From: Branchiostoma floridae
Lineage: Eukaryota; Chordata; Leptocardii; Amphioxiformes; Branchiostomatidae
Length of the DNA stretch: 64,000 bases
Assembly (NCBI RefSeq): GCF_000003815.2
Contig: NC_049989.1
Location: 14,696,502 to 14,760,501 of the forward strand
Direction of reading: 5' to 3'
In this document: positions 1 through 64,000 of the stretch, in pieces
Layout: the number at the start of each line of letters is the position of its first letter
Position numbering within the stretch: position 1 is the first letter of the stretch
Position numbers and translations under genes: made by a program
The notes under the pieces: generated by a model
The model's database searches: none
The model's input: only the letters and a program-made list of their open reading frames with translations
Told to the model about the DNA's origin: nothing

Positions 1-27
1 CGAGTCATCTGACATCTAACTTGTGTG

Positions 28-317
28 AGATTGTGTGGCACAATCGGCAGTGCATTGGGCTCAGGCCCAAGAGGTCTCGAGTTAGAACCTTGCGATGCCT
101 CCTAATCCTATCTTGTTCCCTTGGGAAAGGCACTTTACATGACTTTCCTCACCTCACCCAGGGGTAAAAATGGGTACCAAGATTTGACTAGGGCCGTCCG
201 TTGGATAAGACTTTAAATAGAGGTCCCTTGTTTGGGAAGAACCACACCCCAAGCACGTAAAAGAACCCGCCAGACTTAGAAGAGTAGGGAACCTTCCCGG
301 TGTGAGTGGATCAAAAA
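28..317 (+). repeat. tRNA-derived SINE, copy 1
   Basis: A tRNA-like head (box A-like TGGCACAATCGGCAGTG near 38 and a degenerate box B near 74-90) is followed by a body with recurring blocks: a cleaned AAAGGCACTTTACA stretch, TAAATAGAGGTCCC, CCACACCCCAAGCACGT and a terminal GTGAGTGGATCAAA. The same body recurs near 5.9, 20.0 and 50.4 kb, which makes it a dispersed family. It has no coding content. Confidence 0.7.
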
Positions 318-1012
318 CTTACAGTCGGTATATAGGCTACAGAATCTTCAGCATGTTGAAGTTGGTAGTCTCAAACAAAAGAAGAAGAGGACAGAGTGGT
401 TGGTCTGAGTTGGCCTGATTAGCCATAGCCCATGGTCCAAGTTGACAATAGTTAGACTCTTAGAGTCATCTGACATCCTTCATTAGTGTAGGAAGTCTTA
501 CATTGGATGGTATTGCGTTGTGTTGTTGTATTTTGGAGACTGTGGGTGGAGTAGTGTTCTTAGATTGTGGTCATTTGACATTCGTACCTGCGAATGGAAT
601 CATGGAATCGGCCGCTGAACGTCAAACAGCAGTGTTAGCGCTCGTTTGCATGTGCGATGTTCAGACCTTTGAACACCTCAAATAAACTTGCATCCAAAGC
701 ACCAAGGCGTGTTTTTCCATTGTCTGCGCGATACATTCATCGTCCTCTTTTAAGTGTTCTCAAACCACCACAACAGCCCAAACAATAGGGAAATACCACG
801 ATCTACGCTTTCCTTGATACCTTGATACTGCATCAAGGACAGAAGACTTCAGCCTGTTGTGTCCTGATCTTCGCTCTTCACGTGACATACTTTCGACAAA
901 CCCAGTATTTGTCTAGTCTGGACTTAAACTGGTTGACTCTGGTAGAGCGTTCCAGTTAGACACGGTTCTGACGCTTAAAACTTCCCTACATTAGCAGTGA
1001 TTTAGCACCCAC
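318..1012. other. Non-coding stretch, nothing recognised
   Basis: It contains only a 60-codon open frame without any domain signal. It is presumably the intron downstream of the minus-strand exon at 1013-1182. Confidence 0.4.
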
Positions 1013-1165
1013 CTGTGTCTGCTGTATGAGTTGATGTAGCTCCTTCAGTAAGTCCGGGATGCGGGTATCCAGGGCGGGGGACGAGGTGGCCGACTCCCCT
1101 CCAAACAGGGCGGAGCTGGAGGAGGCTGTGCTGGAGGCTGAGGCGGGGCCACGCCCACGACGCAT
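1013..1165 (-). CDS. First coding exon of an unrecognised gene (partial)
   Basis: Read on the minus strand, a good acceptor (ATCCACAG, exon from 1182) precedes an ATG at 1165. From there 51 codons run to a consensus donor (CAG|GTGGGT) at 1013/1012, ending in phase 0. The peptide begins MRRGRGPASASS, has a Ser/Ala-rich low-complexity stretch, and ends in a helical, coiled-coil-like segment (IPDLLKELHQLIQQTQ). The exon is clearly richer in GC than the flanking DNA and has coding-like codon use. Further exons must lie left of base 1. I do not recognise the family and assign no function. A weaker alternative is an exon that is open by chance, but the two good splice sites and the composition shift argue against it. 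Confidence 0.5.
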
Positions 1166-1862
1166 GGTGACGAGTTCAATTTCTGTGGATGAACAACAGT
1201 ACATGTAAATTAGCATGAAGGGCAGCTTTTGCAAGAGGCACTTATAACTAAGCACAAAGCATATATAGGATAAGGTAGAATCTTTAGCAAGGTAGCACAT
1301 AAGTGCTTTATTAATAATAATTAAGTGATTTTGGAGCCCGAACTGCAAATATTCTGAATAAGCCTTCTCACATTAGTCAGGACACATGTGCGGCGACAGG
1401 AATTCTAGGTAATATGTCAAAGGGTAAGGCACACAAAAAGTAAACTGTCCTTGTCTTGACCATTGTTTCGATTTCATAACAATATCCAAGCGTGCGTATT
1501 TCAAGACGTTCATGCAAAACAACAATACTTCATTTATGCATCTATCAAAAAACATAAAACTACAGCAAAAGTTCCCGCATAACTGAACGTTATATCATAA
1601 TTTGAGGACATTCAAAAATGTCTGTCAGCAGAAATTGAGATAATATTCCTTCTTCTGCTTGGGGATTACATAGTATCCCTGGTATTATCAAGAACCTCCT
1701 TGACTCCTTGTTATCATTCAGGAAACAGTTCAATGTGCCAACAACAAATATGAAGACCCCCCCCCCCCCCCCCCCCCTAAAAAAAAACTTTACACAAAGG
1801 ACCACAAAAACCTACGAAGACTTTTCAAAGTCTGTCGGCACTAGAAAGCAATCAAACCACAC

Positions 1863-1990
1863 CTGGCGACTTCCAAACAGTGTCTTGATGCTTTGGCGAT
1901 TGTCTCTCGTTGGTTCCGATTGAATAAAACGAGATTTTGATGTTTTTTATGACAAGTCAATAAATCAAGACCGTCTTGCCGCCATCTTGG
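1863..1990 (-). promoter_or_regulatory. Probable non-coding first exon/TSS of the minus-strand gene
   Basis: On the minus strand a YY1-type start-site motif (CAAGATGGCGGC) lies at about 1979-1990. It is followed by a tiny upstream frame and a donor, GTCGCCAG|GTGTGG, at 1863/1862 that could splice to the acceptor at 1182. This is inference from motif content only. Confidence 0.3.
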
Positions 1991-2229
1991 ATTGCAGATC
2001 TCGTCCAGAAGTCGAATTCTCGCGAGATTTAGAGAGAGTTGCTTGATAACATGCAAACGTAACGCAACATAAGTAGACTTTTAAAACAATATGTCAAGAA
2101 AAATAGATCACTTTTATCCAAACATTTGTAATTACCGTAACAATAATATTTTTATATTGAATAGCGTATTGATGTTATTTTTAGTTGCAAAATAATGGCT
2201 TAATTTTGGTGCAGTTTTAGTGATGTTTT

Positions 2230-2395
2230 TGCGGGTTGCTGCGGCTGTTACTCATTTGCACAGAAAGCAGCCACCATTTCCCGAAATCTGATCGTTTCGG
2301 TGTTTTTATGCGCTGAGTTTTTAACGAAATGCGACATTATCGCGGTTTTTAAAGTGCCAGAACTAAGTTATCATCAAGTCCGTCTCCAGGAACCG
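2230..2395 (+). promoter_or_regulatory. Candidate non-coding first exon, plus strand (perhaps CUEDC1)
   Basis: A relatively GC-rich stretch ends in a perfect donor (AACCG|GTGAGT, exon end 2395) without an obvious start codon. It sits head-to-head with the minus-strand start site near 1990, which suggests a divergent promoter. The nearest downstream plus-strand acceptor with coding potential is 16524, so it could be a 5' UTR exon of the CUEDC1 gene with a 14-kb intron. No transcript evidence is available. Confidence 0.25.
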
Positions 2396-2922
2396 GTGAG
2401 TAGACACAACTCGACTCGTAAACATCGATCTATTTTTCTTCCACCCATCTTGACACACACCTTCTGTTTTCAATCATGACGATTTTTGGCCCAAAGATCT
2501 TCCTCTTTCTTTGCATTCCACGAAAAGCTCCTTGGAGTAGGAAGACGAGTTTTCCTCAACTTATAAGATCTCGTGTCTTAAGAAACAACAGTCTGAATCT
2601 ATGTACACATGTCTGCTGGATAGAGCACGGTGCCAAATCATGACAGTTTTAATTGCCGACTTTTACACATGCAAATGAAGTCATGGGGGGGGGGGTAATA
2701 GAAGTCTTATATAATTATTTACCCTGACTCTAGCAAGAAATTATTCTTGACGTCTTGGAGTTGCATTGTTCTTGAATATCTTCAAGATGTTCCTGAGGTA
2801 AATTCCATAATGACATGCATATTCTGACAAATTATGTTTAACATAATGATGATGATGGGTGTACTATTTGATGATGATGTACAAATACTGAAATAGGAAC
2901 AACAGACATCATGGTTTCGATA

Positions 2923-3129
2923 CTGTATAACTAACTATATAAGCAGGGATTTAATTTCACAAATAATATGGGGATAGAGGTTTTGGGTTGGTGGACAAAA
3001 CAAGGGTAGCCGGGAAGAAGACGGAACAAGCATTTTCACAGTGGCTTTAAGTTTAAATTTACGGTGAATATATAGGTTACTGCAAAAACTGCGAACGTTA
3101 AACCACTGCACAAAATTCAATATTTACAG
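2923..3129. mobile_element. MITE, TACTGTAAAT family, copy 1
   Basis: The element is bounded by TA dinucleotides. It begins CTGTA and ends ATATTTACAG|TA, and internal text (sequence like GCGAACGTTAAACCACTGCA) is shared with copies at 33189-33390 and 34841-35051. A TA target and CTGTAAAT-type termini suggest a Tc1/mariner-type non-autonomous element. The left terminus of this copy is degenerate. Confidence 0.5.
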
Positions 3130-3359
3130 TATTCTAATACCATATTTTTGCATAGAAAGACTTGAGACCACTCACCAAGTACTTACTTCTAGTTCATTAC
3201 CTTCAGATATACATCAAATACACAATATAGGTATCTCGTCTACCTTGTTGGACAAGATAATTAGTGAAGGGTTCATGCCTGTTGGGCCTGTTTGAATGTC
3301 AAAAGTTACTCCTGTAAATTAAGTATATAGAATCTTTTGGGGTGCTAGAAGCTTGATTT

Positions 3360-3500
3360 TAAACAGGCCAGTTGTAACAGTGGGCTTCAAGCGCTGCCAA
3401 ACTGATCATGCCAACAGCTCTGAGCTTTTGGCATTGTGGTTTGCAGGTTGGATTGTGATCCGGCTGTCCGGGTTCGGCGCGGGTTCGAATCCTGGAAATA
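3360..3500 (+). repeat. Possible tRNA-derived SINE head
   Basis: GGGTTCGAATCCTGG at about 3481-3495 matches a Pol III box B, and a box A-like TGGCATTGTGG lies about 50 bases upstream. It does not fold convincingly as a functional tRNA. Confidence 0.35.
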
Positions 3501-3784
3501 ACCTTTGAGTCGGGATGTTGTTTCTTTCTGGTTGTTTCACAGTGGCTGATAGTATTATGACACAAAAGATGTATTTCTTTTTTTCAATCATAGAAACTAA
3601 AAGTTAAAATACAGTACTTAAAAGTAAAATGAGGGTCCCTTGTTAGAGGAGGTGCCTCGAGCATGTTACAACAACCTCATTACCCAGATGGTATGCAGGC
3701 TACTGGTGTGGCTGTAATAATAGAAAAACTGGAATGATAATGATAATCTGAAGCATTTAAAATATTCTTGCATGCATCATCACA

Positions 3785-4069
3785 ATAGCCTGGATACAAC
3801 ACTGTTTCAAGGGCCTATACAGCCTAACTCCTCGGCTCTAGGGCCAACATTACCCCAAGGAAATTCTAAAGCAGTAGCCTGGGTACCTTCTGATTTCCAC
3901 CAGGGCTCCTTACACTAGCTACCGTAAAGAGTAGCGAGTGTAAGGAGCCCCGGTGGAAATCGGTTGGTACCCAGGCTACTAGTACTAAAGCGGGCCCCTC
4001 TGAGTTATTAGTAGCCCCTGATATTGCTGAGATAGAATATTATTGAAAGGAGTCTGGTATCCAGGCTAT
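3785..4069. repeat. Nested palindromic element
   Basis: An inner inverted repeat of about 45-base arms (3873-3920 against 3931-3980, starting GTAGCCTGGGTACC and ending in its complement) surrounds the loop ACCGTAAAGA. It is nested in an outer pair, ATAGCCTGGATA at 3785 and TATCCAGGCTAT at 4058. This looks like one hairpin MITE family inserted in, or grown from, a relative. Confidence 0.75.
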
Positions 4070-4191
4070 CATCACACTTATCATGTGTCTAGTGTTACGT
4101 TCAATTATCATAAGTATTGAGTCTGCTGTCTGGTTAACAAACTGTTGTCTTCTTCAATTCTGATACATGTACATTTATACCAGTATCACAG

Positions 4192-4286
4192 TAACATATT
4201 ACATGATGTAGCATTACACTATAAGTTGATAGTATAACACATTACATGATGTAGCATTGCACTATAACATATTACGTGATATAGCA
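4192..4286 (+). repeat. Short tandem repeat, about three imperfect units
   Basis: Units of the form ACATATTACATGATGTAGCA followed by TT(A/G)CACTATA recur about three times with small indels. Confidence 0.65.
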
Positions 4287-4289
4287 TGT

Positions 4290-5910
4290 TTGAATAGTTG
4301 ATACATTGGTTAGAGCATCTTTGATAGCTTTGTCTATATTTGACATCACCCTGTGAAACAGGATGTTACTAGATCATGGAGCTTCCAGAAGAAGGTTTCT
4401 CATGGACAAGTCATTTGTAACGTCACGGCCCCATTTTCTAGTGCACATCGGGAGGTCACCAGATGTTTTCTGTTGTACAGAGAAATGTACATCACCAAAA
4501 CATCTTGCACTGAAAGAGACATTGCATTATCAACAATTGCTATATCATTTAGGGGCCAGCAGATTTTAGACTGGCATCTAAGTCACATACTGTTGTTAAG
4601 ATGTCAAAATTTACATTTAGCTCATGCCAAGAGGATAATAGAAATGTTTGGAAATGTACTATTGATGTTGTCTTACCTTGTTTCCTATTGGATATCCAAA
4701 ATTGTCTTCAGTTCTTTTGCATTCATAAGGTATAAAAGACCAGTTTCTCAAAGATCACTTCAGTGATAGTAACGGTATTAGTAATAGTAATACTAGTGTT
4801 ACTGGCAAGATAGTGGATGCTATATCTAAAAGTAAAACGACTGGCTGTTTCCAAAACCATATCCAGCTGCTTGCGTAACTGCTTTTTGTCATATCTTATT
4901 ACCTGGATGTCTAAATAATGTTCATCAACGCAATTGTGCTATTGTTTGGAAAAATTGTTTAGACTTTGGAGCTTTGTTTCATTTTGTTTGATAACCAGCA
5001 CTACTGGTAACAGGTTTTTAAGAGCCTAGACCAAAGGCTTTGTCAATGGGAGGGGCTGTTGTGTCGTTAATGGTTAGACTCAATTGTACTTGACACATGA
5101 CCATGGCTGTGTCATTGATTTTGTGTGATTTTACTAATGACCTGTCACAGGATTCTCTGTTCAACTGCCTTCCAATATTATTACTCGGGATAGCAATTTT
5201 GATATGATTTGATATAATTTACTTATCAAGGAAACATATGATATTGAATTGTTTTTGTCATAGTTTTGAATTTAAGATGTAGGTATATAACATGATTTGG
5301 GGTGAAATTGTATTTCTTTATTTCGAAAGAATCATTTATATCCAGTGAAAATTAAAGGGACTTTATCAAATTAGGACTGGCTAGGTCAGGGCTGTTTCCA
5401 TCGTTAGAATACTTTGTTCATTTGTACATCCCACTCATTGTTGGGAGATCATAATTGTAAATTTTGGTTGTTAAACCTGTTATTTTAAGATGGCAAAAAT
5501 ACGCTTTCATCAATTCCATGTTATGATATTCAGATTTTCTGGATGCACGGTGAAATTTAGGTCCTTCCTAACAAGCAAATTTGTGTAGAGGATGGAGGGA
5601 CGGGTACTGGGTACTACTAAAGACAGCCTGGGTTTGAATATATTTTGTCAAGACTTTGAAACTGGATACAGAATGAGGCTCTAGTCTCTACGAAAAATCA
5701 CTGTTCCCAAAGAACTGCATTCTTCTGCCTTAAGCCTTAGCAAAGAAAGGTGTTGGGCTCACTGTTTATCTTCCAACAGCTGCACACTCTAAATCTGTAC
5801 GTACAGGAGATACCTGTGGAACTAGAACAGGTGTCATGTAACACTCATGTGGACAGTCTGTACAGGTTTGAGGTGTGATGGGAGAAACTTCATGAATCCC
5901 AAGAAAGATG
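4290..5910. other. AT-rich non-coding stretch
   Basis: One 137-codon open frame (4353-4766, plus strand) shows no domain, no coding composition and no splice context, so I do not call it a gene. Nothing else was recognised. Confidence 0.4.
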
Positions 5911-5911
5911 T

Positions 5912-6200
5912 GGCATTGTCTTGTCCAATTGGTAGGTTGTTTTGCCCAGAAACCAGAGGTGCTGGGTTCAAAACCCCTAACAATAGTAACATGCCCCGAT
6001 GTTGTGCCATTGCGGATCCCACCTTACACTACTTTCCTCACTTCACTCTAGCTTCAGTTAGGGACATCCAACAGTGACCCTCAGTTAAAACGTTAAACAG
6101 AGGTCCCTGAATGAGAAGAGCCACACCTCGAGCACGTTAAAGAACCCAACACACTTATCAAAAAGTGTAGGTGTTCTTCCGGTATGAATGAATCAAATAA
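5912..6200 (+). repeat. tRNA-derived SINE, copy 2
   Basis: The head has box A-like ATTGGTAGGTTG and box B-like GGGTTCAAAACCC (about 5963-5976). The body carries the family blocks GTTAAACAGAGGTCCC, CCACACCTCGAGCACGTTAA and a terminal ATGAATGAATCAAAT. It is in the same orientation as copy 1. Confidence 0.75.
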
Positions 6201-6604
6201 ACCTGTCTAGATATGCAGCTTGTAGTTATATTCAGTACTGTTCAGTACAAACCTGGTATGTTAGTTGTTACCCCCACATAGGGGTTTACCGGGTATGCAT
6301 TTACCAACTAACAAACTATTAAGTATGAAGAGAAAAGTTGCTCTTTTGCTGACCATTGTCCTTATAGTTATTTCTTCATTGTTGAAGGAATGGTCAATGA
6401 TGTAGGACAGGTGTTATTTTTCTTTGTGTGTGGTGTGTGTGTTGACAAGCTTCCAGGTGTAATGATATGGTTGACCTGGTGTCCTTGGCCAAATTCTTGG
6501 TGACATCACACATCACAGGTGCATGCCTTCTCTGACCCAGTACAAGAAGCTTTGTCAGAATTTTGACTGAAAGGTGTTACAATAGCTTACAGCTCTGTAA
6601 CTTA

Positions 6605-6840
6605 GGCACGATCTACACACAGTTTTTCCCGATATCGGCGAGCCTACAACCATTCGCCGACAGCTTTCTTTCATCGTCTAGATGGAACTGCTATATTGCC
6701 ATTACTATATCGGGAAAATTTCTCCCGAAAGGTCCAGACCATTCGTACGATACCTTACCGATACCTTAGCAGGGGTTCCCGACATCTGCCGATATCGGCG
6801 GATGGGGCTACATCGGGAAAAAATGTGTCTAGATCGGGCC
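6605..6840. mobile_element. Harbinger-like MITE with TTA target duplication
   Basis: The termini are inverted: GGCACGATCTACACACA at the left and the complement of GGCCCGATCTAGACACA at the right, each followed by TTTTTCCCGAT. TTA is found on both outer sides (6602-6604 and 6841-6843). The 236-bp interior is full of CGATATCGG dyads and has no transposase. A 3-bp TTA duplication with GG-starting ends fits PIF/Harbinger. Confidence 0.75.
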
Positions 6841-7176
6841 TTATTATCAGCTTAGGTCAGCCACAAAATACACATGTACTTTGTGGTCACTATCTGTTTG
6901 TACAGTAACAGTAGACCCAAACTGTTTCTACCCATGCTTACCACATCCCCATTTTGACTACAGTACATCCGTCAAGATAATTACATCCATATGTACACAT
7001 TTCTACATTCTCATCATTCTGCAAGTGCATTTACAATGTTCCTGCGTACTATAGCAACAGATCAAATACATGTAGAATTTGTCTCCCTACTCTAGGCTGA
7101 CTATCAAACATACACTTTGGCTGTCCCTGAGGAATATCTTTAGTTGCTAGAATCTAGATAAAGTGTTGCTGTCCTT

Positions 7177-7328
7177 ACTCTCCAAGCAGAGGTTGGTGGG
7201 AAAGATTGTGACCTATTCCTATCATATTTTTTTTTCGACCGGCCTTCCCGTTGGTGGGAAGGCCGGTCGAAAAAAAAATATGATAGGAGTAGGTCATGAT
7301 TTTTCCCACCAACCTCTGCTTGGAGAGT
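7177..7328. repeat. Near-perfect 152-bp palindrome
   Basis: Arms of about 73 bases (7177-7249 and 7256-7328, ACTCTCCAAGCAG to its complement) flank a 6-base loop. The inner part GACCGGCCTTCCC is perfect and there are only a few mismatches overall. The outer arm text (CCTCTGCTTGGAGAGTAGC) recurs alone at about 14190-14209, so it belongs to a dispersed family. Confidence 0.85.
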
Positions 7329-7339
7329 AGCTGTCCTTA

Positions 7340-8540
7340 AATTCCCCTGTGCCTATCTCCGACAACTACTGTAGGCAACTATACAGCAGAACAACTTCTA
7401 TTGTTGATGTTGCCATACTGATTATACAATACCAGGTGTATTTCTTCTTCCGAAGTTTCATTTCTGATATGAATCATGATATGATAGGATCTATGAGTCT
7501 GACCGAGTTTCCGTTACAAATGGCTTCCATCTCAATTTGTAATAAAACATTTACCCACATATTTTATTCATGCGTAATGTTACATTACCTATATTGGCAT
7601 GTTTATCTTTTGCTCAAAAGTGCAAGATCATTTATTTGTGACATTTCTTTATAGAAATCTATTACAATGTACCTACATAAATATATATATTTCCTAATAT
7701 ATCTTAATATTGAACAGATTCTATTTATTTCACATCAATTTTTTTTCTTACATATGATACATGTCTTTGCTCAGCACCACTGAGTGAATACATACAAAAT
7801 TCTGATCTTTCATCTTGTTATAAAGATAACACTTGAATCAAACTAATTCATATTTTCTGATAAGTAATTGATACCAGTATACAAATATACCATATCTTAC
7901 TCAGTTACTGTATAATTTCAAATGGGAGTTCCATAACATTAGATGACTGTTATTTAGTAAGATTTATTATGTTAACTAAGTCAAATTTTGGAACTTCTTT
8001 TTCAAAAGATTTTTGTGATCTCAGCTCTGGTATATTCTCTGTATGATTATATACTAAGCTTCTAACTTCTGCCCTCCCCCGCTATAATTATGATTTCAGT
8101 GATTATTGGTTTATTGATTACTTAGTACAACAATTGATTTACGCTGACATTAGGGAGGCTTTAGTGGCCTGGTGTATCTATGGCTGACATATGCTAGGTT
8201 TTACGGGCTGTCAAGAACTACATGTAGTGTATCCCGATATTTTAGCATGGCCTACGCAGTTTCTCTATCAAAAATAGGTCCATTATGACATAGGGGACAC
8301 ATGGAGAAAGAGCAGATGTTTTGAACAAATCCTTTGGATGATTCGCTGCGACGGTATGTAAATTAGATTCCTTCCTGACTGATACTAGTGATAGAATGGT
8401 TGTCGTTCCTATCCCTTGTAGTCAGCTGCGTGGCGCAGTGTCGTGGGCATAATTGATGAGGGCTGCCTCTTGCTTTTAGGTCAGGGTTGTTTTCAGATTA
8501 TAATGTACAACGAATCATACTACAGGTACAGTGTGGTGCA
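7340..8540. other. AT-rich non-coding stretch
   Basis: No coding exon, domain or clear repeat was recognised. The 101-codon frame at 7349-7654 looks random. Confidence 0.4.
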
Positions 8541-8925
8541 GTGTTCTAGCCAGCCTGAATGTTATTCCGTCACCTGGATTTTGATTGAAAATCCTGGCAA
8601 GCGCCAGTGGTTGCCATGCAACAGTCCAAGGGGGGGTCCAGGAAAATTTTGAAATCTAAGACCCTCTGAAATGCTATTTCCTGCATTTTGAGGGGCAAAT
8701 TTTACTGGTAGAAACTAGACTCAGCTTGGTTTAATGGCATCTGTGCTGAATTTCAAGAGATCATTGCAAAACTTCATTTGTTTAATATCTTTGCATGCCG
8801 ATTTTTGTCAGTCACAGAGGACAGAATGGGCAAAATTTTTGTCCGTCCCCAGCTGCAAAATTCGATCAAATGACGGAAGGATGGATGCTGAATAGAACCC
8901 TGGTGTGGTGGGTCCAACTCCAAGG
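8541..8925. repeat. Dispersed repeat, pair A copy 1
   Basis: About 360 bases are shared, with 15-20% divergence by eye, with 37455-37785 in the same orientation. Shared blocks include CTGGATTTTGA, GTCCAGGAAAATTTTGAAAT, CCTGCATTTTGAGGGGCAAA and GTCCCCAGCTGCAAAATTC. It carries no coding function and is a transposon-derived family. Confidence 0.7.
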
Positions 8926-9361
8926 TTACAATGTAATTTCATGGCAACAGTTGTTTTATATTCACTTCTGTTCCAAACAGACCTAAGTGTATTGTGTATG
9001 TAACATTGTTTTGAAATATAGATGCTGCATGTTTGGCTCAGCACTCTGTGCCAATCATGATACGTAAATTTTTTCCTCTATAACACATAGCTCCTTTGTT
9101 CTCGTGATAGCCATTGAATGGAAGTGCGTAATGAATAGATGACAATGTCGAGTCTGCGTTTGGACGAAGGTTATAGATTCTGGTAACAAGCCAAATAGAA
9201 GCCTTTAACACTAGTACAGCATTGTACTACTAATAGAAAAGTGGAAAAGGAGAAAAAAATTTCAAACATCTTTGATGTTTGAAAACTGAAAGTACTCTTA
9301 CTTTTGAATCATTTCTCTGTATTTGTTTGGGAAACGTGTATTTTTTATAGATTGCCTAAAG

Positions 9362-9491
9362 CAGGGCTCAAAATATTGGGTGCACATGCACCTCTGTGAT
9401 GTGCACCCAAAAATAGAGTTGTGCACCTAAATTTTTAGGTTAGGTGCACCAATGCACGTTCATGTATTCCTAAAAATGAATTTAGAGCCCC
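9362..9491. mobile_element. hAT-like MITE of the CAGGGCTC(A/G)AAAT family, copy 1
   Basis: It begins CAGGGCTCAAAATATT and ends with the approximate complement (TTTAGAGCCCC). The interior is an imperfect hairpin of GTGCACC words. Related termini occur near 20.55, 24.54-24.89 and 63.36 kb. Confidence 0.5.
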
Positions 9492-9704
9492 GTTAACTGT
9501 CTTCCCGGACAAAAATAGAGGAAGAATTCTTCCAGAATATAATGGGGGTGCGATAGAGTCACTTCCTGATAATGAATGCTATGACCTTGAATTTGAATCC
9601 TTGAGAAACAGCTAGCGCTACCAGGAATGGCATTGATTCCCTTTCATCTGTTAACTCTCCAGGCAAGTAGTTGCCTGTTATTCATAGAATTCCAAGGCCT
9701 GTAA

Positions 9705-10095
9705 GGCCTAGGAAAAAAATATTGTGTTTCCTATTTCCTACCCTAGAAAAACCTGCCCAAACTAGACTTTTTTTGGTGGGTAATGAAGTCACATAGCTTC
9801 CATTAAAGAGTTTTTATGCAGCCTTCTTCCTATTGAAGTGAAAACACCACTGTCCTTTCTAATGAAGGATAAATGTATCTATTCTATTATGCACAAAATG
9901 AAAGTTTGACATTGAAAGACAAGTGTCCTCATACATTTTAGTTCACTTTGTACAACTGTAGTGTAATATGTCTCACTAGAGTTTTGGCCAGCATAAAAGA
10001 AATAACCAGAAAAAAAGATAATCTCTACCTACCAAGTGAACCCTAATTTTTTCAGGGCTGAAACAGGAAACACAACATTTTTTTCCTAGGCCCGA
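9705..10095 (+). mobile_element. MITE, GGCCTAGGAAAA family, copy 1
   Basis: The inverted termini are GGCCTAGGAAAAAAATATTG and the complement of CAACATTTTTTTCCTAGGCC. A 9-base direct repeat GGCCTGTAA flanks both ends (9696-9704, 10096-10104) as a likely target duplication. A second copy lies inverted at 15436-15807 and shares the whole 370-390 bp interior. Confidence 0.8.
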
Positions 10096-10232
10096 GGCCT
10101 GTAACTGCTCTCAAGGGCGTCGGTGGATCTAGGCACACGCCTGTAATCTAGAGTCCCACTCGAATTGCTGTCTATAGCAATCCAAGCATGACTCAAAGTA
10201 GCATTATCGTGTGAATGCAAGAATTTGAATTA

Positions 10233-11523
10233 GGCCCACTTTACATTACGTTTTTCGCGTTAGCGGGACTGGCGTTAGCGGGACTGCGTTAACGGGAGCC
10301 CCGTGTAAAGAGAGTTCCCGTTAACGTAGTCCCGCTAACGCCAAATTTTCTCCCGTCCACTCCGAAGCGTACGGCCGAAGGCTCAGCGGGAGTCCCCGTC
10401 AACGCCAAACTGCGTATAAAGAGAACACGTCGGGCTCGCGTTAGCGGGAGTCAGGGTTTAGACGTTTAGCATAAAGCGCGCGCTTATTAGCATATGGCGC
10501 GAAAATGGTAGGTACAGATTTGCAAAACATTGGAGGAAAATTGCCAGCAGCGATCATGTTCATAACGCTGGGTAAGAATACAGTGATAAGAAAACAGTCT
10601 TCCGATAGTTACTTTTTTTTATACTAGTAGAATGAATGTCAACCCAAAATCAACCCGAACTACGCAGAAAAAATAGTTTTCACGGCCTGCCTTTTCCGTA
10701 ATGGCCACCTACGCAGGCTCTTACGTCAATCGGGTCTGCAGTCAACCTTCAAAGCAGGCGGGATGTCAGCGAAAAATAGTCTCATTCTCACATTTTTGGA
10801 CGACCTATTTTTGCACAATTTTCGTGGAAGACCTTTAAAAAAATATACAAGTTCGATTCCGAATAATTTCTCCTGCAATACATCGTTACGTTGTACCGAA
10901 ACCAGAAGCCGCTATCTCTGCAAATTTTGTATAAAGTAATCCCATTACGCGTCTCCGATTGGCCGTTGCTATGACAGTGGTGGCCGTTGCTATGACATTG
11001 GTGGGGAAATTCCCGCTACATGAACTGCTGGCAGCTTGAGTTTTTACGTACGAGGTAGTTATTATACCTGCAGGAATTATGCGTATATCACGGTTATTTC
11101 AGTACGTAGCCATAATTTAGCAGGTCATCACTGAAAGAAAGGGATCTTCTATCAAACAGTTCGCTTTGAAAGGGTTTTTAAGTGCTTTTTTATCGAAAAT
11201 TTTGTGGTCGAAGTTACCGGAAGTGTCAGCGAAACAACAACGTAGGCAGGGACTTGTATTTCTCATGCAAGTCACGTATTTGAATTTTCAATCACTTGGT
11301 AGCGGTACGCAAACAAAAAATTTACGGTTGTTCAATATAACAACGTGCAGCTAAAAAAAACTGCGATCTTAACGGGTAGAATTTCACCAAGATTTTACAA
11401 TCCACCGCGCGCCGCGGGTGTCCTGTCAGATTTCCGGGCGGTGTGTCTAAAGAGGTGCCGATAGCGGCGTCCCGATAACGGGGAATTTACCGCTAACGCG
11501 AAAAGCGTAATGTAAAGTGGGCC
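10233..11523. mobile_element. 1.29-kb non-autonomous Harbinger-like transposon
   Basis: The ends are GGCCCACTTTACATTACG at the left and its exact complement at the right, each continuing (T/C)TTTTCGCGTTAGCGG. TTA flanks both sides (10230-10232, 11524-11526). The subterminal 150 bases repeat the word GTTAGCGGGACT and form a GTTAACGGGA hairpin. The interior has no transposase or other recognisable frame; the longest frame is 62 codons at 11166. It fits PIF/Harbinger by target site. Confidence 0.8.
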
Positions 11524-11526
11524 TTA

Positions 11527-12850
11527 GATGATTCGTAAATGCTGTGATTTTTTGCAGTCTATTAGTATTAGTGTTCATTAGATTTCGATCTAGATGATGA
11601 TTTGGTTTTTTATTGTATTAAAACTTTCAACGATTGCAGTATTGCAGCCGACAAAGTATACATATATAGCTGAATTGCACTGTAAAAAATATTATACAAT
11701 ATGATATGGAAAAGCCTCTAAAGCTACACGTGTATACTGTAAGTATTGAAACTTTTGCGTTGGTTTTATAATCGATGTTTTAGCAGTGACCCCTCTACCG
11801 CGTATTCACAAATCATGATACCGCCAATACGCTTTTCCAATGTTTTGCTAATTATATTACTACAAAGTCATATCAACCGCAAATTAAGAAACAGAGAAAG
11901 CCTTGTTTGTGCTTACTGTGATTTTGCAATACACAGTTTCTATCTCCCTTGGAATCTGAAGAGAAAAATATAGTTATATAGCTATATTACACAATAAAGT
12001 ATATAATAATATGATGATAATAAGTTCAGACAAACACTTGGCTACATGCAGAGAAGTTTATTATTATTATACCATGTGTAAATTAGTAATAAGCCCTTAA
12101 ATTCCCCTGTGAACATGAACTTGAATTTGAAAAGGTGATCTAAAGAGGGAATGACATAGCATCTTGGAAGTTTTTCTACACTGATTTTCCTAGTAATATA
12201 TTATAGCGTGACAGAATTTTTTGTGGTAGAAAAAAAGAAAGCTTCATAACGTGGCATACACTTATTTATAGTTATTATTATGAGGTATATTTTGTAGAGC
12301 TTTCTAGATATGTATACCGACAGTATTTTCTCCAGTTTTTCACAACTTTAAGCAAGGGCATTGTATGGTCTTTGATTTATGCAAAATGAACCCTGTGAAA
12401 AGAGAAGAAAACACCATAAATTTGAATTTATGTGGTTAGAAATGTGTTGAAGATCGGTGGAGAAAGGGTGCGTACTTTATTTTATTTAAGTTTTTACATT
12501 TTATGTTTCAGTCTTACAATTTTGTATGGGACTTATGCCAAATCAGGCATGCGTACATTGAGTATGGTGCTTACTTTAATCAAGAAAATGCGGTATTCTT
12601 TGAATGTTGAACTTGAAATACTTATAGGTCACTGACATGACTTATTAACCTCCCTCATGCTGTGTTTGCCCTTTAGTATTGAACTTGCACTAGTTAATGA
12701 GATTAGGAAGCATTTAGAAGGTCAGAAATGAAAAAAAAAACATTGTCCCTTCTCATGATAACTGAATGATACTGACTTCCGTACTATATCTTGGACATAA
12801 GTAATCGAATCTCGTTATAGAAGGGATAAAATCACACGTCATGTGATATA
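11527..12850. other. AT-rich non-coding stretch
   Basis: No exon, repeat family or RNA gene was recognised. Confidence 0.4.
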
Positions 12851-13162
12851 CAAGGTTGGACAAGTCCACTAGCCCTATTGTCCAGGGCAAGTGAAAGTGC
12901 TGTTTGGGCAAGTGCATGATCTACCCCACAAGTAAGATTTTTCCATTTAGTGCGATTTTGATGTACTTTTTACAGTCATGACAACAAGCAATGGTCAACA
13001 TAGAAAAAAATCTGAGGTAATGATAAGAATTCCATCGCTGAAAGTGAAAATGCATACTTTATAACAGTGACATTTGAATTTTGGGCAAGTGAAAAATTGA
13101 TATGAATTTTTTTATGTGCTTGCCCGATAGAACAAGTGAATTTTCCAAAACTTCCAACCCTG
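12851..13162. mobile_element. hAT-like MITE (CAAGGTTGGA/CAGGGTTGGA ends)
   Basis: The left end CAAGGTTGGACAAGTCC is mirrored by CTTCCAACCCTG at the right. Subterminal GGGCAAGTG and CTTGCCC words also face each other. The interior has no coding content. Confidence 0.45.
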
Positions 13163-13609
13163 ATCTTTAGTTGTATCGTATTTTTGCACTGCAAAGAAGT
13201 ATTTTCCACTCATGAAATGGCAACTTATGCTTCGTTTTGAGGTAAACCATTTGCATGCAAATAACAATTATGCAAGTACACTGTTCTGTTATTACTTATT
13301 AATGAATTGTACTTTAAGTCTAACTCAATACCCTTTTCTGCAGTGAGTCATTCTTTTGCGAGAAATTGCACTCGTTTGGGTCAAATTAATCCCTACTGTT
13401 TCCACCGTCAACGGAATTCGGCGGATGATTTACGTCCAATGAAAGATGACGTGTAGACTGATGAATTGATCGCGGACATGACTGTATTATTGATTATCGG
13501 GTTCCCATGCTCTCGGTTTAACCCCCAGTCGGAAAGTAATGGATGGATAACACTTAGTGAATGGGTGGGTGAGTCACGACCAGGTCACCTGGTCTGTAAT
13601 TTCATTAGG

Positions 13610-13830
13610 CACTTCTGTGAATTGGTAGCTTTTACCAGGAAAAGCATTTGCTTGGAGGGAGAAAAAAAATCAGCCTTTTTTTTTACTTTTAGCCAGGCAT
13701 GCGTCATAGCATCATTTGGACATGCTTAAATTCTTAAAATAACAAGAAATTGGACTCCTTAGATGCCATAACACTTCTGTGAATTGGTAGCTTTTACCAG
13801 GAAAAGCGTTTGCTTGGAGGGAGAAAAAAA
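13610..13830 (+). repeat. Direct duplication of a 59-bp segment
   Basis: 13610-13668 and 13772-13830 (CACTTCTGTGAATTGGTAGC ... GGAGGGAGAAAAAAA) differ by one base and are separated by about 100 bases of unrelated sequence. Confidence 0.85.
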
Positions 13831-14080
13831 GTGCAATACCGATTTTGGTTTGCAAATCGTCATTTCTCACCAAGCCATGTGAAAACCTCTAGTATTGCTC
13901 CGATGCTTTGAGTATCCAGACAAAATCATGATGATGATGATAGACATTTGATACATTATTGATGTATGGATGTAATATATAGTCTCTAACTGTGTTAGTG
14001 TATTGAGCAGACGTTCATCTCCAGCTGTTTTTTTGACATATTTTAATATGGCTTCAGACATATTTTGTCGGCTTTCAAAT

Positions 14081-14143
14081 TTTGTGTCATTTTCTGTATG
14101 TCCACTGGCAGACATAAACTTATGATACAGAAAATGACACAAA
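14081..14143. repeat. Perfect 19-base inverted repeat
   Basis: TTTGTGTCATTTTCTGTAT (14081) and its exact complement (14125-14143) enclose a 25-base loop. The hairpin is not attached to any coding sequence. Confidence 0.8.
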
Positions 14144-14540
14144 AAGCCCAGTGAATATTAAAAAAAGAGTGAAAAATCAGCTAGAGAGGAACCTCTGCTT
14201 GGAGAGTAGCAAGAAAGATAAAACAATTTATGTGTTAACATTCTGAGATAAAACTTTTTTAAAAGGTGGTTTATTGAAAAATTGAAAATGGATATGAGAG
14301 ACAAAATTTGCTGCAGAAATGATATATTAATAGTGCGCTGAGGCGATTTTCTGTTCAAACAGTGTGTTACTTGACTCATGACCTAACATTAAACAGAAGT
14401 CAGGCTAAACGGATGAGTTGTACAATGCATTGTGACAACATGATAGATGTTACCTTTCAATTCGTGTGCATTATGTGTCAGCAAAAGAGGTTAAACTAGA
14501 ATAGTCAATCTCACTGCTAGGGAATGGGGAGTTCTACTTA

Positions 14541-14612
14541 ACAGTCAAACCTGTACAAGTGACCACCTCTACATTATAAGGACCACCTGCCCAATGTGAT
14601 ATGGTAGATTTA
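14541..14612 (+). repeat. Fragment of the ACAGTCAAACCTGT element
   Basis: ACAGTCAAACCTGTACAAG followed by GACCACCT words matches the terminus of the complete Tc1-like MITE at 35293-35673. No partner end was found nearby. Confidence 0.45.
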
Positions 14613-15435
14613 CTTTTATAATAATTGGTTTATTTGTTCAAAGCAAGAACATTTAAATACATTGCAGCATCTTACAGCAGAAGACACTGAATTGCACAAG
14701 GAATAAAATGACTACAGAAATCTCTTATTATACAAAGCAGTAAAAGAAAACTGCAATACATGTAGTTGATAAATAGATATAGGAGATGTTTTCAGGTACT
14801 TGTATTCAGAAGTTGCATGAAATATGGGATGGGCCTGTTTTTATAGCGGTTAGTTTTTGCCAATGGAATGGAAAGTTGGTTTGCACCACAAGTGTTTTAG
14901 TTTTAACGTTATATTTATGTAATGATATTTACATGTATGTGAGATATACAAGCGGTAAGATATACATTTGAGGTCAACCTCTAAGATTGAAAATTACCAC
15001 CCTTAGTTAAATAGCCTAGAACTTAGTAGTAGAAGTATTTATGATTTTTTATCATTGAGATATTCTTATCATCTTTATTAAGCATTTGTAGAGTCTATAC
15101 TTCTGAACTTTTGTTTTTGATATTCTGTTTTGCATTTTCTGCATGATTATGAATATGAATTTGCTCGCGGCTAAGTTAAGACAGTGTGCGTTTTAATATT
15201 CACAGATTTAAGGTACATGTACGCCATGAATCTCTGGAATTTAGGGCATCGTGATGGAGCGCTATAATTATTCTGTTGCTGAAGGGAGTTACGTGTTGTA
15301 TAATGTGATACTGTATATATTTATCGCAGACATGATTAAACATGACTGTTTCTTGGAAAGGAGGAAACCCTACTTAGAAGTTTAGCTTTGTAGACAATTT
15401 GTTTACCCATGATACCACAGCATAGTACGTACTAG
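14613..15435. other. AT-rich non-coding stretch
   Basis: No exon or recognisable element. Confidence 0.4.
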
Positions 15436-15807
15436 GGCCTAGGAAAAAAATGTTGTTTGAATCCTGTTTCAGTCTTGAAAAAATATAGGGTAAGTAGGTA
15501 AGAATTATCTTAGTTTTTTCTTGTAATTATTTTTAGGGCTGGCCAAAACTCTAGTGTGACATACATGTATACAGTTGAACAAAGTAAACTGAAATGCATG
15601 AGGACACTTGTTTTTCAATGTCAATTGATAGATACGTTATTTATCCTTTTGACAGGACAAGCAGTGTTTTTACTTCAATAGGAAGCAGGCTGAATAAAAA
15701 TTCTATCTGGAAGCTTTGTGACTTCACTGCCCACCCAAAAAACAGTCTAGGGTCGGTTTTTCTAGGGTAGGTAGGGAAACAGAAAACACAACATTTTTTC
15801 CTAGGCC
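15436..15807 (-). mobile_element. MITE, GGCCTAGGAAAA family, copy 2 (inverted)
   Basis: It is the reverse complement of the element at 9705-10095, with GGCCTAGGAAAAAAATGTTG at the left and CAACATTTTTTCCTAGGCC at the right. Interior blocks are shared, such as GGCCAAAACTCTAGTGTGAC, ATGAGGACACTTG and TTGTGACTTCACTGCCCACC. Open frames here are shadows of the element. Confidence 0.8.
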
Positions 15808-16227
15808 TATGCATATTTGGTATGACGTTTCCAATGGCATGGTAGTAATACGTCTGTTTTTTCCGTTCTGAAGATTTGCTAAAAATCATGCAATGTTGCT
15901 GCTTTGAATTTAGAATAAGAGATGGGAAATAAGACAACTGTGATAAACGAATTAAGATTGTACTTTTTAGATGAATATGCAAGACTGCAATGAATTTTTG
16001 TTTTCCTTTTTTTTTTCATCCAAAGATATTCTGAAGACTGTTATGGATCGGCTCTGAAGAATGATAATCTAAAAAACATGTACATGTGCCATTGTACATT
16101 TTATGGTTGTCAGTTCCCAAGATAACAGTACACTTCTGGATGTTTCCTACATTTATATAGTACAGAGATGGAAAACAGGTTTTAAACCTTTACATGACCT
16201 GCTCATATATATATGTCAAGGGCCTCG

Positions 16228-16555
16228 TAGAGATATGTTACAGATAACATTCACTATATGACACTCCTGGTTGTACTTTTGTTGTTCTAGTGCATGTGAT
16301 ATGAATTTTTTATGAAGGATTTAGACATTTATTTTTTCTCTCTGTCTCTATTTTGCATTTGACTCAACATGGATGACAGATGGAAAGGAATTGTAGAGAT
16401 ATGTTAGAGAATTATGATACATTCAAGATATGACACTCCTGGTTGTACTTTTGTTGTTCTAGCCTGTGATATGAATTTTTTATGAAGGATTTAGACATTT
16501 ATGTTTCTGTCTCTATTTTGCAGACTCAACATGGATGACAGACGAATAGGAATCG
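16228..16555 (+). repeat. Tandem duplication across a splice acceptor
   Basis: Two imperfect units of about 166 bases (16228-16393, 16394-16555) share GACACTCCTGGTTGTACTTT, GATATGAATTTTTTATGAAG and ACTCAACATGGATGACAGA. The second unit has an intact acceptor (TCTATTTTGCAG|ACTC, exon from 16524), while the first reads TTTTGCATTTGACTC and has lost it. The acceptor would begin the last 5' UTR exon of CUEDC1. That exon also carries a 14-codon upstream frame starting at 16531. Confidence 0.75.
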
Positions 16556-16675
16556 TAGCTGTGCCATCTTCGTAAATTTCGGATATCTATATCTTGGAAG
16601 TTGTCGGCCATCTTTGAGGAATACGCTGTTTGTCGTGTTATCTTGTTCTTGTAACGACTTTGATAATCGAATAAT

Positions 16676-19600
16676 ATGGCGACGGCACCGGACACACAGA
16701 TGCGCGGAGAGCAGAAAGAGAAGGGGAACAAACGGCGCAGTTTGTTCAGTCGTCGGAGCAGGAGTAGTCGCGGGAGCGACTCGGAGCCGCCCGTCGCAAA
16801 CAACATGGTGGCGCCGCCGACGCCCGGCAGTGCACGCCAGCTTGAGTTCAACCAGGCCATGCACGACTTTATGACGATGTTCCCCAGCATCGACCGCGAC
16901 GTGATCGAGGCCGTGCTACGGTCGAACAACGGCGCCGTGGACGCGACCATCGACCAGCTGCTCCAGATGAACGCGGACAACAAAGAGGATGGGGAGATCT
17001 ACTCTGATGAAGATGAGGATGAAATTCCTCCAGAGGTAAAACGAATGCTGTTGTATAAACCCTTGTCACCTTACTCTCACCTCTCAAATAGAAGTACCCC
17101 CTGGAATAAAAGTACCCCCCGGACAAATCTTCAAAATCTAATAAAAGTACCCCCTGGAATAAAAGTACCCCCCGGAAAAATACCAAATTGACATGTAAAC
17201 TGCCCATGCTAATTCAGTCCAAGAGAAGATGATAAGCAGGTAGGCTCTTTTTATTTATTTATGCCTCAGTACCATGTCAGTTAATTGTATCAATAATGAA
17301 CAGAATAATTCCTATGTTATTGCACATATCAAGGAGGTTAACCTCCTTGCACATATTTTCTTTATCTGAGTGTCACACCATCAACAAAGATCAAAATAAA
17401 AGTAAAAAAAATGAATGAAAAAAAAATTGAAAAAATAAAAAAAGAAGTTTATTTATAATCATTGTTACAAAATAACATTTTGAAGAAACATTCCAACTTA
17501 GAATACCTCATTCACCACTTGTGCTATTTTCAATGTTGCAGAAACCAAGGAGGTCATAGACACTGACCCCTATCGAGAAATAACGGTACTGCAGAAAATA
17601 TATAATTCTCTCGCGCATTACCGCGAGATTCGGCGTGAGTTGATGAATCCAACATGGCGGATGTTTTCGAGCCGATTGAACGCTGTGCTTTGTTTTGGAA
17701 GGATTTTTTCGTTGCTGGAACATTAAAACAAGTTGACTACGGGTGAAAAATAGTGGAAAAGTATTGGTAACTTTTTAATATGTTTGGTTGGTGGTTAATT
17801 TCTGTGTTTTGATAGAGAATTTACGGAAGTAAGTGACTGTGTGTGTAGCATGTGACCTCGATGTTTGGCGATTTTTCGCCTTTGTTCAGCGCAAATTTCA
17901 AGATTTTTGGAAGGTTAAAGAGGGTCTAAAACGAAAAGGATATATCTTTTTACGAGTCCAGTACCGAATCACATGTGTTCCAGTATTTTTGGACCTGAAC
18001 CGAAACGTTTTTGCAAGTCCAGAACCGGTCCTGCGTACCGGTACGCATCCCTTGTTATGTTTGGGTCATAGCGCTAGCGGCAGGGAAATCCGCGCTGCCT
18101 CGTCCGAAAAATATGGAATTTTAAGCAAAAGTAACGCGGAAATATGGGCAGAAAATACCAAACTTTCAATATTTTTGGGGTCCCTGGTTAGTAAAGAAAG
18201 CCCCAATTTGAAAAAAAAAATAAACGTACCGTCTAAAATAAGGACGTACCGGGTGGATTTTGAGGCGGAAAAAAATAAACGTACCGGTACGTTTATTTGA
18301 GAGGTGAGAGTAACTAAGGCTGTGGTCACGTTACCAAACCGGCGTCCTGCTGGGCCACTTTTGGGAACGAAAAGTAGGATATGAGAAACAACGAAACAAA
18401 CATTCTAATATGAAATAATTTGTTGTGTACATATTCCTTGGATAAACACTTTAATTTTTCGTTTCGCAAACATCTCGGCCAGGCCCCAGTTTGGAAATAT
18501 GACCGCAGCCATATTTGTGTACTTGCAGACATCAATGTTTTTTGGCTACGCCTCAGGCGTGGGGCCATTATGACCGCCAGATAATCGCCATAGCATATAC
18601 ACTCACTCACTCACTAGCAGATACAGACACAGATTCAGAGTGTGATATCTGAAATGCTGTATCCTATACCAGTGAAATGTATTGGAGATTTTTTCAAAAG
18701 TGACGTTTTCCTTAATATGGTTTATCATTTCTAGTCTAACAAGATTGTATTTGTCCTGCCATCTTGTTATGGCTACTCGTAGGTGTTGAATTTGGAGCCC
18801 TGGTACGGAGATCCCACTTCAGGCCAGGTATTGCCTATAAAAAGACTATTGGCTGCTTTAAATAAATTGCGCTTCAAAAATTCAACCCTCTTTCTGCTTT
18901 CAAGGGTTGTCTTTTGGCACTCGGGGTGATTTCTTGTGCTTGCACAAATGCTTCTATAGGTATTCTGTGATAGAGAAAGTTGCTTGCTTGGATGTTGGAT
19001 GCAACAAAATAAGAAGAAGAAAATTGCCAATAATTGAATCATCAGAAGAGGGGGCTTGATTTTAATTAATGCTTTATAGATACCTACTAATGCTATCCTT
19101 TCTTACCTTTTTCAGGGCTTGTCTATTTCTGTAATATAATGCATTCTGAGGCAAAAATTCAAATTCGTGAATATAAGCATTATTCTCTTGCTAAATGGTG
19201 CTGATTTCTTTTTCTCCCATCGCTTTAATTTCCTCTTAAGAAGTATCAAATCAGTCTGGAGAATTGGAAATTGTTTGTCACGACTTTTAGGTAATTATGA
19301 AAAAAATCTTGTCTTTCTGCATTTCTTTATGTTATATAATACTCATCATCAAGAAGAAAATTTATCAATTCTCAAATGTCCCCAAAATTCACTTCCACTC
19401 AAATAATCCTTGTGATCCAAAACACTTCCACTCAAATAATCCTTGTGATCCAAAACACTTCCACTCAAATCCTTGTAATCCAAAACACTTCCACTCAAAT
19501 AATCCTTGTGATCCAAAACACTTCCACTCAAATAATCCTTGTGATCCAAAACACTTCCACTCAAATCCTTGTAATCCAAAACACTTCCACTCAAATAATC

Positions 19601-22600
19601 CTTGTGATCCAAAACACTTCCACTCAAATCCTTGTGATCCAAAATGAATTTCCAGTCCTGGTCAGTATTTGCAGCCGACAGATGACAATCCGTGTGTTTC
19701 CTCTCTCAGGTTCTCCAGCCAGACTCCAGCGATGATGAACCCCCTCCAGTGTACACCCCTCGGGCGGACCCCCCTCCTAGTTTCTTTGCCTCCCAGGGTA
19801 TCCCCACCCCTCCCCCCTCGTCCTCCCCTCTCTCTTCCCCCGTCCACCTAGTCATGACTGGCAAGGAGCTGAACGTTTCAGGGTCTGGCGGAAGTGTGAG
19901 TAGGACCTCCATTTTTGAAAATAAATGTTTATGTTGATATTATTTATTTATTTGTATTGCATAAGTGGTAAACTTCCTCATGATGTAATGCACCAAGCTT
20001 CATATCCAGGCAGATTTAATTGATCCACTCACACCTGAATGGACCCCTCTTTCCCATTAAATGTGGTGGGTTCTTAAACAAGCTCAAGGTACAATGTATT
20101 GCTGTCCTCAAACACAAGACCTCCATTTAACATCCTATCCAAGGGGTGTCCTTAACTGATGCTAGGTATTCATTTACACCTGAGTCTAGTTAATGGTCAA
20201 AAGTGCCTTTCCTTAGGGCACTACATTCTTCTTGTAAAGATCAGAGACTTAGTTGACAAAGACTCCTATCACTGTATCAGGATCTCTTCTGGCAGAATCA
20301 GCAATTTTATATACAGTGCTCAAAGTGCTTTTTTCAGCCATGTTGCCCAGGCAGCAACCTGAGTCAAAAGCTAGGCTACACCATCAACATTTCAGGTTGC
20401 CCCACTTGAAAGTTATGACTTTCTTCAAATCAACTACTTATCAATTGTCTTTTCTTCCAGACACTATTTATGTTTTATCTTATCAAGAAATGAATACAAA
20501 TTAAAGTTGGGAGAAAAGCCGTACTCCAACTGCAAAATTTCAGGTTGTGCACTGTGCTAGCTGGGTTTGAAAATATGTTGCGGCAAGCAAAATATGCAAG
20601 TGGGTATTTCGAGCACTGTATATACCAGATTGAAGTTTCTACCATTCAAACCAAGGCTCAGATTTCCGTGATCTAAATATGACTTTTGTTTCTTCTCCTG
20701 CCCATAAATGTAGAAGCCCTTCAGAAACTGGAACCCACCACTACTCGGTCAGCTGCCTGACGACTTCCTGAGAATCCAGCCCACCCCTGAGCAGCTGAAG
20801 GCACAGGGCATCACCGTCTCCCCTCCAAAGTCCCCACAGAAAGTTTCCTCCCCGAAACAGAAGCAGGTAGGTTGAAATAATACATCCCCCTCTCCAGTGC
20901 ATGTGACCACCCCTGCTGCAAAGTGGTACAGCCCAGCCAACTCCCTGTGGTACTGCCTTACTTTCAAATACAGTCTCTACAACATTGGATAGGATTCTAA
21001 GATTTATTTCTGGATGTACAAGATTTACTTCTTCAGTGTTACAAGAATGAACTGGAAGAAGACGTCTATACTAAGTGCATCAAACTGGAAGAAACAGTTG
21101 ACCATGTCGCGATATACTTCTTATTGACTTGTTCTGAGGGTTCATTCTAGTGGTGTTGAAGAAGAGTGATGGATGTCACTCAAGATTGCTGGAAGTGTCT
21201 AACGTCATAAATGCGGCACTCCCTGTTTCTAAAATGTTCCTTCTACTAATACTATACTTAAATATGATTCAGCTTGTGTTATTACTGATAAGGACCAAAT
21301 TTGAATATGGAGATATGGGGATAAATGTACACATACATACTACATTTTTCTTGATATCTCTCTCTCTACTCTCACGTGGAATGCTTCAGACGCCAAGACA
21401 GCCACCTGATGTTTGCTTTTTACATCAGGTAAATCCATAATGGTGGTATTTTTACTGTTCCAATTTCTTGTGTATGTGTCTATGTGTTTTCCAAAGACAA
21501 TTGATACTCACTCACACTCACTCTGGCGAGCTTGCTCGAAGTCTCCACATTGATACATTGTTGCCAATTTTTTCAACTAGAACTGCATAAGGAGCTAGAA
21601 TGCTTCATGAAAAAAATTCTCTGTTGATCAAAGTAGTTAAGAAAAAATATCATCTTCATCATTGGCTTAAAGAAGTTTGACTGTTTCTTTGTCTTTGAGT
21701 TGAACTCTGAAATTTGAATTTCTTGTCATTGTGACACAAATTTTAGAAAAGTTAGGCACTGTCAGCTCCTTCTGAATTATCATCATGTTATCTATGATTT
21801 ATCAGACCTGACTGCTTGCCAACTTACACCTAGTTTAGGATTCTCTGGAGTCACATACTGTGATGAAAAAATATTCATGGTTGTTTTGAGTTCTCGGTGA
21901 AGTGGCCGCCGCAAAATCTTGGTCATAAAACGGCATCGAACATTTCAGCATTTGCAGTATTATGTTGTAGATACATTGTGTGATGTTTTCCTGACATTGT
22001 GCTGAGGAAGTTGTTGTGAAACTCCCCTGCACTGTAGGCTCATTTGATATGTGGATAGTAGTACGAGATACATGTGTGGTGTTTTACTGACATTGTACTG
22101 AAAATTTTGTCCTGAAACCTCCGCCGCAGGCTCGTTTGAATTGACACAAATGTATGTGGATAGTATTAAGTAGGTACAGATACATATGGGATGTTTTGCT
22201 GACATTGTACTGAGGATGTTGTTGTGAAACCTCTCTAGGCTCATGCAGAAAGTGGCCATATAGACAAGGACCTGCAGCAGTACCTTGAAGACGAGAGAAT
22301 AGCCCTGTTTCTTCAGAACGAGGAGTTCTTACGGGAGCTAAGGAGGAACCAGGAGTTCATCAGTGCTTTGGAAAGAGGTGAAGAAAGTTGTACTATGTCT
22401 TAGATATTGTATTCCTTTTTTAGTTTCCATTTCTAGTTTTCTTCTCTAGTTTCCATGTTGACATAAGGTCATTGTTTTATCTTTTATCTTATCTTGTTGT
22501 ATTGAGATTGCAACAAGACCATACAAAGTTCACACAGTACCATCTATCAAAAATCAGTAACTTCAACATTAAGCATACGTAATGTTGTCACATATATACA

Positions 22601-25600
22601 CTTGGAATTCCAATTTTAAAGGAGCACAATGATACATAAAAATATTCTCCTATCAAACTTATTTACAAACCCAAACAAACAATAAATGTAAACTTAATTA
22701 TCATCAAATATAGTTCTAGGTCTTAGGGAGGGAATATAGCTCTGGATTGTTGTAGGCAGTTTTTGTGGCATGTTGTAATTGTCTTTCTAGCACTGCTTTT
22801 TTTTTAGATAGCGAAAGGAGAAAAAAGCACACCACTATATAAATACGCAACAGACTTAGACGTAAGGTCTCCCGCGTCATTTGACAAATGAGGCCTTTAG
22901 GCGCCCAAACAGGCACAGTCAGCGGCCATCTTTAGAAGAGTAACTATAATCTCTTTGCATTATAAAATAACATGTACAGACATATTGGAGCTATTTGATT
23001 CTCTTACTCTTAGTGATGACAGGAATATTTCGTCACTATCCTTCCTTTCATTAGAAGAAGATCTTCCCATCCCCGCTCAAAGTTTTATTGGAATAGCCTT
23101 TAAATAGAAGACTTAGTTAAACATTTACTGTTGCCATGTTAAAAGATAAACATAACAGGGTCAGATCTGGGGAAGGGGTGGTACCACCTAACACTGTCCA
23201 AGGTCCATTTAAAAACATCAGAACTGCTGTGAAAGTCTTGAAACTGGTTGTGCCTTAAAACTGAGAGAATCTTGGGCATAGTTTTAAAGATTGTTTCTTC
23301 AAGGTAGATTTCTTCATGGGGAAGGTATTGCATTGGATTGAGGGAAGGGTAATTGCAGAGTATGAACTGTTTTTGGCATCGAAACGGAACCTGTTTGGTA
23401 AGTGTGCACTAGGAGTTGTACTAGTACTTCCTTCCTTGTGCCTATACAATATGGGCTTTGGATTATTGGGTATTTAGTCAAAGTAAAACTAATATGTACG
23501 TCATGCATTTTTACAAGGCTCACTTCAGTGGTTTCATGGTTTGTGTATTGAGTATTAAAATGTACATTTGTATACACAGATGGGAAGTTGCTCTTACTGT
23601 TATTGGCCAAATCCTCAGTTTTAGTTCCTAGAATTTCTCGAAGTTGCCTTATGTAATTTTGTAAAAGTGTCCCCCATGTTATACAGTTTTTGTCATTTTA
23701 GGTTGTGGTGAAATGTAGTATAGTTTGGATTGATAGAGGAAAAGCTTAAGAAAGTTTACATAGCATTGAGGTCTCACAATTCTCTTATATTTTCTTCCCA
23801 GATCGATTACGGGCAACGAGACACAGCTCCCTGGGGACAGAGACTGGAGACCCCCTCCCACCCCCACCCCCTCCCCCTCCACATGATGGGAAAGATTTCA
23901 ATGGTAAAGTACTTTCAACCATAAGTCTTTAAATTTTGGGATGTTTACAGTCGTTTTACGTTCGCAGTGTTTTCATGCACAAGATTTCATTAGGCAGAGT
24001 TTCAGTCTAAAAGATAGTTATCATATAGTAGTTTCAACCAAAAGTCTTTAAATTTTGGAATCATGTTAACAGTGGTTTTATGTTACTTTGCAATGTTTTT
24101 CCATAGGGCACATACAGTTTCAGTCTAAGTTTTGGTTTTATCACTTGATTATCAATATACAAACTATATGCAAGTGTTCAGTAGTTTGTAAATTCCAGTA
24201 AGAACTCATTTATTCAGCAGCTACATGTACTTCATACATTCCTCCACCATCCAGGCTTCCTATATCAAAATGTGATCTTTAACATTTAGTCTGACGTTTG
24301 ATGTATCATTCCACCCTTCATTCCCCGTGCAGGTCCGATGCCCCCGTTGCCGCCCGTCCATGAAAACGGCGGGTATCACCACGGTGACGGGCTGGGGGCA
24401 GCTGGAGGGGCCTTCAGGGATGATGATGCCATGTTTAAGGAGAGACTGAAGCACATGGGGAAATGTAAGTCCCAGATAGTACATTCTTTTTCAGTAAAAC
24501 TTTCAAATGGTACAGTTTTAACTTAGTGTTGTACTGACACCTTGCAGGTTTCGAAATACTTTTTCTGCATACCTGCACTGGTGCATGTAACATTGAAAAT
24601 TATCTGCACCAGACAAATTTTACTTGCACCACTATGAATGTAGGAAGTATGGATCATACTAAAATTGTTCAGGAACCATTGCCATTTTTTCTTTTAAACT
24701 TTATTAGGTGATAACAGTCAATGCAGCTAATAACAATCCATATACATGTACACCCATATAACCCAGTATATGGAGCAGTGCAGGTTATATTTGTAGGTGC
24801 AGGAAGGCACTAGAAATACCTACACCTACAAAGCTGCAATTTTACATGCTTTAACCTGCATATGCAAGTGGTATTTTGAGCCCTGCACCTTGTTACTTTA
24901 CTACAAATGTAGGTCTTACTTGACCATCCATTTCTGCACTATCAAAGGCAACATTCAAGTCTTGTAACAATTGCTCAGTCAGTCATGTGGGATGTGTGTT
25001 GCAAGGAATGCTGGCATTTCCCCCTTTCTTCACTACAATAATACAAAATCTTTGTTTTCCTCCAATCCTACCAACTATAAATGGATGCCTGTATACATTG
25101 TATGTTTTGCATTATGTTTTGCATGCAATTTGTTCTCATATCTTTTGTGCTAAGACTATGGTACTAGATGAATATTGAACTTCAATAATTGTTATTCTTA
25201 CAATTTGTTTTAGAGTTAACATGTTTGAAACATTAAAAAAATGTACTAGATGCTATAGGTTGTAATGGTGACACTAATACATAACTGCCTTTCATATACA
25301 GCCACAAGAAAGAAGTTCAATGAGCTGGCTAGGAAATTCTCAAGGAGAGGAAGACCCAGTGGAAAACAACTGTATCCTTTTCTGCTTTACACATTCATGA
25401 CTATTGTGCATGCTACCAGCCCTAGTACCTATAGATCTAAATGTCTTTTGAAGGAGTGTAGTAATTGAGTAGTTTCAGCTTCTCTTTTCCTTAACCTCCT
25501 CCCAGACTAAGTAACTCTTCAGCACCCTCAACAGCCAATTTGTTAGAGGAGGAAGAGTATTTAGACGGTAGGTACATCACCTTACACAACTGTGGCATTC

Positions 25601-27476
25601 TCACTCTTAGTCTACCGTTTAGCAACCAAAGTCGGATTCGTAGAAGGTGTAGAAGAATGTGTTTTTCCTGTTTGAAATTCATTGAGAAATCTGTGATATT
25701 TTGGTCACTCAACAGTGCTTGTACATAGTATTGTGCAAGAAACTGCTTTATGTAGAGGGAGACATTGATGTTGAATTAAAATGCATTACACTTAATGGTA
25801 CTACAGCCAACAGAAACGCACTGTCAGTATTCACTTTTAGATATTAGACTTTTGTGATAGTTGTTTATACAAAGATATGCTCAAACTTTTTTTTGCACAT
25901 GTCCATTTTTGTACATATGTATAATGTGTAAGAAACTGAAGTCAATGTTTCGTATCTCCTGTACTATGTAGATCATGATGAACATCACAGGGAGAGACAT
26001 GAGAGGGAAAGAGAGCGACCATTTATAGAGCCCCTGGTAGGTACCAGAAAATTAGCCACTACCCTATAACAATGGTGTTTATTCCATGTACAGACTAGTA
26101 GTAGTTCTTAAAACATTGTTCTAGTTAGAAGACTGAAATCAAAATGCCATCTAGTAAAGCTACGGTGTATTTCAGGTTGATTTATGATAATGATGGCAGG
26201 TTTTAAACTGACCTCTAACATGTGACCTTTGCCCCATCAGCCTGGTTCAGGAGCAGCGTATGTTCGTCGACAGCACATGATCAGGAAATATGGGAAGGTT
26301 TTACAGGTCCCCAAACAACAGGAGTACACAGTTTAGGTAGACTTGAGTAAGATTTTTTACCACAGGGTTGGCTCTGGACATAGACTCACATATAAATGTA
26401 GCAACAGCGGGAAACAAGGGCTTTTTAGCACCTAGCGCAGAAATGTTTTGAACAGCCACGCCAGGGGCGTTGGTAGATTAACTTTCCTAGAAAGGTGTAG
26501 CATGCTGAGGTGTATGCGGCAACTAACATTGCACTGCGATTACAGAAAGAAATGGGTTGCTTTGGTGTAGGTAAGCTTGTAGTAGTGGGTGTACAGTCTC
26601 TCTAAAATCACTGTAGTAATAGCCTAACGGGTAGGGTACTTGCAGTTTGATTCCCTAACTGCATGAGTCTTCCAAAAGACTTTAATAAATGGTAATTATT
26701 TAATATCTGGGCCACGGTAAGGTAATGTTCAATTCGGGAGTTCTGGACCTGGTGATAGCTTGCAGTATCACATGGGGTTCTACCTGTATCACATGTACAT
26801 GGGCTTCCATCAAATGAATTGAATGCACCCTGCACCTGCTGGGTGCGGCATGGTTGAAAGTCAAATACCAGTTTCAGATTCATTGTTGGAATTGCTGTTG
26901 TTACAACTTTTTGTTTAAGGATACCAAATGTTCTGAGCTTCTGTCACATTTCGCATTGAAATGTGTGTTTTCTCTTGTATGACATAAATAAAATGCAACA
27001 CAGTGTACTGTATGACCCTCGGTCCCAGCCTTTCCACGGACAGCCTTCCGGCCTGCGGTTGGGCTGATACGTGCACCTTGGGGGATACGGAGTACAACGT
27101 GTCGTATTCTATATACGCTGCTTCTCTGCGTAGTACTCAGCACTTGAGGGAAAAAGAATGGAAGTGGAACACACAGTGCTACCACTGGACCCTGCTGTAT
27201 TATCATCTTTGCTTGCACACCCGTGTGGCCCAAGGGCTAACAAGGCGGTGATGGGCACCTCCCTATGGTGTGGAAAGAACTAAAAATTTCTCAGCCATGA
27301 CATAGTTTTACTGACCTTTAACCTTTGCCCTTTAGCCCGGAGCAGGGGCGGCAGCAGTACACAGACAACAGCTGATGAGACAGAAATACGGGCTCACCGG
27401 TGGCAGTAACCATGGAAACACAGAACCAATCGTGTTCTACCAAGAGGACGACCACTTCCAGATGAAGGAGTGGTGA
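16676..27476 (+). CDS. CUEDC1: CUE domain-containing protein 1 (spliced, 10 coding exons)
   Basis: CUE domains bind ubiquitin; CUEDC1 is a conserved animal adaptor of poorly defined role. Exons read by eye: 16676-17035, 19710-19895, 20714-20866, 22239-22377, 23802-23903, 24333-24464, 25302-25371, 25506-25567, 25972-26036, then 27336-27476 (or 26241-26336). All joins keep frame, giving 469 aa or, with the other end, 454; vertebrate CUEDC1 is about 386. The CUE domain (about residues 56-99) has the MFP motif (68-70) and the LL pair (95-96). Family blocks follow in order: SDDEPPPVYTP, RNWNPPLLGQLPDDFLR, YLEDERIALFLQNEEF, FKERLKHMGKS and STANLL. The N-terminus is basic and Ser/Arg-rich. A proline run (23802-23903) and a His/Arg/Glu-rich stretch before the end are extra relative to vertebrates. 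The start ATG (ATAATATGGCG) opens the frame containing the CUE domain. Confidence 0.93.
17061..18319. mobile_element. 1.26-kb element with 20-base perfect TIRs in CUEDC1 intron 1
   Basis: TTACTCTCACCTCTCAAATA (17071-17090) is matched by its exact complement at 18294-18313, with weaker matching further out. Just inside the left end are four GTACCCCC(T/C) units (17091-17176). Just inside the right end is a 24-base perfect palindrome centred on GTACCGGTAC (18274-18297). It starts only about 25 bases after the CUEDC1 exon 1 donor. No transposase was seen. A 30-codon frame with a strong start context (AACATGGCGG, 17654) lies inside. Confidence 0.65.
17091..17176 (+). repeat. Tandem AGTACCCCCTGGAATAAA repeat
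   Basis: There are four copies of AGTACCCCC(T/C) joined by GGAATAAA or a longer linker. It lies at the left end of the 17061-18319 element. Confidence 0.8.
18320..19389. other. CUEDC1 intron 1, unremarkable
   Basis: No exon or complete element was recognised. A stretch near 18410-18460 (TTGTTGTGTAC, GGATAAACACTTTAAT) has a diverged relative near 50735-50780. Confidence 0.4.
19390..19644 (+). repeat. Minisatellite of 33/30-bp units, eight copies
   Basis: Units begin CACTTCCACTCAAAT and end CCTTGTGATCCAAAA. The order of lengths is 33, 33, 30, 33, 33, 30, 33, 30, i.e. a higher-order period of 96 bases. Every unit length is a multiple of three, so long frames stay open on both strands (for example an HFHSNNPCDPK repeat). 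These are intronic shadows rather than genes. Confidence 0.95.
20019..20186 (-). repeat. tRNA-derived SINE, copy 3 (body only)
   Basis: Read on the minus strand it carries the family body (CACCTGAGT ... GTTAAATGGAGGTC-type ... CCCACCACATTTAATGGG). The tRNA-like head is not recognisable. It lies in CUEDC1 intron 2. Confidence 0.6.
20546..20622. repeat. Short hAT-like MITE relic
   Basis: GGGTTTGAAAATATG and GTATTTCGAGCACTG face each other, as in the CAGGGCTCGAAAT family, across about 40 bases of ATGCAAGTG words. Confidence 0.35.
21980..22245 (+). repeat. Three diverged tandem units ending at the exon 4 acceptor
   Basis: Units start near 21980, 22076 and 22188 with G(A/G)TGTTTT(C/A/G)CTGACATTGT and end with an acceptor-like TAG|GCTCAT, CAG|GCTCGT and TAG|GCTCAT. 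Only the third leads into the open CUEDC1 exon (22239). The first two lead into stops. Confidence 0.7.
24543..24888. mobile_element. hAT-like MITE, CAGGGCTCGAAAT family, copy 3
   Basis: TGCAGGTTTCGAAATACTTT at the left faces AGTGGTATTTTGAGCCCTGCA at the right. TGCACC and ACCTGCA words fill both subterminal parts. It lies in the intron after CUEDC1 exon 6. Confidence 0.55.
26241..26336 (+). CDS. CUEDC1: Alternative last coding exon of CUEDC1 (proximal)
   Basis: After acceptor GCCCCATCAG the exon encodes PGSGAAYVRRQHMIRKYGK, a short tail and a TAG at 26334. It follows the phase-0 donor at 26036, like the exon at 27336-27476. The first 19 residues match that exon's PGAGAAAVHRQQLMRQKYG closely, so the two are tandem duplicates used as mutually exclusive ends. 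An AATAAA lies at 26987-26992 and could end this form. It is also possible that a donor at CAG|GTCC or TAG|GTAG lets this exon be spliced onward, but its own stop makes a terminal role simpler. Confidence 0.75.
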   Translation, partial: PGSGAAYVRRQHMIRKYGKVLQVPKQQEYTV

Positions 27477-29720
27477 AGACGTGGCATAGCTAATAATAAT
27501 TGTAGCCATAACCCTGTATATATATTATAAGGATTCCCGTATACTAGACTTGCATATACATGTATGGCTGTCGTGTCCTCAAGCAGTCAACTAAGATATT
27601 TGGCATTGAAAACAGGATACAATATCTGGAAAAGCTTACAGTACTTTCTATTCAGAACCCTCTAATGCTGGTTATGTACACGGAAATTGATAATCAAATC
27701 CAAATTTCTTGCCAACGATTGTGTGCTACAGTTAGCAACTTGGCAAGATTTTAGACATTTTGGGTCTTGCAGGCAAACAGTTTGGCATTTTTTCCATACT
27801 GGCCGATCCGTATACCACCAGTATCTATATTAACCAGGATAGATTTGAAATCTGCCAAAACAAAACAGTCTTGCCAAAATTTTACCTTGTATACAGTATG
27901 TGCTGCAAGTGAATCATTAATGTATGTAACATACATTCGCATAATTCCACCAGGTGCCATTGTACCGCCACCTCAAAAAACGTTGTTATAGAGGCCCTCT
28001 CAAGATTGTATTCAACACGTAATATCTGAATTGTATTACATTTAGGATATTTAACATTCGGTGTTCAAGACAATCTTGGGAAGACCTCTATACTAACCTT
28101 TTTTTGAGGTGGCAGTGTTATGGTACCTGGTGGAATTATGATAGTCGATGTTAAGTGGCCGACCATAGAATTGTACAGTCACTCTGGTTGAAATGCACAA
28201 CAAGACACAGGCTATATGTCTATGACATATTTTAAAGAGAGCGTATTCATGTGCGGTAATATTGGAATGGTTTCGAATTTAATCCTCTGTATCAATTAAG
28301 AATACGAAATTTTACCAAGCAGTCAAGTTCTTCTCATTTGTCAAATCTGTTTCTTTATTTGCATAATATATGATAATATTATACTATGCCACAATGCATG
28401 TATATGTACATGTATGCATAAGAGTGGTGTATGAAGGTTAGAAAGAGGAGTTAAAGGTGTCTTGTTATTTTAATATCTTGTTATGCCTGTACAGATGCTA
28501 GTACTTTATCCCAGCCCCTACAAATCCTGTATAAGAATTAACATGTTGTTGATTTTGATGTAAATGGAATGTTTGAATGTTTAACGTGTACTTACACAAA
28601 GAGCAACATGTACCACGTATGCCTGATAACCTATTCATGTACATGTATTAAGTCCAGGATATAAACCCTGTGTTATTTCATTGTACAATACTCCAGAATA
28701 TATTTATTCCATTTTTTGTGTCCTTTCATAGGTGTAAATTTTGTGTTCATGGAATGTTTGATTGATTGGTAACGTTAGATTTATCTATAGTGTAGACATG
28801 CAATGGGCAAGGGAACTGTTGTAGGAAGTGTAACGTGCTGGGCCATAATGCTTGGATAACATGGAAAGAAAAAAAAAACATAAAATCATGGTGAAATGTT
28901 TTCAGTACTAACAAACTTGGAGTCTGATCATTTAGAAAAGACTTTGAAGAGTTTCAAATGGAAAGAGAGAAGCTATATGAATTTACAGAAATATAAATAT
29001 GTATGTAGATATAATGGGTTTTCTAGCTTGTGTTGCCCTACTTGTGCTGGCATACTATATTGCTGGCACTTGCCCCCCTCCCCCTTCCTCCGGCATAAAA
29101 TGTTTTTCAAATCTCAGAAGAACAAGCTAAAATATAGCATACAAACCTGTGGCTATGTGAGAGTGCCTAACAAATTTTCTAGTATGTATTTCTGATATAT
29201 AACTTAACGAAGGCAGTCCCTGAGCAAGGTAGTATTATGTTGGAAAATATTTTAAGGGGGAGGGGGGCAACCTGGCACAGTTTCTAGCAGTGATGTGGGC
29301 CACACACAGTGATTAAATATGGCATGTGTTCCTTCATCCCCTTCTCATTATACCCTTTGGTGCCAAACTATAAGTGTCTACCTGAAAAGGTGTCAACGTC
29401 CAACAATATCCAACTTTTCAGTCAAGTAAATTGTGGAATTATGGATAAGAAAATGGAAAAACATTATGTCCTTATTTTACTCTCATAAGATGTTTTCAAC
29501 AGCTGAATGTGCACCTGTGGAAAGAATATTAGTTATGCTTTAATCATCGAATACTATAAATTGTTAAGAAATTTAGATGATTTTCTGATTCAGAAGTATC
29601 AGTAATATTTTCATTAGCCCCCCACAACATACATAAAGGTATGTCCTGCAGCAAAACTAATTGTAAATATTTAACAGGGTATAAGAGACACAAATAAAGC
29701 GACTAGATATTCCTGGATTT
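27477..29720 (+). other. CUEDC1: Probable CUEDC1 3' UTR
   Basis: No further coding was seen after the TGA at 27474-27476. The first good AATAAA downstream is at 29693-29698. The interval contains the hairpin element at 27940-28140. Its extent is inferred from the polyadenylation signal only. Confidence 0.35.
27940..28140. mobile_element. 201-bp hairpin MITE with ~75-base TIRs
   Basis: CATAATTCCACCAGGTGCCA at the left and its near complement at 28120-28140 begin arms of about 75 bases. These continue through CCACCTCAAAAAA and AGAGG(C/T)CCTC. It probably lies within the CUEDC1 3' UTR, so a transcript would form a long hairpin. Confidence 0.8.
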
Positions 29721-32539
29721 GGCAAGACGTTTATCTGTGCTTCCTGCATTTAAGTTACTTTTATTTCTATGCTGAATAGCAGTTACTCTTGAAAGCAACT
29801 CAATATGATTTGGAAATCGTCAGATGTTTCATGTAATTCATTGTGTAGCATTCACTACTATGGCTTATCAACTGGAGGTCTAACCTTCATTGACATACAT
29901 TTAGTACTTCTACTGTCACCCTCTTGCAATGCATAACAAGGTATTGGCTTTGTTATACAGCTTAAAGTTGTGTCGAAACGGCTTTGGACGATCTACAAAA
30001 TTTAGAGAGAACTTGCCAAGCATCTTTCAGCAAGCAATGTTCATACAGGCAGTGAGACTTGAACTTGAAGTACATTACCTGGACACCCGATACCAAATCT
30101 TGATGTAGAATTTCATCCATAGAAACAAGGCAATGTGGACACACACACACACAGAAAAGAAATTGTTCACCTCTGAGGAAATACAGTATACTAAGCACAT
30201 TTCCGAATTGAAATTCCTCCAATATGATGTAACTGTTGTCATTGGAATCATTAGATAAACACAAGAGCACAATGGACCAATCCTTGAAGTGGACATAGCA
30301 TGTTGCACCAATACAGCCAAGTGAAATTGTCGGTGGTACAATGTACCAATTAAGGTAAAAAAGAAACTAATTATAATTACACAGTGTAATTGTAGATTGG
30401 GGAATGATCATATGCATTCATTGATGTCAGTTTAATTGACTCTGTGTGAATCTTTTTAAATGGAAACTTTACTGGAGGTCAACTGTGAGGTGGCTCTTGT
30501 TTAAGTGTGGGAGTGGGTAAGGGGGCATTAATATTAGGGTGTATGTTCAAGTGCATTATACAAGTCCATATGAGTTGTGTATTCACGTTCTTTTGGTTTA
30601 CAAATGGGAAGAAGCTGTAGTTTTTCTTTCAATTTTACTGTGCAGCCTGGTTATTGTACAAAAAGAATGACTTTTCAGCTGCAAAATTTTACGGAAACCA
30701 GAAAATGCAAATATGTAGCTCATACAGACTTAAATGTACATGTACACACCAGTGTGACTGCCTCCTAAACTATTGTAACAACTTGACAAAATGTACATTT
30801 ATGTGCTCTAGGGAGGAAGTATGTGTCAGATCAGCCAAATTGGTTGATTATCGTCTTGTATGCACTGTAAAGGGGAATCTGATACCTTTGAAATCAGCAA
30901 AGTAGTTGCCAGGGGTTTTCTGCCAAATTGAGACTTGCCTTTTCTCAGAGGGTGCTTTGAAATTAGTATGTAAATAGGAAGGATCAGTGTTGCGTAGGTG
31001 TGGGAATGATGCAAAATGTACGTCAAAGGATCGCAGATGTCGTGTTTTGTAAGAAGTTCCTCCCAGGAAAATTGCTTGTCTTAAACATTATTGCTGTATT
31101 CTCTCAGCAGCTATTTTGGATGAAGAAAGAATATGAGTCTTTCTTCCAGGCAATGCTTTAAGGTTTTCTTGAAGACAATGTAGAAAGTTGGTGTACTATT
31201 GTGACACAATGTATCCATCACTGATATCTGATCTTCACTTTCTTTTTTCATAGCTCTGACAACAAGAAGGCAGCATAACAAGTATAGAATGTGACTTTTT
31301 GTCTGACATAATATCTTTGAGGAAGCTTTAAGGAAATGACAATGGATTCTTTTCAGTGATGGATAATAGTGGAATGTTAATGGCTTTTAGAAACTGATCT
31401 ATGTTGACAATTGTCTGAGGTATTCCAATATGGCATAACAATGCTATTTTGTAGATGGGTTTTCATGGCAGCCATTTTGAGAGACTTGTATAAAAGACTA
31501 CTGTCGAATGGGGAAAGACTAAAATGATGAAGGTGTGGACTGCAAAAGGAATTTACATGGTGAGAACAAGGGAAGAAATGACTTTCCCGCAAAAATGTTG
31601 CCTGGAAAAAGGAAAAATAACAAAACTGCTGAAAATTGCCTCTGTCTATAATTACATATACTATTCTAGATCATTTCAGGAATGATACCTTCCATTTTCA
31701 GTACAATAGAGTACAGCTTATTGTTGTTCTTCCAACAGTCTTGCCATGAATGAGTAAATAGCTAATTTGCATATTCGTGACGAATGGTCATTGTATGTAC
31801 AGGAGTGAAGTTTGTAGTTGTAAGTATAAGGCTCGAATTTTGTGATACATAATTGGATTGTTGTCTGGCATTTTAACAGACACAGCATTTAACATTAATA
31901 AGGATTGTAAAAAGAAAATGTAATGCAATACATTCAAGTTCTGTCCAGCTACAATGTTTCTTGTAAGTCTTGTGTTTTATGTGGTTATGTGCTGCATTAT
32001 CCACAATACCATAAAGACATTGAGTTTGATATGAGCTAGCCATGGCAAATTGATATTAATACACCTTGCAAATTTATTATGTTTTTACTTGCTGATTTCT
32101 ATTTTTTTTATTATTACCTTAATTGTTTTTGCCCAGTTTCTTCTTCCTGTTTATTTCTTTCCTTTCAAACAAATACGCCTGGACCAAACAGCTGTCACCA
32201 TGTAGCAAGTGGTAGGACAGGGCTGTAAGGGCTGGTCGGTAAATATATATACATGTACATGTAATGCTGATTATGAATGAGTTTGAGTAAAGAAGAACAG
32301 AACATGTGAAGGTAAACTTTTTGCATTTGTTACCTTTCTTGTTCAAATTTCCTTTTGTTTTACCTTTTTGTTGTGTCATTTTTAGATTAATTTCTTGAAT
32401 TTTAGTAATTTTATTGTGTTGTTATTTTATTATATTTCATGTCTCGTCTTTATTATTTGTTTTACCTTAAGTGTGGCTGATACTTCTCTCCAGCCGACCC
32501 CTTTCTTTTGAAGTGGACCGTTCTCCACACCCCCTAGAG
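29721..32539. other. Intergenic AT-rich stretch
   Basis: No exon, RNA gene or complete element was recognised; there is a short CA run near 30137-30151. Confidence 0.4.
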
Positions 32540-32660
32540 AAATTGATGTTTGGTTCATTCCAAGATGGCTGCCCTCCTGAGATAGGTTGGCCGTTGGCGT
32601 CTGCTAGTCGCTGTTCAAAGGTTACAAAACGGTGCAGTGATATATGTTCCATCATAGAAG
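32540..32660 (+). promoter_or_regulatory. Candidate non-coding first exon/TSS of PRXL2A
   Basis: A YY1-type start-site motif, CCAAGATGGCTGCC, at about 32560-32573 creates a six-codon upstream frame. A consensus donor, CATAGAAG|GTGAGA, ends the candidate exon at 32660. It could splice to the acceptor at 35088. Inference from motifs only. Confidence 0.35.
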
Positions 32661-33188
32661 GTGAGAAAAATCTATCCCTGTGATATTTCAAACACTTTGC
32701 CATCGGTGGTAGTCAGTTATTCTTATTTTATTAGGTGTACGGGTACCTTACATGACCCAACTGTCTTGGGTTTAATACAACCGAACATAATTTGTATAGC
32801 CTTTGTGAATTATGGAGGCCAACGTCCGTAAGGGTGTTCGCGCTGTATTTTATTATGTCGTAGACATCATTGGAAATACTGCATAGGGCTCAAAGATGTC
32901 TCTTATATTCGGAGCGAGATGGATAATGCAAACTTGGTAGCAAGGGCAGAGAGGATGATTGACAAAAATTCTGTTACATTGCAAAATTATATTCTAGGAC
33001 ACTTGTAATCTCAGAATATGCTTTACACCTGTCTTGGCGGGGGGGGGGGGTGCTGGGTTTTACTTAGAGTACATGACACTTACATTCTACACTATTCAGT
33101 TCTAACGTTAACGTTACATCTAACTACATGGACATTGGATAAAGATGACAGTTGCAATGCATAATGCCATCACACTTGCTGTAACATA

Positions 33189-33390
33189 CTGTAAAATGTG
33201 AAAATTTTCACGGTGGTTTAATGTTTGCAGTTTTGCTGTAACCACTTCTCTGCAAATTTAGAATAAGGTGAAACTGTTTTTTTGTCTTCTGCCAGGCTTC
33301 TTCCAACCACAAACTATACAAAAACCAAAGCAAATAACATTTTCTCGCTAACATAAAATTAAATCCCCACGACCTTAAAGGCATTTACAG
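33189..33390. mobile_element. MITE, TACTGTAAAT family, copy 2
   Basis: It is bounded by TA (33187-33188 and 33391-33392), with CTGTAAAAT at the left and GCATTTACAG at the right. Family words such as GGTGGTTTAATGTTTGCAG lie inside. Confidence 0.6.
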
Positions 33391-34348
33391 TATTCTTGTA
33401 ATCTTGTCTGTTTGGCTTGGTTAACTCATAATTAATTGTTCATAGAGGATGGGAAGTAGGAGAAAAACATAGCTCAATGAATTCCAGTATTATGATAAGC
33501 TTCAAATGATGTTATTTTTCCAACGTCAAGCAAATCAGCAATCCATCACTTAGAATTGCCAAAAAGCAGTAATACTCAAGCAGCTGGATATAAGTTTGGA
33601 AATGGTCAGACATTTCAGATAGTATCCGCTATCTTTCGTTAGTGACACTAAATACGGGATGCTACCAGAAATGTCTTGACTGTTTCCAAAATCATGTCCA
33701 GTTCCATGTCAAAATTCTTGATATAACCACTTGCCATAAGCATAATAATGTTTAATTCAAGCAGATCCCATGACTAAGGTAGCTAAACGATATTTACTTA
33801 AACATACCCAGAGATGAAAAGCAACAAAGGCTTGATTTTCATGGAAATGCCGTCTTGACGTCTTCTTCAGAGGCAAATTTGTCCAGTGGTCCCGTTGTCT
33901 TTGTGCCAAGGTAAACAAAACTACAGGAGTCTTTAGTAGGTCTCCATGGTAACAATGGTTGCCGAGACAGAAATTTCCTGGCTTAAAAGAAGTACAAACT
34001 AACCGTGTCCTAGCAACAGTTGGAGTCACGGCATCGTACAGAAAGTTCAAATAAATTAGACTATTTAGTAATCCTGCACTGTGTGGTTTGCCTCACGTTT
34101 TTATCCAAGCAGTTACACTCATAGAACAAGCTTTTTCAAGGTAATGTTACATTGAGTACGCTCTTAGTCTTAACACTGGAACATTTCTATATGTTGAGTA
34201 TGTCATTTCTCAATGCTTAATTGGTATTCTTTGGCAAGATTTTTTTTAAGCATTGTAAACTACTGTAAGACATTATCTGCTCATAATTGTGCTCCAAACA
34301 AGTCATGAAGTCCTTTAAATTTGTTACCAACATTTATCTTCATCTTAG

Positions 34349-34564
34349 TTAACGCTAGTTCACCTTTATCCGTGGGGTGACCTTTATTCGTTGTCTTTAA
34401 AAACAGCACATTTAGGAGTATTAAGTCTGCTGACAGTGGTTTCAAATTTGCAATATTTTCAAAATGTTCCCATTTGAAACTGCCGTCGACTTTATATCCC
34501 TAAATACGTTTTCTATACAAACAACGAATATAGGTTACCCTAGGATAAAGGTGAACCAGCGTTA
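34349..34564. mobile_element. MITE, TTAACGCTAGTTCACC family, copy 1
   Basis: TTAACGCTAGTTCACCTTTA faces TAAAGGTGAACCAGCGTTA. The interior includes CAAATTTGCAATATTTT and GTCGACTTTATATCCCT, which are shared with the copies at 54087-54278 and 61147-61316. Confidence 0.75.
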
Positions 34565-34840
34565 CATACAGTTTACATATACATGTAGAACTGGCAATGC
34601 AGTATTGCTCTCTTGGGTTGTTAAATTTTTCAAATTTAATGTTTCTCCGGTATGGAAAATCACAATACTTAAAGGCAATCCTAATTGTATTATTATAATA
34701 GTATAATCATTATTGACCAGGTTCAAAAACCAAGCAGATGTAGGGTGTATTTTTCCTTGCACACAACAATATAATGGACAGGTATAGTCACCAGGTGTGC
34801 GAGTAGCTTGATACAAAGTAGTCACAGATAGATTGATATA

Positions 34841-35051
34841 CTGTAAATGCATTTAAGTTTGTGGGGATTTAAGTTCGCAGTAGCGGGAAAAAGGACTTTT
34901 CACTGTGTTTTAAGTTGAAACATGGTAGCACCATGCACTGTAGTCTCTTACTGCTCTGGAAACATGTTTGCGGTGGTTTTAAGTTTGCGGTGAAGCTGGC
35001 ATCGCGAAAACCGCGAACATTAAACCACCGCAAAAGTTTCTGCATTTACAG
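34841..35051. mobile_element. MITE, TACTGTAAAT family, copy 3
   Basis: TA|CTGTAAATGCATTTAAG at the left faces TGCATTTACAG|TA at the right, with a 211-bp interior rich in GCGGTGG/CCACCGC hairpins. It ends 37 bases before the splice acceptor of the first PRXL2A coding exon. Confidence 0.8.
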
Positions 35052-35120
35052 TATTTTTGAAATTATATTTTTCTCATCTTTTCTCCAGACAGAGTGGAAT
35101 AACCCCCACATAACTGGGGT

Positions 35121-38100
35121 ATGCTGGAGACAATGGGGTGGGTGGTGAATGCAGTAGGCGTGGCCGTGGTGGGCATGGTGGCGGTCAACCTCAACTTCTG
35201 GCTACCCAAACACATCCCAGCGCAGCTCGTACATATCGCAGGTGGGTGGACGCTAGAGGCTGCTTAGAGGCTAAGAGACATGATAGAATATACAGTCAAA
35301 CCTGTCCAAGACGACCGCCCGGGGGACTGGGCAAAAGAGGTCGATCTTAGTGGTCGGTTAGAAGAGTATCGACTCACAACATGTCCATTATTGACGTAGT
35401 CAAATTCCGACGCAAACTGGCTGAATTCGGCACAAAATCACACCAGTTATCATTCAAAATTGATGACACTTCGAGATTTGAAAATGACGTGGTCATTATG
35501 GGCAGGGATTTGGTCCTAATTTTTGGCGGTCGCGGTCGCGTTGGCCAGGTGGTCGTTGTCAAGAGGTTGCTAAATGCTTACATCAATAGGGAAAATTTTC
35601 GGGACCGAGAAAAAGCGGTCGTAATGGTCAGGTGGTCGCTAAGAAGAGTTGGTCGCTTGGGCAGGTTTGACTGTACATGTATCTGAATGTTGTGTCAATA
35701 GGAGTCTTTTCAAAGTAGTCAACCTAAACATCTGGTCTGATACATGAAAATGTACCTATACTATAGATACAATGCATCCCAGTTTAAGAAAGGACGCTAG
35801 TCATAGATTTAGGTCCCCTTTCCACTAGACTGCATTGCTACCCATGACTGACTTAATTGCTTGTATACTTAAACCATAGATTTTATGATCCAGGAATATA
35901 TAATGTAAAAGTATGATTTATAACTCAGCAAAACATCTGCCTAGTAGTAAGTGCCTAGTCCAGAGGGACTGGCCCCTTGCTCCTCTCCATCAACAAAACA
36001 CCCAAAACCTTAAGAATTTGTTCTTTGTGTATGAAATTCATTGGGCGAGCAAACTTTGCTGAGTACGTGTTCCGGTTGTACATTGATGTTGATATAACAG
36101 TTATGTCAACATAGGATATATGGGTCAGTGGAACTGGCCTTTTGTAGCTACATTTTGTATTGTCGCAAGTAATTCCCTGATCATCAATAGTACCATAGAT
36201 ACTGTGTTCAAGCCAACCTGAATTTTTGTCTTTCGCCGCGCTTCCGCGGCGAAAGGCAATCAGACCGATATTAGATTTCTGTCCGTCTGTCCGTCCGTCC
36301 GTCCGTCCGGGTCGACCATGCCATACCGTGCTAGCGAGATATTCTACCCTGTAGATTCGACGGTATGTAACGTTATGACATACGTATCGGCCTACCATGA
36401 ATGTGCTGCTTGGTTTGCGGTCCATGCCATATCGTGCTAGCGAGATATTCTACCCTGCAGATTCGACGGTATGTAACGTTATGACATACGTATCGGCCTA
36501 CCATGAATGTGCTGCTTGGTTTCTGTATGGCTTATAAGCAGGAATTTGCAGAGACGGATGTGAACGGTGAGGATTTCTTCGTAAGATTGTATACAATTTA
36601 TAAACTAACATGTTCGCTGTTTGGTTATAATAAAACAGACATTGTAGAGAACAGTTTGACATGTCATTTACTTTGTTTTATGGAAAATCACCGCTACAAA
36701 ATCTAGAATTGTGTAAGATGCGTGCGCCGCATCTGACATGGTGTGGGAGGGGGGCGTATTCGGAAATTTCTTACTCTAAGAAATTTCAGGCTATTTTCGT
36801 GTAACAAACTTCTTTCAGCAAAATAGTAGCCCTCGGATGCGTTGAAAATAGAATTACCCACATTTAATTTATAATTTCGAAAGGGAAGATTCTGACCGAG
36901 CTCGACGGAGTGAGTCTGACGCGTGACGTCACGACTCCGTCAAGTAAAAGCATAATTGCGTTACTAAAAGAAACGAAACGTTCCATTAAACATACCACGG
37001 ACCTGTTTTAGTTTAAAATATCTACCTTTCACATGATCTTGCCATTAAAAAAAATATTTCCATTACTGTATATGCCATGTTAATATTTTATGTTCAGTTG
37101 TTTATGGTGACAATACTTTGTTTGTTCTTGCAGAAATTCAGGACACATCTACTGATAAATTTGATTACTACAGTGCACTTTCATAAAACCCTGTTGTACT
37201 GTAACAGAGCCGTTCTTAACAGCGAAACAATCCGAATAAAGTTAACATCATTCATGCAGTTGTGTTATTATACAGTTCAAGTAAAATATACTCTGTGAGA
37301 ACCACTACCTTACTAAACAGTTATATAACCTAGCACTTGACCAAACTGTGCCAGAGCTGCCAACGTTGCAGACTTGGCACCCACGCTTGACCAAACTATG
37401 CCAAACAATTTTACCTACACAATATAAGTAAGCGAAAGACTAGCTTTTTTCAGAAGCTCTTGTTTTCCATCCCCTGGATTTTGAATGGAAATCCTGTTAT
37501 GCGTGGAAGGTGCAACAATCCTAGGGGGTCCAGGAAAATTTTGAAATGTAGGATCTAGACCCTCTGAACCACTAATTCCTGCATTTTGAGGGGCAAATTT
37601 GGCTGGTAGAGTACTAGTAGAGTGAGCTTGGTTCAATGGCATCTGTGCAAAATTTCATTTTTCAAAATATTTTTATATGCTGATTTGGGGTCCGTCAGTG
37701 GTTGGAATGGGCAAGATTTTTGTCTGTCCCCAGCTGCAAAATTCCATTAAAGAACAGAGGTACAGATGCTGGCTGGAATCCTGGTTAGACATAAAATTTA
37801 TATATATGTTTTAAACTTCTGATGTGGGATTGCAGATCATTCACATTTTGTTAGAATGGGCTATGGTAGCTACATGTAAGCCATCCCCTCATCTGTGCCC
37901 AAACAATTATATAGTCCACAGACTGCATGTTTAGTCTCTGGCACCCTGTACAGTACTACAAAGTGAACTGTGTAAGAGCAAAAGGTTTAGACGTACAGAC
38001 AGACGTACAGACAAGTCTTTCCAATCCCACAGGATACAGCTGGGATGATTCTCTTGAAGTTACAGTGTTGCTTAGAGTTTAAACCAATGTATAAAATCTC

Positions 38101-40253
38101 TGCGGTGATAAATTACATGCAAATGCCCTGTCATGGTAATACAAGGAAAGACGATTGATTAGCACTCATGTTGAATTGTCCTCCATAAAAACAAATTACC
38201 TAGTACCTCTTCTTACTCTTAGATTTAGAATTGAGCAGGTTAGGATCTAGACCCTAGTTCTACTAAGTTTGTTGTAAATGGATCACAACAAATATCATCA
38301 TCTCAGAATATCTTACATTTGAATAAAAGTTTTGATCTGTCTCAGTGATTGACATTAAACTTAAAGTTAAAAATTTCTGCTTTTCAAGTTGAGAAGGATC
38401 CGAGTTACTGATGGAAATCTTGTTTGTTATCACTTTGTGAATGGAAATAGCACATAAAATCTTTATAATTGTTTGTTATCACTTTGTATATGGAAATGGC
38501 ACGTAAAATCTGTATAATTGTTTGTTAACACTTTGTGTATGGAAATAGCATGTAAAATCTACATATGTATAATTCAGAACTCTGTCTTTTTCCATGTTGA
38601 TTCAGATGCTGCTCTAGAAGAGTTGGATGGTAATAAGAAGAAGCTGCAGGCACAAGAACTGTGGAAAAACCATGGTGCCGTCATCATGGCGGTGCGCAGG
38701 CCTGGATGACAGCTGTGCAGAGAGGTGAGTCATTTGAATACACAATGTCAGTAGAGTGACAGGAAGTTAAGTTCAGAGGTGATAGAACTAGCTGTTTTAA
38801 TATCAGACATTACATGATGGTCAATCAAAGAGTCTACGAATTTGTTTTGCTCTGTATGTTTGTGTTTTACAGTTACAAAATATTTGATTTCTGTATACTA
38901 GTCATACTCACTATAGAGTGACAGGAAGTGATCAATGGACACATGTTATGTTAATCAGAATCTTATTTGCATAGCCAATGAATTGACAGATCCTGACTGT
39001 CCATCACAATCAACAGTTCAACCAGTCCAATGGTAGCATGGCAATTATCAGTTTGACCAATCAGAGATTGACTGCATGTCTATCAAATATTTGAATCTGT
39101 ATGCTATTTTATTTTGAATTTTCTACATTTTGAGGGCTATGGGATCAGTCTATTACAAGTAAACAAGACATAATATCAGAAACTCTGAATATTTCATGAA
39201 GGTATGAGATCTTTGAACTCTTGTTGTTCCTGCCCCGTCCCCAGGAGGCCCTAGGGCTGTCCTCTCTGAAGCCCCAGCTGGACCGGGCTGGTGTCCCCCT
39301 CTATGCTGTTGTCCATGAGAGGAAGGGAGTGCCAGAGTTCCAGCCTTACTTCCAGGGGAAGGTCTTCCTGGATCTTGAGGTATAGCAGCTGCAATGTTGT
39401 AGTCTCTTCTTCTGTACTTTAACATAATTGCTAAATAACTAAAACGTCAGGCTGAGTTAATGATTAGTGGATTGGCTTTTTTTTACTAGGAAAATTTGAT
39501 TGGGATGGTTCAGCTGCAAATACTTTTTTCTTTAGGTAAAGCAGACCTTTCTCGTAGCTACAGACCTGAAGTGCTATTATATGCCATATGTGCCCAAAAC
39601 TTTAATCAATGTCCCAACATTTTTATGTTCAACTTCTCATTGATAAACTCTGATGCGTGACTTTTCCTTGCTGTATGTGTGACCAAGCATTCTAGAAAAA
39701 TGCTTTGTCATGAGCGACTGCTGCTGATACCTTGTACGTTACTAAGTGTAAGAAAGAGTTAAAGACTTTCTTTTTATTAGTTGTATGATTGAGCTTTTTT
39801 TTTCAACACAACACGAACACTGATCAGCATGAATTTTCAGTCGACCACGGTGACATTCATCAGACTCTGATTCACTGCACTGACTTTCTGGAGACTTTCT
39901 TTTTCTTTAATCATGTATGACTTATTGATAACAAAATAAAGTCAAAGTCCTCATTATTCATTGTATGATTCTTCCAGAGAAGATTCTACGGCCCCCATGA
40001 GCGATGGATGTCACTCGCTGGTCTCCTGAGGGTCAACTTCTGGCTCAACATCCGCCGGGTTATGGAGAAGAAAGTGGAGGGCAACTACGAAGGGGAGGGG
40101 CGGTTGCTAGGCGGGGTCTTCGTCGTCGGGAGCGGTAACCAGGGCATCCTCATGCAGCATGCCGAGCAGGAGTTCGGTCACCATGCCAACCTAACTGACA
40201 TCATGAAGGCTGTGGGGGAAATTCAGCACATCAATGCAAAGAGCAAAATTTAG
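35121..40253 (+). CDS. PRXL2A: Selenoprotein U / peroxiredoxin-like 2A (spliced, in-frame Sec TGA)
   Basis: A thioredoxin-fold PRXL2 (FAM213/SelU) protein, a family with redox activity. Four coding exons join in frame: 35121-35241, 38606-38724, 39245-39379, 39978-40253; 216 aa, as in vertebrates. The N-terminus has a hydrophobic segment (about 7-28), then ELWKNHGAVIMAVRRPG, then TGA at 38707-38709, then QLCRE. The family has CxxC here in Cys forms, so TGA replaces the first Cys: Sec75-x-x-Cys78. Downstream, VPLYAVVHERKGVPEFQPYF, FYGPHERWM and GEGRLLGGVFVVGSGNQGIL are highly conserved, so the frame is alive past the TGA. A canonical SECIS lies in the 3' UTR (41104-41168). Without Sec decoding the product would stop at 74 residues. 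A simple point mutation is unlikely given the SECIS. Confidence 0.94.
35293..35673. mobile_element. Tc1/mariner-like MITE (CAGTCAAACCTG ends)
   Basis: TA|CAGTCAAACCTGTCCAAG at the left and CTTGGGCAGGTTTGACTG|TA at the right, with TA on both sides. The interior has GGTCGTC/GACCGC words and one 101-codon open frame that is not a transposase. A fragment of the family lies at 14541. Confidence 0.75.
36283..36309 (+). repeat. (GTCC)n microsatellite
   Basis: About six GTCC units, the first interrupted by a T (GTCCGTCTGTCC). Confidence 0.8.
36317..36522 (+). repeat. Tandem duplication, 106-base period
   Basis: Two copies of a segment starting CATGCCATA(C/T)CGTGCTAGCG and ending GTGCTGCTTGGTTT differ at only a few positions (for example CCTGTAG against CCTGCAG), so the duplication is recent. 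Confidence 0.9.
37455..37785. repeat. Dispersed repeat, pair A copy 2
   Basis: Same orientation as 8541-8925, with shared blocks CTGGATTTTGAATGGAAATC, GGGGGTCCAGGAAAATTTTG and TGTCCCCAGCTGCAAAATTC. Confidence 0.7.
38707..38709 (+). other. Selenocysteine (TGA) codon
   Basis: It is codon 75 of the spliced frame, 15 bases before the donor at 38724/38725. The motif reads R-P-G-U-Q-L-C-R-E. Confidence 0.93.
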
Positions 40254-40257
40254 AAAA

Positions 40258-40287
40258 GATGATGATGATGATGATGATGATGATGAG
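40258..40287 (+). repeat. (GAT)n microsatellite
   Basis: About nine GAT/ATG triplets immediately after the PRXL2A stop codon, in the 3' UTR. Confidence 0.9.
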
Positions 40288-40354
40288 ATGCAATTGATGT
40301 TTTTTTAAGTCACAAAAGCTGCTACGTTATTTCACTTTGAATTCAGTTGAGCTG

Positions 40355-40675
40355 CAATTTCTAACAGGAGAGACTGGACTTATCCAATTTTTTTACTGCT
40401 TGACTCCAGTCTTTGTCAAGGAATGCTTCTGTGACCTCACATTATGTAGATAGCACATGTGACTCCATAAGCAGTGAATCATAAGTTGTAGAAAGTCTAT
40501 GTCGCCCTCCGTCTCTGTTTAGTGAGGGATGTATGTGTTTAGAAACTTCGGCAAATTTTGAACTTGGGCACTAATGTGTTCAAGAAAACTGGTCTTGAGT
40601 GTCAATTCCTTGACAAAGACTGGTGTAGATCAGTTTTTAAAAATTGGATAAGTCCAATTTCTTGTGTTGGAAATT
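40355..40675. mobile_element. MITE with ~65-base TIRs in the PRXL2A 3' UTR
   Basis: The left arm (about 40355-40425: TTCTAACAGG, GACTTATCCAATTTTT, CCAGTCTTTGTCAAGGAA) is mirrored by 40598-40670 (TTCCTTGACAAAGACTGG, AAAAATTGGATAAGTCC, GTGTTGGAA). The spacer of about 170 bases has no coding content. It lies between the stop codon and the SECIS. Confidence 0.75.
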
Positions 40676-41103
40676 TAAGTTCAATTTTTTCATTTTTTTT
40701 AAAGAGTGAATTCTACCAACACAGATGAACCTTCAAGTCATTTTGTTTTATAAAGATTTATTAAATCACAGTCGTAGTCTGGCATTGCATTATCAGAGTT
40801 TTGAAACGAATTGGTTGACTTAACTTCTTTTTCGATTTTTCCAGTTGTGCCAATGATAGTAATCGTTATTAACTGAACAATGTTAAACATCTAACAGCAA
40901 TTTGAGACTTATGTTATATCATTGATCAAGTGGATGTACAGTAGGACACTTAGAATTTCTCGTTGCTAAATCTTGTTAAGGTTGCACTTCTCAAAAAGTA
41001 AAAAGCTATTTCAGTACTTGTTACTGAGGGAATGTATTGATATGACAACTGGAATACGACGTGGCAATACAACTCTGCATTGTCATTGCATTTCAAACTA
41101 ACA

Positions 41104-41168
41104 CACATAATAGAATGATGGCAAAAGATGAAAACTTTCCACATCTCTTGCTTGATAGTTTTTCTGTG
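41104..41168 (+). promoter_or_regulatory. SECIS element
   Basis: The core quartet is ATGA at 41115-41118 and TGAT at 41153-41156. Helix II between them is 11 positions, GGCAAAAGATG against CATCTCTTGCT, with one mismatch and one wobble. It is capped by a loop that starts with the diagnostic unpaired AA (AAAACTTTCCA). Below the quartet, CACATAATAG can pair loosely with TTTTTCTGTG. It lies about 860 bases after the PRXL2A stop and about 65 bases before the polyadenylation signal. It recruits the Sec insertion machinery to read TGA 38707 as selenocysteine. Confidence 0.9.
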
Positions 41169-41233
41169 AAGATGTGCGAAGTGTTTTGATATAATTGCAG
41201 GTTTGATTGGACGTAGACATTCCAGAGGTGTTG

Positions 41234-41239
41234 AATAAA
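41234..41239 (+). terminator. Polyadenylation signal AATAAA of PRXL2A
   Basis: First AATAAA after the SECIS; it fixes a plausible 3' UTR of about 1.0 kb. Confidence 0.55.
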
Positions 41240-41800
41240 GCATTGAATGAAATGAAGAAAAATAGTCTGTCTCTTTCAGCATTCTTCTTAAGGGTAAATC
41301 AATAAAAAGTTACGTACATGTATGTTAGAAAATCACAAATTTGAAGAATCTGGAAACTGAATTACAAAACCTTACCATTCTGTTATTATTAAGTCTTTCC
41401 ACTCGCTAGGCCATGGACCCTCATTTCAAAAGAAGCCTATACAAATACAAATGCAATTACATGGTGTTAACATGATATTGAAACAGTCCATTTAAACAGC
41501 AAATATCTTGCACACGTTCTTTCAGTCTGGGGTAAGTTAAACAGCCGAATCAGTTATTTGTCTAAAGACCTAAGGTCTCCTTGTTACATTAACTGTATAC
41601 AGAGAATAATAAGTTACATATTATTCCAATTGTTACAATGTACAAGTGCAGTGAATGCAATTTATTGGTTACCAATTTGGATTTTGACCTGGTGGTAATG
41701 CAAAAGGTAATAATAACGGGTATTCCGGGAAATTTTATTCGTCATTTGACCCTTACGTGTGACGCAGCGCAAAAAAAGAGTCCTCAAACTTTTTACCAAG

Positions 41801-44716
41801 ATGCTTTGGACGATCGTGACGTTCTTGAGGTCACTTGTGCTGGTATCTGTCTTCACTACCGATTCGGAAGGGCACAGCAGACACGGGAGCTATTGGGGGC
41901 ATAGACGGAGACAACTCCCGGTACATCCAGTGGACTGTGTCTGGTCAACTTGGAACTCCTGGGGCCCGTGTTCGGCTCCATGTGGGAACACTGGACTCCA
42001 AACACGGACAAGGTGAGGCATTCATATATTCGTGACTGAAGTATCAATCATTTCAATTATAGTAACACTGAATTTGTGAACAACGTAAATTTCCTTGCCG
42101 TTTCATGCAATAACCGAAATGGCCGGGAAGAAATTGGACAAGAAACGGAGCAAGAGTATTTGTGTTCAATTTCATGATACGTTTGAGGGAAGGAATACGA
42201 TTAAAGCGGCATATTACCACTCACAGAGGTACTTAAATATACTAGAAGAACTGTATTGCGCAACGATCGTACACGGTACAATGTATGGCAAAAAAAGAAG
42301 AAACAAACTTATCATCCTAGTTACTAAAACAAGTATTAAACATAGTACATATGCAGATTATGAATATAGAATGAAATTTGACATCCTAATTTCTAGAACA
42401 ATAAGAGCTAGCCTAAAACATTGTGACTAGGGCTGGGTACCGGTACAGAAAATTCAGGTCCAGGTCCGGTTCAGGTCCAAAGGATCAGGTCCAGGTCCGG
42501 ACCTGAACCTGAACCTGATGCAGTATGACTCATACCAATGGTCCATTTCACTACAAAGAGATCTGTTTGGTGGAGTATTAGACTTACACTGGTGTTTTAA
42601 AATCCTTCAACGCTAACTGCACCTGTACGATTGGCTGTAAAACTTGGTAGAAATTACTATAAACTCTACTGCACTTCACTCTTGTTATTTTCTTCCACCT
42701 GCAAGCGCCAAAACGTGTATATGCCTGATAAAATAATCTGTTAATTTTCTAATCGGTCCAACATCCGGTGCACCTAATTTTTTCAGGTCCGGTTTTTCTG
42801 GACCGGTCCAATAAGAAAAACCGGTTTTGTACCGGTACGCTGTACCGATACCCAGCCCTAATTGTGACTATTGTGCTCTATGCTTGTCATGAATTTTACC
42901 CTTTTGATACCTGTCGCGTTTTCTTAAGTATACTTTAGTATTTAACGACAGCGAAACGTCGCCAGGTTTTAGTATGATCAAAGAAACATTGACACAAACA
43001 CTTTAAGAAAATGTACTTAGTACATAGACGCTTGTAATGCAGATGATGTTTTGCGTGTTGTGTGTTTGATAGATAACGATACATGTGTTTCAATCAAGTT
43101 GTAAACTAATATTGGGGGGGATATCGGGAGGTGACCATTTCTTGCAGATCAACAAGTGTCGATTTATTATCGATTTATTTGTTTGTTTGCTTGGATGTAC
43201 AATGATATAACACTTAATGGTGTATAACATAAAATGTCAGTAGGTCGGTGCTATAGACCTGTAACTACATGCCAGTCAGAGCCGCGTCTTTCACGTTGAC
43301 GGACAAAATATTTGCAGTGCAAATACGCTGTACAATTAACTGTGTTTTTCCTGGAATTCAAGTGTTAGGTGCAGGTTGCTTGGCGAGAGCCTTTCTGGCG
43401 TCGTTTCCGCATTCAACTAGATGTAACGTGTTTCATTTCTAACGGTTAGGTTCATCGTTCAGTATGCAGCCAATGGTGGGAGGGAATGCATAGGGAGTAG
43501 CAGAGAGAGCCGACCGTGTAACAGGTTCTGTTATAACGGGGGCACACCTGCAGGTGCCGGGTGTAACTGTGCACCCGGCTACACAGGGACATGTTGTGCT
43601 ACACGTGAGTACTTTATGATTCTCATGATAGATCTGCCGTCAATAGCTTAACATGAAAATCCATCTATGTTGGTAAATGACATTCTGAAAGTAAAGTAAA
43701 CTTTATCTAACCAACACTTCAAGTAAATTGGAACTTAACCCAAATTTTCGTAAGGTCAAGGTCCCATTTCCAAAACGGGACCCGGCCGTAAACGAAAAAT
43801 CAATTGTTTACCAAAGAATATACACAAATTATGCCCATGACATTTTGTAACGTTCTGTGTGCTTAGTTGCCTTTTATATCATATTTTTCACTAAACTGTA
43901 AGTTATTGGGTTTGACTACTTTTTCTGAGACAATAGAACGTTATGTGTGGGTTTTGTGAAGAGTCTGTAAGCGTGGAAAGTTAGGATAGAATTTGCTGGC
44001 ATCTGAGCTCTTTTCTCTCTTGATCGTAGCAGGGACAGGTTGAAATGAAATGTGTTTCGTCTTCTACCGTATCAACAATGACGTCACACCATCTCTTCAC
44101 GTTGACAGTTGGCTCGTGTCCCGTGGCGGGACTTGGGTCCGTAGGTTCTTGCCGGGACACCTGCCGGACGGACTGGGACTGTCCCGGGGGACGGTTGTGC
44201 TGCCCGAAGCGCTGTTGGAACTGGGCGGCTGTCTGTAAGGACCCCGTACTACCAGCTACGGAGGCACCGCCTGAGTCACCTCCAGGTACGGTAACTTTTG
44301 GGGGGCTTTGGGACAGGCGTGCGTGCATGCGCGTGTGTGTACGTACATGTGTACTGTGTGCGTGTGTGTGTGCGCGCGCGTGCGTGCGTACGTGCGCGCG
44401 CGTGCATGTATGTGTGTGTGTGCGTTACATAGTGTAGTTGTGCCTTACACTAAAATAGCATTCAAACGAAGCAAACTCATGCTTGGAACCGCCATCTTCC
44501 ACAGGTGGAGACGATACAACTCGAAACGATGGAGAGAATACAACAAGAATCCTCGAAATAGTACTTCCCACGGTTTTGATTCCCGTAACCGCAATCGCCA
44601 TTACCATCATAGCTGTCTGCTTCAAGCGTCCCGATAATGCAGTCACCCCCATCGTGGTGGCCGTTCGTGAGATGGACCCGCGGGGTCCACCGCCACCCTA
44701 CGAGGCCTGGACCTAG
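41801..44716 (+). CDS. TSP1-EGF-WAP single-pass membrane protein with PPPPY tail
   Basis: Exons: 41801-42012, 43450-43604, 44109-44285, 44505-44716; in-frame joins give 251 aa. It has a hydrophobic N-terminal signal (LWTIVTFLRSLVLVSVF, residues 2-18), then a thrombospondin type 1 repeat (about 45-93; WSTWNSWGPCSAPCG, with its second half in exon 2). A compact EGF-like module follows (CYNGG ... CNCAPGYTGTCC), then a WAP four-disulfide core (about 125-168; CRTDWDCPGGRLCCPKRC). A Thr/Pro stalk, one TM helix (about 197-221) and a 30-residue cytoplasmic tail follow; GPPPPYEAW fits a WW-domain-binding PPxY motif. The last two introns are phase 1. Likely a type I surface protein; the ligand is unknown and I recognise no named orthologue. 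The ATG at 41801 is preferred to the in-frame 41759 because it starts the signal directly. Confidence 0.82.
42244..42364 (+). repeat. Long direct repeat, copy 1
   Basis: About 120 bases (AGAAGAACT ... TGCAGATTATGAA) recur at 48050-48173 with about 90% identity by eye. This copy lies in intron 1 of the TSP1-WAP gene, about 230 bases after its first exon. Confidence 0.9.
42428..42860. mobile_element. hAT-like MITE (TAGGGCTGGGTACCG ends)
   Basis: TAGGGCTGGGTACCGGTACA faces TGTACCGATACCCAGCCCTA. An 8-base target duplication ATTGTGAC flanks both sides (42420-42427, 42861-42868). The interior is made of GGTCCAGGTCCGG words and has no transposase. A diverged relative of the CCGGTAC-rich interior lies at about 17950-18055. 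Confidence 0.88.
42870..43449. other. Intron of the TSP1-WAP gene, unremarkable
   Basis: No exon or repeat was recognised. Confidence 0.4.
43981..44092 (-). pseudogene. LINE ORF2 C-terminal fragment
   Basis: On the minus strand the frame reads DTVEDETHFISTCPCYDQER and ends at a stop at 43981. The DE.HF...CP.Y...R pattern is the zinc-knuckle-like tail of many non-LTR reverse transcriptases. No RT core is nearby. It ends just before the WAP exon (44109). Confidence 0.6.
44328..44431 (+). repeat. Alternating purine-pyrimidine (GT/GC) tract
   Basis: GTGTGTGTACGTACATGTG-type and GCGCGCGCGTGC-type runs lie just after the WAP exon donor, in the intron before the TM exon. The tract has Z-DNA-forming potential. 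Confidence 0.85.
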
Positions 44717-44789
44717 TTATAACTAGAAAAGACCATCTCTGACATATTCTGTCTTCGTGTTGTATTCTCCATGAAAATTGAGATATTGT

Positions 44790-44801
44790 GTATGTGTGTG
44801 T

Positions 44802-44863
<62 letters not shown>
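44790..44863 (+). repeat. (TG)n microsatellite
   Basis: About 35 TG units with two TATG interruptions, in the 3' UTR of the TSP1-WAP gene. Minus-strand Thr-His frames here are artefacts. Confidence 0.95.
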
Positions 44864-44866
<3 letters not shown>

Positions 44867-44869
44867 GAC

Positions 44870-46860
44870 GTGTGTTGCTTTGTATTGTCCTTTTTTGTGG
44901 GACTCCATACATGACTCCCGGACATTTAACGGGTAGTTTGTAAAAGCTGGCGAAACTGTGTTGCTTGGAGTTGCTGGTGCTACGTTTTTTTAATAATCTT
45001 TAGTGTTGCTTTAAACATATTTTTTATACATATCATGTACAGACATGATTGACTATAATGATCTGTAGAGAACGACATAGATATATTTTCTGAATGAATG
45101 AATGAAATTAGTTCGCTTGTGTTTGCCCTATGTATGCGTCACTAATCTCCAAGCTGATGCCGGACCCAGAATGTAAGTGTACTACTGAAAAGACGTTCTT
45201 AGTTTTTGTAAACTTAAATGGAACCTCCGTCTGCTTGACTAATATACATGGCAATAAAAAAGTTGGAATCAAACGTCGTAGCCATTTAATTTGTATCAAT
45301 CCATATATATGTACTTTTATTGCTCTAGAGCTGTCCAAATGTCTCCGAGATTTTCACCAGGAAAAACTAAACCATGGTGACATTATTCTGAGAGTAATTG
45401 AAACTCACATTTGAAACCATGTACTTTGATCATAAACTCTTTAATATGTTTGATATTGACTCCGAACACTGTATGACACATTAATCTACGTGGGAATCTA
45501 CGAGGAGTAGATAGAAAACCTGAATCAACGTTAGAAGTTCGGCACAGATCGAATAGAAGTCGTGTTTGAATTTGCCCCGTTTGTACCTTACAACTCTTTA
45601 CAAAATCGTCACAGTCCCATTGGTTAAAGTTACTTGTGACGCGAAACCGGTCCACCAAGTTTGTGATCAGACAGGCGTGTATAATATCATAAGTTGTTCA
45701 GGTCGCTTCCGTTCGTGTGTCGACTATACTTGCTTCAGCTACATGAGGTATAATTAGTAACTTGCTCGACGGAGTTCTTGATAGTTTGACGGGAAATTCA
45801 ACTAGGTTCTGCTGCGTTGTGGTGTCACCAAAAGACTGACTCAATCACTTGAAAGTCGCAGACCAGCGTTACTTCTGTTATCGAAGCGAAGGTAAGTTGT
45901 CATGTTTCTACCTTTGTTCACAAATAATCTACGGTGTCGTTCCCAAACTTGTTCATATATGTTAAGGGCAAGTATATAGAAGCTTCGAATTAAGTCATGT
46001 CTTATCTTTTTTCTGACGGTTGGAAGATCTACTGCAGTGAAACCTGTCTTAAGATTAGCAAGTATGATTTCTGAAGAAAAAGACGTGTAAGGCAAGACTC
46101 CTGATCCCATTCGAATTCACTATAAGTAGACGCCACTTACATCTTTATGGTAAGAAAATGAAATAAACAAACAGAACACTATATTATATTATACACAGGA
46201 TTATAATGGTCACGTTGTTTTCAGCCTAAAATATTTTTAGACCTAAATAACTGGGACAAGTAATCAGTTCTTGATCCAGTTCAGGTAGGTCTGATTAATT
46301 CCAAGGCCAAAAGGGTTAAAGACCTACATAACTAAAGTGCAGAACGGCCATATTATATCTGTTTCAGCCTTTTTTTCAGAACAAAAAAAGCATAATGGAC
46401 GAAAATGCGCATTGAAGCTTTCTTAGTATGAAATTTAGCTCGTAGTTTGCTTCAAAGTCTTAAAAGATGAGTCATACGAGGATTTCCGGTGGATTACTAA
46501 AATTTTGTTGTTTTCACGTTACGGTACGGTTCATCCGAGGTCATCTACAGCAATCACGCATTGCTTCAGGCCATACTGGCGTGCCTGGTCTGGAAGCCTG
46601 CTGTAGCGTACTTAACTCCTTTGTTAGGGCATTAGAAATCTCCGATCCGATGTAACGTGCTTTGTAATATCAAAATGAGTGAGTGAAACATGCCAAAAAT
46701 CATGACGATACGTCAACATATCTTATTCTCCTTCAAAGCCTGAAGTATAAATGTTCCAGTCTGAAATTAATGTTCCCTGCAGTTTCGAGAGAGCAGTTAG
46801 GGGGTTGGAGGGCAGGCCGACACCACAGTGGCCCTTACTCCCTGCCCCAAGAGCTATGTA
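44870..46860. other. 3' UTR and intergenic/intronic stretch
   Basis: An AATAAA at 45253-45258 may end the short TSP1-WAP transcript. A donor-like GCGAAG|GTAAGT at about 45893 could close a non-coding exon, but no signal-peptide exon was found that could start the CUB gene. Confidence 0.35.
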
Positions 46861-47110
46861 CCACTTTTAAATAAAATTACGACCATGCCATAGCATGTCC
46901 AGAACACGAGATATCAAAACTGGAATTTTCGATGCGGTACCTTAGAAAGCCGCTAGGTGGTCCAGTATCGAACTCCAACTTCTTTTTTTCTGACCCCTAC
47001 CCACCTACCAAATATAAGGATCCATCAATAGCTTCTGAAGTTACTCTGTTCACAGACAGATTGACACACACAGACCGACGAACAGCGCCGAAAACATAAC
47101 CTTCTTGGCA
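46860..47110 (-). repeat. Dispersed repeat, pair B copy 1
   Basis: It is the reverse complement of a family seen at 56878-57125. Shared features are an AAGGTTATG-type start, a GGGGTC..AAAAA stretch, ACCGCA...AAAACTTCCAGTTTT-type words and a TCTAGA/GGACATGCTATGGCA block. Confidence 0.5.
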
Positions 47111-47639
47111 ATGGTAATAACAAATCCTGTTGTTCAACAATGAACTGTAATTTGCGACGTGTTTCTTATGTTATCGACCTGTCCATGGACACATATAACT
47201 GAATATGTCACTTCTTTGTCAAACCTCTTTAACAGGACTGGCCTTTGTCTAAGTCCTCATGAGGCGCCTACTTTGTTTCGCTGGGTTGGTTTGCTGTCTG
47301 TTGACAGTCAAAGTGTTCGGGCAACGCAACAAACAAGGTACTTTTTGTTAATTTTCAACGATATACCCTCACGTATTTAACTTCAAACACTTGTACCAAC
47401 GTGTAGCTACCCGGGGCCCGGCCAAGCTGTTTGCGGAAATGCAAAATTAAAGTTTATGCCTGGCCCAATAAATATGCACAAGGCATGCTATTGAATTATG
47501 TTTGGTCCGGTTTGTGTTTTTGTTGTTTTTCATATGGTACTTTTCGTTCCTCCAAAACTTCCCAGCAGGGCCCCTTTGTGGAAATATGACGTTAACCTAA
47601 CTGAAACCAGAAGCTCAATTGTAAAAACTGCTACCAGTT

Positions 47640-48045
47640 ATGACTTTCCAAAAGTGGCTATATAGAGTTAGGATGTAAAATAAAAGTGGGAGAGGAAATA
47701 CATTTTATTTCCAAATGTCCACTCAACCACACCGAAAGAATCACCCTGTTTAGAGAAGCCACAAAGACTTATCCCAACTTCCCCACATTGACAGACGAGC
47801 AGAAAGCCACTTTTCTCTTGCAATCGCAGAACCCACAAATTTTAGAAAAGGTGGGGCTTTTCGTCCCCCTCTGCTTCCAAACAAGACGACAAACCCAACC
47901 TGTTTAGAAATAGCCAAGACTAGTATTAGAGTAGAATATTGTTCATAACTATCCATTGTCACTTGTATATCTACTATGTATATACCATGTGCTTGCAATT
48001 AGCCCTCGGGCACGAACTTGCAAATAAACTTCTTCATTAAGATAA
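47640..48045 (+). pseudogene. LINE 3' end fragment (ORF2 tail plus 3' UTR)
   Basis: The frame includes VGEEIHFISKCPLNHTER and runs to a stop at 47907. A 3' UTR follows that ends TTGCAATTAGCCCTCGGGCA ... TTGCAAATAAACTTCTTCAT, a typical LINE 3' terminus. It is 5' truncated. Its end lies directly beside the second copy of the 120-base direct repeat. Confidence 0.7.
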
Positions 48046-48049
48046 ACAG

Positions 48050-48173
48050 AAGAAGAACTTGATTGCGCAACGATCGTACACGGTACGATGTATGGCAAAA
48101 AAAGAAAAAAAAAACTTATCATCCTAATTACTAAAACAAGTATTTAAACATAGTACATAGGCAGATTATGAAT
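48050..48173 (+). repeat. Long direct repeat, copy 2
   Basis: Partner of 42244-42364. This copy ends 51 bases before the first CUB exon. Confidence 0.9.
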
Positions 48174-48224
48174 TAACATATCTGCCTTACTGTTGTGGTA
48201 ACAAGAAACGTCTTTCCCTAATAG

Positions 48225-51200
48225 CGTGCCGACCAGTTCTACTGACAGCAGAAACTGGGACGTTCAGTAGTCCCAACTACCCAGAGAACTACCCGAACAA
48301 CCAGAGATGTCTGTACGAGATCATAGTGCAGCGGAATCAAAGGATCCTTCTGACATTTTCTGACTTCAACGTTGAGAGAGACCTGGACTTCGTGGAGGTC
48401 TATGACGGAATCGACCAAAGCAGAGGAGGTACTTTAGGACAATCTTAGATGTTTGTGTCTGAAAAATAGGTATAAAATGCCAAGTAAATAGGAGAGAGTT
48501 TGGCATCAATCTGTTTTTTCAGTTAAGTTTGTGTGTTTGTTTGTTTGTAGAATTGTGTGTCCTGGCGTTTCAATCGTAAAACAGCACCATGACAACACCA
48601 AAGTAAAGTGTATGTTTTACATCCTTCCTAGAAGTGTAGCTCCATCTTGCTCTATTTTAGGCTCTTTTACCATTTATCCGTTTAACAACCTGAAACAAAG
48701 TACGCAAAATACACATTAGACACATTGTGGACACTATAACAGGAAATTACGTCAAAGGTGCTAGAAAGGTCCCAGAGGGATGACAGGAAATGGAATTGGT
48801 CCGAGTCACATGTTTTCCCCCAGGCGCTCTCTCGTGTACTTATTACGACAGCTCAGACATTATACGAAGATGAACCTAAGCAAGAAAAACATTCAGAAAA
48901 AAAGATTTACAAAAACTCTAGATATGATACGCGTATGTTATCATTTTTCTTTCTTTCTAGGAGAGCGGTACACAGGTCAGACAAACGTCCACCTTATAGA
49001 ATCTACAGGGAACGCCATGACGGTAGTCTTTACGTCGGACAGGGCAGGGACGGCCTCCGGGTTTAACGCCTCGTACATTACATTGGAGTCAGGTACGTAG
49101 TGTCAAGAACGACATTCATTGGTGGACAAGCTCGAAGGTTGAGCACTTTTGAATGCAGCAACGATGTTTGCCTTTCCCCACAAATGTTGAAACAGACATA
49201 CTCTAAAGAACAGATCTAGAAACAACATTCATTGGTTGAAAACATCGAAAATTGAGCTCCCCCAAAAAATATGCCCCCCGTGTAATGACGTTTTAGAGGG
49301 TCGAGATTTTTCGCATTATTGGGGTCTGCTACAGATTTGAACACAGAACCTTCAGATTCGAATTCAACAATACCACAAGACCCCCTTGCCACCTCTTTCC
49401 GCAATAGGTTGCCAGCCAGTTCTGTTGACAGGCGAAAGCGGGACCTTTAGCAGCCCAGACTACCCGGACAACTACCCTAGCAACCAGACCTGCCGTTACG
49501 ACATCGTGGTGGAGTCAGACAAGAGGATCCAGTTGACCTTTTCTGTGTTTGACCTTGAGAGAAGCTCGGACTTCTTGGATATCTATGACGGGAACTCTAC
49601 TGACAGGCAGAATCGAATAGGTAAGGACTACGTGCGCATTTCCGAAAAACTGTACCTCTTACTATTAGGGCCTTCACGTGTACAATGAAACCAAATTGGC
49701 AAGAATCAAGCAGAACCAGCAAGAATGAAGAGGTTGCAAAGTTCGTGCCACATTCGGGTGGGAATTCCAAATGGACGTCGACCTTATATCCCCTTCACCC
49801 GAGAAGGAATGAGACGACATGCCGTCAGAATAACTATTCTTTGTCTATTCCTGGGTATTTGTAGTGCATTCTTGACTTCTCACTGCATTCCAGATGTTCT
49901 TTTGGCCACATTCTGGCAGGACTTGAAGTGGTTTGCTGTTTCGGTTCTCCATCGAATGAGATCAGAATGTTTCGAATAATGTTGGAATGCCGCAGAATGC
50001 GGTCATACTGCAGTTAGAACACACTTTGCATGCCGTTCGATATTTCTTCACTTCGAATGCACCTCGAAAGTTTTAAGCATAACAAAAACATTTGGGACGA
50101 ACCCAAGAATGGGCAGAAATATCTGTAACTGTTATTGTTGTTGTTATTGGGTGGGTCGACTACTCACTCTTTGCAGCCAGGGTATGAATTGCGATGAGCT
50201 TACAATAGGCGGGGCTAAATCGCAAGGGTCTGGAGCGAGCTGCCATTCGGCGCCACTCAGTTGACCTCAATACGACTGTCGCAAGTGTCTGGAGCGAGCT
50301 GCCATTCGGCGCTACTCAGGTGACCTCAATACGACAGTAATTGCCCCAGGTGCGGCCAAGGTACCGTAGGTTTTGGACCACTCACACCGCACCATCGCAC
50401 GTACGTGTGGCGGGTTCTTTAACGTGCCTGGGGTATGGCTCTCCCCAGACACGGGACCTCCATTTAACGTCCTATCCGAGGGACGGCCCTAGCCGAAGCT
50501 AGGTACTCATTTTCACCTGAGTAAAGTGAGAACGCAGGAACGCAGTGAGAATTTCTATAATGCACTTCGCATACACAGGAATATACAAACAATAGTCATT
50601 CTGAGGAGAGTCATTCTGACCGCATTCCGGCTGATTCCGCTTTTCACGTGATGGGGCCTTTTGTCGAACGAACAGATACAAAACTTCCCGACGCCATATT
50701 TGATACGTGATTGGTTCTGACGTATGCACTACACTATTGTTGTGTACTGTACGTTTCGTCTGGGATAAACGCTTTAATATTATTACATGCCTCATCTTCT
50801 TTTTTAAAGGACTAATGCAATTGAGTATAAGTTTTTGCATCGTTATACCAACCCGTGTTGAAAACAATGTTTGATTTCGTCCAAATGTAATAGCACTTTG
50901 ATGTGGTGAAGTTCAATACTGTACTGTAAGATTTTTCAGTATGTGAAAGACAGATTTATCAAGAAACAATTTATTTTTATCTTGGTTCAAACCGCAGGGG
51001 TCCGGAACACTGGTCTGCTAAACCTGGGCACCATATACTCCTCAGCTAACACCATGACGGCCGTCTTCACTTCTGATGCTACGGGAACAGCTGCTGGGTT
51101 CAGTGCCACCTACACTGCAGTAGATATAGGTATGAACAGTTGGGTTGGTGGAGAGAGTGGTCCAGTCCGGACGGCGGAAAAAGCGATCCAGTCTGGTTAG

Positions 51201-54200
51201 CGGGTGAAAAAAAGCGGTCCATCCTTACAGGGACAAGTGAAATCGCTCAAAAGAAAATTACTGTGACGTAGTTTCCTTGAAGTACCATCAACATTTGTTA
51301 CCCTTTTGTAGAAAATGGCAATCACTGAAGGAGACTCTACCAGAATCCATAGGTCGCTGGAAAAATAGTAGAAATTGAACATATATAGACACAGAACATG
51401 CCAGACGAGTTAGCTGGGTCGCAACCATACTCCTCGGCCAGCTAACTCCTCTGGCATTTTCTGTGTCTCACCTCACCTCACTTCACCTATCCCTTGACCT
51501 CTGTGTGGGTCGTTGGGGCACCATGACTTCGTCCACTATTCTTCTCCACCTGTCTCTATCCTCCGCCGCTCTTATGGCTTCCGCTAAGTTCAGCCCGGTC
51601 CATTCTTTTATGTTGTCCTCCCATCGTTTCTTCTGTCTTCCTCTCTTTCGGCTTCCTGGGACTGTCCCTTGTAGTATTGTTTTTGTTAACCCCGACGACC
51701 TTGCCGCATGACCAAACCATCTTAATTTGCGCTTTTTCACTGTTGTCAAGAGGTTGTCATGTGGTCCTATGGCTTGTACGACTTTGTTGCGGATTTCCTC
51801 GTTAGTGACACGGTCTAAGTACGTAATCCCCAGAATTTTCCTGTAGCATCTCATTTCCATTGAGAGGATTCTTTTCTGTAACTCGGTTGTCAATGTCCAG
51901 GTCTCACATCCGTACAGGTAAATTGACAGAGTTAGGGCACGCATAAGATTAATTTTGGATCTTAGGCATATGTTCTTATCCTTCCATATGGTGTTGAGCC
52001 TAGCTAGTGCGGCTACTGTCTGCGCAGACCTTGCTAAGATTTCTGGACGGGATCCTTCGTCAGATATGATTGAACCTAAATATTTGAATTTTGCAACATT
52101 CTCTAGCCTTGTTTCACCAAGTTTGATTGTGGCATTGAAACCGTGAGTATTGTTTGTCATTATTTTGGTCTTTTCACCACTGATTTCCATGCCAAAGGCT
52201 GTGGCTGCATTGTCCAAACGGTCCACCAATTCTATTAACTCGCTCTCTTCCCCAGCTAACCCATCAATGTCGTCGGCGAAACGTAAGTTTGTCACCTGTC
52301 TGCCGCCTANNNNNNNNNNNNNNNNNNNNNNNNNNNNNNNNNNNNNNNNNNNNNNNNNNNNNNNNNNNNNNNNNNNNNNNNNNNNNNNNNNNNNNNNNNN
52401 NNNNNNNNNNNNNNNNNNNNNNNNNNNNNNNNNNNNNNNNNNNNNNNNNNNNNNNNNNNNNNNNNNNNNNNNNNNNNNNNNNNNNNNNNNNNNNNNNNNN
52501 NNNNNNNNNNNNNNNNNNNNNNNNNNNNNNNNNNNNNNNNNNNNNNNNNNNNNNNNNNNNNAAGCCTTCTTAAAATCTATAAATACATGATATAGGTCTT
52601 TCTGGTGTTGCAGGTGTTTTTCACATATTATTCTTAAGTTGAAGATTTGTTCAGTTGTGCTGCCCGGTCTAAAACCTGCCTGTTCCTCTTTGATAATGGT
52701 TTCCGCTACTGGTTTCAGTCTGTTTAGGATGATTCGCAGCATAACTTTGCTAGGGTGACTTATCAGACTTATAGTACGATAGTTCTGACACATTTGCAAG
52801 TTCCCCTTCTTTGGTAAGGTAATGATCAGGGAGCGTGTCCATGGGGTTGGCCATTCCCCTGATTTCCAGATAGCATTGCAAATGGAGGTGAGAGCTGTGA
52901 TCATGTCTTCTCCTCCAGCCTGTATCAGTTCTGCTGGAATATTGTCTGGTCCTGGAGACTTACCCGGTTTCAACGCTTTGACCGCGGTTTCAACTTCCTC
53001 CCTCAGTATGGGGTCAGAGTCTAGTTCAGAGTCTGCCTGTGGACAGTTCAGCATTGCTGGGTTCACTTTCAGTTTGTAATTATACAGTTCTTCACAATAC
53101 TCTGTCCATCTGTTCAGGATGTCTGCTTCTTCCGTGAGACATTCTCATGTCTTACTCTGTATGTTAGTTGGCCTAGCACTCTTATCTTTGGTAAGTTCTT
53201 TGACCACTTCATATGCTTTCTTTGTGTTGTTTTGTTTAAGGCTGGTTTGGATTTCAGTGCATTTCTGCTCTATCCATGCTTTCTTTGCCTTTTTCATTCC
53301 TCTCTTGACTTTGTTGTTTGCTACTCTGTACTTTTGGGCTCCTTCTGAGCTGTTCTTCCCTTTCTTTAATTCACGTCTCATGTCACACAGTTCTAAAATT
53401 TCTGCTGTCACCCATGGCTTCTTGGCACGTTGGTGCTTGCCAAGGGTCTCTTTGGCAGCTTGTAGTACAACTGTGTTAAACTTTTCTACAACTTCCTCTA
53501 AGTCTTCCTTTTCATTGCCATCTAATACTGTCAGCGGGGCGAACCTTCCTCCAATTTTAGCTTGGAACTGTTCCTTTATTGCAGGGTCTTTAAGTTTGTC
53601 CAAGTCAAATCGAAGTCTGGTAAATTTCTGCTTCCTGACCCTTGTTAGACGCATTCTGAATGTCATCATAACCAAGTATCTGTGTCTATATTTGTCCAAT
53701 TTCTACTATTTTTCCATCGACCCGGGGAGCTTCGTAGAGGCGCAGACGTCCATACGTTCCTCATTTGGACTTGAATATGTACGCACCTGTGAACCCACCC
53801 TAATGACCAATAAGATGCCTGCATTCTTCTGATATAGGGTGTCCATCCCGAGCCTTTATGAAGGACAGCGGTCGGCTCCACTCCCCTTTCTACCCGGCAC
53901 CTTATCCAAACGAGGACCGATGCCGGTACCGCATCAAAGTCGACTTCAACAAAGCTGTCCAACTGGCCTTTGTGGACTTCACCCTCGAAGATGGCTATGA
54001 CTATGTAGAAGTATTCCAGGGCGACACCACAAATCGTAAATTTTCACTCGGTAACCGTTCTCTTCAATATTTTTCCTACTGATAAAGTAACGCAGGTGTG
54101 GGTAACCTATATCCGTTGTATTTAGAAGCGGGGTATTTGAGATAACTAAGTCGACAGACTGTGGTTTTAAATTGACATTTTGTCAAAACATTGCAGTTTG

Positions 54201-56561
54201 AAACCACTGTCAGATACCCTAAACAGCCTCTTTTAATTGGATATAGACTACCCCGCGGGTAAAGGTGAACCAGCGTTAATACATGGGCAATAGAAATTCT
54301 GCATAATACTGTGCAAGAATATGGTTCCATCCAGTACCACTGCAGTCTCTTTTATAGGGTTCTACAATCGTTGGACAAGTTACCATACGTTGTGACATAT
54401 TCAATTGAAAATACAAAGGAAGTATGTTCGATTACATTATGTAGTATACGTAAGTGGCAGGACAGAGCTGGAGGGGCTGGTCACCATATACAGCTCATAT
54501 AGTTGTCTTTGAGTAAGAATAAACAGAGTTGTAATTTATTAGGCTATATCACATGTAGGTAAATATTTGTTTTCTTGCAAATGTCGCATTTCTAGTTGTC
54601 AGACCATGATACTCATATTTCTCTTAACACATTTTCAGGACGCTACACCGGAAGTAGCAATCCAGGCATGCTGACGTCATCAAGTCACTTCATGAACATC
54701 CTCTTCACTTCCGACCATTCCATAGCGAAGCGCGGATTCAACGCCACGTACACATCAGTGGATAAAGGTGTGGATCACTATCTTCTGCGCTCAGTCGTCT
54801 GTCAATAACAGTCAGTGTTTGGTAAAATTTCAATGGCATTCGGTTGTAAAGCAATACGTACTAAAACATTTCTACGTATCACATTGGACTGGACCAGGAC
54901 ATTGTGGCAACTTTTGTAAATTTTGTAAGTGCCAATTTTCCCTGGCACGAATTTCGGTCACACTGCTTCTTCTTCCTGATAGTATAAAATATATTACGCC
55001 TATTTGCGCCATTTTGCGGATCGCCATTTTTTATTCCAAAAGATTCGCAATTTCAGGGGACAAATTGCACCAATTGTAGCCGGTTTAGTTTACGCCATAT
55101 ACTTGTTTCTTCTAAGTAACCTTCTTACGTATACTGCACTGTGGCCAATTCTGTACTTCTGAGACAAAAGTAAACCCAACTTATCATCACCGTTTTTGTA
55201 CCAGTCTTCACTACCTGCACCATCGGCCAGTTCCGGTGTGCGGATGGAGTGACGTGTATCAGGTCATGGCAGCGGTGTAACGGAGAGGTGGACTGTAGCG
55301 ACAGGTCTGACGAGAGGCAATGCGGTTAGTGGATTTTATTTAACATTGTGCACTTTGTAACAGGTATAAATGAGGCCAGTCCAGTCATCACTGAACAAAA
55401 ACGGTGAGCGTCATAAACTTCCTGGCACGTTTGACCAATTGCTGACGTCACGTATCCGCAAGATTAAAAAAGTGGAACCGGGTACTCAACTATTACCAGT
55501 TGATTTACAGAGGCGACTTTCAGCACCAATACATATCAATAGGCCCTAATACCAATTACAGCGGCCATTTTGTATTTTCTGGGGTCATCGCATCAAAATG
55601 AGCCTGAACAGGATTGAAAGCTGGAAGAGGTTGTATTTTCTAACTCACTCATAAATGTTGAATTCCAGAGTGTGAGGAAATTCCTCCCGAGTTCACGCTG
55701 TGTAAAGGGACGGAGTACGACATGATGACGCTCCCTAACCCGCTCACCACGGCACGGTGGATGAGGTCCTGAACTCCACGGTACCGGAAGGGGCGCTGCA
55801 CGACCTGGCTTCATCCGCCTGTCATCCGCAGGTCAGCAGTCTGGTGTGCGCGGTCATCATGCCGAGTTGTAACGAAAGGTACGAAATCGTTAAGGTCGCT
55901 GTCACACTAGTCGTACGATCGTCGTACGATGGAGAATTGAGGGTGATCTCTATTAACGCATCTATATCAATCACACTCATCGTACGGTCGTTGTACCATC
56001 ATCACACGGTCGTCCTACGACCGTCTTACGTTCGCTCTACGACCGTCGTAAGATCATCGTACAACCGTCGTCTGATCGTCGTGCGACTGTCGTTCGATCT
56101 TCCTACTGACGTAACTTGAGGGTGATTGGTAGATATTCGTGCATGTTTCGTACAAAATCTGTATTAGCCTACAAAGTCTGTCTAAGATTTTTGTCAACTG
56201 TAACGTTTGTTTTGGCATAGTATTACATTGCGCTTTAAAATCGTAGACATCAGCATCGTACGACGATCTACAACGACTGTGACCAGGCCTTTACAGGTCA
56301 CAATCAACAACACAGTCATTTTATTCAAGAAAGAAAAAATGATTATTCGTGTCCACTTACAAGCATGAAACGAGCATTTTGAGAGAAGGAAACGTTTATT
56401 TTGTTTCAGTCTCTTGAGACAACAGCTACCCTGCCGGTCTTGGTGCGAAGAGGTCCGGGCGTCGTGTGTCGGGAACGGTTCTTGGCCGGAGTTTCTGTCG
56501 TGCGACATTTTCCCACATTCAGATTGCTACAATACCAAGGCCCTGACGTCAGAAGATACAG
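48225..56561 (+). CDS. Three CUB, LDLa and Frizzled domain protein (5' and 3' ends unresolved)
   Basis: Phase-1 modules read: CUB1 48225-48428 + 48961-49092; CUB2 49408-49620 + 50998-51129; CUB3 53838-54050 + 54639-54767; LDLa 55205-55324; Frizzled 55669-55878 + 56410-56561. CUBs show [16 protein letters not shown]-type blocks and GF(N/S)A(S/T)Y ends. The LDLa has six Cys and the calcium-binding pattern [13 protein letters not shown]. The Fz has [28 protein letters not shown] and [14 protein letters not shown]. The mix resembles MFRP/corin-type surface proteins. No signal-peptide or TM exon belongs to it here; phase 1 at both ends allows splicing from the WAP exon (donor 44285). The first Fz exon lacks one base near 55746-55752: the raw frame stops at 55770-55772. 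That may be an assembly error or a real lesion. If unspliced after 56561, the frame stops at 56603 inside a MITE. Confidence 0.82.
49110..49400. other. Intron between CUB1 and CUB2
   Basis: Nothing recognised. Confidence 0.5.
50221..50335 (+). repeat. Tandem duplication, about 57-base period
   Basis: (G/T)GTCTGGAGCGAGCTGCCA and CCTCAATACGAC(T/A)GT occur twice in tandem with three or four differences. Confidence 0.85.
50375..50530 (-). repeat. tRNA-derived SINE, copy 4 (body only)
   Basis: The best preserved body of the family, read on the minus strand: CACCTGAGT, CTAGGGCCGTCCCTCGGAT, GACGTTAAATGGAGGTCCCG, CCATACCCCAGGCACGTTAA. The tRNA-like head is missing. It lies in the CUB2 intron. Confidence 0.75.
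51388..51467. repeat. Hairpin at the LINE 3' side
   Basis: GACACAGAACATGCCAGACG and its imperfect complement CTCTGGCATTTTCTGTGTC, together with GTTAGCTGG/CCAGCTAAC, form 30-base arms around a 20-base loop. Confidence 0.8.
51470..53685 (-). mobile_element. RTE-like LINE, 5' truncated, antisense in the CUB2-CUB3 intron
   Basis: The minus-strand frame includes a linker after the (missing) endonuclease ([13 protein letters not shown] ... KPWVTAEI) and RT blocks: [36 protein letters not shown], then after the 252-N gap the catalytic FADD box ([13 protein letters not shown]) and KTKIM, KFKYLGS. The C-terminal domain has [19 protein letters not shown] and [11 protein letters not shown]. One in-frame TGA (53143-53145) interrupts it, so it is inactive. 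It encodes reverse transcriptase only; the endonuclease is lost. Plus-strand frames in this interval are shadows. Confidence 0.9.
52310..52561. other. Assembly gap (252 N)
   Basis: Run of N inside the RT domain of the LINE. Confidence 1.
54087..54278. mobile_element. MITE, TTAACGCTAGTTCACC family, copy 2
   Basis: GTAACGCAGG at the left is a degenerate terminus; GGTAAAGGTGAACCAGCGTTA at the right is intact. Interior AAGTCGAC, CAGTTTGAAACCACTG and GGGGTATTTGAGAT words are shared with copies 1 and 3. It begins 36 bases after the CUB3a donor. Confidence 0.65.
54770..55204. other. Intron between CUB3 and LDLa
   Basis: Nothing recognised. Confidence 0.45.
55890..56300. mobile_element. CGTACGA-rich MITE in the Frizzled intron
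   Basis: AAGGTCGCTGTCACACTAG at the left faces ACGACTGTGACCAGGCCTT at the right. Between them are many degenerate CGTACGATCGTC words on both strands. It starts about 10 bases after the donor of the first Frizzled exon. Confidence 0.6.
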
Positions 56562-56588
56562 GTGGGCAAATTACATGTGCTATATATA

Positions 56589-56764
56589 CAGTAGAAGCCG
56601 CTTAATTACACGGCCTATATTTGCCAGCGAATTTTGTGCAATTATCCGGATGGTGCAATTATGCGAAGTTATCTAGCTGGACCGCACGGGTTTGGGATTT
56701 GGAGATTCCGTGCAGTTAACAGAAGTGTGCGTAAATCCGTTGTGCAATCAACTGGCTTCTACTG
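56589..56764. mobile_element. Tc1/mariner-like MITE (CAGTAGAAGCC ends)
   Basis: TA|CAGTAGAAGCCGCTT at the left and CAACTGGCTTCTACTG|TA at the right, 176 bp, with TA on both sides. The interior has TGTGCAATTATCCGG words. It begins 27 bases after the last Frizzled donor and would supply the stop codon if that intron were retained. Confidence 0.8.
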
Positions 56765-56877
56765 TATAACTCAGTAGTTAGTTACTTTGACTTATGATAT
56801 ATAAGATTTGATGATGATGATAATGATATATCGACCTCAATTAAAACATCTATAGACTCTGTCTCTCTTTTTTTTTA

Positions 56878-57125
56878 CCTTCGCAAAGAAGGTTATGAAT
56901 TTGGCATCCTTTGTATGTCTGTGCGTTTGTTGATGATATGATAACTCGAGAAGTTGTGGATGAATCTCTATGATACTTGGTGCGTTGGTAGGGGTCGGGA
57001 AAAGGTCAAGTTCGATAATGGGCCAACTATTGGCTTTTACAGTACCGCAGCAAAACTTCCAGTTTTTATGCTTCGTGTTCTAGATCTGGACATTCTATGG
57101 CAATGATTTTGTGATATCTCTTGGG
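56878..57125 (+). repeat. Dispersed repeat, pair B copy 2
   Basis: ACCTTCGCAAAGAAGGTTAT start, GGTAGGGGTCGGGAAAAGG, AAAACTTCCAGTTTTTATG and TCTGGACATTCTATGGCAA blocks. It is inverted relative to 46860-47110. Confidence 0.5.
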
Positions 57126-58539
57126 ATCATAAGAGGTGAGCCAGCCCCTAGCAGCTTGTGTTGATTTGCAGTTGGGCCATTTTTGTTGAAAACTTTGGAA
57201 GAGGTTAACTCAACAATGGGTTAATAGATTCTGAAGATGTCTTGCATGTAGGTAACTTTGGGGATGGTTGACAAAATCAAATGTCAATTTTGTAAATCGT
57301 TACCCAGTTTGTACAATTAATAAGGTGGGTATGCTGCACTTCAGAAATCATCATAAGAAATAAAAAATCAAAAGCAGACTGTTAAATTTGAATTAAATCT
57401 AGCTAGTTTATTCCTACATTCATCTAGCTACTGACACTTCTTTCTTCTTCTCCATTTCCATAGAGCTAGAGTTAACCTTAATGTCTACTTCCCCTTTAAT
57501 GTCTTATCCTAATCCTCTCTCTCATTTGATTAAGTTACGAAGTTGTCCACACACACCTACATAACGTAATGTGACATAGTATAATAAAATGTAAAATTGA
57601 TATTAATTTTTTTGTCGGAAATATACTGACCTTACTCTATAAGCTTTATAACCCGACATGGTTGGTAAAGTTGCATCCTATAATTGTGAATACCGCAAAT
57701 AGCACTAATGACAACAATTTAATATCAAGTAACTTGTTGAGCTTTTTCTTGATACCATGGATTTTTCATTCACCTACGCAGAAGGACTACAATCGTGTCG
57801 AAACTCCTTGTGGTCACCTCTGCTGTCTGGAGCACTCAGATCAGTTACTGACCGCCCTGCTTATAAATATTAATGGGCTTACCCTTATGTGGGAATCATT
57901 CAATCAGCGCCCAATCAGGCCTTTGCGAGGTCCCTTTCGAAAACAAAAAAGCCTATTCTCTTATTGGCTGACAGCTGGTTTGTGGCGACAATCACAGTAA
58001 CCGCTGGTGGGCCTCCAGACAGCAGGGTCCCAACAGGCAGTCAGCTTGTGCCGTTGGGGACCGTGCGTAGGAGGATGGGATTTTTAAACATCTGGAAAGC
58101 TGAGCATATGATTTCCTGGAGATAAAAGATGAAATATAGACCTTACAATTCACCAATATTACATAGATAAATAAATAAATAGATAATTATGGATAGATGG
58201 ACACTCTTTTCTAAGTTTAGTCATCAAAATGTATCAGAGGCTAAATTCGTTACATTCTGAATTTGTAATTCTAATTAATAAATCAACTGATTAATAATAA
58301 CGTGAAATAATATAAAGTTTTAGCTTTCTGAACATTATCTGGTTTTGCATAGATAATCTAAACGTTGGGGGTAAAGCACTACAAATTTAGAAGTCTCTAA
58401 GCGGATCTAAGCGGAAACCTAAAACGTTTCCATGACGTGTGCTGAAAAAAAACGTTCTCTACGTTATTATCTTTTCTATCTATTCTGATCATGGAAGTCA
58501 AGGGATCAACACGTATCTATCCTTGTAATAACTTTAACA
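57126..58539. other. Non-coding stretch between the Frizzled and P450 genes
   Basis: I looked here for 3' exons of the CUB/Fz gene (a TM segment or protease domain) and found none. CCAAT-type boxes lie near 57910 and 57963, with a TATA-like TATAAATATT near 57861, without a gene to attach them to. Confidence 0.4.
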
Positions 58540-61500
58540 TCAGCGAGAGACGGCACAAAGTTGGAAAGGCACAGGCCCCATGCTCAACGACTTGTTGATC
58601 CCTTCGGTTGAAGGTGTAGGAGCGCCCTCTGGCACCTTTAGCGTAAAGTGCTGCAGGATGGTGGAGAACAGGAGGAAGAGTTCCATCTTCGCCAGCTGCT
58701 CACCTAAGCAGTTCCTACGGCCTGAAAACACAAAAGGAATTATTTTTATAGGAGTTTGTACATTTTGAAAACAAAATTTTAATTGTAAGCATTCAAGTCG
58801 ACTTAGGCCTGTCAGGCCTGGTCAGGCAACCACCTAGAGCAGGCAACTCACTCCAGTCACAACCCTCATTAAAACATTCCTGTCCCATTTTACCAGTTAA
58901 CTCCACCCTATCATGAGCAATCACCTGTCCTCGGCAACCATTTTTCCACAGTCCCTTAGGTGGTTGTAGTTTGACAAACTTCCAACGCACATACGTATAC
59001 CGTAGCGTAGGCATAGTTAAGGCTTAGGTCCCATTTCGGAAGTACGGTCGACGACCTGGCGATTACTATAGGGTTTCGGGCAAATTTTAGGAGCTTGTCA
59101 GTTGGGGTTTATACCTCTGTATTATGTCACATGTGCACAAAAAAGGCAGAAAGGACAATAACTGAAACTTTCCGGAATAATACTATAAACCAAGTTCAAA
59201 TTGTAACGGCGAAGATTTTCAGCAAAAATGCGGTCGACAATCGGGCGATCTTGAAATTTGGCGAGCTGTAGCTGATCAATAATTCGGCCGTCGTTCGCTT
59301 GAATTGCGATCTTTAGATTCTACCCAAGGTTCTTATCTGGTGATCTCGTAACACTTCATTTTTTTTTTCATTTAATGAATTCGGTGACATTTTGTTTGTA
59401 AAGTAAGTTTTGTTGGTGCCTTTATTTATTTCGTACCTGCGGAGAAGGGTAAGAACGATGGTGGATTCTTCACAACCTTGCCTTCCGCATCTAGGAACCG
59501 GCTGGGGTCAAACTCATCCGGATTGGGCCAGACCTCAGGGTCCATGTGGACGGACCTAAGGTTCGGAACCAGCTGATATGGTTTGATAAGAAAACAAGTC
59601 ATCATCTTTTGGTAAAAGGGACGATGTCTGTATCAAGAGCATCATAGATTAGCTGTCAGATAAATAGTATGATTATCAATATATATGAGAAAAAGAGGCG
59701 AGAGAGACAGATAGCTCCGGAGTAGGAAATTTACAGCGAGACAAAGATTTTGTAGCGAAGTGTCGGTTGAGGTCCATATTGACAGGTTATCTCCATGAAA
59801 AATGGAGATATAGTTTTGGGTGTGTCACTTAATTTGCATATTTAATGAGGAAAAATTATATTTGTAGTGTTTTTTTTTTCATTATAGGACTCGAATACCT
59901 GTAATATATGAAAATCTGTATTTATAGTGTTTTTCATTATAGGACTCGAATACTTAAAGTATGTTGTTTGCGGCACATGGAACATTAACAGATACCAATT
60001 ATGCCCGGCCGGGCCCAAAAATAGAAGGCGCAACGTGTCCCATGGGGTGCCAAAAAACAGCCCGTGAACTTCCCTGTAGCGCCCCCCCCCCTTTCCCAAT
60101 TGGAACCTAAGCCTTACTGAGTAGTAAAGTAACATTACTTTTTTCCCCTTCCGAATGTCGAAACCACGGAGGCGTGTTGACTCAGCTGTATCGCGAATGA
60201 ACATTAAACCTGCGATGTGGCGGATTCGCTGGGACTCCATGATGGTGGCAGCGGTGAAGGGAAGCTGGTCTCTGTGTGCCAGATTCGGTTTGGTGGCGCC
60301 AAGCACACTGTCAAGTTCGGCCTGGACCTGGAAAACACAACGATACAACAAAACACACACACAGACATAGAAACACACAAATAAATGCACGAACATTGCC
60401 AGACATCTCTTCCAATATCTGTTTGTCATTTCGCCCGCTTGTCATGCTAGAGTCAAATTTGCACCGGTGCCCGTAGGGACTGTAGACCAGATCGGGCCCC
60501 GAGACCACAAATCTGTCCCATTGGACTGCTGAATACCACAGAGGTACCTCTAGGTGTGCTCACGATTAGCATACGGCGTCTTTGTGTTATCGGGTCCCGG
60601 GTTCATTTTATCTCCGAATTAAAAGTCAACCTGGGCCCGGCCGTGCACAAAAATAGTCCTGTAGCTATAGGGTGTCCCAATGGACCACGTAGGGATCACG
60701 CCCGAAAGCGCGAAGAAACAGTCCGTAAACTACAATCCCTTTTAAAAGAAGCATTCTCTACAAATCTCTCCTACAAAAATACCTACAAATTGTAGTAATC
60801 TTCTAATAAAGCATTCGTTCTCTCTAACCTTCTGCTGTACATCCGGATAAAGGATCATGTAGAGCAGGGCCCACGTCAGTGTGGCAGCCGTGGTGTCCGT
60901 CCCTGCCACGAAGAGGTCCTGAAGAATATACACCACGTTGTCGTCATTCATCCATATTTCGTTCCCGTCCTGCTGGGCCAGTTGGAGCAGGCAGTAGTCT
61001 ATGAAGTCTCTTGGATTCTCCGGGTCCAGATTCAGACGGTGCCGATCTATTTCCTCACGGATGAACAGTTGTAGTTTCTTGGAATAGAAGCGCAGTCCCG
61101 CGGCTGGATCTTGAACTGTTTTGCAAAACAAACGGTTTTAAAGATGTAACGCTAGTTCACCTATATCCACAAGTAACCTATATGTATGGTATTAAAAAAA
61201 CAGGGTACTTAAGATGTCAAGTCGACTGACGAAATTGCAATATTTTGAAAACCGCCTTCCATCGACATTATATTCCTCAATACCCTGTTTTTCAATACCA
61301 CGGATAACTAGCGTTAGTAACCGGTGTCCTATTGCGTCAAATGGTGTTCTAAACCGTCTTTTAAAACCGGATCCAGCGTATTTAGGAGGTTTAGTCTTGC
61401 GAGGTCTCTGCGATTTTTTTTCAGCCTCTATTTCTATCTATGATGAATGCACGATGTACGGATGATAACTTGCAGCTGTCTCTATTCCTCGTATCTTGTA

Positions 61501-64000
61501 CAAAAGACTCTGCGTCGGGATCGTAACTTACAATGTTGTGACCACGTACTCACCATATGGGATAAAGGTGATGAAAGGAATTTGCCACCTGGCCATCTCC
61601 TCTCCAAGTTTCTTCATCGTCGTCTGCAGATGTTGGAATCTGGTATCTCCGTAGTCGAACCGTTTCCCAAACACCAGGGCGCAGATGATGTTCCCTGCGG
61701 CAGTTGTCAGGTCGGAGGAGACGTCAAACGGCTGCTCGCTGTATCCGGAGATCTTTCGGAGGAGAAGGGGGTATTCGGATGAAGGAGAATTCTTTTTACA
61801 CAACCAGTGCTTACTTACATGGCTTACGCTTCGATGTCTCTCAGACACCTTCGCCAGAGCTTCTAACTGGAGTATTTTTTTGCGGAAGGAGGTATTCGGT
61901 TGAGTGGGCATCTCACTGGACGTAGTAGTAGTAGAGACATACGGTGTATTACAGCATCGTTGGGGTTTTACCGCCCCTTGTGGGGTGACATACCCTTTCT
62001 TCTAGCTACATACAAGACGGGGATGCGCCAGGTTTCCCGTCCGGGTGAATGACGTTTTGACGAATTTTCAACCATTGCACATTGGTTTTTAATTCGGTGG
62101 CAACACAGCGATTGTTGATCAAGTTATATTGTATCGAAACTGAGAATGTGACATCCCTTGTGCTGTCTCAGAAAAGACTAGGAGGGAAACATGAACTTGG
62201 CAGCAACATAAGTAGAATTTTTAGTGTGAACTTGTTTCTACCATGATAAAGTAAACTCAGCATACCTTGACACAGATAAAACGTGCCTCTTCTTGAATTT
62301 GATATTCTATACTCCCTTGACCCATCTTCACTCCAAGACGCCTGAAGACACTGGTTGCAAATCGCCGCCGTTTCTTGAAGACTTCTCCGTACGGAGCCAT
62401 TAAAATGTCTAGTCAAACAAAATCAAAACGTCATTGGTTTGCATACCTCTTACGGCAACTATCTTAAGCTAAGGGCACAACCCGCCGTACGTGCAATTTG
62501 TCGGTACGTTATTTTTGGAAGGCCACGTCCGCCACGTATTTTTGAAACGTTCAGGCTGTACAGGGCAGCGCGTCGCCCGTACTGGGACCTACGGGGAGGG
62601 GGGAGGGGTTTTCCGCAGCCCGATGGCACACAATGTTTTTCCTGCACGTAAAGTTCTACGGCGTGTCTACGTGCTCCAAAATCCGTCGGACTCTCTTCGA
62701 GTTCGTACGGAGGCGGTACTAACCCNNNNNNNNNNNNNNNNNNNNNNNNNNNNNNNNNNNNNNNNNNNNNNNNNNNNNNNNNNNNNNNNNNNNNNNNNNN
62801 NNNNNNNNNNNNNNNNNNNNNNNNNAAAGATTGCCCACGTTTTGGCACGTACCAACAGAGGCTGTCAAATGATAGCAACTCGAGGCTATCAAACAGGTTT
62901 TTGAGATTCAGTGAAAACTTTCATCAGGTTGGTACGTCACTGAATAAATAATGTGTAATGAAGGCCTTCATTCATTGAACAAAGAGACCCTGTTTTACAA
63001 AACCATTGCTGTATTTCCACCGACGTTTCGGTGACCATCTGTCACCTTCAGGGCAATTCTGACTGGTTACCTGCATGAAAAATGCAGGTATTGATTCTGG
63101 TAGGGATCTTTGTGATTCCGGACCGATATCTTTAGAACCACTGGATGGATTGCGGTCACGTTTGCTATGGGGGGTAGATATTTTCAGCTATTATGCTATA
63201 TCGTGCATTAGAAGTTTGCTGCAGTTTTGTGATTTGTGATTGGTTAAAAAAATATTTGCACCCCTTTTTTTCCAAAATTCAGAGTGGTGCAGGTAATAGT
63301 TGTTCGGTGCAGGTAATTTCCCATGCAGTGCAGGTATTCAGAAAAAATAATAGTATTTCGAGCCCTGCTATTACTAACAGTAATTGTGAAGCTGCTACCA
63401 GTGAAGCTACAGAAACATTCCCACGCTACCTATGCGACAGGGGCTTAACGTGTGTGGTTTTTTTTTTGGGGGGGGGGGGGGGGGTCCAATAGAACCAAAC
63501 AAATCACAACCATATGTCACATTTATGTAAAGAAGATGGCATATTGTTGAAGATGAGTATAATTTGCTAATGACATATACCGCCTATACGGTACACAGGC
63601 GAAAATCATTGAATATGATCATATAGGCAAGCCTAGTACAGCCTGGCCAAAGACAAACACAGAAATTTTCAATCTACCCATGTCATATCCCGACTCCATA
63701 TCTACGATCATCAGTATGCATTAGGTCCAATACATATGTACAAAGACTATATATTGCAACAGACTGAATCATGTTACTTGTTTAATATGTCTATACCCCA
63801 TTTACGTCCATATTCCCGTAGCCACAGACGATGTTATTAAAGTTCATTCAAAACAACACCTACCCTGATCACCTCCCACAGCAATCTCGACATATCTATC
63901 ACGCCGTGTACAAAACTCATCTTTCTCCAGCATTTCCTTGATAGCCGTGTATCCACTCACAACATGTACTTCCTTATTCATAAACCACTTCACACGGTAA
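58540..64000 (-). CDS. Cytochrome P450, CYP2-like (N-terminus beyond window)
   Basis: A microsomal haem monooxygenase. Minus-strand exons: 64000-63864 (partial), 62408-62266, 61752-61554, 61115-60829, 60327-60139, 59572-59437, 58721-58540. All joins keep frame and give about 423 residues of an expected 490 or so. Landmarks: VVSGYTAIKEML; ILMAPYGEVFKKRRRF (C-helix); NIICALVFGKRFDY; I-helix FVAGTDTTAATL; K-helix ESQR; PERF-region FDPSRF; haem loop FSAGRRNCLGEQLA with the Cys ligand; C-terminal SR and TAG/TGA-type stop at 58540. Phases and exon order match vertebrate CYP2 genes. The missing part is the membrane anchor and Pro-rich hinge. The substrate cannot be inferred. An N gap and TE debris fill the intron between the first two exons listed, so an extra small exon there cannot be excluded. 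Confidence 0.92.
59021..60117. repeat. Inverted GGCTTAGGTCCCATT termini around a P450 exon
   Basis: AAGGCTTAGGTCCCATTTCGG at 59021 is mirrored by CCCAATTGGAACCTAAGCCTT at 60097-60117. Related CCCGGCCG(G/T)GC..AAAAATAG text occurs at about 60005, 60640 and 43780. The pair encloses P450 exon 59437-59572 and is more likely two partial copies than one mobile unit. Confidence 0.45.
59866..59960 (+). repeat. Tandem duplication, about 60-base period
   Basis: TAGTGTTTTT(n)CATTATAGGACTCGAATAC occurs twice with a shorter T run in the second copy. Confidence 0.8.
61147..61316. mobile_element. MITE, TTAACGCTAGTTCACC family, copy 3
   Basis: TAACGCTAGTTCACCTATAT faces GGATAACTAGCGTTA. Interior AAGTCGACTGACGAAATTGC and CCATCGACATTATATTCCTC match copy 1. 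It starts 32 bases upstream, on the minus strand, of the acceptor of P450 exon 61115-60829. Confidence 0.75.
61920..62265. other. P450 intron, unremarkable
   Basis: Nothing recognised. Confidence 0.45.
62726..62825. other. Assembly gap (100 N)
   Basis: A round 100-N gap inside a P450 intron; true size unknown. Confidence 1.
62826..63863. other. P450 intron with repeat debris
   Basis: It holds a TGCAGGTAAT-word stretch ending TATTTCGAGCCCTGC (about 63285-63370), a member of the CAGGGCTCGAAAT family. A G-run lies at about 63468-63484, and there is a small ACCTGCATGAAAAATGCAGG dyad at about 63069. Confidence 0.5.

Follow-up and report, generated by a model that had tools for sequence, protein, structure and literature searches.

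Does the in-frame TGA at 38707-38709 close a short peptide, or does it encode selenocysteine (Sec) at the redox site of a SelU protein? In the window, the whole stretch of 64,000 nucleotides of the Branchiostoma floridae genome analysed here, we reconstructed what we take, with a probability of about 0.96, to be a working, intact SelU1 (PRXL2A, FAM213A) selenoprotein gene. The gene model, the homology, the position of the codon, the hairpin in the 3' UTR and the decoding genes of the host were observed directly, and insertion of Sec at residue 75 very probably follows from them.

Gene model and position of the TGA

The spliced frame of the SelU gene comprises 216 residues encoded on the plus strand by four joined exons (35121-35241, 38606-38724, 39245-39379, and 39978-40253), and all three introns have GT..AG ends. 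Exon 1, which was delimited by its frame and splice sites, contains the start codon and a hydrophobic N-terminal segment and ends with one base over (CGCAG followed by gtgggt in the intron). The start codon was picked on frame alone, and another in-frame ATG is located at 35133; the placement of this exon in the SelU gene combines its frame and splice sites with a presumed likeness to PRXL2A. The remaining exons were assigned by the joined frame, supplemented in the last two by Pfam: exon 2 (119 nt) includes the Sec codon together with the UxxC motif, exon 3 extends the SelU1/PRXL2A frame, and exon 4 ends in a TAG stop at 40251-40253. The TGA is the only internal stop in the frame and corresponds to residue 75, with 74 residues before it and 141 after it, in the motif R-R-P-G-U-Q-L-C-R-E-E. 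The preliminary description had read R-P-G-stop-Q-L-C-R-E at this point, and the joined frame gives the same letters. It further had the conserved protein running on for 141 codons across three more splice joins; the codon count stands and the region is conserved, but only two joins (38724/39245 and 39379/39978) follow the TGA, the third (35241/38606) being upstream. Its count of 74 preceding residues is likewise right, although it does not fit the interval 38606..41168 given for the gene, because exon 1 was left out of that interval.

Downstream of the coding region, the sequence on the same strand contains a poly(A) signal AATAAA at 41234-41239, 3' of the candidate SECIS element described below. 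Further poly(A) signal matches are found at 40760 (ATTAAA, 5' of this element) and at 41301; the former would, if used, terminate SelU transcripts upstream of the SECIS.

Several other features were noted elsewhere in the window. On the plus strand, there are a CUE-domain open frame at 16667-17191 (E=1.8e-14), a WAP four-disulfide core domain at 44030-44437 (E=2.7e-07), and CUB-domain frames at 48161-48448, 49341-49688, and 53807-54082, which probably represent exons from at least one secreted protein. Three frames on the minus strand within 58540-62001 match cytochrome P450 and are probably exons of one gene. A 553-residue frame at 51483-53144 (minus strand), with a masked stretch inside, resembles a LINE-type reverse transcriptase by eye, and the adjoining frame 53145-53702 has no match to a Pfam family. 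Finally, a tandem repeat at 19291-19735 is open in several frames on both strands, with units such as HFHSNNPCDPK.

Family membership and paralogs

The product matches PF13911 (AhpC-TSA_2) over residues 85-189, wholly after the TGA, with E=1.1e-17 and 64.9 bits (cut-off 27), whereas PF00578 (AhpC-TSA), which spans the TGA at residues 40-105, stays under its cut-off (22.4 bits vs 26). A search of the PDB at E up to 1 retrieved two distinct sequences, both of prostamide/prostaglandin F synthase: 9us9 (PRXL2B; E=2.5e-15, residues 54-206 aligned) and 9usa (E=1.6e-12). In these alignments, for which the search program entered residue 75 as Cys, this residue pairs with the first Cys of the CxxC motif in 9us9, so that UQLC (residues 75-78) lies over CxxC, and with Ser in 9usa, a near-identical chain with Ser at both motif positions. 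Both marks of the SelU/PRXL2 (Prx-like2) family, the AhpC-TSA_2 domain and the CxxC/UxxC motif, are present in the protein.

The SelU protein was also searched against the entire genome (513,431,437 bases in 431 contigs). Four out of five matches are the four exons, at a single locus, while the fifth (E=0.01) belongs to a paralog at C14:788401-788556 on the minus strand. Two exons of this paralog read RRFGCQ-VCRW across an intron and have Cys at the Sec site; when joined by eye, they share 32 of 65 identical residues with SelU. The pattern RRFGCxVCRW is common to this paralog and 9us9, and the paralog is a Cys-form, PRXL2B/SelU3-like gene. The claim that the in-frame TGA occupies the redox Cys position of PRXL2A/SelU is borne out by both relatives, each of which has Cys opposite it, and coding sequence extends on both sides of the codon.

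The locus in the window is the only SelU1-like one found by the genome search, and its product is presumably PRXL2A-like. Assignment to the SelU1 subfamily follows by elimination from a 2012 study (PMC3473315), the cited passages of which list one Sec-form SelU for B. floridae, describe the amphioxus SelU3 as a Cys form, and place the Sec form among SelU2 in Trichoplax only; since SelU3 of amphioxus has Cys and the sole Sec-containing SelU2 comes from Trichoplax, the Sec SelU of the lancelet is SelU1. By the same elimination, the gene in the window, from the same species, is very probably the one listed there. In the corresponding passages of PMC3316567, the Sec-containing SelU proteins of the tree all fall within SelU1.

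SECIS candidate and Sec-decoding genes

The predicted SECIS core at 41115-41156 (plus strand) begins 862 nt past the last base of the TAG and consists of ATGA, a helix II of 11 positions (10 standard pairs plus an A.C mismatch), an apical loop of 11 nt, AAAACTTTCCA, that starts with AAAA, and TGAT. These elements had been recognized in the preliminary description, and all of them were seen again. As Rfam is weak as a SECIS test, we wrote a scanner for the SECIS architecture (quartet, helix II, unpaired AA) and ran it with nulls. Scanned on both strands, the window contains 16 core matches (11 plus, 5 minus). Only one of them has a better helix energy than the SelU candidate (-8.3 kcal/mol), namely the plus-strand site at 10992-11024 (-10.2), which has 8/10 pairs and a 4-nt loop. 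Ten pairs are reached by the candidate (10/11) and by one further match, at 27012-27068 (10/12). For the nulls, the threshold was fixed after the fact at the candidate's own score. Twenty further 10-kb stretches of the genome, scanned on both strands and amounting to 374,032 unmasked bases, yielded 58 core matches, none of which reached -8.3 or lower or had at least 10 pairs. When the 3' UTR (40254-41240) was dinucleotide-shuffled 2,000 times, no shuffle equalled the candidate. At deiodinase-like loci, the scanner found a comparable element within 2 kb downstream in one case out of three (-9.3, 11/12 pairs) and no element in the other two, hence it is specific rather than sensitive.

Other tests of the hairpin were less favorable. 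The minimum-energy fold of 41095-41180 includes helix II, but the bases of the 5' quartet are paired elsewhere, and this fold moderately beats its shuffles (z -1.73; 9 out of 200 as good). The Rfam SECIS_1 model can be aligned over its full length at 41106-41166, but it scores 16.1 bits (E=9.3) where the cut-off is 35, which is no support by itself, and no Rfam family reaches its gathering cut-off anywhere in the window. The 3' UTR element is identified by our scanner with its nulls, yet falls under the SECIS_1 cut-off. A loose SECIS pattern was discarded as evidence of its own; it is unspecific, with 1476 forward and 1485 reverse matches in the genome, where the control with the pattern reversed gave 685 and 664.

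The genome encodes components of Sec decoding, namely tRNA-Sec, SepSecS, and eEFSec. An Rfam search for tRNA-Sec gave 12 matches, four of them above cut-off, which ARAGORN resolved into three tRNA-Sec(TCA) and one tRNA-Ser; weak matches mean little, because the control matched in 14 out of 14 prokaryotes (5 above cut-off). SepSecS is represented by five matches inside approximately 2 kb of contig C4, two of them with internal stops that may reflect reading on into introns (control matched in 3/14), and eEFSec domain III by a single match with E=1.8e-41 (control 0/14). Among 22 deiodinase matches, 10 have at least one in-frame TGA, counted at any position; the only Pfam Rdx (SelW/SelT) match has no internal stop. 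Given tRNA-Sec, SepSecS, eEFSec and the TGA-bearing deiodinase matches, it is very probable that this animal decodes TGA as Sec.

Alternative readings and comparison with known SelU proteins

The TGA might instead be a true stop, introduced by mutation or base error, that leaves a recent pseudogene or a truncated 74-residue product. Formally, the codon is a stop, its translation is predicted from the DNA, and the SECIS candidate scores under the Rfam cut-off; however, the lone stop falls exactly on the Sec/Cys site of the family, the 141 downstream codons are open and conserved behind intact splice ends, the SECIS core is present in the 3' UTR, and a Sec-form SelU of B. floridae is reported in the cited part of PMC3473315, so that we consider this reading very improbable. 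We give still less credence to a selenium-dependent switch at UGA75, in which termination under low selenium would leave a stable membrane segment of 74 residues that has its own function. Removal of the TGA by splicing or RNA editing, resulting in an ordinary Cys or a shorter protein, is the least probable reading: we found no point in its support, and omission of exon 2 would put the following exons out of frame, bring in a stop 24 codons later, and also lose the redox motif.

For the SelU1 selenoprotein, we propose that the four exons are spliced into one mRNA, in which the ribosome would insert Sec at codon 75, with tRNA-Sec and eEFSec supplying the residue and the SECIS hairpin directing its insertion. 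The resulting 216-residue protein would have a peroxiredoxin-like thioredoxin fold and, judging from its sequence and the Cys relatives, would probably be membrane-anchored. By the same comparison, U75-Q-L-C78 would be the redox centre, where selenolate attack is followed by formation of a selenenylsulfide with Cys78 and by its reduction. Gene callers that take every TGA as a stop would truncate this gene. The 2012 selenoprotein study reportedly used an older B. floridae assembly; the chromosome-scale assembly shows amphioxus with a Sec-form SelU1 alongside a Cys-form paralog.

One Sec-form SelU in the Florida lancelet is already in print (PMC3473315), and it is an ordinary finding, in agreement with the earlier suggestion that this lineage keeps the Sec form. 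In the cited passages of that study, SelU1 has Sec in every invertebrate of the tree, as well as in fishes, birds, reptiles, and platypus, whereas the members from higher mammals and from two frogs have Cys. A Sec-form SelU1 beside a Cys-form paralog in amphioxus would fit Sec as the older state in chordates. The Cys form (PAMM, adiporedoxin) is described in the cited part of PMC5150245 as a redox regulator, the activity of which requires CXXC. PRXL2B (prostamide/prostaglandin F synthase, SelU3) belongs to the same sequence family as the protein in the window; however, 9us9 is a Cys form, and its match excludes the N-terminal hydrophobic segment. Animal SelU1 proteins (PRXL2A/FAM213A, PAMM/adiporedoxin) share with the gene in the window the Prx-like2 domain and a Sec or Cys first in (U/C)xxC, and presumably differ from it in no notable respect, the amphioxus gene having QL between U and C.
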